Source of the DNA: an uncultured Methanosarcinales archaeon
GTDB taxonomy: Archaea; Halobacteriota; Methanosarcinia; Methanotrichales; Methanotrichaceae
Direction: 5' to 3'
DNA: 64,000 nt
Assembly: GCA_903871465.1 (NCBI GenBank)
Contig: CAIQHB010000046.1
Coordinates: forward strand, 1 to 64,000
Shown here: positions 1-64,000 of the stretch, in pieces
Position numbering within the stretch: the first letter of the stretch is position 1
How the letters are laid out: each line of letters begins with the position of its first letter
Position numbers and translations under genes: made by a program
The notes under the pieces: model-generated
The model's database searches: none
Seen by the model: the letters and a program-made list of their open reading frames with translations, nothing else
What the model was told of the DNA's origin: nothing

Positions 1-46
1 CCAGGACCTCGGCAAGACTTGATGCATCGGGTGCCATTGTTACCAT
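1..46 (-). CDS. gvpA: Gas vesicle structural protein GvpA, N-terminal part (cut by window edge)
   Basis: Only the first 15 codons are inside the window. They read [15 protein letters not shown], nearly the same as the start of the complete gvpA copy just upstream (86-316), and bases 1-46 closely match bases 271-316. A strong Shine-Dalgarno sequence (AGGAGGT on the minus strand, about 54-60) precedes the ATG. GvpA is the small hydrophobic protein that builds the ribs of gas vesicles. The second copy sits 39 nt downstream of the first on the same strand, so the two are probably co-transcribed. The identity is secure from the matching start; the rest of the gene lies outside. Confidence 0.85.
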   Translation of the reverse strand, partial: MVTMAPDASSLAEVL

Positions 47-85
47 TTTTTAAACCTCCTGTTATATTTTAGAATTTCTCTAACC

Positions 86-316
86 TTAAGCGGGGACCTT
101 GGGGGTCGCGCCTATTGCTGCCTGCTCGATCTTGGCCATCTCCTCAGAGTAGTGCAGGAAGGTGTCGACCGAAGCCACGACAACGCGGGACTCGACTGTC
201 AAAATCTCGATGCCGACCAGGCTGACTCTGGCCCAAACATCTACTACTACGCCCTTGTCTAGAATCCTATCCAGGACCTCGGCAAGACTTGATGCATTTG
301 GTGTTGCGGTTACCAT
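86..316 (-). CDS. gvpA: Gas vesicle structural protein GvpA
   Basis: A 76-residue protein with the GvpA core: [20 protein letters not shown], then a second amphipathic stretch around [19 protein letters not shown] and a short tail. This is the normal length of the family. GvpA forms the gas-filled protein shell that gives buoyancy. The ATG is preceded by CAGGAGGTG (about 325-333). AT-rich TATA-like sequences lie further upstream on the minus strand (about 330-343 and 360-370). A second gvpA copy follows on the same strand, as in other gas vesicle clusters. Other gvp genes are expected beyond the left edge. The divergent two-component and KaiC-like genes could regulate it, but this is only suggested by position. 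Confidence 0.93.
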
Positions 317-866
317 TTCTTTTTCACCTCCTGTATAAATTTATCCTGAGTAATCTCTAGGATTATAATCTGATCATAGGAAGACAAGGCCCGGGATTTT
401 GCAATTCGTAGGTTCCCTGCCGGAGATAAGATCCGATGAGATCTACGCCATTGCTCGTTCTGCATTTACATTGTCTTCCATATTTTTTAACTGTTGTATT
501 TTTTTAATAATCTAACCTAACTATCTAATTTTTTTCATGGATTATTTCAAAGGAAAGCGGGATGGATTGAAGATGGATTTCGAGGAGGCCGTCCTTTTCA
601 ATCCAGTCTTTCCTTCGCGTCTGACATACATTTGACTGAGCTAGGTGACGAGAGTACGAAACCTCTGCAAGATGCATTCGTACAATACCCTAGATACAAG
701 CATGACCTAAATAGTCTTTCATCTTTCAAAATTATTTCCAATTATTGTTCAGAATTTGTTTCGAAGTTTTAATGATAACAAGCTATAAGTATTCGAAAAA
801 TAGTATGACAGTGAGTTTTTAGCTGCCGGAAGGATCAGGGAATATATTGATGATTTGCGAGGCAAA
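317..866. other. 550-bp intergenic region between gvpA and the signalling operon
   Basis: No convincing gene. The gvpA side carries the SD and TATA-like motifs. The middle is AT rich (about 480-540). At 552-613 there is a long interrupted inverted repeat: GGAAAG and GGATTGAA on the left match TTCAATCC and CTTTCC on the right, with a 20-25 nt GC-richer loop. The right part (700-840) is AT rich and should hold the promoter of the response-regulator operon. Confidence 0.6.
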
Positions 867-1223
867 ATGAAGTTACTCGTTGTCGATGATGCCCCAGAAA
901 TGCTCAAAGCATTCAGGGATATATTGGAGGCTCATGGATGTGAGGTATATGAAGCGGAAAACGGCGAAGAGGCTTTGATCAAATACGCGGACATGAAGCC
1001 TGACATCGTTCTAATGGATATATTGATGCCAAGGTTGGATGGCATCAGTGCCACTAAGCGAATAATCCAGGGAGATCCCTTTGCTAAGATAATTGTCATC
1101 TCCGCCGTGGGAAAGAGCGGACTGGAAAAAGAATGCCTTGTGGCTGGAGCTAAAGAATTCGTTGTAAAACCCTTCAAGGTAAGAGAACTTTTGAACTCCA
1201 TAGACTCGCTGGTTAAACAATGA
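867..1223 (+). CDS. Single-domain response regulator (CheY-like)
   Basis: A receiver domain with nothing else, about 118 residues. It begins MKLLVVDDAPEML with the acidic pair of the phosphorylation pocket. The phospho-acceptor Asp lies in IVLMDILMPRLDG, the conserved Ser in VISAV and the Lys in VVKPF. There is no DNA-binding output domain, so it must act through protein contacts. The ATG at 867 gives the usual receiver start; an in-frame TTG at 855 is the alternative. The stop overlaps the histidine kinase start (ATGA at 1220-1223), so the two are translationally coupled and form a cognate pair. Confidence 0.9.
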   Translation: MKLLVVDDAPEMLKAFRDILEAHGCEVYEAENGEEALIKYADMKPDIVLMDILMPRLDGISATKRIIQGDPFAKIIVISAVGKSGLEKECLVAGAKEFVVKPFKVRELLNSIDSLVKQ

Positions 1224-2350
1224 AAGGAATTGAATCGGTAAGAGGGTATCAGGAAGAGATAATAGAGGCCATCCCAAGCACCATTATTGTTGTAAACAGG
1301 AATCAGGAGGTACTCTACGCCAATAGAAATTACTACGCCAAGTCCGTCGCAAAAAAGGAGAGAGACGTTTTGGGAGAACGGCTTTCAAGAGTAATTCCGC
1401 CGTTCTTGATAGAAAAGACAAGAATTGACGATAAGATCCGGGAGGTCTTCCTTACCGGAGTTCCCTTTGACGGAGATCAGCTCAGATACCCCGGCGGTAT
1501 GTTTTATTTCTATAAAATCTATCCATTAAAAGAGGGTGAAGCGAGTATAAGCAAAGTCGTAATTTTTATGGAGAATATTACCGAACTCACCAGACTCGAA
1601 GAGGAGCTAAGGGATTCTTATGTCAAGCTGGAAAATGCCTACGATGAACTGAAAGAGAATGACGAAATGAAGTCTGAGTTCATTTCCACAGCGTCTCACG
1701 AGCTTAGGACTCCGATTACTGTGATAAACAGCTACATTGAGATGTTCGAAGAGGGAATGCTTGGTGAATTAGGGGTTGTCCAGCGGGAAAAGATCCAGAT
1801 AATAAGTTCCCAGATAGAGCATATGATACGGCTGGTAGAAGACATGCTCGATACCTCCAGATTGGAGTCCAGGAAGCTTAAAATTCATAAATCCTCTATC
1901 AAAGTTGATGAAATTGCCAGGAAGGTGCTCGATGAGCTGAGCAGGCTATCGGGGTTGAAAGAACAGGCAGTTTCTTTGACCATTGAGGGTCCGCTCTCTG
2001 AGATCGAGGGGGATGGTAGGCGGATCACACAGGTTTTCAATAATCTTCTGACGAATGCCATCAAATACACCCACAATAAGGGAAAGATAAATGTCATAAT
2101 TAGGGATGAACCGTACGATATTCAGGTATCAATAGTAGATAACGGCATAGGAGTTGCAAAGAAAGATCACTCAAAAATTTTCGAAAAATTCTTTACGGGC
2201 AACGGGAGCTCTCTAACCAGAGAATCAGGTCGTATGGGACTTGGTCTTGCCATCGCCAAAGGAATCGTTGAGGCCCACAAAGGCCGCATTTGGGTAGAGA
2301 GCGAGATAGGAAAAGGGAGCACCTTCATATTCACGCTGCCAAAAGCATGA
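1220..2350 (+). CDS. PAS-domain sensor histidine kinase
   Basis: 376 residues with no membrane segment, so cytosolic. A PAS-type sensor domain covers about residues 10-120 and is followed by a coiled linker (121-150). The HisKA dimerisation box has the phospho-accepting His160 in FISTASHELRTPITVI. The HATPase domain shows the N box NNLLTNAIKY, G1 box DNGIGV and G2 box GRMGLGLAIAKGIVEAHKG. It is coupled to the response regulator upstream (ATGA overlap) and to the DUF835 gene downstream (ATGA at 2347-2350). The three genes form one signalling unit. The signal it senses cannot be read from the sequence. Confidence 0.93.
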   Translation: MKGIESVRGYQEEIIEAIPSTIIVVNRNQEVLYANRNYYAKSVAKKERDVLGERLSRVIPPFLIEKTRIDDKIREVFLTGVPFDGDQLRYPGGMFYFYKIYPLKEGEASISKVVIFMENITELTRLEEELRDSYVKLENAYDELKENDEMKSEFISTASHELRTPITVINSYIEMFEEGMLGELGVVQREKIQIISSQIEHMIRLVEDMLDTSRLESRKLKIHKSSIKVDEIARKVLDELSRLSGLKEQAVSLTIEGPLSEIEGDGRRITQVFNNLLTNAIKYTHNKGKINVIIRDEPYDIQVSIVDNGIGVAKKDHSKIFEKFFTGNGSSLTRESGRMGLGLAIAKGIVEAHKGRIWVESEIGKGSTFIFTLPKA

Positions 2351-2991
2351 TCAAAGAAATTCTATCCAAACTGAAGATATCGCCGGCCGTCATGCCCACA
2401 ACTGAGCCTATAAACCACCATGTTTGCTGCGATCTCGCGAGGGGCTCCAGCTACCTGGTCAAGGAGCCGAAGGCTGAGCATAGCTTTGAGATCTTTGCAT
2501 CTCTGGTCAAGGGCCGGTGTTTGGATTGCAGCCATCTCGATGCCTTTCCCTGTGAGAGCATTGGTTGCGAAAGATGCATATTGCCTTGCACCTGCAAGGG
2601 GTGCAAGCATTCCAGGGCTCAAGGATTATGCTTTACCATGAATTCTCCTCGCGAGGTTCGGCTGATTTATGCCCTGCAAACTACACCTATTTTTTGGATA
2701 AGCAAACACGGACCGCAATGTACCAACCCGATGAATCTGGAGAAGATTGCGGATATAATCAATAAATTTTTAAAACAAAGCAAAAATCCAGTGGTTCTTC
2801 TCGACGGAATAGAACACTTGATACTGGAAAATGGCTCCTCACCTGTATTGAGGCTTCTAAGGGATATAGAAGAATGGATGGTACTGCAAAATGCCATTTT
2901 GATCCTGCCCGTTAATCCTGCTGCTGTTGAAAAGAAAGAGCTGGCATTAATAGAAAGGAGCACCAATGATTTGAAACCTCAGGCGAACTAA
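2347..2991 (+). CDS. DUF835 protein with a cysteine-rich insert
   Basis: 214 residues starting at the ATG that overlaps the kinase stop; longer upstream starts would run into the kinase gene. The protein matches the archaeal DUF835 family: YLVKEPKAEHSFEIFASLVK at the start, then a segment around PIFWISKHG and VVLLDGIEHLILENG, and a late ILPVNPAAV. DUF835 domains are usually fused to or encoded beside archaeal signalling proteins. The odd part is residues 58-86, with eight cysteines in 29 residues (58, 61, 69, 74, 77, 81, 83, 86), plus Cys27, Cys28 and Cys95. This suggests bound metal or redox sensing. The function is unknown. Confidence 0.82.
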   Translation: MIKEILSKLKISPAVMPTTEPINHHVCCDLARGSSYLVKEPKAEHSFEIFASLVKGRCLDCSHLDAFPCESIGCERCILPCTCKGCKHSRAQGLCFTMNSPREVRLIYALQTTPIFWISKHGPQCTNPMNLEKIADIINKFLKQSKNPVVLLDGIEHLILENGSSPVLRLLRDIEEWMVLQNAILILPVNPAAVEKKELALIERSTNDLKPQAN

Positions 2992-3133
2992 GAAATGTTT
3001 TTTTATATAAAATATAGAACATAAGAGCTTAAATAGAGGAGTGTTCATTGATGTGCCATAAGGAAATGGAAGCAGAGTTAATGAAAAAATTCATATAGTT
3101 AGTAGTAGAGTAGTAAGAAGAACGAGTCCAACT

Positions 3134-3505
3134 ATGAATCGATCAATCGATAAGGTCCCAGAACTCTGCGAATCTCAAGAGGATTATTGCAAGAAATTTA
3201 TTGAGAGGATCATCAAGACCAATAGAGAAGTATTCATATTATCCTGCCTCTTGGAGAAGCAGATGTGCGGTTACGATCTGATCAAGGATATTTTCACAAA
3301 ATGCGATGTATTCCTAAGTCAAGGAACAGTTTATCCCATCCTATATACTCTTGAAGAAGAGGGGTTGCTGATAGCAGAGTATAGCAGAGGGGATATGAGG
3401 TCCAAAAAATACAGTCTGACTCCCAGGGGAAGAGAAGTAGCTGAAAGGGATATTGAAGAGTTTGCCAATGCACTGGAACAGACATCCTCTTTAATAAAAA
3501 GGTGA
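3134..3505 (+). CDS. PadR-family transcriptional regulator
   Basis: 123 residues with the PadR winged-helix pattern: FILSCLLEKQMCGYDLIKDI, then LSQGTVYPILYTLEEEGLL, then a wing ending KKYSLTPRGREVAERDIEEF. PadR proteins are small dimeric repressors that bind near their own promoters. A strong TATA-like sequence lies at about 3002-3016, giving a leader of roughly 95 nt that also contains a possible 15-codon ORF (3051-3098). The gene is followed directly by the KaiC-like ATPase, whose SD overlaps the padR stop, so the two are an operon. Its effector and targets are not evident. Confidence 0.88.
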   Translation: MNRSIDKVPELCESQEDYCKKFIERIIKTNREVFILSCLLEKQMCGYDLIKDIFTKCDVFLSQGTVYPILYTLEEEGLLIAEYSRGDMRSKKYSLTPRGREVAERDIEEFANALEQTSSLIKR

Positions 3506-3510
3506 ATCTT

Positions 3511-4203
3511 ATGCTGAGGAACGCCGTCAACGGACTGGAGAATCTTCTCATGAATGAGATTCCTGCGGGTTCGGTTATCCTGGTGAACGGCGCCGAGGGA
3601 ACTCTCAAATCAGGGCTGGTTTTCAGCATGCTATCCAATCATATAACAGTCACCGGCGAGCATGGACTATATGTTAGTTTGGAGCAGACCAAATGGAGCC
3701 ACCTTCAAAATATGAATAGCCTGCGGATCAAAAAAGTTGATGGCCTGCACATATTCGATTATCAAGACATGCGTAAAGAATGGATCGATCGAGAATTGGA
3801 TTTTAGCACGATGACTGAAGAAGTCATTGATTTTTATAAAAATAAGTACGATAATCTGAAGGTATTCGCCCTTGATTCGTTAAATGCCCTCTATTCCATC
3901 TCCGATGATGCACCTCTCAGGAAAAAGATGTACCATTTCTTCTTGAGTCTCAGGGAAGAAGGTCTAACCTCTTTCTTGATTATGGAATCCCCCCCATCAA
4001 GGTTATCTACACAATTCACTGAATGGCATCAACCAGAACGTTTTCTCGCCGACGGTACCATTGAGCTCGGCATGGTTGAAGTAAATGGAGTTGTCAAGAG
4101 ATATATACAGATCCTGAAGATGAGAGCCACAAGACACGCCATGGAAAAGCATCAAATTACTATTGATGAAAATGGATTGAATATATTAGGACCTATTTAT
4201 TAA
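3511..4203 (+). CDS. KaiC-like RecA-superfamily ATPase
   Basis: About 230 residues, a single KaiC/RAD55-type ATPase domain. The Walker A motif is GAEGTLKSGL, the Walker B strand is VFALDSLNAL and a late strand reads RYIQILKMRATRH, as in KaiC-family proteins. I chose the ATG at 3511 because AGGTGA (3500-3505) sits 5 nt upstream; a GTG at 3502 overlapping the padR stop is possible. KaiC-like proteins in archaea often act as signalling ATPases beside two-component and DUF835 genes, and GvpD of halophilic gas vesicle clusters is also a P-loop protein. A regulatory role here is inference. Confidence 0.85.
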   Translation: MLRNAVNGLENLLMNEIPAGSVILVNGAEGTLKSGLVFSMLSNHITVTGEHGLYVSLEQTKWSHLQNMNSLRIKKVDGLHIFDYQDMRKEWIDRELDFSTMTEEVIDFYKNKYDNLKVFALDSLNALYSISDDAPLRKKMYHFFLSLREEGLTSFLIMESPPSRLSTQFTEWHQPERFLADGTIELGMVEVNGVVKRYIQILKMRATRHAMEKHQITIDENGLNILGPIY

Positions 4204-4210
4204 TACGACT

Positions 4211-4651
4211 TTATCGTCTCCTATCGTGATTCTCTCGAGGAACTGTACAATGGACTCGAAGCTTTGATTTATTAAGTTGGAGCTCAGAAACCAATCTCTT
4301 ATTGTACCAGGCCCTGATGAATAGCGGCTCCAATTCAATAGCTCTATTATAGCATTCAATAGCCTCTTTGTGTCTACCTAGCATATATAGAATGTTACCT
4401 TTTGTGTTACAGGCCAGGGCATTGTCCGGATTTATGCAAAGAGACTTCTCGCAGCATATCATGGCGTTATTATAGCTTTTTTGGAAGTAAAAGATATCCG
4501 CTTTAGCAGACCAGGCTTCCCAGCTCTCAGGATCGTTTTCAAGCTCCCTCTCAACGACCATAGCGGCTCCATCCAGCCCTTCGCAGGATAGCAGGCGTAA
4601 TGCTTTTTTAAAAGTACCATCGCCTTTCCCATCATCTCTGGATTGAATCAT
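4211..4651 (-). CDS. Small TPR-repeat protein
   Basis: 146 residues with about three tetratricopeptide repeats: one around PESWEAWSAKADIFYFQKSY, one around PDNALACNTKGNILYMLGRH, and a last partial one at EPLFIRAWYNKRLV. The C-terminal 25 residues are basic. TPR proteins are scaffolds for protein contacts; no enzymatic domain is visible. On the minus strand an SD-like AGGAGC lies about 12 nt before the ATG and a TATA-like ATCTAAATAAT a little further up. The gene converges on the KaiC-like gene with a 7-nt gap, so it is transcribed separately from the signalling block. Confidence 0.8.
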   Translation of the reverse strand: MIQSRDDGKGDGTFKKALRLLSCEGLDGAAMVVERELENDPESWEAWSAKADIFYFQKSYNNAMICCEKSLCINPDNALACNTKGNILYMLGRHKEAIECYNRAIELEPLFIRAWYNKRLVSELQLNKSKLRVHCTVPRENHDRRR

Positions 4652-5076
4652 TGAACGACTTGCTCCTAATTATTTAGATATTCATCAAGTATAAATTCCA
4701 TTGAAGCCTTGCCCTCGAATCTAACCGGATGAATAAGATAAGCAGACGCATGAACGCGATTGATTGGACATATCAATATTCTATGAGATACCTATATGTT
4801 TATTTTTCCATCATTTCTCCAAAGTTCATGGTATAATCCATATCTGCTATCTGATTCTTTCTGCTAATTTGATGGTACCATGGTTGGGATTACATATATA
4901 GACGATTTCATACACCAAAGTGTACAAATCAGTCTTATGCCTTTGATGCAATACGAAAATAGGGTATTCTTTGAAACTAGGCTAAAGGGATGAAGACAAA
5001 GACGCCAAAAGGAGACGACTGAGAGAATAGTGAGAAGAAGGGTTCGGATACGTCCCATATGGCGGCCTGCGACCGC
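4652..5076. other. AT-rich intergenic region without a supported gene
   Basis: The left end holds the promoter of the TPR gene (about 4660-4690). The rest is AT rich, with no SD-preceded ORF. A 64-codon minus-strand frame at 4864-5058 has no recognisable domain and was not accepted. Confidence 0.5.
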
Positions 5077-5745
5077 TTACTTAAACACCTCTCCTGCTTC
5101 TTTGTACCACAACAAGAGGTCAAGTTGTCCCATAGGAATTTCCGCCTTTCTGGAAAAGGCCTCCATCTTCTTCTCGATCTCTAGGTAGATCCTTTTTGTC
5201 GGAGAGCCTGGAACCTCATCGATAACGCCCAGAAGCACCAGATTTTTGAGAATATGCCGATCAAGGATAGCCAGATCCTCTCCAAGGCCAATGTTTCTCA
5301 AGAAATGGCTGGCTTCTTTATAGCCGAGCCCCATCACATTTTCTACCAGCCACTCCCGGGCTGTTGCAGGGCTGGCAAATCCCGCAACCGTGGCTCTCAG
5401 GGATGTTTCACAAAACATCAGCCGAGCCCTGCAGATGTAATCTGCTTTTCGCCGGTTAAACCTGACACCCACCAACTCCTCCTGAATTTCAGAGGATCCT
5501 CCGGTGGACATCATGCACTTCCTGTCCAGCCGTTGTACTGCTTTCCAGCATGTTCTGGCCTTGGACTGAGGCGTGAGCAGACAGAAGACAAGCTCTCTGA
5601 AGAGATCCTCATCGCTCGCAGTCTCCCAGATATGCCGAAACTCTCCCAACCGGGCCTCAATCTGCCCCTTTACGGGAGTGTAAAGGTCCATTAGTTCCTG
5701 CATAGAGAGTATCTCGGCTCTCTCTTCAGCATCTTCAGCATCCAT
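5077..5745 (-). CDS. ogg: N-glycosylase/DNA lyase, Ogg2-type 8-oxoguanine glycosylase
   Basis: 222 residues, the usual length for the archaeal Ogg2 family. The helix-hairpin-helix region reads VMGLGYKEASHFLRNIGLG, where the Lys of GYKEASHFLRN is the Schiff-base nucleophile. It is followed by LAILDRHILKNL with the catalytic Asp. The enzyme removes 8-oxoguanine opposite C and cleaves the abasic site (beta-lyase). The C-terminal lysine that aligns with the family end is present (EVFK). It is divergently oriented from uvrB, another repair gene, with 86 nt between the start codons. Confidence 0.9.
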   Translation of the reverse strand: MDAEDAEERAEILSMQELMDLYTPVKGQIEARLGEFRHIWETASDEDLFRELVFCLLTPQSKARTCWKAVQRLDRKCMMSTGGSSEIQEELVGVRFNRRKADYICRARLMFCETSLRATVAGFASPATAREWLVENVMGLGYKEASHFLRNIGLGEDLAILDRHILKNLVLLGVIDEVPGSPTKRIYLEIEKKMEAFSRKAEIPMGQLDLLLWYKEAGEVFK

Positions 5746-5831
5746 TTCGAAACAGTTTTGTTCAGGGATTATTTAGCGATTTTGCCGGGCAAAAAGCCTA
5801 TACCTTACAACGGCCCAGTTTATCACCTCCC

Positions 5832-7802
5832 ATGACAAAAAACATATCACATCCCAAGATCGCCTCTCTGCAGCAGTTCCATCTCGTCTCCAGTTTCAAA
5901 CCATGCGGCTCACAGCCGGAGGCCATCGAAAAGCTCATTTCCGGCCTGAAAGCTCACGAGCAGTTTCAAACCCTGATAGGCGTCACGGGCTCCGGAAAGA
6001 CCTATACAGTAGCCAATGTCATCCAGGAACGCCAAAAGCCCACCCTGGTCATTGCCCACAACAAGACCCTGGCCGACCAGCTCTATAACGAGTTCAAAGA
6101 GTTCTTCCCGGAAAACAGGGTGGAATATTTCGTCTCCTATTACGACTATTACCAGCCTGAATCTTATATCCCTTCCAAGGACCAGTACATCGAGAAGGAC
6201 TCCCATATCAATCCCAAGCTCGAACAGATGAGGCTGGCGACCACGGCCTCGCTGCTCTCCCGCCAGGATGTGATAGTGGTGGCATCCGTCTCCTGCATCT
6301 ACGGTCTGGGCAATCCTGAAAACTTCCAGAAGATGGGCTTTGAGCTGAAAGTAGGAGAGAGGATTTCAAGAAAGAAGATCCTGGGAAAGCTTGTAGACAT
6401 TCTCTTTGAGCGCTCCGACCTGGACCTTGCGCCGGGCCACTTCCGGGTCAATGGTGAGACCATCGATATTGTTCCAGGCTACTTCAACAACATAATCAGA
6501 ATCGAACTCTTCGGAGATGAGATAGAGAGGATATCCGAGGTCGACCGGCTGACCGGACAACGATTGGAGGATATGAACTATTTCTTCATCTATCCGGCCA
6601 GACATTACGTGATACCGGTGGAGGAACAGATGGCAGCTATTGCCACGATCCAGGCGGAGCTGGAGGAAAGGCTGCCAGAGCTCGGAATGATCGAAGCCCA
6701 CAGGCTGAAACAGCGAACTCAACATGACATGGAGATGATTCAAGAGACAGGAAGCTGCAAGGGCATCGAGAACTATTCCCGGCATTTCGACCGTCGCCAG
6801 CCCGATGAGCCGCCCTACTGCCTGCTGGACTATTTTCCAGAGGACTTTTTGCTCATCATCGATGAGAGCCACCAGACAATTCCCCAGCTTCGCGCCATGT
6901 ATAAGGGCGACCGCTCCCGTAAAAAAAGCCTGGTGGACTACGGCTTCCGGCTGCCCAGCAGCTATGACAACCGGCCGCTCGAATTTCCGGAGTTCGAGCA
7001 GTACATGAAGAATGTGATCTTCGTCTCGGCCACGCCCGGAGACTATGAGCTGGAGCATTCAGGACAGCCCGTTGAGCAGATCATTCGCCCCACCGGCCTG
7101 CTGGATCCTGTGGTGGAAGTCCGGCCCATTGAGGGGCAGGTGAGAGATGTCATGTCGGAGATCGGTCGCGTTGTTTCCAACGGGGACCGTGCGCTGGTGA
7201 CAACTCTCACCAAGCGTCTGGCAGAGGAGCTGACCGACTACCTGAGTCAGAACGATATCCGGGCCCGCTATCTGCACTCCGAGATCCAGTCCCTGGAGAG
7301 GACGGAGATCATTCGCGAGCTGAGACTCGGCAAGTTCGATGTGCTGGTGGGAATCAATCTCCTGCGCGAGGGACTGGATATTCCCGAGGTGGGATTCATA
7401 GGTATCCTGGATGCAGACAAAGAAGGATTCCTGCGCGATGAGAAGAGCCTGATCCAGACCATAGGCCGGGCCTCAAGAAATGCCAACTCCAGGGTGGTCC
7501 TCTATGCGGATAGAATGACAGGCTCCATAGTTGCGGCTATGGATAAGACAGGACGGCGCAGGGCGCTGCAGATGGCCTACAACCAGGAGCACGGCATAGT
7601 GCCTCGCACCATCAAAAAGCCCATCAGGGATAAGGTTGTGGAGATAACCGACACCAGGCATATTCCAAAAACCGATATACCGAACGTAATCATCGAGCTG
7701 GAGGCGGAGATGATGGCGGCGGCGGATAGGCTGGAGTTTGAGCGGGCGATACAACTGAGGGACACAGTGAAGAGGCTGGAGAAGGAGCTGAAGGTGGGGT
7801 GA
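5832..7802 (+). CDS. uvrB: UvrABC excision repair subunit B
   Basis: 656 residues, normal UvrB length. Walker A is GVTGSGKTYTVANV, the damage-probing beta-hairpin region contains YYDYYQPESYIPSKDQ, the DExx box is IDESH, and helicase motifs V and VI read INLLREGLDIPE and QTIGRASRN. A C-terminal UVR motif (LEAEMMAAADRLEFERAIQL) should bind UvrC. UvrB loads at lesions with UvrA and positions UvrC for the dual incision. The system is bacterial in origin and found in mesophilic methanogens. uvrA and uvrC are not in this window. Confidence 0.97.
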   Translation: MTKNISHPKIASLQQFHLVSSFKPCGSQPEAIEKLISGLKAHEQFQTLIGVTGSGKTYTVANVIQERQKPTLVIAHNKTLADQLYNEFKEFFPENRVEYFVSYYDYYQPESYIPSKDQYIEKDSHINPKLEQMRLATTASLLSRQDVIVVASVSCIYGLGNPENFQKMGFELKVGERISRKKILGKLVDILFERSDLDLAPGHFRVNGETIDIVPGYFNNIIRIELFGDEIERISEVDRLTGQRLEDMNYFFIYPARHYVIPVEEQMAAIATIQAELEERLPELGMIEAHRLKQRTQHDMEMIQETGSCKGIENYSRHFDRRQPDEPPYCLLDYFPEDFLLIIDESHQTIPQLRAMYKGDRSRKKSLVDYGFRLPSSYDNRPLEFPEFEQYMKNVIFVSATPGDYELEHSGQPVEQIIRPTGLLDPVVEVRPIEGQVRDVMSEIGRVVSNGDRALVTTLTKRLAEELTDYLSQNDIRARYLHSEIQSLERTEIIRELRLGKFDVLVGINLLREGLDIPEVGFIGILDADKEGFLRDEKSLIQTIGRASRNANSRVVLYADRMTGSIVAAMDKTGRRRALQMAYNQEHGIVPRTIKKPIRDKVVEITDTRHIPKTDIPNVIIELEAEMMAAADRLEFERAIQLRDTVKRLEKELKVG

Positions 7803-7872
7803 ATGGGAGCTAAGTGCACGGTTTACACGCGATTCTTGATAATTCACCATAATTGGAATATCTGAGAAGATT

Positions 7873-8183
7873 TGCGAGTGAGGAGAGTAAGCCCCCTTCT
7901 GTTCCAGACGGCATTCAGCTTAGCGCCATACCCGAGCTTGGCTGGACGTCCAATTTTTTCAGCTCTATTTTGGCTTGCACCCACAGGGTTTCGCCGTTTC
8001 ATCCGCGTCCCGCGCGACCTCAACCTCTCGGCATCATCGCTTTAACGCGGTGCGGTCTCGTTTCTGTGCCAGAGCCGGAGCTCTCGCCCCACATCCTTTT
8101 AGGGATGTCTGTGTGTCCAGTGGTGGGGGGACTTTCCACACCGGCCGGAATTGGCCAGCGGCAGCCGCCCTTCCTCTCTCGCC
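7873..8183 (-). ncRNA. rnpB: RNase P RNA
   Basis: The minus strand carries the universal RNase P elements. GGAAAGTCCCCCC (8137-8125) and ACAGAAGGGGGCTTAC (7902-7887) are the two halves of the P4 helix, in which AAGTCCCCC can pair with GGGGGCTT. The ends pair as P1: GCGAGAGAGGA at the 5' end with TCCTCACTCGC at the 3' end, with one mismatch. The resulting RNA is about 311 nt, normal for a type A archaeal RNase P RNA, which matures the 5' ends of tRNAs. A TATA box (8205-8214) lies about 26 nt upstream of the inferred 5' end. Plus-strand ORFs across this region are antisense artefacts. Confidence 0.92.
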
Positions 8184-8204
8184 AGACAGAGAAAACCTCC
8201 AACC

Positions 8205-8214
8205 GGATATAACC
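8205..8214 (-). promoter_or_regulatory. TATA box of the RNase P RNA gene
   Basis: GGTTATATCC on the minus strand, centred about 26 nt upstream of the 5' end of RNase P RNA as defined by the P1 pairing. The agreement between the folding boundary and the promoter distance supports both. Confidence 0.7.
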
Positions 8215-8283
8215 TTCGCGGTCGCAGTTGAGCCCCGGCCTTTCGGGCAAATCTTTATCCCATGACCCGTATCTCTACTTTGG

Positions 8284-9054
8284 ATGGCCCGAGATCAGAG
8301 AGATTATTACTACAGGCTGGCGAAAGAGGAGGGCTTTAGAGCCCGGTCTGCCTATAAGCTGCTGCAGATAAACGAGAAATTCAATGTCATAAAGCGGGGC
8401 GACTCCGTTGTTGACCTGGGGGCCGCACCAGGCGGCTGGCTGCAGGTAGCCGAGAAGCTGTCGGGCGGGAAGATAGTGGGCGTGGACCTGGAGGGCATAT
8501 CGTACATCCCCGGCGTGACCACTTTCCGGGCGGACATAACAGCCGAGAGCACCGTGGATCTGGTGAAAGAAGCACTGGGCGGGGAAGCGGATGTGGTGAT
8601 CTGTGATGCCGCGCCCAACCTTTCCGGCGCCTGGGATAGAGACCATGCCATATCCGTCGATCTCGCGCGATCTGCACTCCAAATGGCCAAGAAGCTTCTC
8701 AAACCGCGGGGCAACTTCGTGGTCAAGGTATTCCAGGGAGATATGTTTACGGACTACCTCAATGAGGTTCGGAAGGAGTTTTCCACAGTTCATGCTCACT
8801 CGCCAGTGGCCTCCAGAAAGGAGAGTGCAGAGACCTATGTCGTGGCCAAAAGGCTCCTCACGGGACCGGTGCGTAAGGGCGATAGGCTGGACATCGAGAT
8901 CGAGTCGGTGGGCAAATCCGGTGACGGTGTAGCCATGGTGGAAGGCTTCGCGATCATTGTACGAGGATCGAAGCTCGGCGAGAAGATGCGCGTGAAGATC
9001 GATGCGGTAAAGCCCAATTTTGCATTCGCTGATGTCCTGGAGAGAAAAGATTAA
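8284..9054 (+). CDS. rlmE: 23S rRNA 2'-O-ribose methyltransferase RlmE (FtsJ) with C-terminal TRAM domain
   Basis: 256 residues. The FtsJ methyltransferase (1-190) has the SAM motif [18 protein letters not shown] and the catalytic tetrad K25, D108 ([10 protein letters not shown]), K148 (NFVVKVFQG) and E183 (SAETYVVA). It methylates the ribose of the conserved U2552-equivalent in 23S rRNA. Residues about 196-256 form a TRAM RNA-binding domain ([20 protein letters not shown], ending VLERKD) that bacterial RlmE lacks. An AT-rich motif just before the gene (about 8250-8260) could be its TATA box. Alba follows after 26 nt. Confidence 0.93.
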
Positions 9055-9080
9055 TAACCTGCAAAAGTAAGAGAAACGGT

Positions 9081-9371
9081 ATGGGCGAAGCTATGGAAGA
9101 CAATGCTGTGGTATACGTCGGTGACAAACCAGTCATGAACTATGTGCTCGCAGTTATGACCCAGTTCAACAAGCCAGTCTCCAGCGTAATATTGAAGGCC
9201 AGGGGACGCGCCATCTCTCGCGCCGTTGATGCGGCAGAGATCACCAGAAACAGGTTTATGCCCAATATCGTCGTCAAGGACATAACCATCAGCACGGAGG
9301 CCATCCCCAATGAGGAAGGCAAGACGGTGAATGTCTCTTCGATGGAGATAGTGCTGGCGAAGCAGGAATGA
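9081..9371 (+). CDS. albA: Alba DNA/RNA-binding chromatin protein
   Basis: 96 residues with the Alba fold. [20 protein letters not shown] leads to the nucleic-acid-contacting loop [18 protein letters not shown], which carries the Lys that is acetylated or methylated in other Alba proteins. The end [11 protein letters not shown] matches the final strand. Alba coats archaeal DNA and also binds RNA as a dimer. The 26-nt gap to rlmE allows co-transcription, though an own promoter in that gap cannot be excluded. Confidence 0.94.
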
Positions 9372-9454
9372 TGAACTAAGTTTATTGAGGTTCATCAATA
9401 AAATTCTTTAATTTAAACTTTAAAGATTAATTGCGGTCCCCCTTCCTTGCAGAA

Positions 9455-9466
9455 AATAATTTAAAT
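9455..9466 (+). promoter_or_regulatory. TATA box upstream of the phosphohexomutase gene
   Basis: AATAATTTAAAT, centred about 28 nt before the GTG at 9488. This distance implies transcription starting at or within a few bases of the start codon, a leaderless mRNA. Confidence 0.5.
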
Positions 9467-9487
9467 GGCAGGGCTCAATCGGAATTC

Positions 9488-10801
9488 GTGACAGTATTCA
9501 GAGCTTATGACGTCAGGGGTATCTATGGCACCGATCTTACAGAGGAGTTGGTCCGGCGAGTTGGCGAATCCTTCGGATCCTATGCCGGCGGAGGAAGTGT
9601 CGCCTTAGGCAGAGATACGCGGACCAGCGGTCCATTACTGCAGAAAGCTTTCCTGGATGGAGTCCTGACCACTGGCTGCGAGGTTCATAGCTATGGCATC
9701 ATCCCTATCGCCGTTTTGAGCTATATAACATGGATAGAGGGACTTAAGGCCGCCGCCTACATCTCAGCTTCTCACAATCCACACGAATACAATGGTGTGC
9801 GGTTCCGAACAGGCGACGGCTACGGCCTCCTTTATCAGGATTCTTCTATAATGAAGTTCTACCGGGAGGGAGGCTTTCTCTCCGGCAAAGGGATCAAAAC
9901 CGATCATGAGCCTGAGTCGGCAATCGAGAGATACAGGCGATATGTCTCTGAAAAACTAAACCTTAAGCGCCCCCTCAAAGTCGTACTGGATATGGGCAAC
10001 GGCTCTGCCTGCACTATGGTCTCCTTTTACCAGAAGCTGGGGTTCGACTCAATCGCTATCAACAACAACATGGACGGCCTCTTCCCTGGTCGCGGACCGG
10101 CTCCAAATGAAGAATCCTTGCGCCCAGCCTGCAATGAAGTCCTGAAAAAAAATGCAGATTATGGGGTGGGATTCGACCCCGATGCGGACAGGGGAATTAT
10201 CATCGACGACCTGGGCCGCGTTCTGCCGCCGGAGAAGGTTGCCATCATAATTGCCCGGGCCAGATATAAGCCCGGCGACCTAGTCATCTCCGGTTTTGAC
10301 TGCTCTATGATCCTGGAGCGCGAGCTTGAGAAAGATGACATAAAAGTGAAGCGTGAGAAGGTAGGGGATGTATTCGTGGCCAACCGGGTGAAAAATTCCG
10401 GTGCGGTCCTGGGTGTGGAACGCAGCGGCCACTTCTTCTTGCCGGAGTTCCAGTATTCCGACGATCCCTTTGCCATGAGCCTGGCTCTTGGTGAGATCAT
10501 ATCCCAGGGCCGGAAGCTCTCAGAACTCGCAGACGAGATTCCGGACTATCCCTACAAGCAGATAAGCATCCACCTCAGCGAGGATCCTGCTGGCGTTATG
10601 CTCCGGCTCCAGGAGACTCTGGCCAAAATGGTGCCGGATACCCTGGACGGCCTGAAGATCACTACGGATACCTATAGCGTCCTTATCCGCCCCAGCAACA
10701 CCGAGCCCATTCTCAGGCTATATATCGAGACGACGGGAGGAGATATGGCCGAGCTGGAGGAGCAATTCAAGAAGATCATCCACCAGGCTATGAAAGCCTG
10801 A
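9488..10801 (+). CDS. Phosphomannomutase/phosphoglucomutase family enzyme
   Basis: About 437 residues of the alpha-D-phosphohexomutase family. The N-terminus VFRAYDVRGIYGTDLTEELV is typical. The phospho-serine loop is ISASHNPHEYNGVRF, the metal loop GFDPDADRGIIIDD, the sugar loop GVERSGHFF and the phosphate-binding loop IRPSNTEPILRLY. It interconverts hexose-1- and hexose-6-phosphates for glycan precursors. I start it at the GTG 9488, where the family homology begins and which lies 28 nt after a TATA box; an in-frame TTG at 9431 would add 19 unconserved residues. The glycosyltransferase gene that follows suggests a role in surface glycan synthesis. Confidence 0.92.
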   Translation: MTVFRAYDVRGIYGTDLTEELVRRVGESFGSYAGGGSVALGRDTRTSGPLLQKAFLDGVLTTGCEVHSYGIIPIAVLSYITWIEGLKAAAYISASHNPHEYNGVRFRTGDGYGLLYQDSSIMKFYREGGFLSGKGIKTDHEPESAIERYRRYVSEKLNLKRPLKVVLDMGNGSACTMVSFYQKLGFDSIAINNNMDGLFPGRGPAPNEESLRPACNEVLKKNADYGVGFDPDADRGIIIDDLGRVLPPEKVAIIIARARYKPGDLVISGFDCSMILERELEKDDIKVKREKVGDVFVANRVKNSGAVLGVERSGHFFLPEFQYSDDPFAMSLALGEIISQGRKLSELADEIPDYPYKQISIHLSEDPAGVMLRLQETLAKMVPDTLDGLKITTDTYSVLIRPSNTEPILRLYIETTGGDMAELEEQFKKIIHQAMKA

Positions 10802-10934
10802 TAATTTTTCCCAGCGAAGGAGGAGTCAGGAAGGCGATTCACATCCGTCTTTTCGCTTCTTTTTTGCTAAAGCAATCTATTTAATGCGCCACATCCCATG
10901 AGATAATACAACCACTGCCAGAGCTGATCCATAC

Positions 10935-11846
10935 GTGAGCTACAAAGACGTCTGCGTTCTAATACCCACCCTCAATGAAGAGGAGTCCATCGAGCCCGTG
11001 ATCCGGGAATTCCGAGCCCTGGGCTACGAGAATATCCTGGTCGTGGACGGCCATAGCACCGATGCGACCGTGGCGAAGGCCAGGGCGGCTGGGGCACGCA
11101 TATTCCTTCAGTCGGGATCCGGCAAAGGTCAGGCCCTGAAAGAGGTCTTTGCCGAGATCGTTGAGGAGTATATACTTCTTATTGACGGCGACGGCACCTA
11201 CCTTCCCGGTGAAGCCGGCCGCTTACTGGCCCCTGTCCTGAATGGTCAGGCAGACCACGTGGTTGGCAACAGGCTGGGCAATGTCCAGGGTGGTGCTCTG
11301 AAGCGGCTGAACATGATCGGCAATAAGATGATCAACCGCTTCTTTGCTGCAATCTATGGAGTTCATCTCACAGACATCCTCTCCGGCTACCGGGCTTTCA
11401 CCACGGACGGCATACGCCTGCTGGACCTGTCCATGCCGGGCTTTGAGATTGAGTCGGAAATCACCATTGAGAGCGTGAAGAAGGGTCTGCGCATTATCGA
11501 GGTGCCCATAACCTATCGACCCAGGCCTGCCGGCACCAAGACCAAGCTGCATCCCTTCCGGGACGGCCTAAAAATAATTCTCACCATCTTCCGCATGGCC
11601 AGGACGGAAAACCCCATGTTCTATTTCGGCCTGATCGGCTCCTTCTTCGGCCTTGTCGGTTTCCTCATCGGCGTTCTTGTGGCCAGGGATTGGTTCTTCT
11701 GGCGCATAGAGCATGTTCCTCTCACCATACTGACGGCGATTCTGATCATTGTTGGCTTCCAGCTATTTCTCATCGGAATGCAAGGCGATATGATGGCATC
11801 CATGCACCGGGAGATGATGAGAGAACTGCACAGGAAGAAGAGATAA
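10935..11846 (+). CDS. Family 2 glycosyltransferase with two membrane helices, dolichyl-phosphate hexosyltransferase-like
   Basis: 303 residues. The GT-A domain begins VCVLIPTLNEEESIEPVI and has VVDGHSTDAT, the metal-binding LLIDGDGTYLP and DILSGYRAF. Two hydrophobic segments close the protein, at about FYFGLIGSFFGLVGFLIGVL and LTILTAILIIVGFQLFLIG. This layout matches archaeal AglJ-like enzymes that transfer a sugar from a nucleotide to dolichyl phosphate in N-glycosylation. The exact sugar is unknown. It starts with GTG; AGATAATACA, about 29 nt upstream, could be its TATA box. It follows the phosphohexomutase gene, which may supply its sugar-phosphate precursor. Confidence 0.85.
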   Translation: MSYKDVCVLIPTLNEEESIEPVIREFRALGYENILVVDGHSTDATVAKARAAGARIFLQSGSGKGQALKEVFAEIVEEYILLIDGDGTYLPGEAGRLLAPVLNGQADHVVGNRLGNVQGGALKRLNMIGNKMINRFFAAIYGVHLTDILSGYRAFTTDGIRLLDLSMPGFEIESEITIESVKKGLRIIEVPITYRPRPAGTKTKLHPFRDGLKIILTIFRMARTENPMFYFGLIGSFFGLVGFLIGVLVARDWFFWRIEHVPLTILTAILIIVGFQLFLIGMQGDMMASMHREMMRELHRKKR

Positions 11847-11905
11847 AAAATAATAAAAATAATAAAAATAATAAAATGGTTTTATGGAGCCCCGTCTTGA
11901 TCAAT

Positions 11906-14900
11906 TCAACGGAACTCCAGTTTGGACTCTCCTGTAGCCTCGAAGAGATACGCCATTCCAGGCACTAGGGTTTCGTTCTCCCCTAAATGAGTCCAATCCT
12001 CGCCTTCATACTTCCAGATGAAGGCCGAGACCAGTCCTTTTTCAACCGCTTCAGGATACCTGTACCTCTTATGGTTGGCATTGACTGTGACATTGCCCAA
12101 ATCCACCGTCTTGTTCACGGGCAGACCAATCATATTCCATCCCTTATGCAGGTCCAGGCGATAGGGCAGGTCGACGGGTTTGCCGGAGATCTCCATAGTG
12201 AAGTTGTCGGCGCTGTCTATGAGGTAACCCTCCCCGGGTTTGAAGCGAGTCACGTTGAGTATGCCTCCCTGCTTCATGCCGAAGTCCCATCCTTCGCCGG
12301 AAATTGTGAATATGCTCCGGTAAGGCATATCCCGGAGATACTTTTCTGCCGACGCATCTTTCGGATTCAGATAGACAGACATAGCATTCCAGCCAGCGGT
12401 CACATTGATCCGCTGAACCTGGCCTGGAATCAGCAAATACTCAACCTGGAAGATCCTATCTTCGCCAAGCCTGGGTCTGATGATGGGCCACATAACCTTT
12501 TTTTGCACGCCAACAGAGTACTCATCATGCCAGACCGATAAGCCGTTCTCCTTAACTACGATCTTGTCTGCATCCTTGGGCAGCAAGACCTCCCCTATAA
12601 TCGCTGGTGGAGAATCCAGATTTAGCTGGCCGCTGGAGCTATCTGTCTGAATCCAGTATACCCAATCGGTGGCGCTTTCGTTCGTCGGCACGATGGTTGC
12701 CGTAAGAGCCGTCCTGTTTTGGTCTGTGGTATTATCGATCGACACCTCAGTGGTGTAGGGAAGAGAGGGCGTTTTGGGCAAATTCGGCCTGAAGCTTGGA
12801 TCTCCCAGTATAACATCCATGTAGGATGTCTGATTGAGCATCTCTTGAACTGAGGAATCCCAGTATGGCAAAGGTTCGTCGTAATCAGAGAACGGTTTGA
12901 GATTTTGAGTCCCCTTGGACTTGAGCCTGAAGAGGTTATCGGCGTCCAATTGGGCCTGGCCCACAGTTGCATTCTCGAAGATCAAAGACTGATAGAACTT
13001 CTTGAAGTAGTCGTCCGACAAAAAGATATATGATAGAGCTGACTCCCCGATATAGTTTACAGCTCCCGCTCTTATGAAAGACAGGGCGATAGAATCCTCC
13101 AGATTCCCGGGAATATACATCCTGGTGCCGGTCACATTCAGATAGTATCCCTTGAGGTTCAAAGTAACACAGGCGGACGCAGTAGTAGTCTGAGGTGACA
13201 ATGTAAGCTCCTTCACCTGTGTGCCGGTGAGGTCAGAATCTGTCATCGACCAACTCGATAACTCCCAGGCATTCTCGTTGCCATGATGATCGAAGTGAGC
13301 AATATTCTGGCCGTTATTCATTTGCGAGATGACCTGTTGATAAGTGGCCTCCTCATAACGCAGATCCTTGACGAGAAGACCCGCCTCCTGCAGATAATCC
13401 CTTATGCTCGCGCCAATAGGAGCCTGTGGATAGGAGAGTGGCGGCGACGATATGACCAGACCGTTCTTCTTCCAGCTGCCGTTTAGCCGGTCATAGGCCA
13501 TTGTACGAGCAAGGAGCTGAGATGCATCGTAGACGGAAAGCCCCATGATTCGACCTACAGCCACGGTGCTGTAATTCTCATCGTCTAGATTCAATTGATA
13601 GTCCCTGTTGACCTCATACTCCATAACAGGCGTTAACTTCTGGATGAGACCGGTGGAGATGAAGGGTAGCGATCCGGGATCACCCACTACCATCAGGTAT
13701 TTGGGGTTGAGCCTTAGACCCTCGATCTTCTCATTCAGTTTCTGCTCCTCGTTCACTGGATCAATTAGCTGCGGGTCCAGGGATGCGTCCACCAGAAGAG
13801 CTTTGCGCGCTGATGCCGCTTGAGCCGCTACCAGCGACAGCCTCGGAACTTTGGTGTGGCTGAATGCAGTGATATTTAGCGCATCGATATTGGAGCGAAC
13901 GTCAATAGTGTAGTTCTTGGTCAGATCGCCATCAGTATCTATATTGAAGATCCATTTCCCTGGAGTCAGAAGCTGCACCCTCAAATCATAAAGCCTATCC
14001 GGCTCGATCTTTGCGATCTTGACACTGCCAGTTCTCTTGTCCGGGCTGTAGAGGTTGAGGGCAGTGTAGCTGGAGTCCCGGTCAAGGTTCCAGGATATGT
14101 TCGTCCTACCTGAGTAGATCCAGGTAGGATAAGTCAGATTTATAACCGGCGAGTCGTCCACGTTCTCCAGAGTATGATTATAGGAAAACCCCTCGTAAGC
14201 TGCCGTGGCTCCTGTGTCCAGTCGCTGTGACCAGCCGGAATCCATGGGATACATCAATTCTACTTCGATATTCAAGCTGGCGGACTTGCCGGGGTCAAGT
14301 TTGTTCAGGTTCCATCTGAGCAAAGACCCATTGAGGAACGCCGTGGTGGCAACAGACGGCTGCCCGCTATACGGATCGGTGACATTCACCACACCAGTGC
14401 CGAACCCGGGCAACTTTATGAATCGTCCCATAGGGAAGATATCCAGCAATCGCACGCCTTTCAGCTCATCTTTGCCTGTGTTGCTCATGGTCACATTGAG
14501 CCTGACGATCGCTCCCTGTTCCTCAGCGGGTACCTGGCTGGGGCTCATTTCGGTTCTTACAAGGAGATCCTCGACCAATGCGCGCACAACTTTGGGATAA
14601 GGCGCTGGCGGCAGAAGCGAGAGATCATGAGAGTTGGTAAAGACTATCATAGTCGGGCTCTCGCCCCGTTCTTTCATCTGCTGAACTAAAAATTCGCCAT
14701 TGCCGTCAATGAGAGTGATATTCATCCGGCTCAGGTTCTGTCGAACAGCCTCTGAGATCGGACCCAATGTTACTGCCTCTTTGGACCCGAGGCGCAACAA
14801 TGCGGCTTTGGTGTCTCCCGGTAGCACGCCTCCCACATATAGAATCGGCCAATTCAAATAAGAGGCAATGGGTGCAGCAGAGAGTGCCACGCTATAGTTC

Positions 14901-16249
14901 TCTCCCACGATTACGGCTCCAGGCGAACTCTTCCAGCGCCGGCTTATCTTTTCAGCCATCTCAATGCTATTGTTGGCGACTATCTTCGAATTGCTCTTCC
15001 AGGACACATTTCCTATTGCCAGAGTCGTTCCGCCTACCTGTTGCAGCAACCAGCGTGCTGCCAACGACGGCGGCTCGAGTTCCGACCAGATTGGCGTATG
15101 GACGACGTCATACTCAAAGGCAACGCCCGTTGCGCCTGCTTTTGTGAGAGCCTCGATGTATTGCACAGTTCCCTCCACATTCTGGGTCGAGAGGACGTAG
15201 CCTACATAGTCGTCGCTTAGCCGTACATAGACCGGCTTCTCGCTCATCCTGCATGCCTGGCTCACATCCTCGGCAGGTAGAGGAGAGATCAAGGAAAAGT
15301 CGGTGACCTTAGAGATCTCAGCAAAATTGTAGCCCTGGCTGCGATCGAATGGATTGTCTAAAGCTACACCGAGCTTCACTGGTCCCAAATCCGATGTAAT
15401 ATTTCGTGCATATTTTACAATCTGCATGAGCTGATCTTGCTTCCACTGGTTCCATCTTTCCTGGTTGTAACTGTTGGCATTGACCTTGGTGATGTCTATG
15501 CCGGTATCCTGATAGAACTTCTCCTTGCAGACATCGCAAAAGCAGTAATTCTCACTCTGGAAGCCAATTTTATAGAGCACAACGCCGTCGGCCTTGTAAT
15601 CATCAATCAGCGCCTCGATCTGATTGTAAAGATAATCCCTGACCTCCGGATTCACAGGACAAAAATAGCTGGCATTGCCACCTGTATTTGGATTGGGCAC
15701 TTGCAGCCAGCTTCGATCGATCTTGGAATCGTCAGGTAGGGAACTTGTCAGGCCGGCATCAGTCATAAGGGTTCTCTCAGCCTCGGAGATGGCTTCAATC
15801 TCGCCCGCGTCAGGCTTAGAAATAACTGGAATCTCCAGAGTTGCCGTAATATAGACCTTCAGACCGTCTTTGTGAGCCGATTCTACCAGAGCTTTGACCT
15901 TGTCCCCGGATCCGTGGATGGTTATGGCGCTGATGTTTGCAGCCTTGAAAGTATCAAGGATCGCCGACTCCCCATATCTCTCTAGATCGCTCTCTTCGAC
16001 CCAGCCGTTTCTATCTCCGGCCTGGACCAATTTAGGAAGGATCAGCATAGGCGTAACTTTGGTTTGATTATCCTGAGACCAGATTGCCAGGGGCGTGGCG
16101 GCAATGGATGCATGCCAATCGTCTGCACCAACCAGAATCACATCCTCTACTTCGCCCTTTACCCCTCTTGCCAGGGGTGCGTCCTCTGCCACACAAAGCA
16201 GAGAATTGGATATAAGTGCTATGAATAATAATATAGGAAGCAGCCTCAC
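11906..16249 (-). CDS. Very large secreted protein: TIM-barrel-like region, CWB2-like segment and gingipain-like C25 peptidase domain
   Basis: 1447 residues from a GTG (16249) that overlaps the upstream stop as GTGA and has SD GAGGTG. A signal peptide (VRLLPILLFIALISNSLLC) is followed by a region resembling glycoside-hydrolase-like barrels (YITATLEIPVI, then VRDYLYNQIEALIDDYKADG). Next comes a segment like the CWB2 cell-wall-binding repeat (VIVGENYSVALSAAPIASYL). Then come immunoglobulin-like stretches and a C25 caspase-fold domain with HFDHHGNENAWEL (His about 13282-13290) and TTASACVTLNLKG (Cys codon 13169-13171), matching the gingipain His-Cys dyad. The C-terminus has two GWN-type repeats (GWNAMSVYL, GWNMIGLPV). 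There is no C-terminal membrane anchor. Confidence 0.8.
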   Translation of the reverse strand: MRLLPILLFIALISNSLLCVAEDAPLARGVKGEVEDVILVGADDWHASIAATPLAIWSQDNQTKVTPMLILPKLVQAGDRNGWVEESDLERYGESAILDTFKAANISAITIHGSGDKVKALVESAHKDGLKVYITATLEIPVISKPDAGEIEAISEAERTLMTDAGLTSSLPDDSKIDRSWLQVPNPNTGGNASYFCPVNPEVRDYLYNQIEALIDDYKADGVVLYKIGFQSENYCFCDVCKEKFYQDTGIDITKVNANSYNQERWNQWKQDQLMQIVKYARNITSDLGPVKLGVALDNPFDRSQGYNFAEISKVTDFSLISPLPAEDVSQACRMSEKPVYVRLSDDYVGYVLSTQNVEGTVQYIEALTKAGATGVAFEYDVVHTPIWSELEPPSLAARWLLQQVGGTTLAIGNVSWKSNSKIVANNSIEMAEKISRRWKSSPGAVIVGENYSVALSAAPIASYLNWPILYVGGVLPGDTKAALLRLGSKEAVTLGPISEAVRQNLSRMNITLIDGNGEFLVQQMKERGESPTMIVFTNSHDLSLLPPAPYPKVVRALVEDLLVRTEMSPSQVPAEEQGAIVRLNVTMSNTGKDELKGVRLLDIFPMGRFIKLPGFGTGVVNVTDPYSGQPSVATTAFLNGSLLRWNLNKLDPGKSASLNIEVELMYPMDSGWSQRLDTGATAAYEGFSYNHTLENVDDSPVINLTYPTWIYSGRTNISWNLDRDSSYTALNLYSPDKRTGSVKIAKIEPDRLYDLRVQLLTPGKWIFNIDTDGDLTKNYTIDVRSNIDALNITAFSHTKVPRLSLVAAQAASARKALLVDASLDPQLIDPVNEEQKLNEKIEGLRLNPKYLMVVGDPGSLPFISTGLIQKLTPVMEYEVNRDYQLNLDDENYSTVAVGRIMGLSVYDASQLLARTMAYDRLNGSWKKNGLVISSPPLSYPQAPIGASIRDYLQEAGLLVKDLRYEEATYQQVISQMNNGQNIAHFDHHGNENAWELSSWSMTDSDLTGTQVKELTLSPQTTTASACVTLNLKGYYLNVTGTRMYIPGNLEDSIALSFIRAGAVNYIGESALSYIFLSDDYFKKFYQSLIFENATVGQAQLDADNLFRLKSKGTQNLKPFSDYDEPLPYWDSSVQEMLNQTSYMDVILGDPSFRPNLPKTPSLPYTTEVSIDNTTDQNRTALTATIVPTNESATDWVYWIQTDSSSGQLNLDSPPAIIGEVLLPKDADKIVVKENGLSVWHDEYSVGVQKKVMWPIIRPRLGEDRIFQVEYLLIPGQVQRINVTAGWNAMSVYLNPKDASAEKYLRDMPYRSIFTISGEGWDFGMKQGGILNVTRFKPGEGYLIDSADNFTMEISGKPVDLPYRLDLHKGWNMIGLPVNKTVDLGNVTVNANHKRYRYPEAVEKGLVSAFIWKYEGEDWTHLGENETLVPGMAYLFEATGESKLEFR

Positions 16250-17826
16250 GAGGTCACCTCTTCTATCGAGACGCCTGCATCTTGCAGTGCTCTTGTATAT
16301 TCCACTCCAACCTTGCCAACAATCAAAGCCTTGGAGAGCGTTGTGTTGCGTTTGGTCATTTCCTTTACGACGGCATTGGCAGCCTCGGTTACACCGCCCT
16401 CGCATACTATCATGGGCATACCTCCCATCTTGGCCGCCTGGTAGGATCTGAAGATATCTGCGGGTTTGGAGCTTGTTAAGACCACCGCGGAGGTTCCATT
16501 CTGCCAAATATTTTCTGCAAAGAGCCAGCACTCTTCGTAAAGGCTATCTCCCGCTATTCGTTTTACTTCGATATCATCCAGAGCTTTTTCTGCATCTCTG
16601 GAGACAATTGATTGATTTCCGAGGATCAAAACCCTGGAATATTCTTGCAGTTTCTCCCGGGTCTCTTTGCTGATGTTACCCGAAGGTATCGTAATTATAT
16701 CCGGTGTGCGGTTTCCGGGAATGCTTAAAGACGCTACAGTGCTGTGGAGGAAATCCTCTCCCGTCAGTACAGCCATTCCTTCAGGCTGGACGACTTTAAC
16801 GGAGGTCGTCTCTTCCGGCATGGGAATGCCATGGGAATCGGTGAGCTTGAAGACGAGTGGATATTCGCCGCTTGCCGAGGCAAGCATGGTGAAGTTGGCG
16901 ACTCCAGGCTTCTTCGGAGTTACCTCTACCATCTGCGTCAGAGGTATCACCATTAACTCGGGTGGCGATTCTATAGAGATCATTACATTCTCTTTGACAT
17001 CAAGGATGATGCTGAAGGAGCCCTCGTAGCTCTTGTTGGCCACTATCTTGTCCGGGATCTCGATATCTGTGTTGTAGCCCCTGACCGCCATACCGAACTC
17101 TACATCGGCTTTGATGGAGGAATTCTCGGATCGGTTGCCCAGGGATGTCGCCGTTACCATCAGACGGTCTGCCTTGCCTGGCTTGGTGGTCTGAACCTGC
17201 AGTTTCATATTATGGGTCGTTCCGGGATCCAAAGGCAGATCGTAGGGCAGTGTGAGCGGCTTTTCTCCATCCATCAATGTTACATCCCAGCCATCCGGAA
17301 GCGGTCCTGCATCAATCGAGGCCACATCTCTGAATGAACCCAGGTTCTTGACTGCCAGATCGAATTGAGCAATATCTTCCGCTTTGGCAAAAAGCGAGGC
17401 GGACTTGGCATCTTCGATGGTCATGTCTACGCCGTAGCTCTCCTGCCCAATGACTTCAAGGTCGAAGTCTATTCTCAGAGGAAGCGAGGGAGGAACGCTA
17501 TCCAATAAATATATAAATCCGGTGTAAAATCCCGGCTTGGTCTCAGGAGGCAGGGCAAAGTAAATTTTTATCTCTGCTTTGTCCTTAGGCATGAGCGTCT
17601 TTCCTTCCGGCACGTCCAGAAAGATAAATTCCTTGGCGGTTCCGCTCATCTGAGTTTTCGTGATCTTGAAGATCGGTGAATCTCCAACATTGGCAACCTT
17701 CAACGTTCTCTCCTCCAGGTCGCCGGGATGGAGCACGACGTCGAACCTTTCCTTGTCTGGTGCCAGCTGGGCGTTGCTGGCGCTTATCAGCAGGAATAGA
17801 ATCACTATCGGATATATGAGCCTCAT
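16246..17826 (-). CDS. Secreted protein with N-terminal Ig-like domains and a C-terminal CWB2-like segment
   Basis: 526 residues with a signal peptide (MRLIYPIVILFLLISASNA). Ig-like/CARDB-type beta domains follow (FDVVLHPGDLEERTLKVANV; DIAQFDLAVKNLGSFRDVAS), like the NEW3/COG1470 proteins. The last 170 residues resemble the CWB2 fold (VLILGNQSIVSRDAEKALDD; AVVLTSSKPADIFRSYQAAK; ALIVGKVG). The downstream giant protein also holds a CWB2-like piece, so the two may share a surface partner. Their reading frames overlap by 4 nt, which indicates strict co-expression. The promoter should lie in 17827-17975, shared with the divergent DUF2240 gene. Confidence 0.78.
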   Translation of the reverse strand: MRLIYPIVILFLLISASNAQLAPDKERFDVVLHPGDLEERTLKVANVGDSPIFKITKTQMSGTAKEFIFLDVPEGKTLMPKDKAEIKIYFALPPETKPGFYTGFIYLLDSVPPSLPLRIDFDLEVIGQESYGVDMTIEDAKSASLFAKAEDIAQFDLAVKNLGSFRDVASIDAGPLPDGWDVTLMDGEKPLTLPYDLPLDPGTTHNMKLQVQTTKPGKADRLMVTATSLGNRSENSSIKADVEFGMAVRGYNTDIEIPDKIVANKSYEGSFSIILDVKENVMISIESPPELMVIPLTQMVEVTPKKPGVANFTMLASASGEYPLVFKLTDSHGIPMPEETTSVKVVQPEGMAVLTGEDFLHSTVASLSIPGNRTPDIITIPSGNISKETREKLQEYSRVLILGNQSIVSRDAEKALDDIEVKRIAGDSLYEECWLFAENIWQNGTSAVVLTSSKPADIFRSYQAAKMGGMPMIVCEGGVTEAANAVVKEMTKRNTTLSKALIVGKVGVEYTRALQDAGVSIEEVTS

Positions 17827-17939
17827 CTAACACCACATGGCATATGCCGGATTTTTGTACAGTTATTATCCACTTATACTCCCCACTCTTAAATCCTTTC
17901 CGCTAGCAATGATAAATACAGTCACTATTTGACAGGCTA

Positions 17940-17948
17940 GTTTATATC
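17940..17948 (+). promoter_or_regulatory. TATA box of the DUF2240 gene
   Basis: GTTTATATC centred about 31 nt before the GTG at 17976; a near-leaderless transcript is expected. Confidence 0.5.
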
Positions 17949-17975
17949 TGTTATGACCCGTATCCCAGGACCAGG

Positions 17976-18467
17976 GTGTTTGCTTTGGACCGCGAAAAAG
18001 CCTTTCTGGTGGCCACGCCTTTCAAGAAGCGTGGAAAGAAGAGCCTGAAGATCAGCGACTTCATCTTCGCCTTATCCCTGGATCTGAAATGGGGGTCGCC
18101 GGAAAAAGTGCGCGCTCTCTTGAGGGAAGCGGAAGCCGAAGGCATGGTCAAGATGGAAGGGGATACTGTATCTGCAATATTTGATGTCGAGGCGATGGAA
18201 GTTCCGCTGGGTTTCAAACCAACGACCGAAGAAGGCATACTGGACCAGGGAATAAGGCTCATTACATCTCAAACCGGCATGAGCAGAAAAGAAGTCATAG
18301 CGATGGCAAATGTTGAGCAGGATTCATTGAAGATGCTGGTAGAGCTGGATGCAGTGGTCCTTCTTGTAGCAAGAGAGATGGGCATTGATGTAAGCGACCT
18401 GGCCACAAGAGCCTATGAGAACCTTCTCGCCAGGCTTCGAGAAGATAAAAGTTCCCAAATCCGGTGA
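17976..18467 (+). CDS. DUF2240 family archaeal protein
   Basis: 163 residues. The first 70 look like a winged-helix unit (KKSLKISDFIFALSLDLKWG, then VRALLREAEAEGMVKMEGDT), and the middle and end are helical (LDQGIRLITSQTGMSRKEVI). This matches DUF2240, an archaeal family of unknown function. It starts with GTG at a leaderless distance from a TATA box; TTG at 17985 is an alternative. The gap to the radical SAM gene is 82 nt, so co-transcription is possible but not shown. Confidence 0.75.
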   Translation: MFALDREKAFLVATPFKKRGKKSLKISDFIFALSLDLKWGSPEKVRALLREAEAEGMVKMEGDTVSAIFDVEAMEVPLGFKPTTEEGILDQGIRLITSQTGMSRKEVIAMANVEQDSLKMLVELDAVVLLVAREMGIDVSDLATRAYENLLARLREDKSSQIR

Positions 18468-18549
18468 CCGTCCTAAACAATTCAACCGCTCAAATCCAGG
18501 CGGGCGAGAATCGTAAGCTTAATCTTCCATGGGACAGGAGAGGGCGAAT

Positions 18550-19899
18550 ATGACTCCCAGGGTTCTCTTCACAACCGTTTACAGAAAGGGCTCCGAGCCT
18601 TATGATTACATAGGAGCCAATACAAGGTCGTGGTTCCGATTCTACTGGCCACGAATCCAATCCTTCGGCCTTAGATTCTTGAAGCAGAACATTCCGGAGC
18701 TTGAGATCCTGGAGTTTCCGACCTTAGATGAATACAGAAAGAAGCTGCAAGAGGGCTGGGATGTGGTGGGTCTCTCCTTCTATTTGAGCGAGACGCATGA
18801 AGCTATGGAGATGGTCGAGGCGGCACGTGCAGCCGGTGCAGGAGAGGTTTGGGCGGGAAATTATGGGGCCCTTACGACCCCCATACAGGACAAATTCGAC
18901 AAGATCTTCGTGGGGTACTCCGAGCATCAACTGGCTCCCTACTTCGGACGTCAGATAAAAGACATAATTCACCCACCGCTTATCGAGTACCTCAATACGC
19001 CCTTCAACGTGAAGCTGAACATTTATGGCGTTCTGTTCACAACCCGCGGATGCCCGGTTGGCTGCAAGTTCTGCCAGACCCCGGTCTTCTGCAATAAGCC
19101 CAACATTCTCTCGCTAGGAAGCATCGAACGGGTTCTGGCCTACTACAAAGAGTTCGGCATAAACGTGGTTTTGATCGAGGATGAAAACTTCGGCTGCAAC
19201 CGCCGCCACGCGGATGCGGTGGTGAAGCTCCTGGACAAGTATCAGATGGTCTGGGGTTGCATGGCGCGTGCCGATTATCTGCGCACAAAGATAGACGAAT
19301 GGGCAAATCTGAGAGAACGGAACGGCAGGAAGGTCGCGGGCTTTGGGGGAGCTGCCATCGGCATTGAGAACCTGCATCAAGAACGCCTGGACCAGATGAA
19401 GAAGAAAGAAGGTACCGAGGACATTTTAGAGACACTGCGCATGCTGCAAGCACGGGGTCTGGGAACGGTTGGATATTACATGGTCGGCTTCGAGGAGGAT
19501 ACAAAGGAATCGCTTCGCGTGGACATAAAGAAGCTGGCAGCGCTTAAACTGGATATAACTCAGATATGCGTCATAACTCCCCTGCCCCAGACGCCCATGT
19601 GGACAGAGATCCAGGAGAAGTACGGCATCTTCGACCAGGACTGGCATCACCACGACGGAAAGCATCTGGTCTGGAACCATCCCCATATCAAGCCGGATGA
19701 GATGCTGGATATTCTGGACTGGTCCTTCCGGCAGGTCCATCCCTGGTATGCGCCTCTGCGCACCTCGGCTCGTGTCTGGTCCAATGCCTACCACTATGGC
19801 GGCCTGGCGGGAGTGAAAGAGGTGGCAGCCTATATTTCCAGGGCAAACAAGTTCGACTGGAAGACGGGGCCAAGATTCCTCCCGGTAATTGAGAGTTGA
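18550..19899 (+). CDS. B12-binding-domain radical SAM protein (first of a pair)
   Basis: About 449 residues. An N-terminal cobalamin-binding-like Rossmann region (VVGLSFYLSETHEAMEMVEA, then VWAGNYGAL) precedes the radical SAM motif TRGCPVGCKFCQTP (CX3CX2C). Later motifs IEDENFGCNRRHAD and GTVGYYMVGFEEDT complete the partial barrel. The family includes methyltransferases and ring-forming enzymes that use methylcobalamin and SAM. The substrate cannot be read from sequence. I choose ATG 18550 because AGGAGAGGG precedes it at good spacing; ATG 18529 is in frame and possible. A second enzyme of the same class follows after 44 nt. Confidence 0.85.
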   Translation: MTPRVLFTTVYRKGSEPYDYIGANTRSWFRFYWPRIQSFGLRFLKQNIPELEILEFPTLDEYRKKLQEGWDVVGLSFYLSETHEAMEMVEAARAAGAGEVWAGNYGALTTPIQDKFDKIFVGYSEHQLAPYFGRQIKDIIHPPLIEYLNTPFNVKLNIYGVLFTTRGCPVGCKFCQTPVFCNKPNILSLGSIERVLAYYKEFGINVVLIEDENFGCNRRHADAVVKLLDKYQMVWGCMARADYLRTKIDEWANLRERNGRKVAGFGGAAIGIENLHQERLDQMKKKEGTEDILETLRMLQARGLGTVGYYMVGFEEDTKESLRVDIKKLAALKLDITQICVITPLPQTPMWTEIQEKYGIFDQDWHHHDGKHLVWNHPHIKPDEMLDILDWSFRQVHPWYAPLRTSARVWSNAYHYGGLAGVKEVAAYISRANKFDWKTGPRFLPVIES

Positions 19900-19943
19900 A
19901 GCTGAAGGATCGCTTGATTAGGTAATGCTGGATTAGGTAATAG

Positions 19944-21401
19944 ATGAAAATATTATTGCTCTCCTCTCCTGTGGTGCAGCCCGACTTTGACCGCATAGCC
20001 CGCCTGCCCAATTTGGGGCTGGCGTCACTGGCAGCGCATGTAGATGACAGGTGCACCGTTCATGTGGCCGACATCCACGGCCTGAAGAATCACCGCGATT
20101 ATGTGCAAAAGGCCGTCAACGGCTACGATCTGGTGGGAATAACTGCCATGAGCTTCCAGTATCAGGAGGCTCTGGCATTGGCCAGTATCGCCAAAGAGGC
20201 GGGAGCCGAGACGGTTTTTGGCGGATATCATCCCACTCTAGCCGCAGAAGAGATAGGCAAAAGCCCGGATGCGGCTCTCATAGACTACATTGTTCGCGGC
20301 GAGGGGGAGGCCACATTCCGGGAGCTGGTCCTGGCCCTTCTGGAAGGAAAGAGCCCGAAGGGCATACTGGGCCTCTCCTATCATGAGGGCGAGAGGATGA
20401 TTCATAATCCAGGTCGACCACTGCTCAATGTTGAAGACATAGAGATGCCCAACCGGGACGCCAGGCTGCTCACGAAAGGCTTCAACAGCCTGGGGATTCC
20501 GATCGACTCTGTGGAGACCAGCCGGGGATGCACGCAGGGCTGCAAGTTCTGCTCCATCAATCTCATGTACGGCCGCCACTTCCGGCGCTTCTCCATCGAG
20601 AGGGTGATCGAGGACATCCGGGATGCCGAAGCGCACGGTGCAGGCTCCATCTTCTTCCCGGACGACAACATCACTTTAGATCCGAAGCGCCTGGAGAGGC
20701 TCTGCCAGGCCATAATCGATGCCGACCTCACTCATCTGCGCTATAAGACTCAGGCCTCAGCCTCGGGAATAGCATCGAGCAAGCAGCTGGTGGACAAGAT
20801 GGGCGAGGCGGGCTTTGATGGCGTCTTCCTCGGTGTGGAGAGCATCAACAAGAGGAACCTGGAATTTCTTGGCAAGGGCAAAATGTCCAACGACGCAGAG
20901 AAAGCCGTGCAGTATCTGCATGATAATGATATCATCGTCTCCACGGGCCTCATCGGCGGCAATCCCGATGACGATGAAGAGGACATGTGGGAGAACTTCA
21001 AGCTCGCGCGCAAGCTAAAGGTGGACGTGCCCATCTTCTACATATCCACTCCTTATCCCAGGACCCAGATGCGGGCCGAGCTGGAGGAGATGGGCCTCGT
21101 GACCAAGAACGACTTCACCAAGTACGATGGTCTGCATGCCAATTTGAGGACGAAGCACCTGAGTGACGAGGATGTGCAGTACATCACCTGGCAGATGAAT
21201 GCTCGCTACTACGATCTGGATTGGTTCAGGTACAATAAAGTCAAGCGCCTCTATCCCAGATGGTTCATCATGGAGACGCTGCGGCTGGCGCCTTTCTATG
21301 CCAAGCGCAAGCTTGCCCTGCTCCTGGGCCTGCGCAAGAAGAAGGATCTCTTCCGGGAGGACCTGGAGAACGGCGGGGAGCTGTGCAAAGGAGTGACTTG
21401 A
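19944..21401 (+). CDS. B12-binding-domain radical SAM protein (second of a pair)
   Basis: 485 residues. The cobalamin-binding-like domain spans about 1-140 (VGITAMSFQYQEALALASIA; VFGGYHPTLAAEEI; YIVRGEGEATFRELV). The radical SAM cluster motif is TSRGCTQGCKFCSINLMYG, followed by FFPDDNITLDPKRLERLCQ, FLGVESINKRNLEFLGKGK and STGLIGGNPDDDEED. The C-terminal 100 residues are helical and basic (YAKRKLALLLGLRKKKDLF), perhaps for membrane contact. It is only distantly related to the upstream enzyme, so this is not a recent duplication. The two probably act in one pathway modifying a lipid, protein or cofactor; the product is unknown. Confidence 0.85.
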   Translation: MKILLLSSPVVQPDFDRIARLPNLGLASLAAHVDDRCTVHVADIHGLKNHRDYVQKAVNGYDLVGITAMSFQYQEALALASIAKEAGAETVFGGYHPTLAAEEIGKSPDAALIDYIVRGEGEATFRELVLALLEGKSPKGILGLSYHEGERMIHNPGRPLLNVEDIEMPNRDARLLTKGFNSLGIPIDSVETSRGCTQGCKFCSINLMYGRHFRRFSIERVIEDIRDAEAHGAGSIFFPDDNITLDPKRLERLCQAIIDADLTHLRYKTQASASGIASSKQLVDKMGEAGFDGVFLGVESINKRNLEFLGKGKMSNDAEKAVQYLHDNDIIVSTGLIGGNPDDDEEDMWENFKLARKLKVDVPIFYISTPYPRTQMRAELEEMGLVTKNDFTKYDGLHANLRTKHLSDEDVQYITWQMNARYYDLDWFRYNKVKRLYPRWFIMETLRLAPFYAKRKLALLLGLRKKKDLFREDLENGGELCKGVT

Positions 21402-21510
21402 TCGGCTGCCTCATTTAGCGCTCTGGCACCCAGGGCAATTGATATTAATTTTTTGGCATCCCCTTCCTTGTGTCGATTCTCCGGAGATTTGCTATCTCGA
21501 ATTTGAGTGG

Positions 21511-22422
21511 CTATTTTTCAGGCAGCTTTGCGTTTTCTTGATTTTCCCCTGCCTTACACAGATATTTAGGGTTGCCGCAAAAATGAGCCATAGTTGCCGC
21601 TATTTCAGCTCTTTGATTTATCTCCAGCCTTCCGGCTTCCCTGAAGGATGCGATGGAGAGCACCAATAGAATGAAGATTGCAACGACAGAATATTCATGA
21701 TAAGGATGGCTCATTATTAGGTCGCTATTTTTCACGCTCAAACCCATTCCATTCAACCAGATAAGAATTATGAGTGCATAAAAGATTAAACTCATAGCAA
21801 TTCCATCGTATGTAGCAGTCAGGACCCACCATCTATTGAGCATAGTGAGGGATGGTGTAAGCTCGCGGCACTGGCGAATCTCTGCCCACATGCGCTGATA
21901 GAGACAATCGGCGACCATGGTACTGCTGTAGCATTTATCATAAGTCCTGATAATTTCCTGCTCTTTCAAGCCGTGGCCGAATAGAAGAGCTTGGAAGTAT
22001 TCTCTTGAGTTAAGATGCTTACTCTGTTGTTCTGTATTTTCCTTTGAACCTTTAATATTACCCTTTTTCGATGCTAACTTTTTGTCTTCTCCGGCCTCCA
22101 AAAACATTGTGTATGCGCGATGAAGTTCGCCGTCAAGCCTTCTAAATGCGCATCGGAGTTTTCTTCCCACAAATCCTGTTCTCAACCATCTGCCTGAAGT
22201 AAATGTTATCAGACCGAGAACATAACAAAAAATAACAAGCTCGAAGGTCCCCATCCAATTGTCGAGGAGAGATGGGCTATTAGTTTCCGATAGCTCAAAC
22301 CAAAATGATATTGCTGCCAAGCATAGAGCACCTGAAACGAAAAAAGACAAGTCGAATACATCAAAAAAAGAGGCAATTTTGCCAAATGCATCTGAGACAG
22401 CGCTGAGAAAATCGGATGCCAT
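21511..22422 (-). CDS. Membrane protein of unknown function
   Basis: About 303 residues with four predicted membrane helices: DLSFFVSGALCLAAISFWF and FELVIFCYVLGLITF near the start, then IAMSLIFYALIILIWL and SVVAIFILLVLSI near the end. A long charged cytosolic part lies between them (KLASKKGNIKGSKENTEQQ). No known domain is recognised. ATG 22422 is chosen because a TATA-like sequence lies about 25 nt upstream; an in-frame GTG at 22434 is possible. It lies downstream of another membrane gene on the same strand, with 224 nt between, next to the divergent CHAT locus. Similar paired-helix membrane proteins accompany conflict systems, but function here is inference. Confidence 0.7.
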   Translation of the reverse strand: MASDFLSAVSDAFGKIASFFDVFDLSFFVSGALCLAAISFWFELSETNSPSLLDNWMGTFELVIFCYVLGLITFTSGRWLRTGFVGRKLRCAFRRLDGELHRAYTMFLEAGEDKKLASKKGNIKGSKENTEQQSKHLNSREYFQALLFGHGLKEQEIIRTYDKCYSSTMVADCLYQRMWAEIRQCRELTPSLTMLNRWWVLTATYDGIAMSLIFYALIILIWLNGMGLSVKNSDLIMSHPYHEYSVVAIFILLVLSIASFREAGRLEINQRAEIAATMAHFCGNPKYLCKAGENQENAKLPEK

Positions 22423-22646
22423 AATCGCATACACTCCCTTTATCTTATATTCCTTTAGTCAAGCTCGAAATTGGAACAGGTTCCCTATAATACTTTCACT
22501 AGAAATTACCTTTTATAGTTCGGATAAGAGGTCGGTATTTGGATGGGCCCCGGTAACTGGCTTCCTTACATTATCAGATAGACCCCACCTAGCGACTCGA
22601 CAAGAGGCGTACGCTTTTCCTTTTCAAGATATGTTCTCTTGGCAGA

Positions 22647-23786
22647 TTAAAAAAACTTAGGAATAGATGGAATATAGCTTTTTAAATACTCGGTAAGAAT
22701 CGGCGAAAGCACAGCCAAAGTGGTCGTCGCCAAGGATAAAAAGAAATTTCTCAGCGTCGGGAAGTCAAAAGGCCATACCGGGAATTGGTCCGTCAAATCA
22801 TAAAACTCCTGAATCCCTTTAATTCTGCTGATTTCTTCTGCCAAGGCTTTTGCGTCGTCTACTTCTGCTTTGGCGCGGTCATAATTCTCTTGATATCGAA
22901 TTGCGATGCTTTTCAAAAGCTTATCTTTTGCTTCATTCATTCTCTGATGCGCGGTATAGAGAGGCAAAAAGAAACAGGAGAAAGCCACAACTAAATAGAG
23001 AGGAAATCCTATGTAGACCATCAAATAATACAATCTGATCTGGCACAATCCTTGTGATGACTCGAATTTAAAAGGCTGGATATTAAACGCGCTGATCTCG
23101 CACAAATTAAAATTCCCATAACGATATATGAAAAGAGCAATCATAAACGCAAACATTGCGGCAAGATAGACCGTCTTCAGAGAATAATCGCTCAATGCAT
23201 TCAAACCACCATATTGAAGAGGATGAGCGATATTGATCTCTCTCTCTTTGAAGACTTGATGAAGGGCCCAGATGTTGGTAATAAGAGCAAGAATGAGCAT
23301 CATCGCCATGTAAGTTCCCAAAAGAAAAGTTAGCGAATGGCCGATAATGGGAATAATGGATACTGGATTTCCGCCGGAAGACTCCTTTGTATAGAGGAAA
23401 AAGAACGACACTATGCAGAGAGGAAGGGCTATGAATGAGGAAAAGATCATGCGCCAGGTATTTTTATAAATATTTGCAATATCATCAACATCATTCTCGT
23501 TTAGCGTTATTGCTCCCGAGTCTCTGAGATCAATTAGAAGAAATGGCATCTCTCTTGATCCCCAAAGATAAAACCAAGCCATGACAGGAGCAATTATGAA
23601 TACCCATATCAATGAAGTTATATTTTTAAAAAAGTAGTCTGGACCGCCGGCAGCAAAGGACAGTATCAGGCTGTAGAAGAAAGATAAGAGTAGAACAAGC
23701 AAGGCAAATTTCAATGGTGTCAGGCTCAGTCCATTTATCAATAGGCGCGCCAATGGATCGCCACTGTAGAAATCGCTCTCTTTCAC
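22647..23786 (-). CDS. Multi-pass membrane protein of unknown function, divergent from the CHAT operon
   Basis: 379 residues starting at GTG with SD GAGGGA. About seven hydrophobic segments are visible, including KFALLVLLLSFFYSLILSF, SLIWVFIIAPVMAWFYLW and LYYLMVYIGFPLYLVVAFS. A helical charged region near the C-terminus (DRAKAEVDDAKALAEEISR) precedes a final helix. The central motif HPLQYGGLNALSDYSLK and overall plan resemble the 376-residue membrane protein at 49728-50858 (DADRAGGLKPLKELLLG), so the two look like one family. The gene shares a 111-nt divergent promoter region with the CHAT-NB-ARC-TPR gene. The function is unknown. Confidence 0.75.
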   Translation of the reverse strand: MKESDFYSGDPLARLLINGLSLTPLKFALLVLLLSFFYSLILSFAAGGPDYFFKNITSLIWVFIIAPVMAWFYLWGSREMPFLLIDLRDSGAITLNENDVDDIANIYKNTWRMIFSSFIALPLCIVSFFFLYTKESSGGNPVSIIPIIGHSLTFLLGTYMAMMLILALITNIWALHQVFKEREINIAHPLQYGGLNALSDYSLKTVYLAAMFAFMIALFIYRYGNFNLCEISAFNIQPFKFESSQGLCQIRLYYLMVYIGFPLYLVVAFSCFFLPLYTAHQRMNEAKDKLLKSIAIRYQENYDRAKAEVDDAKALAEEISRIKGIQEFYDLTDQFPVWPFDFPTLRNFFLSLATTTLAVLSPILTEYLKSYIPSIPKFF

Positions 23787-23866
23787 TTTCTATTCCCTCA
23801 GACAATTCTCATCTACTATGATATCCTGAAGTGATAAAAACCCGGTGATTGTATTAGATCTGTCCT

Positions 23867-23875
23867 TTTATATTA
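23867..23875 (+). promoter_or_regulatory. TATA box of the CHAT-NB-ARC-TPR operon
   Basis: TTTATATTA centred about 27 nt before the ATG at 23898, so a leaderless mRNA is expected. On the other strand GTTTTTATCAC (about 23833-23843) could serve the divergent membrane gene. Confidence 0.5.
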
Positions 23876-23897
23876 GAAAGCATCAAGCTGAATTGAA

Positions 23898-26800
23898 ATG
23901 CCACAAGATTCCTCCACTCCACAGGGCTTCCGGGTTTTGGTGATAGTCTCCCGGCCGCTTGATCTGCAGGACCTGCCCAACATTGCCGACCAGTGGTCTC
24001 TGCTGGGTGGCCTGCGAAGGGTCAACGCCCCCGCCTTTCTCAAGATCCTCCGCCCACCCACCGTAGAAGGCCTTCGCGCTGAGATCCTGAGCGGATATGA
24101 CATAGTTCACTTTGACGGCCACGGCTCCTTCGGTGTGCGCTGCCCAAATTGCAGCGGCCTCAACCAGGCCGAGCAGAAAGAGTGCGGCCGCTGCGAGTGT
24201 CTTCTGGAAGGAGAGAGAGCGTTGGGCTACTTCGCCTTCGAACGGGAGGATGGGAAAACGGACGCTCTGGCGGCAGAGGAGCTGGCGGAGATCGTCATGA
24301 GCGCGCCGGAGCATCCTACAAAACTGGTCTTCCTGAGCGCCTGCGAGTCGGCCAAAGGTGGCGACACCGGTCTCCAGAGTGTCCTGCTGGCGAAGGGCGT
24401 ACCTGCTGTTCTGGGGATGAACGAGTCTGTCACGGCCAAAGCGACCATGGCTCTGGCCGCGCCCTTCTACGCGGGCCTGTGGGCGGGCATGACCATCATC
24501 AAGGCCTTCGAGACTGCCCGGCCCGCTCTGAAGCGGCTGGAGAACGGCAGCGAACTGCAGAAGATCCCTGTTTTGGAAGGACCGGGAAAGGAAGTAAAGA
24601 TTCTAACTGCCAAAGTCGAAGGAAAGGCCAGCTTCGAGGCCGAGCCGCTCTTTGGTCTCCCCGAGCACGAGTTTGTGGGCGACTATATCCGGGGCGATCC
24701 GCCCCGCGGCCGCAAGGCGATCCTCTCCCAGGCCATCGATGCTCTGCAGGGTGGAGAGAAGCTGGTCGTCCTCACCGGCCAGGGTGGCATTGGGAAAACC
24801 GTGCTCGCTGCAGAAGCGGCCCGGAGATTGAGCGGGCACTATCCGGGCGGCATCTTCTGGCGGAGCGCTGCCGACATGGAGCGGTTGGGCCTTAATGAGC
24901 TTCTGGATGCTTTTGCTGAAGTCCTGGGCTGGGAATTTCGAACTCTTCCCCTGGATGCAAAAAAGGACCGTGCTCTGAACTATCTGAGAAATTACAACAA
25001 TGCTTGTCTTCTGGTTGTGGACAACGCCGAGAAGATCGAGGATGCAAACCTCTGGCGTTTCCTGGAAGGCATTCCCGAGTCCTGCTCGGCTCTCGTCACC
25101 ACACGAGAGAGCCTGCATCGAGAGGGAAAAGAGATCCGGGTTACGGATATGGAAGATGAGGAGGCTGGGCGTCTCTTCATCATCGAAGCCCGTCGGCGTT
25201 CGCCCAAGTGGGGTAAAAACCTGAATGAGGATGAGATGAATTCCTTAACGGAGATCTCAAGCATCATGCACGGCCATCCTCTGGCCATCAAGCTCACTGC
25301 GGCTCTGGTTGGGAGCAGAAGCCTGGCAAGCATCAGGGATGAGCTAAGAAGAAATCCACCCCAGGAAGTGCTGGATCGGTTTGATGTCTCTTATGCGGAT
25401 TTGACAGAAAGCCAGAAAGAGCTGCTCGGCTGTCTGGCTGTCTTCTCCAGCTCCGTGACGGAAGACGCGATCAAAAAAGTGTGCATAAAAGAAGATTCAA
25501 AGAGTTCATCGAACTTGGGGTACGATCTCGGCGAACTGGTGAGGAAGTCCTTCTTAAGACGGGTTGAAGTCGAAGTCCAGGATGAATCGGGCAAAGATAT
25601 CTTGCTATACCGCTACCGCATGCATCCGCTCATGCGCCAGTATGCTGCCTCCAAAACAGGATTGGCCACGCAAACTTACCTCAGCCGTGCCGCCGATTTC
25701 TTCCTGACGTTAGCCAAATCGGATCCGAGCTTTGACTCCCTGGAACATGAACGTGAAAACGTCCTGGCGTGTGTGGATTGGGCATATGATATGGAAGAAT
25801 GGAAATTGGTTAGGGAGTATGCATGGTCTGTGGATTCCTATCTATCAACGAGAGGCTATTGGAAGGAAAGGGAGGAACTGCTACATCAGGCAATTAGAGC
25901 AACCCAAAAGCTGCAAGATAAAAAGGGCGTAGCGAATACGTTGCACAAGATGGGAAATCTGGCATACGCAACAGGTGATCTGGACAAGGCCAGGAGGCTA
26001 TATCGCAAAAGCCTCAAGATTAACCTGGAGTTGGGAGACCAAAGCGGTGTATCCATCACGCTTCACCAGATGGCGATGATGGCAAACGCCACAGGCGATC
26101 TGGAAAAAGCCAAAAGCTTGTACAAGGAGAGCCTCAGGATCAAGCAAAGGCTGAAGGACCGTATAGGTGTCGCCAAAACTCTGCATCATATGGGGATAAT
26201 GGCTTATGACAGGGGGGATCTGGACAAAGCCAGTAGGCTGTACAAGAGGAGCCTCAAGATCAAGCAAGAACAGGAATACAAAAGCGGTGTGGCCAAAACT
26301 CTGCATCAACAAGGAGTACTAGCTTATGAAACTGGAAATTTGGACGAGGCCAGAAGACTGTACCAAGAAAGCCTGGTGATCAAAAAGGAGCTGCGTGACA
26401 AACGTGGCGAGGCCATCACGTTGCACCAAATGGGAAATGTGGCTAATGCCGTAGGAAATCTCGAAGAGGCCAGCATGCTATACCAGAAAAGTCTCAAAAT
26501 CAAGCAGGAACTCAGTGACAAACGAGGCGTGGCCATCACGTTGCATCAGATAGGAAATTTAGCTTACGCTAAAGGCAATCTGGACGAGGCTGACAGGTTG
26601 TACAAAGAGAGCCTAAAGATCAGGCAGGTGCTAGGGGATAAAAGCGGCATGGCCAAGACGCTCCATAAGATGGGAAATATGGCTTATGACACAGGTAACT
26701 TAGAGGAGGCTTGGGGACTATACCAGGAGAGCCTCAAGATAAAAGAGGTGCTGGGGGAAAAAAGCGGCATAGCCAAGACGCTCCATAAGATGGGAAATAT

Positions 26801-27536
26801 GGCTTACGCCAAAGGCAATTTGGAGGACGCCAGCAGGCTATACAAGCAGAGTCTGGGTATAAAGCAAAAGTTAGGGGACAGACGCGGCGAGTCCATAACG
26901 AGGCATCAGATGGGAAATATGGCTTACGACACCGGCGATCTGAAAGAGGCCCATATACGATACACTGAATGCCTCAGAATTGAGCAAGAACTGGAAGATA
27001 AACGAGGTAAGGCCAAAACGCTGCACCAGCTGGGAAATATGGCCTATGCCGCTGGCGATCTTGTCGAGCCCAAAAAACTATACCAGGATAGCTTGAATAT
27101 AGAGCTGGAGCTGGAAGACAAGCGAGGAATAGCCCAATCCCTGCACAATTTGGGAATTTTAGCTTTCAAAAACAACGATCTGAAAGAGGCCCGAAGGATG
27201 TATGAGGAAAGCCTCAAAATCAAGAGGGAGCTCAAAGATAAACAAGGCGAAGCGATCACATTGCATCAGCTGGGAAATATGGCCTATGCCACCGGTGATC
27301 TGGAAGAGGCCAGAAGGCTTTACCAGGAGAGCCTGAAGATTGATGAAGAGCTGGGAGACAAACAAGGCATGGCCATAACTTTAGCACAATCTTCGCTCCT
27401 GGAGAAGAAAGCTGGCGACCTAGATAAGGCACGGGAGCAGATGGATCTTGCCAAGAAAATATTCCTAGAGTTAAATATACCTATTGGCGTTCAAACACCG
27501 GAATACTATGAAAGGCTGGAGAAGAAGGTACGTTAA
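23898..27536 (+). CDS. CHAT protease-like, NB-ARC (STAND) and TPR-repeat protein
   Basis: 1212 residues in three parts. Residues 1-225 are a CHAT (caspase-fold) domain with His75 in HFDGHGSFG and Cys149 in LVFLSACESAKGGD. A zinc-ribbon-like insert (Cys82, 85, 96, 99) sits between the two catalytic residues. Residues about 255-520 are an NB-ARC/STAND ATPase with Walker A GQGGIGKT (294-301) and Walker B LLVVDNA, then a winged-helix segment. Residues about 675-1194 hold thirteen 40-residue TPR repeats. The build is that of sensor-switch-effector proteins in prokaryotic conflict and death systems: TPRs sense, NB-ARC oligomerises, CHAT cleaves. Two small genes follow in the same operon. Confidence 0.93.
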   Translation: MPQDSSTPQGFRVLVIVSRPLDLQDLPNIADQWSLLGGLRRVNAPAFLKILRPPTVEGLRAEILSGYDIVHFDGHGSFGVRCPNCSGLNQAEQKECGRCECLLEGERALGYFAFEREDGKTDALAAEELAEIVMSAPEHPTKLVFLSACESAKGGDTGLQSVLLAKGVPAVLGMNESVTAKATMALAAPFYAGLWAGMTIIKAFETARPALKRLENGSELQKIPVLEGPGKEVKILTAKVEGKASFEAEPLFGLPEHEFVGDYIRGDPPRGRKAILSQAIDALQGGEKLVVLTGQGGIGKTVLAAEAARRLSGHYPGGIFWRSAADMERLGLNELLDAFAEVLGWEFRTLPLDAKKDRALNYLRNYNNACLLVVDNAEKIEDANLWRFLEGIPESCSALVTTRESLHREGKEIRVTDMEDEEAGRLFIIEARRRSPKWGKNLNEDEMNSLTEISSIMHGHPLAIKLTAALVGSRSLASIRDELRRNPPQEVLDRFDVSYADLTESQKELLGCLAVFSSSVTEDAIKKVCIKEDSKSSSNLGYDLGELVRKSFLRRVEVEVQDESGKDILLYRYRMHPLMRQYAASKTGLATQTYLSRAADFFLTLAKSDPSFDSLEHERENVLACVDWAYDMEEWKLVREYAWSVDSYLSTRGYWKEREELLHQAIRATQKLQDKKGVANTLHKMGNLAYATGDLDKARRLYRKSLKINLELGDQSGVSITLHQMAMMANATGDLEKAKSLYKESLRIKQRLKDRIGVAKTLHHMGIMAYDRGDLDKASRLYKRSLKIKQEQEYKSGVAKTLHQQGVLAYETGNLDEARRLYQESLVIKKELRDKRGEAITLHQMGNVANAVGNLEEASMLYQKSLKIKQELSDKRGVAITLHQIGNLAYAKGNLDEADRLYKESLKIRQVLGDKSGMAKTLHKMGNMAYDTGNLEEAWGLYQESLKIKEVLGEKSGIAKTLHKMGNMAYAKGNLEDASRLYKQSLGIKQKLGDRRGESITRHQMGNMAYDTGDLKEAHIRYTECLRIEQELEDKRGKAKTLHQLGNMAYAAGDLVEPKKLYQDSLNIELELEDKRGIAQSLHNLGILAFKNNDLKEARRMYEESLKIKRELKDKQGEAITLHQLGNMAYATGDLEEARRLYQESLKIDEELGDKQGMAITLAQSSLLEKKAGDLDKAREQMDLAKKIFLELNIPIGVQTPEYYERLEKKVR
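25919..27480 (+). repeat. Thirteen tandem 120-bp repeats encoding TPR units
   Basis: Each unit is exactly 120 bp and encodes 40 residues of the pattern K-x-G-x-A-x-T-L-H-x-M-G-N-x-A-Y-x-x-G-x-L-x-x-A-x-x-L-Y-x-x-S-L-K-I-x-x-x-L-x-D. Units differ in many positions but keep length with no indels, so they are an in-frame protein repeat rather than a CRISPR array. The even unit length suggests growth or homogenisation by recombination. Confidence 0.9.
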
Positions 27537-27559
27537 TCTAAGATCCAAAGGAAGATCTT

Positions 27560-27796
27560 ATGGTTCGCATCAAATGCATCAATCCAAAATGCACCGCCCC
27601 GGATCGGATATTCTCCTGGAATGAGCGTCCTCATCTGGAGGCAGAAGGAAAGCTGGCAGAGGAAGGCGACGAGGGCGCCGTCTCTTTTATCGTACCATGC
27701 AAATATTGCGGCGCCAGGAGCAAGATCTGGGTGACGAAGGTTCGAAAGACAGAAGAAATAACAAGAATCATAGGAACGATTTCGCGAGAGAGATAG
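27560..27796 (+). CDS. Small cysteine-pair (zinc-ribbon-like) protein in the CHAT operon
   Basis: 78 residues with two cysteine pairs, CINPKC near the start and CKYC in the middle (VPCKYCGARSKIWVTKVRK), the layout of a zinc ribbon. No larger domain is recognised. The ATG has a good SD (AAGGAAG, about 7 nt upstream). It lies 23 nt after the CHAT gene and 3 nt before the membrane protein gene, so it belongs to one transcript. It might be a regulator, adaptor or protease target; nothing in the sequence decides this. Confidence 0.75.
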   Translation: MVRIKCINPKCTAPDRIFSWNERPHLEAEGKLAEEGDEGAVSFIVPCKYCGARSKIWVTKVRKTEEITRIIGTISRER

Positions 27797-27799
27797 GAC

Positions 27800-28261
27800 A
27801 TGGGAGACAAAGCGGATGCCATAGGCGAGCCCGTGACGGATCTGGATGAGTTCTGGCTAGAGATCGCCCGGGGCACAGTGAAGGAAGCCATCAGCTCTCT
27901 GGAGGAGGCAGCCAAGCAGCTCATCAGCGCCGTGACACTGGTAGAAGGCATCTACTTTGCGGCGGTATCCTTCAGCGATCTGCATAAAGCCATGGCTGTG
28001 CAGGGCACGGATTCCTGGCTGAGGATCATCCTGTTCGTCAGCCCCATCGTCCTCTGGCTGATATGTCTCTTCTTCGCAGTGCGGGTCTTCACTCCCGAGA
28101 CCTACAAGACCAACCTCAGCTCGCCAGAGCTGGCGGAGGGCGTCTACAAGGAGATGGTGGGCTACAAGCACCGGAATCTGAAAAGGGCTTACTGGGCACT
28201 GCTGGCCGGGTTTGTGATGATGATAGTCGCTGTGGTGTATTACCTGAAATTCCTGGGATAG
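27800..28261 (+). CDS. Small membrane protein in the CHAT operon
   Basis: 153 residues. An N-terminal amphipathic helix region (EEAAKQLISAVTLVEGIYFA) is followed by two strong membrane helices, IILFVSPIVLWLICLFFAV and WALLAGFVMMIVAVVYYLKF, with a charged loop between them (TPETYKTNLSSPELAEG). It starts 3 nt after the zinc-ribbon-like gene, hence the same operon. No known domain is recognised. As the only membrane protein co-transcribed with the CHAT protein it is a candidate membrane-acting effector or anchor, but this is inference. Confidence 0.75.
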   Translation: MGDKADAIGEPVTDLDEFWLEIARGTVKEAISSLEEAAKQLISAVTLVEGIYFAAVSFSDLHKAMAVQGTDSWLRIILFVSPIVLWLICLFFAVRVFTPETYKTNLSSPELAEGVYKEMVGYKHRNLKRAYWALLAGFVMMIVAVVYYLKFLG

Positions 28262-28343
28262 GTCAGGCTAAACCCTTTCGCATGAAAATCGAGTCGCACC
28301 ACGTCTTGGTCCTTCTCAAACACGTCCAAGAATAAAGAGCGGG

Positions 28344-28446
28344 GCTTCATCGATTGTTCCCCGCGGACGCGGGGTTAGGGGGGCCGCCACGGCCATAAGT
28401 CTGGCCCCGTCACCCCAGCGCGTTTTATCGCGCGGGACTCAGAAGA
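28344..28446 (+). ncRNA. Candidate structured small RNA, copy 1 of a duplicated element
   Basis: The first of two nearly identical 79-nt blocks (28344-28422 and 28665-28743, about five differences). It contains a perfect hairpin CCCCGC-GGAC-GCGGGG, a second stem GGGGCC/GGCCCC around GCCACGGCC, and a third stem AGCGCG/CGCGCG whose loop differs between copies while the stem is kept. An AT-rich TATA-like motif (AGAATAAAG, about 28328-28336) precedes it at the same relative position as in copy 2, and a T-rich stretch follows (about 28454-28466). The strand is inferred from these. A repeated element that is not transcribed remains possible. Confidence 0.45.
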
Positions 28447-28664
28447 TGAGATCAAATAAATTTTGTACTTAAAGACAACGTTCACACATTCTTCCGGGGT
28501 GCCGCGAGTCGGCCTGCGGGCCTCCCGCGCTATGGTTCCTGGCGCCGCTCAAGGCCGCGGCCGGCCGAGCGACGGCGGGTAAATTGCAGATATGTTGGGG
28601 CTGCAAAATCATCGAATGCCCTTTCTCGTCTTGCATGAGCCTCCGTTCAAAAATATAGGGCAGA

Positions 28665-28790
28665 GCTTCGTAGATTGTTCCCCGCGGACGCGGGGTTAGG
28701 GGGGCCGCCACGGCCATAAGTCTGGCCCCGTCACCCTAGCGCGTAACACCCGCGCGGGATCCGGAAGAAGTGGTAGTAATAATTTTTGCG
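28665..28790 (+). ncRNA. Candidate structured small RNA, copy 2 of a duplicated element
   Basis: The second copy, offset by 321 nt from the first. The hairpin CCCCGC-GGAC-GCGGGG and the stem GGGGCC/GGCCCC are identical, and the third stem (AGCGCG/CGCGCG) has the loop TAACACC where copy 1 has TTTTAT. A TATA-like CAAAAATATAGG (about 28647-28658) lies about 26 nt upstream of the conserved hairpin block, and AATAATTTTTG (about 28780-28790) could terminate transcription. Upstream lies a very GC-rich stretch (28495-28580) that may be a third, diverged structured element. Confidence 0.45.
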
Positions 28791-28928
28791 TCTGGATGGG
28801 AGATATGCTAATGTCGTTCAACTTCATGTATGAACCCCGTCCTGGGCATTTCAGTCTTCAATAACACCACAAGAATCCCTGTCTTCGCCATGATCATTCT
28901 TAAATTCCAGGAGAGTAGCTAATTATCG

Positions 28929-29150
28929 ATGAAATATTCAGTCATCCTGGAACCTCAAGAAGAAGGTGGCTACACTGTCCGCTGCCCGGAGCTTCCGGGT
29001 GCAATCAGCCAGGGCGAAACAAAGACCGAAGCTCTGGAGAACATCAAAGAGGCCATCACTCTAATTCAAGAAGTGCTCCGCGAAGATCTGGAAAGCTTAA
29101 ATCGCACTAATGCGGAGATTCTCAAGGTAGAACTTGCCGATCTCTTCTGA
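28929..29150 (+). CDS. hicB: HicB-family antitoxin
   Basis: 73 residues with the HicB RNase H-like fold: YSVILEPQEEGGYTVRCPEL, PGAISQGETKTEALENIKEA, then a helical tail. There is no C-terminal DNA-binding helix-turn-helix, as in the short HicB type. HicB normally blocks the HicA mRNA interferase. Here the following bases encode only the last 23 residues of a HicA protein (29153-29224), so the antitoxin is an orphan remaining from a decayed hicBA pair. Confidence 0.85.
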   Translation: MKYSVILEPQEEGGYTVRCPELPGAISQGETKTEALENIKEAITLIQEVLREDLESLNRTNAEILKVELADLF

Positions 29151-29152
29151 AA

Positions 29153-29224
29153 GAGCTGAAGAGAGGGACACTAATTGCGATTTTGAAGCAAGCAGGGCTG
29201 AAGACGGAAGATCTGCAAAAATAA
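29153..29224 (+). pseudogene. hicA: Remnant of the HicA toxin gene (C-terminal end only)
   Basis: Directly after the hicB stop a frame reads ELKRGTLIAILKQAGLKTED and ends in TAA at 29222-29224. This is the conserved HicA C-terminus (H-K-E-L-K-x-G-T-L-x-x-I-L-x-Q-A-G pattern). The dsRBD-like core with the catalytic His is missing and there is no start codon with an SD, so the toxin is deleted. The segment is too short to function. Confidence 0.75.
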
Positions 29225-29291
29225 TTATAGATTGCAAATAAAAAAAGTTTGGCCCAAAACGGTTATATCCACATCTTCCGGTCTTGAAGCC

Positions 29292-29840
29292 ATGCAAGAA
29301 TGGAATAAGATCTTGAGATTTATGGTACTTGCCTCCATTTTCATCTCTCTCGCATCTGTCGCGAATTCGCAGATGAACCGGGATAGCCCGCTTCTTAGTG
29401 GCAAGCTTCCCACGACCGCCGAAGAGAGCACTTTCAATAAAGGCCAGATGTCCGGGTCTTCGTTCATGATCTCAGAGCCCTTCAATGGTCAGGCAACTTC
29501 AGATTTGATAGTATCTCCTGATCCAGAGAATACGACATGCAATCAGGTCTCATTCCTGCTAACTCTGACTCCGTCACCCAGTGGCTCCACAGGATATCAA
29601 AAGGTTTTGGTGAGTGTGTTAGAAGGCTTCGCTTCGCCTAAAGAAGTTGCTGAACTGACTATTCTCATGCCTGTTTCTGGTGCATCGGTTCACGAGATCA
29701 TCGGCTTCACCAGCTTTCCTCCGGCAACAGGGCAAAATAAAACCAGAGAGATAACTGTAATAGCAGACTCTGATAATAAAATAAAAGAGACAAATGAGGG
29801 AAATAATGCCATAACCCTTCCAGGGACTTGCCAGGGATAA
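29292..29840 (+). CDS. Secreted protein with a CARDB-like domain
   Basis: About 182 residues from ATG 29292, which places a signal peptide (ILRFMVLASIFISLASVANS) at the N-terminus; an upstream in-frame start at 29232 would bury it. The C-terminal half is an Ig-like CARDB-type domain ending VIADSDNKIKETNEGNNAIT, a typical CARDB finish. Such domains mediate adhesion or protein contacts at archaeal surfaces. There is no anchor. It stands alone between the hicB remnant and a small SHOCT-like gene. Confidence 0.7.
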   Translation: MQEWNKILRFMVLASIFISLASVANSQMNRDSPLLSGKLPTTAEESTFNKGQMSGSSFMISEPFNGQATSDLIVSPDPENTTCNQVSFLLTLTPSPSGSTGYQKVLVSVLEGFASPKEVAELTILMPVSGASVHEIIGFTSFPPATGQNKTREITVIADSDNKIKETNEGNNAITLPGTCQG

Positions 29841-29946
29841 AGGCAGAACGAATCGATCTAGATCGCCCGATGTTGCTTCCTTGGAAATAGCAACAAGTTT
29901 TTTAATAAGGAGTTGTAATACTGACTGTAGATCAGGTGGTTAACTC

Positions 29947-30210
29947 ATGGAAATAATTGTAGATGAATTGGGTGCTGATCTCACCGGGCTCCTGGGCGCA
30001 CTTAGGGTCATCGCGCCGGATCTGTGGAGTTCAAGCGAGCGCCGCTTCATGCTTCCTCAAAAACTGGAAGATTTAGAAAACCCAGAATATCTGCTGGAAA
30101 TGAAGGCGAAAATTGGAAAGCTGAAGCAATTGAAGGATCTGCTTGATGCTGGTTCGATAAACAATGCGGAATATATATTCCTGAGAGATAAAATCCTTTT
30201 GAAGGTATAA
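29947..30210 (+). CDS. Small protein with a C-terminal SHOCT-like motif
   Basis: 87 residues. The N-terminal half (MEIIVDELGADLTGLLGALR) has no clear match. The C-terminal 35 residues KIGKLKQLKDLLDAGSINNA and EYIFLRDKILLKV fit the SHOCT pattern (short C-terminal domain: leucine-rich helix, D-x-G-x-I, then E-x-F-x-x-x-K-x-x-L-L). SHOCT motifs help oligomerisation. AT-rich sequence precedes the gene. The function is unknown. Confidence 0.65.
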   Translation: MEIIVDELGADLTGLLGALRVIAPDLWSSSERRFMLPQKLEDLENPEYLLEMKAKIGKLKQLKDLLDAGSINNAEYIFLRDKILLKV

Positions 30211-30437
30211 GAATATTTCAGCTATCACTACGGAACTGTAGATGGCCCGCCTTAATCATCTTTCTTTGTTTTTAGGGTAATAATAAAATGGAACGGACAT
30301 AAGCGGACCGGACCGAAGGGACGGGAGCTTCAAGACGACAACTTGATCCCCAGAGAGGCGGCGATGCTGACATTTATTGGTGGATTTCCCCTATAGAAGG
30401 GCCAGATTAATAAGTAGAGACTGTTTTAGTACGAAGG

Positions 30438-30686
30438 ATGGAAATGTCTGAAGAAGAAAAGCCCAGCGCAAAACAATCATCGCCACAATTCATACCCAAG
30501 TTCAAAGGCAAGAAAGTCGTGATCCGCCTTCTCTCAGGAGGCCAGCCGGTTACAGGAACTGTAGAATCATTCAACCCCTATGAGATCCTCCTCCAAACGG
30601 CAAAAGGCGAGGTCCTTGTATTCAAACACGCCATTGCAACTATGGAAATAATGGATGAGCCACGAGGATATAAGCCAAGCATCTAG
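30438..30686 (+). CDS. Hfq-like Sm-fold RNA-binding protein
   Basis: 82 residues. After a charged N-terminus the Sm1 part reads KKVVIRLLSGGQPVTGTVES, then FNPYEILLQTAKGEVLVF, then the Sm2 motif VFKHAIATMEIM. VFKHAI corresponds to the bacterial Hfq signature YKHAI (Tyr to Phe) rather than the Lsm RG motif of usual archaeal Sm proteins. Hfq homologues are known from a few methanogens. A role in RNA binding and small-RNA pairing is expected. ATG 30444 is an alternative start. A hairpin can form in the leader at 30323-30350. Confidence 0.78.
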   Translation: MEMSEEEKPSAKQSSPQFIPKFKGKKVVIRLLSGGQPVTGTVESFNPYEILLQTAKGEVLVFKHAIATMEIMDEPRGYKPSI

Positions 30687-31139
30687 AAGAGAATTCAAAA
30701 GATTTCCCGTCGATTAGACTACGTTAGATTGCTTGGGTTTCTTCTTTATTCGGCCGTCTTTCCAGCAAGCTGACTCCAAGAGATAGACCGCAGAGACAGC
30801 CATGCCAAGCAAAGGATAACTCCGGCTGAAGTTGATGGCTGTAGCACCTTCTCCTATTGGCGCAAACAGCGCTCAGGAAGCTAGTATCCGCCGAAGACAT
30901 GAAGGCTGCCGGAGAGCTGCCGCCGCGAGGACCTCAATTCCCGACGAGAGAAGCCCCGCCAAGGGCGCGGGGATTTAAATCTTTTGCCAAACTCCGATCG
31001 ACGGTACGGTAATATTGCGTTTCCGAGGAATTTTCGTTCTCATAAAAACTCTCTTATAATCTGATATATTTTTAAGCAATGAAAGTCTATTAGAGGTCGT
31101 AAGAAATAAGGGAGTTACAAAAATCTGGTGGTAATAGAT
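30687..31139. other. 453-bp intergenic region with a possible IS200/IS605-type right end
   Basis: No supported ORF. At 30947-30970 the sequence GAAGCCCCGCCAAGGGCGCGGGG forms a GC hairpin with the GAAGCCCC lead seen at right ends of many IS200/IS605 (TnpB-type) elements. No TnpA or TnpB coding sequence is recognisable nearby, so at most it is a relic. The last 120 nt are AT rich and hold the promoter of the secreted protein gene. Confidence 0.3.
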
Positions 31140-31862
31140 ATGAAAAAAAGCTATTGTATCGCAATATTGATGCTGATAATTATTAGCCTGGCATCAAATG
31201 CATGCGCAATCTCTGAAACAACAGGTGCGACGGCTGAAGACGGACAGAATGCAGATCAGATTGCTGCGAACCAGGCTGCCACAGATCAAGTTGCTTCGCC
31301 ATCCACAGTTGCTTTGAGCCTCTATGTTCTTGAAAGAAAAGGAAATGGAACATCACTTTCCGGAGTGACAGTCACAGCATATGATGCGTCAGGCAAAATC
31401 GTTAAAGGTATAACATCTTCAAATGAGCCTATGGTCATCGACGGGCAACCGGGAACGTGGCAGTTCACAATTGCAAAAGAAGGCTATAAGACCATAAGTC
31501 TGGCTTATGACGTCACCAATACAAGCACGGCTATAGCCGCCATCGAAAGAATTGACCAATCCCCGGAGCCGGTTGCTCTGACAATCCATGTCCATGATGG
31601 AGACCTTAATGGAACTCCTCTGGCCGATGTTCAAGTCAGTGGACAGGATTTCGGAGGTAACGACTTTGAGGGAATGACAAATTCCAATGGAGCGGTGGTA
31701 ATCGACGGTGTGCCCGGAATCTGGCAGTTTACATTCTCAAAAGAAAGTTACGAGACCATTCGCCTGAGCTACAATGTAACCGAGACAGAGAATACTGGCG
31801 CATACCTCCTGAAGGCAACCGATTCCCAGAAGAATCTTACATCGCCGCAATCGAATCAATAA
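31140..31862 (+). CDS. Secreted protein with two carboxypeptidase-regulatory-like (CnaB/PEGA-type) repeats
   Basis: About 240 residues from ATG 31140 (GGTGG upstream). A signal peptide (MKKSYCIAILMLIIISLASN) leads into a low-complexity linker. Two 80-residue beta-sandwich repeats follow. They share LSGVTVTAYDASG / LADVQVSGQDFGG, then VIDGQPGTWQFTIAKEGYKT / VIDGVPGIWQFTFSKESYET. Such domains are structural parts of surface proteins. The end is rich in Asn and Gln with no anchor. The ligand or partner is unknown. Confidence 0.75.
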   Translation: MKKSYCIAILMLIIISLASNACAISETTGATAEDGQNADQIAANQAATDQVASPSTVALSLYVLERKGNGTSLSGVTVTAYDASGKIVKGITSSNEPMVIDGQPGTWQFTIAKEGYKTISLAYDVTNTSTAIAAIERIDQSPEPVALTIHVHDGDLNGTPLADVQVSGQDFGGNDFEGMTNSNGAVVIDGVPGIWQFTFSKESYETIRLSYNVTETENTGAYLLKATDSQKNLTSPQSNQ

Positions 31863-32084
31863 CCGAAATTCCATCTAAAAGATCGCGCAGAATCTAGCGA
31901 AGATTATCCCAAGAGAATTATCAGCATAGAGAAAGTGGTTCGATGTGGACCGATGCCTCCTGGCCCTTTGGCAACAAATGGCCGGGAGTTTTATTCAATG
32001 CTGTAGGCCCAACTATGGCTTCCCGGCTTTAGCAAAAGCGGTTCTCCGCTTCTGCGATTCAATCCATGGACATCAGCGCCAGAC

Positions 32085-32520
32085 CTATGCGATTCCGCCG
32101 ATTGCATCTAATGCAGCCAACTCATCTGCGATCGATAGGTACTTGTTCTTCTCGTTGGTCATGCAACGATTTGAGGATTGGAGCTCCTCTAACATCCGAT
32201 TCTCGGTTAAACTTTTCCATTCTGTGCAAAAGCCAATCTCGATGCGATCGAAGAATCGATCGATGAACAACCGGTATCGTCGCTCCTCCTCGATCCCAAA
32301 TCCTGCTTGCACGACAAGGTCGATGTAGCTCTGACGGTAATATTTCATCCGACCCAAGAACATGCTTAAGCCTACACCCCACCTGCGGTGCCTTTTCGCC
32401 CCGATGATGCCGAAAGAGGCTATAGGGTCAGAGGTATAGTCTTCATCCGGCAGAAGCTCTGGCACTCTCGATAGGTTCTTCAGGCACTCCAGATAAAGAA
32501 TGATCTGTTTGTATTTGGTA
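32085..32520 (-). pseudogene. Fragment of a sensor histidine kinase (N-terminal domain and start of PAS)
   Basis: The minus-strand frame reads QIILYLECLKNLSRVPELLP, then GRMKYYRQSYIDLVVQAGFG, YRLFIDRFFDRIEIGFCTEW and NEKNKYLSIADEL before a stop. This is the N-terminal region of a family of archaeal sensor kinases (an RsbRD-like helical domain followed by a PAS domain). There is no start codon at the right end, where the frame runs into the next gene, and PAS and kinase parts are lost at the left end. It is a decayed, non-functional piece. Plus-strand frames in 31945-32328 are antisense to it. Confidence 0.65.
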
Positions 32521-32538
32521 GTGATGAGGAGGATTCAA

Positions 32539-33009
32539 ATGCAAGTTGCAGTTGTGGGCGGAGGAGTTTGCAGCCCGGAAGTGGGCGAAACGGCCGAGCA
32601 ATTGGGCAGACTTCTTGCTGAGAAGGGCCACATTCTGATCTGTGGAGGCCTGGGCGGCGTGATGGAGGCGGTCTGCCGTGGAGCCAGGGAGGCGGGAGGT
32701 GTGACTTTGGGCATTCTTCCAGGCAAAAAGATGGATGCCAATCCGTATGTCAGCATAGCCGTTGCTACGGGCATGGGCCACTCCAGGAATGTGATAATAA
32801 TAGAGAGCTGCCATGCAGTCATTGCTCTGCCGGGCGAACACGGCACCTTATCGGAGATCGCCCTGGCCCTGAAGATGGACCGGCCGGTCATAAGCCTGAG
32901 AAGCTGGGACATTGCCGGCACGATTAAAGCAAACGACCCTGATGAGGCATTGGAGCTTCTGGAAAAGACCTTTCTGCATCGTTCGCAATTGGGGGAGAAC
33001 TCGATATGA
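32539..33009 (+). CDS. TIGR00725-family Rossmann-fold protein, LOG/lysine-decarboxylase-like
   Basis: About 156 residues from ATG 32539, with SD GAGGAGG 6 nt upstream; the longer frame to 32500 lacks this. The motifs are MQVAVVGGGVCSPEV, ILICGGLGGVMEAVCRGARE, TGMGHSRNVIII and LPGEHGTLSEIALALKM. The last is a variant of the LOG motif PGGxGTxxE, with Gly-Gly replaced by Gly-Glu-His. LOG proteins are nucleotide 5'-monophosphate phosphoribohydrolases; for the TIGR00725 branch the substrate is not established. The stop overlaps the next start (ATGA), which ties it to the CrtC-like and radical SAM genes. Confidence 0.8.
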   Translation: MQVAVVGGGVCSPEVGETAEQLGRLLAEKGHILICGGLGGVMEAVCRGAREAGGVTLGILPGKKMDANPYVSIAVATGMGHSRNVIIIESCHAVIALPGEHGTLSEIALALKMDRPVISLRSWDIAGTIKANDPDEALELLEKTFLHRSQLGENSI

Positions 33010-34343
33010 GATGCTATAAGCCTTGCACCATGATGATGATAATTATCTTCTTCTTTTTATCGGGCGCAGGGACAGCGGCTGATGCTGCTCCCAAGGACGA
33101 TGCCTATCACTACATGAAAACCGGCGTCAATGACCAACTCTACAATGAACTGTGGCGCTTCAATGGGGCGGATAATAATTCTCAATTCATGATCACATTC
33201 CTCCTCAGCGATCCGGAAAACCTGACATCTTCCAGAAAGATTCAGGTGCAGGCTATGGTTCTGCAAGACGGTCAGCTTCCACATCAAGGCACCCACCAGA
33301 GCCAGGGATATGGAGGAGACCATGACTCACCTATGTTTGAAATAGATAAGAGCGGCTTTTCATCTGAGCAAGTCCCGATCCCGAACCTCAAGGTTTGGGG
33401 CGAGGTGTTGGATGAGACCACGGGCGAGCCCATTGCCTGGGATCTGGTTTATCAGCAGGCTGCCAGCCCCTGGTTCTCCATCCCTGTGCAGCCACATATC
33501 GGCCATCTCAAAGGGGATTGGATGAAATGGCTGGTTTACATGCCTTCTGCCAATGTAACCGGCTCAATCACTGTCGGCAATAGGACGCTTAACATCGACG
33601 GCATAGGCTACCACGATCACTTTTGGGGTCGCTTTGCCTTGAGCGATCCTCAAATCACCTGGGCAGAGGCCTCAGAGCCCGGAGATGGTTTCAGCCTGAC
33701 CTTAAGCGAGATCCAGGGGGATGAGAGAAACGCCTTTCTGGGAATAAAAAAAGGTGGCAAGACCATCAAATTCTCAACCAAGCAGATTAAATTAAATTAT
33801 ACAAATGTCGTTTTGGATAATGCGACAGCAGTTATGCAACCAACCGGTTACAATGTATCCGCAGAGAACGGGGAATATACTCTTGATCTGGCAGTGGCAG
33901 TGCAAAAAAGCGTGCCAATGATGGTTGATTATCCTTTTCCAATGCCCTGTCGCCTGGACTTCCAGCAGTACTCGCTATTGCAGGGAACCCTGAAATCGAA
34001 ATCCGGCGAGGAATATAGCTTCCGGCGGCCAGGCTTCTCCGGTTATGCAACCGGGAGGCTGCATCCCATCTTTGGCAGGCTGGGAACAACGAATCTTAAA
34101 AACGCCGATCTCACACTCACCGCAGCCAATGAGAGGTCAAATCAGGTGAAGACGGCAAGAGTCGCAACCAACGGTTTTTACTGCGTGGATGCCAACTATA
34201 TCGATTATTTGGCCAATCCCACTGCACCATGGGTGTTGAATGGAGACAGGGTGTTGCTGGAAATGTTTGAAGGCCAGAGCCCGGGGAACAGCACGGTATT
34301 AGCCGTAGATTTGTCCAAAGATCGGCAGGAAGCGAACCTTTGA
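33006..34343 (+). CDS. Secreted CrtC/AttH-like (lipocalin-fold) protein
   Basis: 445 residues. A signal peptide (MMMIIIFFFLSGAGTAADA) precedes two beta-rich halves. The central motif GIGYHDHFWGRFALSDPQIT matches the GxGYxDHxWG signature of the hydroxyneurosporene synthase (CrtC) and AttH-like family; these have two lipocalin-like barrels and act on isoprenoid or lipid substrates. Cells of this kind do not make carotenoid by a full crt set as far as this window shows, so a different hydrophobic substrate is likely. It is coupled to the upstream LOG-like gene by 4-nt overlap and lies 9 nt before a radical SAM gene. Confidence 0.72.
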   Translation: MRCYKPCTMMMIIIFFFLSGAGTAADAAPKDDAYHYMKTGVNDQLYNELWRFNGADNNSQFMITFLLSDPENLTSSRKIQVQAMVLQDGQLPHQGTHQSQGYGGDHDSPMFEIDKSGFSSEQVPIPNLKVWGEVLDETTGEPIAWDLVYQQAASPWFSIPVQPHIGHLKGDWMKWLVYMPSANVTGSITVGNRTLNIDGIGYHDHFWGRFALSDPQITWAEASEPGDGFSLTLSEIQGDERNAFLGIKKGGKTIKFSTKQIKLNYTNVVLDNATAVMQPTGYNVSAENGEYTLDLAVAVQKSVPMMVDYPFPMPCRLDFQQYSLLQGTLKSKSGEEYSFRRPGFSGYATGRLHPIFGRLGTTNLKNADLTLTAANERSNQVKTARVATNGFYCVDANYIDYLANPTAPWVLNGDRVLLEMFEGQSPGNSTVLAVDLSKDRQEANL

Positions 34344-34352
34344 GAAATCCAC

Positions 34353-35324
34353 ATGAGATCATTTCCAATTAGCACGGCCGGCAAGGCCCTATGGCAGATG
34401 AGGATTAGGAGAAGACCTTTTGTCCTCTCTCATGGCATAAACGCCAGGTGCAACCTGAGCTGCAGCTTTTGCGAGTACTGGAGGAGACCGGGCAAGGAGA
34501 TGAGCACGCAAGAGATCTTCAGGATGCTGGAGGAGGCAAGCTCCTTTGGCATCGGCGTCTACAATGCCTGGACCGTCGAGCCTCTGCTTCGAGAGGATCT
34601 GCCGGAGATTCTCTCCCATGCCAAGTCCCTGGGACTTATCACCTCTCTCATCACCAACGGCCGGCTATTGGCTCGCCGGGCGAAGGAGCTGTCGAACCTC
34701 GATTACCTGTCCGTCTCAGTGGACGGAATCAAGAGCTACCGGGAGCTGCGGGGCATAGATCTGCAGGACACTCTGGCGGGCATCAAGGCGGCAAAAGTTG
34801 CCGGTCACGAGGTCCTCATGAACTGCGTGATTACGGCCAAGAATATGGACGAGCTGGAGGATCTGGTGCATCTGGCGGAGTCTCTCGACACCAAGATCTC
34901 TTTTGAGCCGCTCCACGAATCTTCCGGAATAGATGAGAAGGTCTGGGAGACGCTGGGAATCCGGGATCTCTCAAGGTACGAAAGGGCCATAGAGAGGCTG
35001 ATCGAGCTGAAGAGAGAGGGAGCTCCCATCATCAATTCCCAGACGTATCTAGGAATGATAAAGACTCTCAAACCCAGATTCAAGTGCCACGCCAGTGATA
35101 TTGTTTTGCATGTAGCATCGGACGGAACCCTGGAAAACTGCAGGGTTCACCAGGAGCCGCTGGGCAATGTCTCGGATGGAATAGCACATGTCTGGAAAAC
35201 ATCTCAGAAGAGACGAAAGGAGACGGCACAGGGATGCCAGGGCTGCCTGTTCTTCGGCTATGTGGAAAATAGCCTGCTTTACGAATTCGTGCCCGAGGTG
35301 CTGGCACATTACGAATGGATGTAG
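34353..35324 (+). CDS. Radical SAM enzyme with a SPASM-like C-terminus
   Basis: 323 residues. The radical SAM motif is ARCNLSCSFCEYW (CX3CX2C), followed by LITNGRLLARRAKEL and LSVSVDGIKSYRELRGID, typical of the family. The C-terminal part has further cysteines (FKCHAS, ENCRVH, GCQGCLF) that could hold an auxiliary Fe-S cluster, as in SPASM/twitch enzymes. It follows the CrtC-like gene by 9 nt, so the two are probably co-transcribed. There is no short precursor peptide gene in the operon, which speaks against a typical RiPP maturase. The substrate is unknown. Confidence 0.82.
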   Translation: MRSFPISTAGKALWQMRIRRRPFVLSHGINARCNLSCSFCEYWRRPGKEMSTQEIFRMLEEASSFGIGVYNAWTVEPLLREDLPEILSHAKSLGLITSLITNGRLLARRAKELSNLDYLSVSVDGIKSYRELRGIDLQDTLAGIKAAKVAGHEVLMNCVITAKNMDELEDLVHLAESLDTKISFEPLHESSGIDEKVWETLGIRDLSRYERAIERLIELKREGAPIINSQTYLGMIKTLKPRFKCHASDIVLHVASDGTLENCRVHQEPLGNVSDGIAHVWKTSQKRRKETAQGCQGCLFFGYVENSLLYEFVPEVLAHYEWM

Positions 35325-35449
35325 GCGACAGGAGGAAGAACTGGACGGGCAGAGAACCATAATGAGAACGAGAAGAGAATTGCAGAAAACGGCTGAAAAG
35401 CAAAAAATAATAATACTAGCATGTGAACATAGAAAGAGGTGATTCACCT

Positions 35450-36466
35450 ATGAGCCCGTGCGAGTCCAGAACTATCTGGTGGGATGACGGCCTGTGGCTG
35501 ATCGATCAGACCAAACTTCCCGGCAAGCTCGAACCCATAAGGATGGAGAGCGTTCGGCAACTGGTCGAGGCCATTCAATCACTGCGCGTACGCGGCGCGC
35601 CGGCGCTCGGAGCTGCCGGTGCCTACGGCATTGCTCTCGCCGCAGAGAAGTCCTTTACCTCTAACGCATATGACATGATCTCGGAACTTGAATTGGCCGC
35701 AGAGATGATCAAAGGGGCACGGCCTACGGCCATTAACCTATCCTGGGGCGTAGAAAGGGCCTTGAAGGCCGCGACTTCACAGGCGAATATCGATGATATT
35801 CGAGAGACGGCTCTCCGCGAAGCAGAGGAGATGGCAGAAGAGGATATCCGCATCAATAAAGCCATTGGAAAGAATGGCGCCCGGCTTCTCGATGATGGGG
35901 ACTCCGTTCTTACCCATTGCAATGCCGGAAGGCTGGCATGCGTCGGATGGGGGACCGCACTGGGCGTCGTGCGCTCTGCAGTTGCCGTTGGGAAGCGCAT
36001 TCATGTATATGCCAGTGAGACGCGGCCGCTGCACCAGGGCTCTCGGCTGACAGCCTGGGAATTAGCTCAGGATGGAATTCCCGTAACCCTGATTTGCGAT
36101 AGCATGTCCGGTAGCCTGATGCGTAAAGGCAAAATCGATAAGATTATCGTGGGAGCAGATCGCATCACCAGAGACGTCGTCTTCAACAAGATAGGAACCT
36201 ATAATCATGCTGTTTTGGCCAAGCATCACAAGATTCCCTTTTACGTGGCCGCACCCCTGTCCACCTTTGACCGAATAAACGCAGAGGAGGACATAGTAGT
36301 GGAGGAGCGCGATCCGGAGGAGATATGCACACTGGCGGGCATGCGTCTCGCGCCCCAGGGCATTGCCGTCTACAACCCGGCCTTTGATGCCACGCCCCTG
36401 GAGCTGATAACCGGGCTGATTACTGAGAAAGGTGTTTTCCGGCCGCCGCTCATGCCAACTTTATAG
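35450..36466 (+). CDS. mtnA: Methylthioribose-1-phosphate isomerase
   Basis: About 338 residues from ATG 35450, preceded by AGAGGTGA; a GTG at 35423 is in frame but lacks support. Family motifs are SLRVRGAPALGAAGAYGIAL, the catalytic Cys in LTHCNAGRLACVGWGTALG and the Asp in KIIVGADRITRDVVFNKIG. The enzyme converts 5-methylthioribose-1-phosphate to methylthioribulose-1-phosphate in methionine salvage. It is related to eIF2B subunits. The phosphorylase that makes its substrate (mtnP) lies 2.4 kb downstream, with a GMC oxidoreductase between. Confidence 0.93.
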   Translation: MSPCESRTIWWDDGLWLIDQTKLPGKLEPIRMESVRQLVEAIQSLRVRGAPALGAAGAYGIALAAEKSFTSNAYDMISELELAAEMIKGARPTAINLSWGVERALKAATSQANIDDIRETALREAEEMAEEDIRINKAIGKNGARLLDDGDSVLTHCNAGRLACVGWGTALGVVRSAVAVGKRIHVYASETRPLHQGSRLTAWELAQDGIPVTLICDSMSGSLMRKGKIDKIIVGADRITRDVVFNKIGTYNHAVLAKHHKIPFYVAAPLSTFDRINAEEDIVVEERDPEEICTLAGMRLAPQGIAVYNPAFDATPLELITGLITEKGVFRPPLMPTL

Positions 36467-36528
36467 TCTATTCTTTTATGCGAGATATTATGGAGGGCTC
36501 ACTTCCAGATGTCTTGCATCCAAGAACC

Positions 36529-36538
36529 AAAATATTAA
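36529..36538 (+). promoter_or_regulatory. TATA-like box of the GMC oxidoreductase gene
   Basis: AAAATATTAA about 30 nt before ATG 36564, pointing to a leaderless mRNA and to this ATG as the true start. Confidence 0.45.
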
Positions 36539-36563
36539 AGTACATTTAATGGTAGTTTATATT

Positions 36564-38666
36564 ATGTCAGATTCTTTCGAAGCAGTGGTAATAGGCTCAG
36601 GATTTGGTGGAACGATTCTAGCGCTATCCTTTGCCAACTCCTTTGCACCGGAAAATAATCCCAATAAGAAGGTCTGCATTCTGGAACGGGGCCAGTGGTG
36701 GTTCTCTCATGAGATAAATTTCACGCCAAAGGCGGCGAGAGCAGATCCCGAAAAATCCAGCAATATGCGCGAATATCTGGACGACAATAGTAAGCCCTAC
36801 CATTTCTGGGCCCATCCCGACAATGTGGAAGGGATTCTAAATCTCTTGGCGGCCAACCGGGCACTTACACCTCAGGGCATTTACGATTACAAAGTCTTAG
36901 GAAATGTCCATGCGTTAGTAACCAATGCCGTAGGTGGTGGTTCTATGATCTACTCCAATGTTACCATCGAACCGCCAATGGAAGTATATAGAGATTGGTT
37001 CTCAGATGAAAAAGAGGCAGCAAAGCTTCAGGACTACTTCAGAAAGGCCGAAAATTTTATAAAAGTAAATAAGATAGTCTCCAATGCAGGAATGAGCGCC
37101 AACCTCCTGGATAAGACCAAAGCCATGAAAGAGGCGGCTCAGGCCCTGATTGATAAAGGGAATAAGGATATCGTTAACGTAACTCAGATTGGAAATAAGA
37201 CATTGATCGATTTTCCGGTGGATCTTTCCATTACCGATATTCCCCCAGGGTTGATACCTGCCGACCTTCAGCAGAGGATGAAGAATAACGCGCTGACGGT
37301 TGCGGACATTGCGTCTCTGCCGGATATCATGGCCAAGCTCTCCCAGAGCAGCGTCTGCCAGAGACAGGGTCGGTGCAACCTGGGCTGCATCCCAGGATCA
37401 AGACACACTCTAAACAAGAGCCTTTATGATGCTGTCAAGTCCGGGAACCCGGCCAATCCTCTGGAGATCAGAGAGCTCTCCGAGGTTTACGACATTCAGT
37501 TTGAGGAAGGAAAAGAGTTCCCCTACAAGATTCTGTATAAGTTATACGATAAAATGAATAGCAGTTCGCCTCAGAAAAAAGAGGTCTCAGCCAAGAAGGT
37601 CGTGATCGCTGCCGGCACTCTCGGATCAACTGAGCTATTGCTGAAATGCAAAGCGAGGGGTAGCCTGCAACTGAGCGACCAGGTGGGCAAGAGCTTCCTC
37701 ACCAACGGCGACTTCCTTGGTTACATGACACTGGAGCAGAGGACAATAGACTCCACCAGAGGGCCCATCAATGCCTCCCATGTGGCCTTCAAGACAGAAG
37801 GAAAGGAGTTCACCTACACTATAGAGGATACAACCATATCGAAGATGGTGGCTCCGCTTGTCGCTACCATGCTGGAGCTTCATGCGCATGGGGCCAAGGT
37901 GGCAAATATGGATCTCCTGAAGGACGCAGAGCTTCTCATAAGGTTTGGTCTGAGCAGTTTGATTATGGACAATATCTCGACGACAACACTTATGGAGATC
38001 TTCTCAACGATGTGGAACGACCCCAAAGTAAGAGGTGTCCTCATAGACATTCTCCGGACCGGGACCGCCAGCGATGAGACTACTAGAAAATTGGTGGAGA
38101 GCCTTCTCACCTGGGCTGTCACTGACTGGGATAACCCTTATGCCTCCCCTGAAGAGAGAATGGCCAGGTTCTTCGTTTTCTCCGCCATGAGCCGGGGAGA
38201 GAAAGCCGGAATGGTAAAGCTCAAACCCAACTGGAAGGAGATGGAGGATCAAAACGACCTGGGAGAGAAGATCTTTGTGGACTGGCCTGCCGCCGAGAAC
38301 ACCGGGATTTTCAAGAGCATGGTTGAAGGCATGAAGAAACTGGCGGCCAATATCGAGAGTGGTGGCGAAGATAGAGTGTTCACGCCCCTGTGGAACTTCG
38401 ACAACCCCGAGGAGAGCACAACTGTGGTCCTCCATCCTCTGGGAGGCTGTAGCATAGGAAAGGATGTGACTGTGGGGGTGGTGGACAATCTTGGCCATGT
38501 GTTCAGGAACGATGGCTCATCTGATAAAAAGAAGGCTTATCCCGACCTTTATGTCATAGATGGGTCAATCATCCCTGAGCCTCTGGGCGTCAATCCTTCA
38601 TTTACGATCTCAGCCCTGGCGTTCAGGGCGGCAGAGAACATTGTAGGGGCCAAAAACCTTCCATGA
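36564..38666 (+). CDS. GMC-family FAD oxidoreductase, cholesterol-oxidase-like
   Basis: About 700 residues. The FAD-binding Rossmann motif is VVIGSGFGGTILALSFA. GGGSMIYSNVTIEPP and CQRQGRCNLGCIPGSRHTLN are typical of the cholesterol-oxidase-like GMC branch, and the end VLHPLGGCSIGKD with LYVIDGSIIPEPLGVNPSFT carries the active-site His and the FAD-contacting segment. The enzyme oxidises an alcohol, with FAD as cofactor; the substrate is unknown. The start at 36564 fits the homology and a TATA-like box, and avoids overlap with mtnA. Such enzymes are uncommon in methanogens, so acquisition from bacteria is plausible. There is no signal peptide. Confidence 0.88.
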   Translation: MSDSFEAVVIGSGFGGTILALSFANSFAPENNPNKKVCILERGQWWFSHEINFTPKAARADPEKSSNMREYLDDNSKPYHFWAHPDNVEGILNLLAANRALTPQGIYDYKVLGNVHALVTNAVGGGSMIYSNVTIEPPMEVYRDWFSDEKEAAKLQDYFRKAENFIKVNKIVSNAGMSANLLDKTKAMKEAAQALIDKGNKDIVNVTQIGNKTLIDFPVDLSITDIPPGLIPADLQQRMKNNALTVADIASLPDIMAKLSQSSVCQRQGRCNLGCIPGSRHTLNKSLYDAVKSGNPANPLEIRELSEVYDIQFEEGKEFPYKILYKLYDKMNSSSPQKKEVSAKKVVIAAGTLGSTELLLKCKARGSLQLSDQVGKSFLTNGDFLGYMTLEQRTIDSTRGPINASHVAFKTEGKEFTYTIEDTTISKMVAPLVATMLELHAHGAKVANMDLLKDAELLIRFGLSSLIMDNISTTTLMEIFSTMWNDPKVRGVLIDILRTGTASDETTRKLVESLLTWAVTDWDNPYASPEERMARFFVFSAMSRGEKAGMVKLKPNWKEMEDQNDLGEKIFVDWPAAENTGIFKSMVEGMKKLAANIESGGEDRVFTPLWNFDNPEESTTVVLHPLGGCSIGKDVTVGVVDNLGHVFRNDGSSDKKKAYPDLYVIDGSIIPEPLGVNPSFTISALAFRAAENIVGAKNLP

Positions 38667-38869
38667 AGCATAAATAACAGTCAATTTGGGTCTGTGCAAA
38701 AGGTCCATGCAAAGGATCCATGAACGGATCCATGCATCTTCAGGAATCGGGACGAATCTCGAAGATGCGAGCCTTTTCCGGCCCCCATATTTTTTGGATC
38801 TGTTGCAGATTTCCGGCAAAATGAATTTCAGGCGAAAGACGATTAAGGAGAGATGTCTTTCAGGTTCTG

Positions 38870-39631
38870 ATGAATGAAGAGCTGGCAGTGATCGGTGGCG
38901 TGGGCTTTTCCCTGGACGGAATGGCAGACGTTGTTGAGACAATTTATGGACACGTTCCCGTCATCCATACCAGGATCAAGGGCCAGAAGGTATTGTTCAT
39001 CCCCCGTCACGGCACAGGCACAGTCCATCTGCCTCCTCATAAGGTCAACTACCGAGCGGTCATTTCGGCCGCGAAAAAGCATGGCATAACGAGGGTCATC
39101 TCCATCAACACTGTGGGCAGCATGAGGGCAGAACCGACAGGAAGCCTTTTTTTTCCCACTGATTTTATTGAGTTCACCAAATGCAGATCGAATACCTTCT
39201 TTGAGGACAGGGCTGTGCACGTGGATATGAGCCAGCCCTACTGCCCGGAGCTTCGTCGCGATCTTGCGGAGGCAGCGCATACTTTGGGTTTGCCGGCAAC
39301 GGAGGGCGTATATGTTTGCGCCGAGGGTCCGCACCTGGAGTCTCCCGCCCAGATCCGAATGATGAGCCGGTTCGGGGATGTGGTGGGCATGACCGGATAC
39401 CCAGAGGTTGTCTTAGCCAGAGAGGCAGAGCTTTGCTATGCGTCCCTATGCATCATCACCAATCCCGCCTGCGGCATATCCGGCATAAAAAGTGTGATTG
39501 CCTCTGAGATCCCTGAACAAATGCAAAAGAGCCGCGAGGATGTTCGAGAGATAATCTATCAGGCGGCGCAGAAATTCGCTGCAAATAGGTCCTGCGGCTG
39601 CCCGAGATCACTATCCGAAGCGGCGCTCTAG
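38870..39631 (+). CDS. mtnP: Methylthioadenosine/methylthioinosine phosphorylase family protein
   Basis: 253 residues of the MTAP/PNP type II fold. Motifs are VLFIPRHGTGTVHLPPHKVN, ISINTVGSM, CAEGPHLESPAQIRMMSRFG and VVGMTGYPEVVLAREAELCY. Where adenosine-specific MTAPs have an acidic residue for the 6-amino group (T-D-Y-D), this protein has TNPACGISG with Asn. That fits a 6-oxopurine, so 5'-methylthioinosine may be the real substrate, as for the methanogen enzyme of M. jannaschii. Together with mtnA it forms the salvage route from methylthioadenosine. A weak SD precedes the ATG. Confidence 0.85.
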   Translation: MNEELAVIGGVGFSLDGMADVVETIYGHVPVIHTRIKGQKVLFIPRHGTGTVHLPPHKVNYRAVISAAKKHGITRVISINTVGSMRAEPTGSLFFPTDFIEFTKCRSNTFFEDRAVHVDMSQPYCPELRRDLAEAAHTLGLPATEGVYVCAEGPHLESPAQIRMMSRFGDVVGMTGYPEVVLAREAELCYASLCIITNPACGISGIKSVIASEIPEQMQKSREDVREIIYQAAQKFAANRSCGCPRSLSEAAL

Positions 39632-39652
39632 CTCAGCCTATTCTGTGCCGTC

Positions 39653-40036
39653 TTACATCGCCTCAATCTGGACGGAGCCCTGGGCAGAGCTGCCGCTGGC
39701 GTCTGTCACCTTCAGGATGATGACGTGGCCGCCTTTGCCGAGTTTTGAGGGGTTTAGCTGGAAGGACTGGCTGGTCGAGAGCACTCCGTCGATGCTGGAG
39801 CTCCAAACAAAACTCAAAGGCCTCTTGCCACCGCTCACGGTAGAAGCAAAGCTGAAATCATCCTTTCCCTGCAAGATCTCTCCGGCTTTGGGTGAAGTGA
39901 TATTCACAGTTAGATTTTCCCGGGCTTGGTCCGCGGCTGTGGTGCCCGTCTTGACACTACTCGTTCCACTCTTCTGCTCCACGCACCCGGCAGCTAAAAG
40001 AGCAAAGCATAATGCAATTAAGATCATCCACTTCAT
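39653..40036 (-). CDS. Lipoprotein with a PKD/Ig-like domain
   Basis: 127 residues. The N-terminus MKWMILIALCFALLAAGC has a lipobox (LAAGC), so Cys18 should carry the lipid and anchor the protein outside the membrane. The rest is one beta-sandwich (NLTVNITSPKAGEILQGKDD; VIILKVTDASGSSAQGSVQI) of the PKD or Ig type. It is convergent with mtnP (21-nt gap). It is a binding or structural surface protein; no ligand can be named. Confidence 0.75.
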   Translation of the reverse strand: MKWMILIALCFALLAAGCVEQKSGTSSVKTGTTAADQARENLTVNITSPKAGEILQGKDDFSFASTVSGGKRPLSFVWSSSIDGVLSTSQSFQLNPSKLGKGGHVIILKVTDASGSSAQGSVQIEAM

Positions 40037-40153
40037 GCCGGAGTTGAAGCTTCTAAAAGAATATAATTCCTTCTCTCAAAAAGAAACACTCAGCGAAAGC
40101 TCTCAATCGAACATTTAAAAGCAAAGCTTACAGGAATCCATAGTCCCTTACGA

Positions 40154-40185
40154 GCGCCCTTCTTGCTAGACCACAAGAAAGGCGC
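40154..40185. other. Stable hairpin downstream of the eS1 gene
   Basis: GCGCCCTTCTTG and CAAGAAAGGCGC pair in 11 of 12 positions around an 8-nt loop. It lies 40-70 nt after the stop codon of the minus-strand eS1 gene, where it could mark or protect the transcript end. Confidence 0.4.
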
Positions 40186-40223
40186 TAGAACTCGCCCAAA
40201 TAGCTTTGCGGTATATTATTGCT

Positions 40224-40856
40224 TCAGGTTGAGGCTGTAGGTGCGACGGGCGCGGCCGGAGCTGCCTTTGCCATTGCGGGCTCAGCTCTGATCTCAGTCT
40301 TGCGCACTTCTACGCGCCTGAGGGGATATATCACCTTGGCCTCTTTGTAGATATCCAGAGAGATCTTGCCACCCACGACATCCTGGATCAGCTGGTTCAG
40401 GTCGAGGTTCTTCGACCTCTCCATAACAACTCTCTTGGAGAGCTCTCTTATGGCCTTGACCTGATTGGCCCGTGCTCTCTTTACTGTGAAGCAGCTGGGC
40501 TTGATCCTGACCTGGTAGCCGTCTGTTGTGGTTACATCCACAATGGAATCGATGCGAGATGTTCTTCTCTTAACCAGGGAGCGCACATAATCCGTGGTCA
40601 TCTCATGGCCCAGGAACTTCGTGTATGCCGAATCGCCTGCTACGCGGTCGACCCTGAACTTGAGCTTGGTGTTCTGCTTAGAGAAATTGTTTGTGAGATC
40701 TCCCAGGGTGGTCTCAATAATCCTTCCCACAATCCTCTCCGGATCGTTTGCGATCGTTTCGCCAAAGGGAACCCTGCCGAACATCTCCGGACTTACAACC
40801 TTATACCATTGCTTGGCCTTTCTGCTCTCAGCCTTTCTTTGCGATCTTCTAGCCAA
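40224..40856 (-). CDS. rps3ae: Small ribosomal subunit protein eS1 (S3ae)
   Basis: 210 residues, a normal length. Motifs are KAKQWYKVVSPEMFG near the start, VGRIIETTLGDLTNNFSKQN, HEMTTDYVRSLVKRRTSRID, and the C-terminal basic stretch IYPLRRVEVRKTEI followed by an Ala/Pro-rich tail. It is part of the 30S platform near the mRNA exit in archaea. It appears to stand alone, with its promoter in the AT-rich 40857-40945. Confidence 0.95.
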   Translation of the reverse strand: MARRSQRKAESRKAKQWYKVVSPEMFGRVPFGETIANDPERIVGRIIETTLGDLTNNFSKQNTKLKFRVDRVAGDSAYTKFLGHEMTTDYVRSLVKRRTSRIDSIVDVTTTDGYQVRIKPSCFTVKRARANQVKAIRELSKRVVMERSKNLDLNQLIQDVVGGKISLDIYKEAKVIYPLRRVEVRKTEIRAEPAMAKAAPAAPVAPTAST

Positions 40857-40948
40857 TAAACATCCTCCGAGGTAATATCAATCCGAACTTCGTTCAAGCT
40901 CGCTGTATTTAAACTGATCGCCCCAAAAAAGATAAGATGCCGGCAAAC

Positions 40949-42604
40949 CTAATCTGCCGACCAGACATAGATGTAGACATAGTTGGACCAGTCATTGCAT
41001 TGGTAGCTCAGGATGTGCCAGCCCGGTTCACTGCCTTTAAACCACGTCTGGTACCATCCGGCGCTCTTATAGCCGAAGTTCTTGACCTCGGGAGCACAGT
41101 AGTTGCCGTGCGAACCGGCGCACATAGTCCACTCGTAAGACCAGTATATTCCGGGCCGGCTTATCTTGGACCAGAGAGGCAACCATTCTTCAGAAAATAC
41201 ACCGGCAACGAAGCCCGGCTTTCCCGGGCAGGTCTGCACATAATACTCATTGCATCTGCAGGTAGACGGTCTTGGATAGACAGCTTTGTAGCTCTCGGGA
41301 AGATATCCGCCAGGCGCAGTTAAGCTGCCCGGATTCGCGCTTGTCGGGCAACCGCTCGGATAAGGACAGGCGCTGCTAACGCCTTCTTTTACAACGGTCG
41401 AGCTGGTGCAGGTGGTGCAGGTCGCGGTAGTGGAGCCCGCCAATGCCGGTGAGTTTGATAATGTCGGAACTCTTACGATTGCCGGATTGTTGGCCTGCAA
41501 CTGACGGCCCGCCTGGGAGGGGAGGCTCCCGGAAGCGGAGTATCCCGTTTGTTGAGCCGGATAATTCACAAGTCCCGGATAGCCCGTCTGAATCGGAGAG
41601 CTCGCCGCAGGTGCATTGCTCTGCTGGGCTTGATAATTGTAGAAGGTCCCGTCTGTCGCCTGGCCTGTGATCGGCCTATACAGATTGTTATCAGGCATCG
41701 CAAGTCCCTCTGCATTGAGGTCTGGTGGTGTTGGTGCACCTGCAGGCAAAGATACCTGTGCTATTGTGCCTGGATTGCTTGTGTAGCTTTGTGAAGGAGA
41801 AGCCACGACTCTCGGATATACATAGATGTAGATGTAGTTGGACCAAATGCCGCAGTTGTAGCAGAGGGTATGCCAGCCTGGAACATCGCCCGAGAACCAA
41901 CCTTTCTTGTAGCCCGTCCCGGTCCAGCCCCACAGTCGCACGACTGGAGCGGACGCGCCGGGATACCACTCATAGACAAAGAAGTTGCCGCTAGACTTGA
42001 TGTCCGCAAAGAGTGGAAGATAACCACCGTAGCTGCATCCTGCTATTGTATTCAGGCCTGAAGAGGTCTGGACATAGAACCTGTTGGCGGAATTGACCTG
42101 GCCCGGGTAGTACCAGTAGCTTGAACCGGTCAGTGCCGTCTGTGCGACCGCGCCTGCGGTTCCACTCACCATATTCCCTGGTGAAGAGGATGATACAAAG
42201 TTCAAGCTCGCATCAGGAACAAAGCTCTCTGCTGCCGGCGGCGAGAGTCTCAGCGCCTCCGCCGTCAATTGATCCTGGACGGGGCCGCCGGTCTCGGGTG
42301 CCGAATAAGCGGACCCGGCCCCCTGAAGGCTCACATACGTTTGCTGGCCCTGGGTCGGATAATTATTCTGCTGAGGCTGAAGATAACCATCCTGGATCGA
42401 TGAGCCGTCCTGATAGGGCACATTGGCCCCCAACGATGCCCCTAACCCTGACGACTGGGCGGTGCCCGTCGAAGTTGTGCCTGTCAAGCTTTGAGCTGGT
42501 TGAAGATAGGTGCTCGTATCAGAGCCGCTTACATCGCCAACTGCTCCCAATGCGACATTAATCATAACTAAAAACGCGACTAATACCGTAAGATAACATT
42601 TCAT
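40949..42604 (-). CDS. Secreted surface protein with two WSNY-type domains
   Basis: About 551 residues from ATG 42604 (SD AGGAG 8 nt upstream; GTG 42613 possible). A signal peptide (MKCYLTVLVAFLVMINVALG) is followed by low-complexity linkers rich in Gln, Ser, Pro and Thr. There are two copies of a domain of about 90 residues. Copy one ends GWHTLCYNCGIWSNYIYIYV and copy two GWHILSYQCNDWSNYVYIYV; both include an early YVQT motif and conserved Trp and Cys residues. The second copy ends the protein. I do not recognise a named family for this domain. It is likely a sheath or envelope component. Confidence 0.75.
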   Translation of the reverse strand: MKCYLTVLVAFLVMINVALGAVGDVSGSDTSTYLQPAQSLTGTTSTGTAQSSGLGASLGANVPYQDGSSIQDGYLQPQQNNYPTQGQQTYVSLQGAGSAYSAPETGGPVQDQLTAEALRLSPPAAESFVPDASLNFVSSSSPGNMVSGTAGAVAQTALTGSSYWYYPGQVNSANRFYVQTSSGLNTIAGCSYGGYLPLFADIKSSGNFFVYEWYPGASAPVVRLWGWTGTGYKKGWFSGDVPGWHTLCYNCGIWSNYIYIYVYPRVVASPSQSYTSNPGTIAQVSLPAGAPTPPDLNAEGLAMPDNNLYRPITGQATDGTFYNYQAQQSNAPAASSPIQTGYPGLVNYPAQQTGYSASGSLPSQAGRQLQANNPAIVRVPTLSNSPALAGSTTATCTTCTSSTVVKEGVSSACPYPSGCPTSANPGSLTAPGGYLPESYKAVYPRPSTCRCNEYYVQTCPGKPGFVAGVFSEEWLPLWSKISRPGIYWSYEWTMCAGSHGNYCAPEVKNFGYKSAGWYQTWFKGSEPGWHILSYQCNDWSNYVYIYVWSAD

Positions 42605-42804
42605 ATACCCCACTCCTGACTGACTTTGAATTGTTACTCTTTCATTTAAAGCGTTCTATCTATTTAATACTTACTTTTGGAACGAGTGCAAGAAACCATA
42701 TAGATTATAATAATAATATTTAGCGCTTTAATTCGCTTGCAAGAATAGACAAAAAGTTAGATATCCCGGAACGCAGGAGAGAATTGCTACACCTGCCTCA
42801 TCGA

Positions 42805-43569
42805 CTACTCTCTCTTGCTCCAATTGTTTCTGACCATCTCTGCCAGGCGCGGATTATCAAATTGATTGTAGATATCAAGGTCCGTGGTGAAGCCCACAAA
42901 CGGATCTATGGTGCCCTTCTCCAGGTTCGTCACCCAGATTTGTATGCCTTTATCCTCGGCTTTCTCCCCATTCTCCCGGAAGAACTGCATAAAAGGCTCC
43001 AGTGTCTCGCTGCTCGGCACCAGAATTACAGAGTCCACTCCAGGCTCAGGTTTGCATTTATCGATATCAATAGCCTTTACGCTTGTGACGATAAAGGCGT
43101 TCGCCTTCCGTTCCGGGGCCGAGAAGGTGAGCTCGCCGGGGCTCTCAGCAGTTAGGCTGTACCCGGCGTCACGCATGAAACCTTTTAATGAATCCGTCAG
43201 GCTCTGGCTCAGGATGATTTTCAGCTCCGGAAGAGAGCGTAGAAACCTGGCTTGGGCATCATTAAAGTCCTGCTTGCTGTACTTCTTCGTGTGCAGGAAA
43301 TGGAAGATGCGCCCGTCCATCTGGGTGTATGTATCAAGGCCGGGAAGATCGAAGACGGGCGTCTTGCTCATAATGCTGGCAAAGATGCCGGGTGCAATTT
43401 TTTCTCCCACCATTTTCTTCAGCTCCAGGGTTTCCTGGTCGGTCAATTTTGCAGCTCGAACCACGTCATAGATGCGGAGGAGAAGCTCACATCTGGCAAT
43501 GATCTCCCTCTCACGGAGCAGCGCCCTGAGAGGATCCACAATTTTGTCGGTCACCATTTTATTCATCAA
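42805..43569 (-). CDS. Conserved archaeal protein coupled to mptA, function unknown
   Basis: 254 residues. The N-terminal half is helical and charged ([20 protein letters not shown]). The C-terminal half alternates strands and helices ([56 protein letters not shown]), a pattern compatible with a nuclease-like or Rossmann-like fold. No known family is recognised. Its start codon overlaps the mptA stop by 4 nt (ATGA), so the two are made together. This makes a link to methanopterin synthesis or its regulation reasonable but unproven. Confidence 0.7.
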
Positions 43570-44519
43570 TTCCTTTGGCTGGCTAATTCAGCTCTTAGCT
43601 CTCCCATCTTGGCAATGCGCTCCGCAAAAGCGTTGTGCTGGTGGATGCTCTCCTCATTGATCTGTTTTAGGGTTACTGCAGCATCATCCGGAAGATCGGT
43701 GAATGTCTCCACCAGCTTCTGGGCCATGGTTCGAACGCAATCCTCCACGAATTTGGGGTTACTGTGCGCTCGCCTTACCACCACAGCCTCATCCGGCCTC
43801 TTCAGCAGCCCGTAAACCTTGGAGCTCATGGACTCTTCAATGATCTTGATTATCCGATCTATGGAAACGCAGCGCCGGTCATGAACCTCGACCGAAATGC
43901 TGCCTCTCCCCCGCTGGTTGTGTGTAGCTACAGGCAGCCTCTCCAAGAGGTCCGAAACTACGGCCTCAGATAGGCCTGCTTTTTTCAGCTCCATACGAGT
44001 CTGCTCTTTCATGATCTCCTGGGCACAGGGACAGGCAGTCGTGCCCAGAACCTCGGCGCCCACCGTCTTCCTCACGTAACCGGAGGGGCCAGCTCTTGCC
44101 ACGGCTTCGGCAAAGATGTCAACTACCTCCTGGCAGGTGACCTTTGTTACTGGAGTCTGTCTGCGAACAATGTACTCGCTCTTCATCTTAACTTCCGCCC
44201 GGGATGCGTATTCATGCCGGGAGAGGAGTCTCTTGGCAATCTCTCCGCAAAGCTCCTCGATCTCATAGACGGGGCAGTTTATGGCCTCCTCTAAAACCTC
44301 GTCTATAACCTCAAAGTTGCGGGAGAGATTGGCCCCTTTGCGGTCCGAAGGAAGGTCGACAAAGACCTCAAAATTGGATATGAGAACTATGGGCCTCTCA
44401 TCGTTTCCGCGCTCAACTTTTATCAGCTTCTTGACGCCAGTCACTCCCACTCGTGTCAGATTGAAGGGGTAATCGGGTTCGCAGGCCTGAATATCTGGTA
44501 GTGTATCCACTGGTTTCAT
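43566..44519 (-). CDS. mptA: GTP cyclohydrolase MptA (type IV), first step of methanopterin biosynthesis
   Basis: About 317 residues of the FolE2/MptA family. Motifs are [55 protein letters not shown] and [20 protein letters not shown], which include the metal-binding His and Cys residues. The Fe(II) enzyme converts GTP to 7,8-dihydroneopterin 2',3'-cyclic phosphate, the entry to tetrahydromethanopterin. The start codon overlaps the stop of a small acidic protein gene (TGATG); a GTG 3 nt upstream is also possible. The mptB phosphodiesterase is not in the window. Confidence 0.93.
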
Positions 44520-44749
44520 CACCTTGCGTTCGACTCCAATTCTTCGTCATTGAGCGATTCCTCCTCCATCTCGTCCATGCGGAGGAGGAGAACGTCCACT
44601 TCCCGAACCATCTCCTCCAGGGTTTCACGGATCCTCTGGTGGTGCTCGTCCGACAAAAGAAAAGACTCTTCCATCTCGGCCATCAATTGCTCATCGCCCA
44701 TATCGAGCATCTCGCATATTATTCTCTCGACATCCTTCGAACCGAGCAT
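44519..44749 (-). CDS. Small acidic protein upstream of mptA
   Basis: 76 residues, strongly acidic and fully helical by composition ([20 protein letters not shown], then [20 protein letters not shown]). There is no recognised domain; heptad-like leucines suggest a coiled coil. Its stop overlaps the mptA start (TGATG), so ribosomes likely pass from one to the other. It may be a partner or regulator of MptA. Confidence 0.65.
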
Positions 44750-44764
44750 AATGGTTTATTCAAA

Positions 44765-44917
44765 ATGGACATATTTGAGACTTTCCTTCTTGGGGAAAAC
44801 GCCCATTGCGGGATCGCTGGATGGGGCCAATGTATTTCGCCTGAAGATTTCGACCGACAACGAGAGTCAGTTATATCTATCCGTAAAGCCATCATGCCGG
44901 GAAAGGAGTTCTACTGA
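44765..44917 (+). CDS. Small 50-residue protein coupled to kptA
   Basis: An ATG at 44765 opens a frame of 50 codons: FETFLLGENAHCGIAGWGQC, then ISPEDFDRQRESVISIRKAI, ending before kptA. Its stop TGA overlaps the kptA ATG (TGATG), a classic coupling arrangement. An AT-rich TATA-like motif lies just upstream. No family is recognised; one His and two Cys residues could bind metal. The frame is divergent from the mptA operon with about 15 nt between starts. Its reality rests on the overlap and sensible composition. Confidence 0.5.
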   Translation: MDIFETFLLGENAHCGIAGWGQCISPEDFDRQRESVISIRKAIMPGKEFY

Positions 44918-45564
44918 TGATCAAGCGTTGCCCTCAACACGGATTTTTCAGGGGAGAGCATTGTGAGTGCGGCTCTTCGGGTCAGCTTCTTTTGGATGAG
45001 ACCAAGACGGAGCAGCTAGGTCGACTGGTAGCGGGGGGCCTCAGGCATTTCCCGGTTGACCTGGGACTGGAGATGGACTCTCGCGGGTGGGTGGACCTGG
45101 CAAAACTAGGACTGGTGGTACAAAACAGGCACCACTGGGCCAGCAAAGAATTGGTGATCGCGCTGGTAGAATCTGATTCAAAGCAGAGATATGAAATCTT
45201 GAACGACAAAGTTCGGGCCAGATACGGTCACTCCGTGAATGTCGAGCTGGACCATCCGGAAAACATGCTTCCAATGCTCTATTACGGGGCAAGTGAAGAG
45301 GAGGCGGATAGGATCCTGGAGATCGGCCTCAAGTCTGCATCGCAAAAGTATGTCCATCTCTCTACGACTCCCGAGAAAGCCTGGCATGTGGCGACTTTTC
45401 GCACGGGTAACCCCAGAGTGATCAAAGCGGATGCAGCACTTGCAAGAGCTGCCGGCGTGAAGATGATGACTGTAAACGATGATATCGTGATATCGGAGAC
45501 GATTCCGGCCCGGTTTCTCTGCATCCTCGCTGCCAGTGACATTCCCAAACCGGAAAAACATTAG
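44917..45564 (+). CDS. kptA: RNA 2'-phosphotransferase KptA/Tpt1
   Basis: 215 residues. An N-terminal zinc-binding region (CPQHGFFRGEHCECG), typical of archaeal KptA, precedes the transferase. The Arg-His-Arg-Arg catalytic set is visible in LRHFPVDLGLEMD, KQRYEIL and ATFRTGNPRVI. The NAD-binding motif, usually LYHGT, reads LYYGAS here. KptA removes a 2'-phosphate from spliced RNA using NAD, giving ADP-ribose cyclic phosphate; its archaeal substrate is unsettled because archaeal tRNA splicing does not leave a 2'-phosphate. An SD AAAGGAG is 8 nt before the ATG. Confidence 0.92.
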   Translation: MIKRCPQHGFFRGEHCECGSSGQLLLDETKTEQLGRLVAGGLRHFPVDLGLEMDSRGWVDLAKLGLVVQNRHHWASKELVIALVESDSKQRYEILNDKVRARYGHSVNVELDHPENMLPMLYYGASEEEADRILEIGLKSASQKYVHLSTTPEKAWHVATFRTGNPRVIKADAALARAAGVKMMTVNDDIVISETIPARFLCILAASDIPKPEKH

Positions 45565-45700
45565 GAAAGATAGAGCAATTAAGTCGGCGGAGATCGGCAT
45601 CAAGGAAGGATGGCATGATCTCAGAAGCCCTTGTGAGATAGTGTATTATCTCATGAATACGGCCTTGCCCTCCCACCCCCTTCGACCACACCCTGCAGAT

Positions 45701-46312
45701 TTAGCGGCCGAAACGTCTCTCTCTTCTCTGGCAGTCCCTTATGGCTCGCAGAAAATCTATTTTGCGGAGCTGGAGCCAGTTGACATCCGTAAAATACAGC
45801 TCGGAATAGGCGGCTTGCCAGATCATGAAGTCGCTGAGACGCTTTCCGCCTGACCTTATAACAAGGTCCGGCTTCTGGCTAAATCTCAAATGGGATTCTA
45901 TAGTCTTTTCATCGATTTGCTCGTAATTCAAGCGTCCACATTCCACATCCCGGAGAAGATCACGAAACGCTTCCGTCACCTCGCGCTTGCCACCGTAGCC
46001 TAAAGATACTACCACTTTGAGCCTGCCTCCAGAGCCCGTTTGCTGCACACACGACGCCGTATGCAGGCTGATCTGAGCCGGAGCATGATTGAGAAATGAT
46101 TTGATCTTCCGGCAAAGCATCGGTTCTTCGTCGCTTATATAAAGCACAAGAGAGGTCAGACCTATGGATTTGCTCCAATCTATGAGGTCCGCCAGTCGTT
46201 CCAGGCCTTTACCGAACAGGTCGCCGGAGGTAAGGACGACGGCCACGCAGCCGGGCAGATTATTCTTGGCGATCTGGACTACCAGGAGCTGTTCATAGAT
46301 ACGGTGAATCAT
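45701..46312 (-). CDS. Cis-prenyltransferase-like protein lacking the catalytic Asp motif (NgBR/Nus1-like subunit)
   Basis: About 203 residues from ATG 46312 (a TTG at 46318 adds two). The C-terminal half matches UppS/DHDDS (PDLVIRSGGKRLSDFMIWQA, AYSELYFTDVNW, and the RRERRFG end), but the N-terminal HIAIIMDGNGRWA motif with the catalytic Asp is replaced by CVAVVLTSGDLFGKG. Normal family length is 230-250. This is the pattern of the NgBR/Nus1 type regulatory subunit, which works with a catalytic partner to make long-chain polyprenyl (dolichyl) phosphate for glycosylation. A heteromeric enzyme of this kind is known from Methanosarcina mazei. The catalytic partner is not in the window. Confidence 0.8.
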   Translation of the reverse strand: MIHRIYEQLLVVQIAKNNLPGCVAVVLTSGDLFGKGLERLADLIDWSKSIGLTSLVLYISDEEPMLCRKIKSFLNHAPAQISLHTASCVQQTGSGGRLKVVVSLGYGGKREVTEAFRDLLRDVECGRLNYEQIDEKTIESHLRFSQKPDLVIRSGGKRLSDFMIWQAAYSELYFTDVNWLQLRKIDFLRAIRDCQRRERRFGR

Positions 46313-46375
46313 AGTCAATCATTCGGTGTCTTCATTGGGCAAAGTATTTTTGCGATGAAATGGGTTCCATAGGCC

Positions 46376-47581
46376 ATGCAACGGGAGGATATCGTCAGGG
46401 CGGCCATCGGACTGATGGCGCTGTTACTGCCCTATATCGGAGCCTATACCGTTATTCCTCTGGCGGCCATATTCTCCCTGGACCCGGGCACCCGCCTGCT
46501 TTCTGCATCCCTGGGCCTGCTCCTTATCATGAGGCCGGCACTTTCTCTCGTGAACACCAACCTTCCGTTATACATCATCGCCATATCCTTTGTAGCTTCC
46601 GCCATTGCTCCAATGGCTTTCCGAAAGTTTGAGACTCTCGCCGGGAGCTTAATCTATCTGCTCATCACTGTGATAATTGGCTTTCCCCTCGCGAGCCTGA
46701 TCTCGGCGGGCGGCCTATCCTCAGAGAGAATCCTGTTCATGGCGATCCTCGGTGGGCTTTCGGGTGCGTTCTTGCATCATGCCTCCAGAGAGCGTGACTT
46801 CACAGTCCCTTTCGGAACGGCCATGGTTATGTGGCTCTTCTCTTTCGACTATCCTCTGCCAGACCTGCATCGCATTTTGCTCATCTGTATCTTCGCTCTC
46901 GTCCTGGGGATCGGCGCCTACTGGGCGAAAGCCGCAGACTCGGATGCCGTACTGAGCGAGACAACCGTCTGCTTGCTCGTGATTCTCTTTGGGGGCCTGA
47001 CCTGGTTTATGCTCTTGCTGGCGTTCTATCTGCTTGGTGGCGGGTTCACCCGGTATGGATATGCACGTAAGGCAAAGCTCGGCATCGCTCAATCCCATGG
47101 AGGCATGCGCGGCTACAAGAATGTCTACAGCAACAGCCTGGTTCCTCTGATTCTGGCTATCTGCTACGGTGTTTACCGCAATGAGATATTCATCTATGCC
47201 TTTATTGCTTCAGTGGCGACGGCTAACGGCGATACACTGGCAAGTGAGATAGGCGAGACCAGCGGCTCCAAACCGAGGATGATCACCACCTTAAAAGAGA
47301 CTGAACCAGGGGTGGATGGCGGTGTGACGCCCCTAGGCGAAGCCGCCTCAATAGCCGGTGCTCTTATCATCGGGATCCTGGCCACTGTTACGGGAATGAC
47401 TGGCCCTTTTGGCATCGTGGCAGGCGCTATTGGCGGATTCCTGGGCACGAACTTCGACAGCTTTCTCGGGGCAACGCTGCAGAGAAGAGGCCTTTTGAGC
47501 AACAATGGAGTAAACCTGGCGGCGACAAGCTTCGGCGCCCTGGTGGGCGCAGTTCTCTGGTATATCCTGCAAATTATTTAG
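46376..47581 (+). CDS. DUF92/TIGR00297 integral membrane protein (VTE6-like)
   Basis: 401 residues with about ten membrane helices (AAIGLMALLLPYIGAYTVIP at the start). Family signatures are LAFYLLGGGFTRYGYARKAK, VATANGDTLASEIGETSGSK, and GVDGGVTPLGEAASIAGALI. The plant relative VTE6 phosphorylates phytyl phosphate; in archaea the family may act on polyprenyl or geranylgeranyl phosphates. It diverges from the NgBR-like gene with 63 nt between starts, consistent with a shared role in polyprenyl phosphate metabolism. A TATA-like AAAGTATTTTT lies about 30 nt upstream. Confidence 0.85.
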   Translation: MQREDIVRAAIGLMALLLPYIGAYTVIPLAAIFSLDPGTRLLSASLGLLLIMRPALSLVNTNLPLYIIAISFVASAIAPMAFRKFETLAGSLIYLLITVIIGFPLASLISAGGLSSERILFMAILGGLSGAFLHHASRERDFTVPFGTAMVMWLFSFDYPLPDLHRILLICIFALVLGIGAYWAKAADSDAVLSETTVCLLVILFGGLTWFMLLLAFYLLGGGFTRYGYARKAKLGIAQSHGGMRGYKNVYSNSLVPLILAICYGVYRNEIFIYAFIASVATANGDTLASEIGETSGSKPRMITTLKETEPGVDGGVTPLGEAASIAGALIIGILATVTGMTGPFGIVAGAIGGFLGTNFDSFLGATLQRRGLLSNNGVNLAATSFGALVGAVLWYILQII

Positions 47582-47603
47582 GGATAAACAACCACAAGCT
47601 ATT

Positions 47604-48458
47604 ATGAAGATCTTCGGGATCTTTGGCGATCCAATAGAACACAGCCTCTCGCCGGTCATGCAGAATGAGGCACTGCGGGCTTTGGGCATAGATGCAGGCT
47701 TTCACGCCTTTCGGGTTACAAGAGTTGACCTGAAAGACGCAATTCGCGGCGCTGCTGCTATGGGCTTTGGCGGACTTAATCTGACCATTCCCTTGAAGGA
47801 AAAAGCGCTGGAATTGGAATTCTTGCGAGCAGATGAGCTAGCTCTGGCTATAGGCGCGGTGAACACGATATCCTTTGATCAAGTGAGCCGGATAAGAGGC
47901 CATAACACAGACGGATGGGGCGCGCTGCTGGCCTTGCAGGATGCAGGCGTCAGCATTAATGAAAGCCGGGTGCTTCTGATTGGTGCCGGAGGCGCGGCGA
48001 GGGCAATAGCTTACACTCTGGAGAAGGAGGGCGCAGAGATCTCTATCGCGAACCGAAGCCTCAAAAGGGCTCATGAGCTGGCGACCTCTGTGGGCGGAAT
48101 GGGCTTTTGTCTATGTGATCTGGAAAAACTGGTCGGCCAGGCGGACATAATAATAAACGCAACTTCAGTAGGCATGCGATCTGGAGACGCGGGGCTCTTT
48201 GATGGCCGGCTGTTGAAACGCCGCCAGGCGGTCTTCGATATCGTTTACAACCGGGATACGAAACTACTCCAGGATGCTCGCGCGGCCGGATCAGTGGCTA
48301 TCGACGGAGTGATGATGCTTGTCTATCAGGGGGCGAAGGCTCTGGAGATCTGGACGGGTTTGAAGGCTCCGGTGGATCTGATGGAAAGAGCGGTTCGACG
48401 GGCTTTGGCCGAGCGGGCAGGCGAAACTCTGGTGAAGAACGGCAAAGCCTCAAGATGA
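47604..48458 (+). CDS. aroE: Shikimate dehydrogenase
   Basis: 284 residues. The substrate site has HSLSPVMQNEAL and NLTIPLKEKALEL with the catalytic Lys, the Asp of HNTDGWGALLAL, and the NADP-binding loop LIGAGGAARAIAYTLEKEG followed by ISIANRSLKRAHEL. It reduces 3-dehydroshikimate to shikimate in aromatic amino acid synthesis. It follows the DUF92 gene by 22 nt and is followed by tyrA after 26 nt, so aroE and tyrA are probably one operon. Confidence 0.96.
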   Translation: MKIFGIFGDPIEHSLSPVMQNEALRALGIDAGFHAFRVTRVDLKDAIRGAAAMGFGGLNLTIPLKEKALELEFLRADELALAIGAVNTISFDQVSRIRGHNTDGWGALLALQDAGVSINESRVLLIGAGGAARAIAYTLEKEGAEISIANRSLKRAHELATSVGGMGFCLCDLEKLVGQADIIINATSVGMRSGDAGLFDGRLLKRRQAVFDIVYNRDTKLLQDARAAGSVAIDGVMMLVYQGAKALEIWTGLKAPVDLMERAVRRALAERAGETLVKNGKASR

Positions 48459-48484
48459 GCGGAAGCTGAATTGGGAGGAAAGTG

Positions 48485-49399
48485 ATGACAGAAGAAACAA
48501 TGACAAAATGGCGCATACTGATACTGGGCGGAACGGGCGAGACGGGTTCATGGTTCGCCCGTTATTTTAAGAGAAAAGGATTTGATGTCGCTGTCTGGGG
48601 TCCGAGCGGGAAGGTTGAGGTCGCGGAGCGGCTGGGTGTGCGCTATGCCCATGACATGATGAAGGAGGTGGAAGAAAGTGACATCGTTCTGATCAGCGTC
48701 CTCATAGAGAAAACGGTGGAGATGATCCAAACGGTGGCTCCCCGCATGCATCCAGGTAGCCTGATCATGGATGTGACCTCCATCAAGTCCGGTCCGGTAA
48801 TGGCCATGAAGACTTATGCCCCCAAAGGAGTGGAGGTGCTGGGCACCCATCCCATGTTTGGACCAACCATGCCCTCCCTCTTCGGCCAAACCATCATCTT
48901 CACTCCCGTAGAAGGAAAGACCGGAAAGTGGCTTCCCATCATTCAATCTCTATTCGAGTCCGATGGAGCGCATATCGGGATCCTGGAGGCGGAAGAGCAC
49001 GACGAGATGATGGCTGTGGTGCAGGCGCTCACCCACTTCGCCTACATCGGCATCGGAGCGACTCTGAAGGCTCTGGACTTCGATGTCCAGAGGTCACGTA
49101 AGTTCATGTCTCCGGTCTATGAAATCATGATCGACTTTGTGGGCAGAATCCTGGATCAGAATCCGGAACTTTATGCCTCCATTCAGAAGAATCCAAAAGC
49201 CTCCGCAGTTCGCCAGACCTATGTGGCAGAATGCATGCGATTAAGCGAAAAAGCGGATTCCGGGGATTTGGAAGGCTTCAAACAGATCATGCGGGATGCG
49301 GCTCTGCACTACGGAGGGACGCATGAAGCTCTGGAGAGATCGGACAGGGTGATCAATACGAGTATTAGAGAAAGAAAAGAGAAAAAACCGGATTGCTAA
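48485..49399 (+). CDS. tyrA: Prephenate dehydrogenase
   Basis: About 304 residues. It starts at ATG 48485, with SD GGGAGG 5 nt upstream (a GTG at 48482 precedes it). The NAD(P) site is ILILGGTGETGSWFARYFKR; DIVLISVLIEKTVEMI and VLGTHPMFGPTMPSLFGQTI carry the conserved prephenate-binding His. It oxidises prephenate to 4-hydroxyphenylpyruvate for tyrosine. A CCGC/GCGG hairpin with a T-run (about 49438-49462) follows and may terminate the aroE-tyrA transcript. Confidence 0.93.
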   Translation: MTEETMTKWRILILGGTGETGSWFARYFKRKGFDVAVWGPSGKVEVAERLGVRYAHDMMKEVEESDIVLISVLIEKTVEMIQTVAPRMHPGSLIMDVTSIKSGPVMAMKTYAPKGVEVLGTHPMFGPTMPSLFGQTIIFTPVEGKTGKWLPIIQSLFESDGAHIGILEAEEHDEMMAVVQALTHFAYIGIGATLKALDFDVQRSRKFMSPVYEIMIDFVGRILDQNPELYASIQKNPKASAVRQTYVAECMRLSEKADSGDLEGFKQIMRDAALHYGGTHEALERSDRVINTSIRERKEKKPDC

Positions 49400-49437
49400 A
49401 ACCTGGTGCGATGGTCTTGAGTTGCACGGGATGAAGT

Positions 49438-49462
49438 CCGCAAGGATTTCTCGCGGCTTTTT
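49438..49462 (+). terminator. Possible terminator after tyrA
   Basis: CCGC, an 11-nt loop, GCGG, then CTTTTT. The short GC stem with a T-run fits a terminator; archaeal termination relies chiefly on the T-run. Confidence 0.45.
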
Positions 49463-49727
49463 ATCAATTTGGATATGATAACCCATCAGTACCTAGAGTC
49501 TAATCTTTCTCAACTAAATCCAATTGAAGAAAGGGTTCAGATGAAAAGCAATATTTCTACGGGTGGCTATTCGCTTGCTGAACCCCGGCCTTCTAAGGTG
49601 GTCAGATTATGCCAGGCAAGAACAAAAAATTTATATTAGTAATCTCTTTGTACATAACTGGATGAGCTAGAAGAGGTGAACTCATATCAAAGAAGAAGGG
49701 GATTGCTGGAATTGTATTGAGAAGGTT

Positions 49728-50858
49728 TTGAATAAGATTCCGGCCCCGTACCAAGTCAGTTCGCTTTTTATTGGTATTATAATATATTTATATTATGAAT
49801 TTTTTAGCATGATGATGAAGAATATTTTTCCAGTATCCGATAAAATTGGCATACTATTTATGAGCATTTCGATTGCATTGCAGCTCTTTGGCATTCAATA
49901 TTTCCTGACCAAAATGAAAGGAAGTTTTGGAGAGCTCATAGTCAGCTCTGAGAGTAAGGATGATAGCCTATGCCCGTTTGATCTATTGAAAACAAATTTC
50001 ACTACATCCAGGGTCCTCTACTTGTTGATTCTGGCAGCATTTTTGTTATTTGCAACGGCCAAAATAGATGCTTTTTATTCGGGCTCGGAGCCATTCTTCT
50101 CTCAAGGGAATCCCACATCCTGGGCTCTGGGTCTGGACATATATAATAATCTTGTAAGCCTTTTCCTGCTCTATCTCTTGGCGATTCTTTTGTGGATGAT
50201 CTTCAACATATCGTACATGCTATTTAAGATCAATAATGATTTATATGCATTATTAAAGATAGAACCTTTAGACGCAGATAGAGCGGGCGGCTTGAAACCA
50301 CTCAAAGAATTGCTTTTAGGGTTCAATATCTTCTATTTCTTGATCATACCTCTGGCAGTATTTGCGAATTTTGCCTCCAGGGGATTGAGTTCATTTGAGA
50401 GCGCATCTATAGGACTGCTCTGGTTGATCGGCGTCGTGCTTTTCCTTTATGATTGGTACGCACTTCGTAGATTTCTTAGGGGCAAGATAGGAGATGGAGT
50501 CTCAATTCTAAGCGAGATACAGGAGTCCAAGAGGAAGCAACTCATAGATTTAGTATCAAAAAATGAGGAAAAGGAAAACGAAGGCCAAATATGCCTCTTA
50601 TCAAATGTATTGGACATAATCGATAAGGAACGGGAGCGAATACAACAGTATAAAATAAAGTTAATTGATGCCAAAACGATAATCCTGTTTGCCGGTTTCT
50701 CTGCTCTATCTCTGATCGCCATCTTAAAAGGATCCGGCGAAGATGGAAGATCCAGTACGGCTGTGTTCGTTATCGATAATGCACGACCCCTTATCGATGA
50801 TTGCATTAATTATGTGGGCTATATGGTTAATTATTTGTATCAATTTTTACCAAAGTAG
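49728..50858 (+). CDS. Multi-pass membrane protein of unknown function
   Basis: 376 residues from TTG 49728. About six membrane helices are visible (VSSLFIGIIIYLYYEFFSM, VLYLLILAAFLLFATAKI, LFLLYLLAILLWMIFNISYM, IFYFLIIPLAVFANFA), then a long charged helix region (SKRKQLIDLVSKNEEKENEG) and a last hydrophobic segment. The motif DADRAGGLKPLKELLLG is shared in form with the membrane protein at 22647-23786. The start is uncertain: a perfect SD (AGAGGTGA, 49672-49679) is placed for an in-frame ATC at 49686, so the true N-terminus may lie 14 codons upstream. The function is unknown. Confidence 0.72.
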   Translation: MNKIPAPYQVSSLFIGIIIYLYYEFFSMMMKNIFPVSDKIGILFMSISIALQLFGIQYFLTKMKGSFGELIVSSESKDDSLCPFDLLKTNFTTSRVLYLLILAAFLLFATAKIDAFYSGSEPFFSQGNPTSWALGLDIYNNLVSLFLLYLLAILLWMIFNISYMLFKINNDLYALLKIEPLDADRAGGLKPLKELLLGFNIFYFLIIPLAVFANFASRGLSSFESASIGLLWLIGVVLFLYDWYALRRFLRGKIGDGVSILSEIQESKRKQLIDLVSKNEEKENEGQICLLSNVLDIIDKERERIQQYKIKLIDAKTIILFAGFSALSLIAILKGSGEDGRSSTAVFVIDNARPLIDDCINYVGYMVNYLYQFLPK

Positions 50859-51053
50859 CCTCTACCCTGTTTTGATTATAAATTTATTGAGGTGATAATT
50901 ATGGGAATCTTGATGATCCGGTCATGATAAAGAGATGGCAGAGTGAAGAAGCAGACCCATCCGGATAGAAATAGACCCCCGTGACAAACTGCCCGTTAGA
51001 GCCAAACTCAGACAAAAATCAATCCAACAGGAAAATTAACGATAGAGAGGACC

Positions 51054-53447
51054 CTAGGTGATCCTCGCTACCGCCGCGACCTCGTCGCCCGGTTTCACAT
51101 TCATTATGCGCACGCCCTGCGTGGACCGACCTTGCACCCTAACTTCGTTGGTTGGGATGCGTATCACTACTCCATCCTTGGTCGTAACCAGCAGCTCGTC
51201 CTCCTCGGATACGGTAGTGGTGCAGCAGACAAAGCCTTTCCTGGCATCGATATTCTTGACTCCCTTGCCGCCCCTTCTCTGCTGAGGATAATCCTCCAGC
51301 TCCGTCCTCTTGCCATATCCCTGGTTGGTGATGGTGAGGAGTGTGGAACTGGAGCCCGCCTGGATCACATCCATGCTGATCAGCTCGTCACCCATGTTAA
51401 GGCTGATAGCCTTCACGCCCATGGTGCCGCGATTCGAGGCGCGCACGTCAGTCTCCTTGAACCGGATGGCCTTGCCGAACTTCGTGGCCACCAGCAGCTC
51501 CTTTCCGCCATCGGTAAGCTTTGCCGAGATCAGGCTGTCGCCCTTCAGGTTTATAGCCTTGATGCCGCCCTTGCGGGGATTGCTGAATGCCTGCAAAGGC
51601 ATCTTCACAATGCTTCCGCTCTTGGTTACAAGGACAATGAACCCGGCCTCAAAGCTCTTCACAGGTATCGCTCCCGTCATTCTCTCATCCGGATCGAGCT
51701 GCAGGAGATTTACAATGGACTTCCCGCGCGTCACCCGCCCCAGAGACGGCACCTCATAGACCTTGAGCCAGTGGGCTTTGCCCTTGTCTGTGAAGAAGAG
51801 CAGATAATCCTTCGTTGATGCGGTAAAGACATCCGTAACGAATTCTTCGGTCTTGGTATCGGCGCCCATGACTCCCCGACCGCCGCGACGCTGCATGCGG
51901 TAGGCCGTGAGAGGCTGGCGTTTGATATATCCGGAGCTGGTGATGGTCACTGCCACCTCCTCATCCTGGATAAGATCCTCCCGGCTGACCTCGCCCTCCA
52001 CCTCGATGATCTGGGTGCGGCGCTCGTCCCCGTAAGTGTTGATGAGCTCAGTCAGCTCTTGTTTGATGATGCTCAGAATCTCCAGGTTGCTGGAGAGGAT
52101 CTGCCTCAGGCGGGCGATGAGCAACTCCAGCTCTGCCGCCTCGGAGACTATCTTCTCCTGCTCGAGACCCGTGAGGCGCTGCAGCCTCATTTCCAGAATG
52201 GCCTTGGACTGCTCCTCAGAGAATTGGAAGGCCTGCATCAGAGCATCCTTCGCCTCCGCGGGCGTTGCCGCCGCCTTGATTAACCTTATTACTTCATCTA
52301 TGTTCTTCAGAGCAATAAGCAGGCCGGCCAGGATATGAGCCCTCTTCTCTGCCGCATCCAGCTCAAACCTGGTGCGCCTCTCAATAACTATGGAGCGATA
52401 GTGGATGTACTGCTCCAGGGTCTCCTTCAAAGAGACGGCCTTCGGCAGACCGTCGATTAGAACCATGTTGTTGATGCCGTAGCTGGTCTGAAGCGCGGTG
52501 TGCTTATACAGTTGATTCAAGACCACGTGAACGTTGAAGCCGCTCTTGACCTCCACTACCATTCGAATGCCGTCCTTATCCGACTCGTCCCGCAGATCGG
52601 ATATTCCCTCGAGACGGCCGCCCTTGACCATCTCCGCCATATCCTCAATCAGCTTGGACTTGTTCACCTGATAGGGCAGCTCTGTGAATATGATCTTGGT
52701 GCTTCTCGTCCCTTCCTCTATCTCGGACTTGGACTGCAGCATAATGCTTCCCCGACCGGTCTGATAGGCGGCCTCAATCCCGGCCCTGCCCACGATAAAA
52801 GCTCCCGTGGGAAAGTCGGGCCCGGGCAGGTAATGCATCAATTCAGGAAGCGTCGCCTGCGGCTGGTCTATGAGGTAGATGATCGCTCCAGCCAGCTCAT
52901 TCAGATTGTGGGGCGGGATATTGGTCGCCATGCCCACGGCAATGCCTGTAGAACCGTTGAGGAGAAGATTAGGGAGCTTTCCCGGCAGCACCGTAGGCTC
53001 TTTCAGCGAGCCGTCGTAGTTGGGCACAAAGTCGACGGTGTTCTTCTCAATGTCCGCCAGCATCTCTTCTGCAATCTTGGAGAGACGAACTTCAGTGTAA
53101 CGCATGGCCGCAGCCGGGTCTCCGTCAATGGAACCGAAGTTGCCCTGGCCATCGATCAGAGGATAGCGCATAGAGAATGTTTGGGCCATTCTGACCATGG
53201 TCTCATAGATAGCAGAATCCCCGTGGGGATGGTACTTACCCATTACGTCTCCGACCACACGAGCGGACTTCTTATAGGGCTGATCATGAGTCATGCCCTG
53301 TTCATACATGGCGTAGAGAATGCGCCGATGAACGGGCTTCAGCCCATCCCTGACATCGGGCAAAGCTCTGCTTACGATCACACTCATGGCGTAATCGATG
53401 TAGGAGGACTTCATCTCCTCAGTGATGTTAACCAGTACTTCCGTCAA
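51054..53447 (-). CDS. gyrA: DNA gyrase subunit A
   Basis: 797 residues. Catalytic Tyr117 lies in [13 protein letters not shown]. The quinolone-site region is [18 protein letters not shown], with Ser78 and Glu82 at the positions of E. coli Ser83 and Asp87. The GyrA box QQRRGGKG in the C-terminal beta-pinwheel marks a true gyrase rather than topoisomerase IV. Gyrase introduces negative supercoils. It starts with TTG behind SD GAGGTG, 8 nt after the gyrB stop, so gyrBA is an operon. Gyrase in archaea was acquired from bacteria and is common in Methanosarcinales and relatives. Confidence 0.97.
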
Positions 53448-53455
53448 AAGCCACC

Positions 53456-55354
<1,899 letters not shown>

Positions 55355-55489
55355 TTAAGCCTCCTGAATAATTAGGACTGTAATGAAATAACCTGAGCGG
55401 ATATAAGCTTTTCCCCCAAATATAACTTAGATTTTATGTAACGAATGAAATTCTGAAAAAATAAGGCAAAGTATCCCATGCGATTGGAA

Positions 55490-55561
55490 AGCCAAGGTCC
55501 GGATTCGAACCGGAGTGGTAATGCTCTGCAGGCATTTGCGTAGCCGCTCCGCCACCTTGGC
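55490..55561 (-). tRNA. tRNA-Cys (GCA)
   Basis: The minus strand folds as a standard tRNA. The acceptor is GCCAAGG/CCTTGGC; the D arm GCG/CGC has a long loop; the anticodon arm AATGC/GCATT has loop CTGCAGA, giving anticodon GCA; the T arm is TCCGG/CCGGA with loop TTCGAAT. The discriminator is U73, as expected for cysteine. CCA is not encoded. It is an isolated tRNA upstream of gyrB, with no intron. Confidence 0.95.
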
Positions 55562-55888
55562 ATTGGTAAAGGCGTCCGACAATTGTGTCGATCTGCCTTA
55601 AACCTTTATCGGTTAGAGGCATCCTTTGCGCCGAATCTTGCTGAGATGTCATCCCCTATAAAGATTGCCTTCGAGGCAAAGACAATATTGGGAAAAATTG
55701 AGCGTCCCGGCCAAATGATGCCGCATTCCTCCGGAGATCTTGCGCCAAATACGGTCAGGGCATAGCGTGATAAAGAACAAAGGCCACTGGTAGGAGTCAG
55801 CCCGCATGCTAAAAAGATACCCAGGTCCTGCAAGGGGACGGTGTCAACATTCCAGCGCGCGTTCGCCCGGGTCCTTCCTAATATGCCC
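55562..55888. other. 327-bp intergenic region
   Basis: The left part is the leader and promoter of tRNA-Cys on the minus strand (AT-rich motif about 55597-55607). Short frames on both strands (for example 55583-55765 plus and 55606-55833 minus) have no SD and no recognisable domain. Nothing else is seen. Confidence 0.45.
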
Positions 55889-56302
55889 TTATTGTGTGCT
55901 ATTCAGGGAAGCGTTAATGGAAGTGCTAATGGGAATTCTAGCGGCGGTATTAACGAGTCCTACTTTTGCCGTTTTCTTGGAAATATTGCTGTAACCTGCA
56001 CTCGGGTCAGCTTTCCTAAAATCATTGATGCTTGTAGTGTACAAACTTGATCCCAATATGCCTCCGGCTTCCTTACTGAATGCGGCATTCTGAAATATCA
56101 CAGGGTTTACGCCATTGAGGTCTAATGCCTGCGGGTTGCCCCAAACGTAATTGGGATCCATTGGATTGATTATGACGGCAGTTGAAGGTTGCCCGGCTGC
56201 TTCACGATTGCCGCTTATGGCTTCTGACGGCAATTGCGCAACTATAGGTGCTACCAAAGCTATCAAGATAGCTCCAATTAGTATATTAAGAATTTTTTTC
56301 AT
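55889..56302 (-). CDS. Small secreted protein of unknown function
   Basis: About 137 residues from ATG 56302, which has GGAGGCG just upstream; an in-frame start at 56323 would precede the signal peptide needlessly. The signal peptide is MKKILNILIGAILIALVAPI. The mature part (PNYVWGNPQALDLNGVNPVI; SKEAGGILGSSLYTTSINDF) is Asn, Ser and Ala rich with no recognised domain. There is no anchor, so it is probably exported. It resembles in style other small exported proteins in this window. Confidence 0.65.
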   Translation of the reverse strand: MKKILNILIGAILIALVAPIVAQLPSEAISGNREAAGQPSTAVIINPMDPNYVWGNPQALDLNGVNPVIFQNAAFSKEAGGILGSSLYTTSINDFRKADPSAGYSNISKKTAKVGLVNTAARIPISTSINASLNSTQ

Positions 56303-56610
56303 GTAACGCCTCCATGATTGCATCTCGGTTCTCTTTCATTTGATTTTTCGACAAGGTATGGCCGAAGCCCAATATCTAATGCGTCTCTCCGATCCGAATG
56401 CGATTTCAATTCACGGCAGATGACGATTTAAACTTGGACAATTATAAACCTTGTGGTTATTTTCCATGACGTACTTAATTATGATTCTAATTTCCATTTC
56501 ATCAATTTAAGACCCCAGGGATCTGCTTTTTCCCTTACATACCCACCACCTCCCCGCCCCCCCCAAGGAACATTTTATATGGTTTGCAGATCACTTGAGA
56601 GCGAAGCATT
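56303..56610. other. 308-bp divergent promoter region between the secreted protein and srp54
   Basis: AT-rich on the left for the minus-strand gene. On the right a C-rich tract (about 56551-56564) is followed by the srp54 TATA box. No ORF or RNA gene is recognised. Confidence 0.5.
56573..56580 (+). promoter_or_regulatory. TATA box of srp54
   Basis: TTTTATAT centred about 34 nt before ATG 56611, giving a very short leader of about 5-10 nt. Confidence 0.55.
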
Positions 56611-57954
56611 ATGGTCCTCGAAAACTTAGGCGGATCGCTGCGCAATGCTCTGAAGAAGATAGCGTCGGCGAATAAGATAGACAAGGCTCTGGTAGACGAT
56701 GCCGTGCGAGAGATTCAGCGTGCACTCCTGCAGGCAGATGTGAATGTGAAGCTGGTAATGCAGCTCTCCAATACCATCAAAGAACGAGCTCTAAATGAGA
56801 AGCCTGCTGCAGGCATGAACCCGCGCGAGCACGTCATCAACATCGTCTATCAGGAGTTGATCAACCTGGTAGGCCGCGGTGCGGATATACCCCTCAAGAA
56901 GCAGAACATAATGCTCGTGGGTCTGCAGGGATCAGGAAAAACAACGACGGCAGCAAAGCTGGCCACCTTCTTCCAGAGAAAGGGGCTACGTACGGCCGTC
57001 ATCTGCGCCGACACCTTTCGCGCCGGAGCCTTTGACCAGCTTAAGGCGCTGTGCGAGAAGCAGGGCATTTTCTTTTACGGCGAAAGGGGCAACCTCGATG
57101 CCGCTGCTGTGGCCAGGAACGGCCTTGAAGCCACCAAAAAGTATGATGTGAGAATTGTCGATACCGCGGGACGCCACGCCCTGGAGGGCGACCTGATCCA
57201 GGAGATGAAAGACATCCATAGCGTCGTCAATGCCGAGCAGAAGCTCCTGGTGATGGATGCGGCATTAGGCCAGCAGGCCAGCGAACAGGCCAAGGCATTC
57301 AACGAGGCAATTTCGATCACAGGCGTCATCATCACCAAACTGGACGGCACTGCCAAGGGCGGCGGAGCACTCTCTGCAGTAGCCGAGACCAAGACCTCTG
57401 TAGCCTTCATCGGCATGGGCGAGACGCCTTCCGACTTAGAGAAGTTCGAGGCGGACCGATTCATCTCCCGCATGCTTGGCATGGGGGATATCAAAACACT
57501 TATCGAGAGAGCCCAGGAGGTCCAGGCGGACCAGAACGTGGACGTTGATTCCCTCATGCGAGGCAAGTTCACCCTCCGGGATATGTATCAGCAGATGGAG
57601 GCCATGAACAAGCTAGGTCCCTTAAAACAGATCATGCAGATGCTGCCTATGGGAGGCCTGGGTTTTGAGCTATCCGATAAAGAATATCAGATGACAAAAG
57701 ACCGTCTGGACAAATATCGAGTAGTCATGGATTCCATGACTGCCGTGGAGCTGGAGGATCCGAAGGTCATAACAGCATCGCGCATCAAGCGCATATCCCG
57801 GGGCAGCGGTGCCTCACCGGATCTCGTTCGGGAGCTTCTCAAGTCCCATCTGGCCATGCAAAAAGCAATCAAAGGCATGAGAGGCGGCATGGGCAAGATG
57901 AACATGAAACGCATCATGAAGAGGTTCAGCCCGGGGAAGCAAGACGTGAGTTGA
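56611..57954 (+). CDS. srp54: Signal recognition particle 54 kDa protein
   Basis: 447 residues. The N domain (about 1-85) is followed by the GTPase domain with [19 protein letters not shown], the [12 protein letters not shown] box, [13 protein letters not shown] and [16 protein letters not shown]. The Met-rich M domain (about 300-447, [10 protein letters not shown], then [15 protein letters not shown]) binds the signal peptide and SRP RNA. It targets ribosomes to the Sec translocon through FtsY. It stands alone; a perfect GCCGATGC/GCATCGGC hairpin follows the stop. Confidence 0.97.
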
Positions 57955-57959
57955 TGATT

Positions 57960-57980
57960 GCCGATGCAAAAAGCATCGGC
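57960..57980 (+). terminator. Hairpin after srp54
   Basis: GCCGATGC-AAAAA-GCATCGGC, a perfect 8-bp stem starting 5 nt after the stop codon. It is followed only by a short T-run (GATTTCC), so it may act as a 3'-end stabiliser rather than a classical terminator. Confidence 0.5.
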
Positions 57981-58047
57981 ACTCGATTTCCAAATTTATA
58001 GGCAGATCGGATATCGATTATTATTCCCTATTTTCTCAGTGGAGGCT

Positions 58048-58635
58048 TCAGATCACCCACTTGCCCTTCGCCAATCCCGTGAGACTCACTCCATTTGACA
58101 GAGACTCGCTGAAATCCCCCATTACCGTGCTGCCTTCACTGGCCAGATTGAATTTGTAGAGCTCGCCCCCGCTGGCAGTTACGTCGAGAGACAGCTTGTT
58201 TCCCTGAAGCGTTCCTACTGCCACCACAGGCTCCGTTCCATTAATCTCGGTCATATTTCCCCGGCCCGACATGCCTTCCCGGGTCTTTGATAGAGCGAGA
58301 TGGATATTGCTCTTGTCTTCTAAATCCAGGCTCAGCCTGCTCTCTGCCGAGGCCTTTACATCCGGGACAACAACGGAGTTCGGGACAGCGATGGAGCTGG
58401 TAGGAACATTTTCTCGCGCGAACTCATCATAGCCTTCCATGTTGACGTCCACAGCCTGGTCGCCCAGAAAATTGTATGAGGCACCACCCAACGAGCAGGC
58501 GCATGTGGCCGCCGCATGAGAGCCTGCGGCAAGCATTAGAATCAATATCGCGATCAGAGCTTTCGTCTTAGATTCCCCGGCAGCAGTTTCAGCTCGATTC
58601 AGCATTAATCTTTTTCCTTCAGACTTCAAGCTCAT
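58048..58635 (-). CDS. Secreted protein, second of a homologous pair
   Basis: 195 residues. A hydrophobic signal segment (ALIAILILMLAAGSHAAATC) begins at about residue 27, so the true export start may be one of the inner Met codons. The mature part contains LSLDLEDKSNIHLALS, VAVGTLQGNKLSLDVTASGG and FNLASEGSTVMGDFSESLSN. This layout mirrors the upstream protein (58635-59324), so the two are diverged paralogues. The start overlaps the upstream stop (TGATG), so they are co-expressed. The function is unknown. Confidence 0.68.
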   Translation of the reverse strand: MSLKSEGKRLMLNRAETAAGESKTKALIAILILMLAAGSHAAATCACSLGGASYNFLGDQAVDVNMEGYDEFARENVPTSSIAVPNSVVVPDVKASAESRLSLDLEDKSNIHLALSKTREGMSGRGNMTEINGTEPVVAVGTLQGNKLSLDVTASGGELYKFNLASEGSTVMGDFSESLSNGVSLTGLAKGKWVI

Positions 58636-59324
58636 CAGTAGCTTGTAGTGGTCTGGGTTCCTTCCGAAGTGGATGTGACGCTCTGGCCATTGCTGCTCTT
58701 GTAGACGCTCTCACTTTTTATGAGATGATTCGATGAATCCAACCCGTTTTGGGTTTCCGTGGCCCTTCCCAGCAATGCGCCGGAGGTCGCACTCGGACTG
58801 ATGCTTTTACCAAGCTCAGTTGGTCGATTCTGTCGGGATGAGAGAGCCATGCTTCCGGTAACCGTTCCCGATTCGTGAATCAGACTGCTGGAAAGCGAGT
58901 CGAACTTGCCGGCAAGAGCGGTTCCGGATGCAGAGAGCTCCAGCCTGAAGACCTCCGGTTTATCGACCGAGGAGACGAATATGGTCGGCCTATCCCCGGC
59001 AACAGACCCTGCCACAGTCACTGCCCTGTTGGCGCCATCGGCAAGCATTTGCCCCGATCCCATAACCAGATCACTTTCCTGAAATATCTGCAGGTCAAGA
59101 TGCCTGATCTCTGAACTCTTCAGATCAACCGACCAGCTTCCAGTCAGGTTTAGCTGAGTCGAGAGTGCACCTACGCTCTCGGAAGAGATTGTCCCCTTGC
59201 CCACGGTCAAAGGAGACAAGATTCCCGTTCCCGTGGTCACAGTGCCCATGTACCCCTGTGAAGATGCATTTGCAATCAGACTGATGAATAATATTAATGC
59301 TATCAGAATTTTGTTAGATGCCAT
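58635..59324 (-). CDS. Secreted protein, first of a homologous pair
   Basis: 229 residues. The signal peptide is MASNKILIALILFISLIANA. The core reads LTGSWSVDLKSSEIRHLDLQ, LVMGSGQMLADGANRAVTVA and FRLELSASGTALAGKFDSLS, a beta-rich domain of about 110 residues. The last 60 residues are Ser/Thr/Gln rich and disordered. The same core pattern appears in the downstream gene. No family name is recognised. The promoter should be in 59325-59500. Confidence 0.68.
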   Translation of the reverse strand: MASNKILIALILFISLIANASSQGYMGTVTTGTGILSPLTVGKGTISSESVGALSTQLNLTGSWSVDLKSSEIRHLDLQIFQESDLVMGSGQMLADGANRAVTVAGSVAGDRPTIFVSSVDKPEVFRLELSASGTALAGKFDSLSSSLIHESGTVTGSMALSSRQNRPTELGKSISPSATSGALLGRATETQNGLDSSNHLIKSESVYKSSNGQSVTSTSEGTQTTTSY

Positions 59325-59500
59325 ATTACTAACCCTCGGGTCCCAATTGGTTGATGCTATTAATAATGGTAATGGGTATGCCTTGCCGATCAGTCAAAAC
59401 GAGATCTCAAGAACAGAGAAAAAACTCGATGAAATGAAATATACAATAAAAAAAAATGCGCCCCGGGCATCTCCCGGGAGGGCACTCAGTTATGATCTCA

Positions 59501-59743
59501 TTAGGCTGAGGAGACCGGTTGAGGCTGGATGGTTTGCATAGCCTGATTGTTCTGGTAAGCTGGTGCCGTCCGCGTGGCAGGAACAGAGGGTGCCGTTGAT
59601 GATAGCAGGCTGCCAAAGGCGACTCCCGGTTGGGTTATTCCCGGAGCCGTGAAGACGTAATCCACATTCATGGAGCCAGGCGTTATGGTCAGGCTTAAGC
59701 GATAGAGGTTCTGGGTGCCCACAGGGGTCACGAATAAAGCCAA
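59501..59743 (-). CDS. Possible small protein downstream of cofC
   Basis: 80 residues from TTG 59743, with GGGAG about 6 nt upstream, 36 nt after the cofC stop and on the same strand. The first half looks like beta strands (FVTPVGTQNLYRLSLTITPG); the second is low complexity (PAYQNNQAMQTIQPQPVSSA). There is no signal peptide with this start. No family is recognised. It may be a real operon tail gene or the remains of a longer one. Confidence 0.35.
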   Translation of the reverse strand: MALFVTPVGTQNLYRLSLTITPGSMNVDYVFTAPGITQPGVAFGSLLSSTAPSVPATRTAPAYQNNQAMQTIQPQPVSSA

Positions 59744-59779
59744 GCGGTCTCCCAGGATGGTTCCTGTTGTTCAGAAGAA

Positions 59780-60442
59780 TCAAATCTCATATCCAGAGGA
59801 GCGACACAGACCTGCCCTCCCATTTTCAGATAGAGAAAATCCCATCCCCTCCAAAACCCTCTTAGATCTGCCCCGCCCGTGCAAGAGCACCTCCGCCAGA
59901 TCCTCCGGCTCGTCGATGTCGCATCCTGCCCGGAAGGACTCATAGACCGAAACTTCAAGGCCCGTTTGACGAGCAAATGCCAGATGCTTGGGAAAGCTCA
60001 GACCCTGGTAGCAGGTGCGAAACCTGGGGCTCCTGATGAGGATCATGTTGGTGCCGCCGCCTCGCCCCGGGCAGAGGACCACATCCCCGTCGCAATTGAG
60101 AATACCCGCGACATCCTTTTCAGTTAATAGGGCCAGATCCGCCATAACTATCAGAATGTCCGACGGCCACCCGTGGCGAGCAACCTCCGCGATCAGTGCA
60201 TTAAGGGCATCGTTCAAGTCCAGCTCTGACTCCTGGATCTCGACATCGCTGTCGATATCTGCGATATTCAGCCCCGGTCGGGAGAGGATCGTCGCCGGTC
60301 CTTGGCCCGAAACGACATCCAAGACATCCATTAGCATAGCAAATGACAAAAGCCGCCGCTCTTGGGGAGAGAGAACTGAAGCCAGCCTGCTCTTTGCCCC
60401 CTGATTCTTGAAAGGAATTACCATGTGAATTGGCTGTCCCAC
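59780..60442 (-). CDS. cofC: 2-phospho-L-lactate guanylyltransferase
   Basis: 220 residues of the CofC family. Motifs are VIPFKNQGAKSRLASVLSPQ with the nucleotide-binding Lys, ILIVMADLALLTEKDV, and CPGRGGGTNMILIRSP, then the late DIDEPEDLAEVLL. It activates 2-phospho-L-lactate with GTP to lactyl-2-diphospho-5'-guanosine, the precursor for the F420 side chain. cofE, a later step, lies 34 nt upstream in the same operon. cofD is not in the window. Confidence 0.93.
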   Translation of the reverse strand: MGQPIHMVIPFKNQGAKSRLASVLSPQERRLLSFAMLMDVLDVVSGQGPATILSRPGLNIADIDSDVEIQESELDLNDALNALIAEVARHGWPSDILIVMADLALLTEKDVAGILNCDGDVVLCPGRGGGTNMILIRSPRFRTCYQGLSFPKHLAFARQTGLEVSVYESFRAGCDIDEPEDLAEVLLHGRGRSKRVLEGMGFSLSENGRAGLCRSSGYEI

Positions 60443-60476
60443 GAGAGAGCAGCTATACCATGGCTCCGATAAAACC

Positions 60477-61217
60477 TTAACTCTTCAGCCGCGGCCGGAT
60501 GACATCCATCTCTTCAGCCATGAAGACGTTCCCGCCGGAGCCTGGATATTTCAAGCCCCGGAAAACGACTGCCGGAGTCCCGGCCCCGGCCTCGCCCATG
60601 AGCAGATTTGCAGCGGCCGCAATCTCGTCCACGATCGCTTCCAGGGTGATCTCCAGAACCTTGCCATGCATATCGCACTCTCCGCGCCAGTCCCGCAAAG
60701 CAGCAATGCCTGCCCAGCCCACTGCTATGCCCGCAACACCCGTTCGGAACGGCCGGCCGCAGGTATCGGTGATGATGACGGCGCAATCCCTTCCCAGGCT
60801 CGCGCGCAGCCGCTCGGCACTCCTGCAGGGGTTTTCCGGGAGTAGTAGTATCCGTTCGTCTCCTACGTTGGACTGGTCGATCCCCGCATTGACGCCGATG
60901 TGACCGAATCGGGTCACCACCAGCAGAAAAGGCCGGTCAAGCAAGACCTCCACGGATTCGTCCAGGACCGCCTGCACAAACCTGGGGTCTTTTCCAATAT
61001 GCTTCGCAATCTCGACTGCGCGCCCCCCGGGCTCGTAGCTCTCCAGATCTCGAAAACGGCCCTCAGACTTGGCAACTATAGTGCTTGCAAGGCAGAGCAC
61101 ATCTCCATCTTGAAACTCGAAAAGAGACTGGACCAATGAAGCTACATCATCGCCCTCTTTGATGACCGGCAGGCCTCGAATGAGGTAGCCTTGCATGGAC
61201 GCCTTTGGTTCGGACAT
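60477..61217 (-). CDS. cofE: Coenzyme F420-0:L-glutamate ligase
   Basis: 246 residues, normal length for archaeal CofE without the bacterial FbiB tail. Motifs are GDVLCLASTIVAKSEGRF, FGHIGVNAGIDQSNVGDE, CAVIITDTCGRPFRTGVAGI and LMGEAGAGTPAVVFRGL. It adds glutamates to F420-0 with GTP. It is followed by cofC and preceded, after 19 nt, by a 77-codon gene, in a run that begins with translation genes. Confidence 0.95.
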   Translation of the reverse strand: MSEPKASMQGYLIRGLPVIKEGDDVASLVQSLFEFQDGDVLCLASTIVAKSEGRFRDLESYEPGGRAVEIAKHIGKDPRFVQAVLDESVEVLLDRPFLLVVTRFGHIGVNAGIDQSNVGDERILLLPENPCRSAERLRASLGRDCAVIITDTCGRPFRTGVAGIAVGWAGIAALRDWRGECDMHGKVLEITLEAIVDEIAAAANLLMGEAGAGTPAVVFRGLKYPGSGGNVFMAEEMDVIRPRLKS

Positions 61218-61236
61218 CTATCGACTTTCAGATTTA

Positions 61237-61470
61237 CTACTGAAATCGCTCATCAAAAGGCAGCTTACTGAGACTATACAGCCTCGCCTGAACCAGAAGG
61301 TCCAGCAGATAGGAATAGTTTTCAGCGACGATAGCTGTTCGCTCGTCGCTGCTCTCTATCCAGGGAAGACCACGGTACCCTCTGGCAAACTCCAACCAAA
61401 AGGGGGGAGGAGAGAACTCAAGCTGATACTTGTGCTCCTCCGTGAAGGTGAGCGTGATCGTCTCTTCCAT
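61237..61470 (-). CDS. Small hypothetical protein between aIF2 beta and cofE
   Basis: 77 residues: TITLTFTEEHKYQLEFSPPP, FWLEFARGYRGLPWIESSDE and YSYLLDLLVQARLYSLSKLP. It looks like a compact alpha/beta protein with aromatic residues, but no family is recognised. It starts 1 nt after the aIF2 beta stop and ends 19 nt before cofE, so it is part of the operon. Its position is the main support. Confidence 0.7.
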   Translation of the reverse strand: MEETITLTFTEEHKYQLEFSPPPFWLEFARGYRGLPWIESSDERTAIVAENYSYLLDLLVQARLYSLSKLPFDERFQ

Positions 61471-61471
61471 T

Positions 61472-62101
61472 CTAAGCTACCTTTCCTTTTCGTTCCACAA
61501 CCTCGGCAAAGGCCAGAGTTCCGCTTATCTTCTTGATCTTGGCCTTGACGATCTCGCCTTTAACGGCGCTGGGTACGAAGATGAGGTATTTATCAACCTT
61601 GGCGATTCCGTCGCCTTTGTTGCCCACGGACTCGATGCGCAGCTCATAGGTCTCGCCTTCTTCAATGACATCCTTCTGCACCGCTGCCGTGGCCTTTCTC
61701 TTGCGCACAGGCCGGTGAGCCCCACAAGCATCGCACTTAAGCGTCAGCACACGATCGGTCTTTATGAGATGAGTATCGGGCAGCCTGCACTCTGTGCAGA
61801 CTACATACTCTTCAAAGTAGGACTCTATCTGGCGGGCGATGGCGGTCTCGCCAAACTTTCCCTGAAAGATCCCGCGCTGCCCCTCGATCTTGCCGGCGGT
61901 TCCCATCTCCTGGAGCAGATACTTCATGAGGTGTTCAGGATCGCGGTTCAGAGTATCCGCTATGGCCCCAAAGTTCTCCAGGACAGTGGTCTTGCCTTCG
62001 TAGAAGACCTTGACGGACGGTATAACGAACCGCTCCTTGGTCTCCCGAGTGGCCGGCATCTTCTTTATGGCCCGATCCAGGCCCGCTAAATAGTCATCCA
62101 T
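61472..62101 (-). CDS. Translation initiation factor aIF2 beta with C-terminal TRAM domain
   Basis: 209 residues. The aIF2 beta core covers 1-135 with [40 protein letters not shown] and the zinc ribbon [16 protein letters not shown] / [12 protein letters not shown]. Residues about 145-209 form a TRAM RNA-binding domain ([20 protein letters not shown], then [13 protein letters not shown]), closely similar to the one at the end of RlmE (8860-9054). The factor is part of the ternary complex that brings initiator tRNA to the ribosome. It lies 5 nt after the uL16 gene. Confidence 0.94.
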
Positions 62102-62106
62102 CCAGA

Positions 62107-62622
62107 TTACCTTATCAGCTCTTGACCTGAATCCACAACGATCTGAATGGGTGTAGGCAATTTATGGCCTGCCCTCGTCAACGCCACCTTTGCATTGTTA
62201 AGGAATTGGGGGGTTACTCCAACGGTGAAGAGCTTCTGGCCGGCCTCGACCCTGGCCGCAGTTCCCACAGCCTTGCCGAAAGCCATTCTCATGCCGCTGG
62301 AGACACGGTCTGCACCGGCTCCCGTGGCCTGCTTATTCTCGCGTATTACGTGGTGAGGATAAGTCCTGAGCTTTAGGTGGAAGTTAGTCCTGCCCACCTC
62401 CTTCAGAAGGAAACGGTTGGCTGCTACCCTGGCCGCCTCAAGAGCGGTATGCCTGATCTGGCAGGGCTCCATGACAACCAGAGTGAGCTTAATGGGAAAA
62501 TCCTCCGTTAGATTCCCCATGTCATAGTGAACTACTTTGCTTCCCGGGACGCCGCCCATGTACTTTCTGCGCGTGTAGGGCCGTTCCCGCCTCCTATACA
62601 TACTTGCTGGCTTGCGTGTCAA
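62107..62622 (-). CDS. rpl10e: Large ribosomal subunit protein uL16 (L10e)
   Basis: About 171 residues from TTG 62622, with SD GGAGG about 8 nt upstream; this puts [20 protein letters not shown] at the start, as in other archaeal L10e. Further motifs are [40 protein letters not shown] and [20 protein letters not shown]. It is essential for the peptidyl-transferase region of the 50S subunit. It heads the run aIF2 beta, small ORF, cofE, cofC. Confidence 0.95.
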
Positions 62623-62794
62623 AACGAATTCCTCCGATAATCCTGAGATTGTGGCACTATTCACCTTGCTTATAAGGTTTGGCCTTTATACTTCATTCCG
62701 GCCCATGCCTTATAAGCTTCGCTATGATACCTGCCCATTATTCTTCATTTATTCTCTATTCAACGGGCTGAGCTTGCATACTATAGCTTGCAGG

Positions 62795-64000
62795 CTACAC
62801 CGTAATTGGCGTGGAGAAGCCAATCTCGCCTGCGAGGGGCGTCTTCATCAGCGAACGAACCTCATCCGGCCTATTTGCCAGTACCCACATGAGCTTGACC
62901 AGTGCCACCTCCGGCAGCATGTCCTCACCTTCGATTGCTCCAGCATCGAGCATGTAGCGTCCTGTGTCATACACTCTATCGCATATCCTGCCCCGCAGGC
63001 ATTGCGAGGTTATGACCACGGGGACGCCCTCTTCTGTGGCTCTTCTTATGCCGCCTATCCAATCGGAAGCCACATGGCCGAGGCCGGTTCCCTCCAGGAC
63101 GATTCCCCGATAGCCTTTATCGATGTAGTAGTCCAAAATCTCCGGGGATGATCCGGGCGTGTACTTGACGAGGCCGCATCTGGGCTCAAGCAATTCCTTC
63201 AACTGCAGTTTTGCTTCGCCACGACGGCAATAAGGCAGTAAGGGCTGAATTTTTCTGGTGAGGTAATCCACGCGCCCCAAGGGCGGCTGGTTCATGCTCT
63301 GGAAGGCGTCTCTGCGAGATGTATGCATCTTGCGAATGCGGGTGCCGCGGTGAATGGAACAGTAATCGTCGCTGGTAGTGCCATGCATAACCACACAGAC
63401 CTCTGCCATGTCGCTGATGGCGACAGAGGCCGCGCAGACGGCATTCATGGAAGCATCGCTGCTGGGCCGGTCAGAGCTCCTCTGCGAGCCGACGATGACC
63501 ACGGGCACAGGGGTCTTCAGCATGAAGGAGAGCGCTGCTGCGGTGTACATCATGGTATCGGTGCCATGGGTTATGATGACACCTTCCGCACCGCTCTGAA
63601 TCTCCTCCGCCACAGCCCGCGCGAGACGGGTCCAGTATTCGGCACGCATGTTCTCGCTCAAAATCTGATAGATCACCCGGGCATGGTAGTTGGCAATCTC
63701 CTCCAGCTCCGGGATGGCGGAGATGATCTCGCCTGCAGAGAACTGGCTGGTGACGGCACCGGTCCTGTAATCGACCTTACTGGCAATGGTTCCCCCAGTG
63801 GATAGAATGGATATCTGAGGAAGCCCCGCCCTTTTTTGAAGCGACTTATCTTTATCTAAAGGCTTCAAATCCAGGCCCTTCTCCACGAGCTTAAGGTCGC
63901 TCTCGCGAACACGTAGGCCTATATTGTAGCCATTGTTCAGCTTTATGACTACATGTCCAGGTCGTCGGGACGGCATGAGCACGCCCTCGTAGGACATGCC
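62795..64000 (-). CDS. gatD: Glutamyl-tRNA(Gln) amidotransferase subunit D (5' end beyond window)
   Basis: About 400 residues are visible. An N-terminal SH3-like region ([20 protein letters not shown]) leads into an L-asparaginase-type domain with [20 protein letters not shown] (first catalytic Thr) and [20 protein letters not shown] (the second Thr with Asp). With GatE it converts Glu-tRNA(Gln) to Gln-tRNA(Gln) by releasing ammonia from glutamine or asparagine. The Met at 63997 is probably internal, since the frame continues to the window edge and the family usually has more residues there. gatE is not visible. Confidence 0.93.

Follow-up and report, generated by a model that had tools for sequence, protein, structure and literature searches.

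The closest described counterparts of the exported protein considered here belong to the CrtC/AttH superfamily of two-lipocalin-domain proteins. Kievitone hydratase from Nectria/Fusarium (7a0q, 7a0t) is secreted and hydrates a prenyl double bond (PMC5805349), its substrate being a prenylated plant isoflavonoid. The carotenoid 1,2-hydratase CrtC (PF07143) relies on a strongly acidic Asp to hydrate terminal isoprene units (PMC4717167, PMC12402844); Ala mutants of its Trp241, Tyr266 and Asp268, as well as His239, are inactive (PMC4717167). In the structure of AttH (NE1406, 2ich), ligand mimetics occupy the N-terminal barrel and the interface between the domains (PMC2954199). Other activities of the superfamily include epoxide rearrangement (PMC6013536) and, as far as Foldseek entry titles and PMC11061730 indicate, cycloaddition or elimination. 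Reviews describe lipocalins as absent from Archaea (PMC8420045), and archaeal homologs were already mentioned in the AttH structure paper (PMC2954199).

The window analysed here, a stretch of 64,000 nucleotides, is contig C46 of a 3.13-Mb host genome from the family Methanotrichaceae (Methanothrix/Methanosaeta). It encodes a protein of this superfamily (CRT), preceded by a LOG-like gene (LOG) and followed by a radical SAM gene, with the following features:

32526..32532, + strand: Shine–Dalgarno-like GAGGAGG 5' of LOG, from the sequence
32539..33009, + strand: LOG-like gene, 156 aa, SLOG family TIGR00725 / PF18306 (LDcluster4)
33006..34343, + strand: CRT, exported (predicted) CrtC/AttH-superfamily tandem lipocalin-fold protein, 445 aa
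33006..33083, + strand: predicted CRT signal peptide, hydrophobic MMMIIIFFFLSGAG followed by an Ala-rich exit, from sequence and hydropathy
33522..33629, + strand: CRT active-site region, M173-K174-W175 through GYHDHFWG (201–208), from hhalign and PMC4717167
34068..34340, + strand: CRT C-terminal carboxypeptidase-regulatory-like beta domain
34353..35324, + strand: radical SAM/SPASM-like gene, 323 aa, nearest NCBIfam TIGR03961 (below cut-off)

The reading frames of LOG and CRT overlap by 4 nt via a common ATGA, and a 9-nt gap separates CRT from the radical SAM gene on the same strand, exactly as an earlier sequence-only reading of this DNA had placed the three frames. A bacterial promoter/terminator scan gave signal no higher than shuffled sequences, its models being bacterial and ill-suited to archaea.

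Linkage of the three genes in Methanotrichaceae

The sequence-only reading regarded the three genes as one unit, proposed that they form a pathway producing a secreted isoprenoid or lipid, and held that lack of linkage in other genomes would speak against this. We searched 50 Methanotrichaceae genomes with each of the three proteins and detected CRT in 17 of them. A full LOG gene is found in 14 of these 17, and in 14/14 it lies immediately 5' of CRT on the same strand; the co-occurrence that the earlier reading suggested looking for is thus seen for LOG and CRT. The remaining three comprise two genomes without detected LOG (G030 and G032, 77–79% complete) and one with only a short LOG fragment located elsewhere (G003). 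Three close relatives show the same 4-nt overlap, there with TTG as the start codon, and the spacing in other genomes ranges from tens of bases up to ~240, while the genes flanking the pair vary from genome to genome. LOG and CRT are therefore a conserved two-gene unit of Methanothrix whose order is kept.

The radical SAM gene behaves differently. A full-length ortholog (57–78% identity) occurs in nearly all genomes of the family, CRT-positive or not, and in all 15 other genomes having both genes it is unlinked to the pair, lying on a separate contig or, in the near-closed genome G016, 1.4–1.6 Mb apart. Its neighbourhoods elsewhere have nothing in common with those of LOG–CRT, and the three genes adjoin only in the window. 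The protein itself is a radical SAM enzyme with additional cysteines, as had been noted: it matches PF04055 at 74.4 bits, the cysteines of its CxxxCxxC motif (C33, C37, C40) are invariant, and further cysteines are present at the C terminus. It is similar over its full length to the PTO1314 family (TIGR03961; E 1e-37), but the score of 129.9 bits falls under the cut-off of 306, and a structure search returned only generic SPASM/MoaA/viperin-type folds. The radical SAM gene is thus an unrelated, widely conserved gene that lies downstream of the pair by chance in this genome, and the three-gene unit is ruled out by its separation from the pair elsewhere. The same strand and the tight spacing here are what favours the three-gene pathway proposed earlier; set against the unlinked orthologs and the many genomes that carry the radical SAM gene without CRT, they leave that proposal very improbable.

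In the genus, 13/15 CRT-positive and 3/11 CRT-negative genomes have LOG (Fisher p = 0.004, treating genomes as independent and hence ignoring shared ancestry and genome incompleteness). LOG also exists without CRT, as a rule in divergent orientation to an lhr-type helicase gene; it adjoins lhr in most of the examined family genomes that lack CRT. This arrangement raises the possibility, which we hold somewhat short of even, that the adjacency of LOG and CRT is an inherited neighbourhood, LOG having stood ancestrally beside lhr and CRT having been inserted behind it by chance. That CRT elsewhere in archaea is found away from LOG at the loci examined, and that a Methanophagales CRT likewise lies near an lhr ortholog, is consistent with such a history. 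It accounts less readily for the persistence of the pair, since in most of the 14 genomes LOG and CRT remain joined after adjacency to lhr has been lost, and for the tracking of LOG with CRT presence within the genus, with the above reservation that phylogeny is ignored in the p value.

Among the loci examined outside Methanotrichaceae, no LOG was found beside CRT relatives. The genes neighbouring CRT in relatives (DUF1003, transglutaminase, formate transporter, F420H2 quinone reductase and UspA-like genes) show no common pathway. The absence of linkage outside the family, together with the three CRT genomes lacking a linked LOG, indicates that the partnership is not essential.

The LOG-like protein and the cytokinin and carotenoid routes

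LOG passes the family cut-offs of TIGR00725 (154.8 versus 106.9 bits) and PF18306 (154.5 versus 26.3 bits), and its nearest PDB entries are TM1055 (1rcu), 6y01 (deposited as 'p450 cytochrome, putative') and the molybdenum cofactor carrier 2iz5. It is accordingly close to SLOG cluster 4, represented by 1rcu and 2iz5, from which it differs in its pairing with an exported CrtC-like gene, seen only in Methanotrichaceae. Its motif reads ALPGEHGTLSE, with the Arg in GHSRN. The form PGEHGT had been flagged as an altered LOG motif; in the aligned orthologs the motif is PG-x-x-GTLSE with E, M, L, S, V or G at the third residue. Because this second Gly position varies across the subfamily, PGEHGT is an ordinary subfamily trait and was discarded as a functional signal. 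Two residues are invariant, the Glu of GTLSE and, ahead of it, the Arg of RN, and we take this Arg and the GTxxE Glu to be the catalytic residues of the cytokinin LOG phosphoribohydrolase.

These two retained residues and the family names are the points in favour of a cytokinin-like or carotenoid pathway, in which LOG would free a prenyl-adenine or CRT would hydrate a carotenoid. Against the cytokinin enzyme NF058542, however, LOG scores 38.5 bits, far under the cut-off of 300. In the host genome, neither a prenyl-adenine synthase (IPPT; control positive in 10 genomes) nor a phytoene/squalene synthase (PF00494; control positive in 7 genomes) was found. The absence of IPPT largely rules out the cytokinin route and that of PF00494 the carotenoid route, so that neither cytokinins nor carotenoids are likely substrates, the CRT substrate is not a carotenoid of the known route, and a pathway of this kind is highly unlikely. 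According to work cited in PMC9128505, hydroxyarchaeol synthesis in Methanosarcina involves a phytoene desaturase homolog, and that role is thus already taken there.

The exported two-barrel protein and its active site

CRT begins with a hydrophobic, signal-like segment from which export is predicted. An AF2 model built from 17 orthologs (pLDDT 82, pTM 0.83) shows two lipocalin-like barrels, and all 19 Foldseek matches at E<=0.001 belong to the CrtC/AttH superfamily. The top matches are kievitone hydratase (7a0t/7a0q, E ~3e-9), AttH NE1406 (2ich), the fungal Diels-Alderases Phm7/Fsa2 and a 25-phosphosteroid lyase. The exported lipocalin-fold protein with GYHDHFWG that the earlier reading described is therefore recovered, with a signal-like N terminus, a predicted two-lipocalin-domain fold and the motif at residues 201–208. 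At the level of sequence the relationship is distant: the window protein has no match to PF07143 or PF17186 at 0.1, and its relatives reach only E 0.003–0.0008. A PF07143 profile search of the host genome also returned nothing, and is uninformative because its controls were equally silent. Once secreted archaeal relatives are added to the profile, kievitone hydratase is found by sequence as well (E 1.6e-7), with D204 placed on its Asp.

Kievitone hydratase, of a type marked by export and by cofactor-free hydration of a prenyl double bond, is the best structural and sequence-profile match of CRT. The two have in common the two barrels, export (predicted for CRT) and, in the motif region, a conserved Asp and Trp, whereas identity is only ~14%, the enzyme is fungal, its substrate is a prenylated plant isoflavonoid, and the aligned structure lacks the C-terminal beta domain of CRT. 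AttH shares the two-lipocalin-domain architecture at ~12–14% identity. Comparison by hhalign with genuine carotenoid 1,2-hydratases from photosynthesis plasmids (E 4e-4, probability only 34%) aligns W175, Y202 and D204 of CRT with Trp241, Tyr266 and Asp268 of CrtC. By contrast, the catalytic His239 of CrtC corresponds to M173 in CRT and to Met or Ile in its relatives; CRT also stays below the Pfam cut-off of the CrtC family, and its host is without a known carotenoid route. Two additional invariant histidines flank the acid residue (YHDH). In divergent archaeal relatives, H35, E48, W175, Y202, H203 and H205 are invariant and D204 and W207 nearly so. Glu replaces D204 in three relatives. The window copy reads ELWRF where most relatives have EWWYF and has lost the otherwise near-invariant W49; at this site it departs from the family, and its activity could be altered.

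By analogy with these enzymes, CRT is most likely an extracytoplasmic acid-catalysed enzyme, or a binder, for an isoprenoid chain. In the mechanism we propose, CRT would leave the cell via its signal peptide, and the cleft between the two lipocalin barrels would serve as the reaction site, with D204 as a strong acid assisted by Y202 and the flanking YHDH histidines and with W175 stabilising the carbocation. D204 could thereby protonate or rearrange an isoprenoid C=C bond, in the manner of the carotenoid and kievitone hydratases. As substrate we would expect an isoprenoid of the membrane or the cell surface rather than a carotenoid; unsaturated ether lipids, polyprenols or methanophenazine, through its tail, are possible candidates. 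LOG may act in the cytosol as an N-glycosidase or as a binder of a nucleotide or cofactor, expressed together with CRT. We give roughly even chances to this combined reading, namely a conserved LOG–CRT unit, unrelated to the radical SAM gene, in which CRT is an exported acid catalyst acting on an isoprenoid and LOG is co-expressed with it; the different predicted compartments of the two proteins count against it. Of the secreted isoprenoid or lipid pathway suggested earlier, the three-gene form has fallen, and isoprenoid chemistry is possible for CRT in view of its fold and active site.

The main rival for CRT is a non-catalytic role: it may be exported as a lipocalin-type protein that binds or carries a hydrophobic ligand, or be a surface or sheath component that sequesters one. 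Ligand binding is common among lipocalin folds, and the ligand mimetics in the AttH structure (PMC2954199) fit such a role. An architectural or binding function is suggested by the C-terminal beta domain and by the fusion, in another archaeon, with a surface-repeat protein of 3906 aa, and the loss of W49 in the window copy points the same way. Retention of the Asp/Glu, Tyr, Trp and His cluster across highly divergent archaea is, on the other hand, what catalysis would predict, and we consider a purely binding role rather unlikely. If CRT merely binds its ligand, the finding would be an ordinary one.

About half of the orthologs have the carboxypeptidase-regulatory-like domain at the CRT C terminus, which is variable or absent in relatives; Asn/Thr-rich linkers interrupt it in two orthologs, and one has a BACON domain instead. 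In one species (G022) the linker is a tandem QSNLT repeat, and the CRT gene is apparently split at this repeat between the end of contig C136 (L030) and the start of contig C69 (L043).

Relatives in other archaea and further genes of the window

Secreted proteins related to CRT and bearing GYHDHNWG are found in further families of the class as well as in Methanophagales (ANME-1), Bathyarchaeota and Thermoplasmata. A still broader proposal, which we regard as improbable, is that an archaeal family of exported two-barrel CrtC-type enzymes hydrates or isomerises membrane isoprenoids by acid catalysis outside the cytoplasmic membrane and is coupled in Methanothrix to an SLOG enzyme that processes nucleotides. 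A CrtC-like active site retained in a conserved family of exported two-barrel proteins, shared by methanogens and ANME, would indicate an unstudied surface isoprenoid chemistry, on which the pairing with LOG provides a concrete genetic handle. The SLOG gene paired with an exported CrtC-like gene is in this respect a clue, modest but testable, to chemistry of archaeal lipids or of the archaeal surface.

The CRT-type C-terminal domain also comes after the lipocalin barrels of a Methanophagales protein. In a same-class relative, a 3906-aa ORF (L219, G076:C81:19000-38000, minus strand, 4441–16158) encodes a surface-type protein with a long Asn-rich (NosD-like) repeat, near the end of which stand the lipocalin module of CRT and its C-terminal domain. 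A 480-aa Methanophagales relative of CRT (L085, 354–7603) has an lhr helicase ortholog close by (39.5% over 949 aa); as lhr also adjoins LOG in Methanothrix, this hints at an old neighbourhood. Several Methanotrichaceae genomes encode a second, more distant CrtC-like protein of ~400–430 aa, seen as weak second CRT matches at locus L022 and in G004, G021, G025 and G036.

Elsewhere in the window, positions 23898–27536 encode a 1212-aa CHAT peptidase + NB-ARC + TPR protein, a candidate STAND-type conflict or defence protein. Positions 36561–38666 encode a GMC oxidoreductase, weakly cholesterol-oxidase-like, whose gene is flanked by those for methylthioribose-phosphate isomerase and methylthioadenosine phosphorylase.
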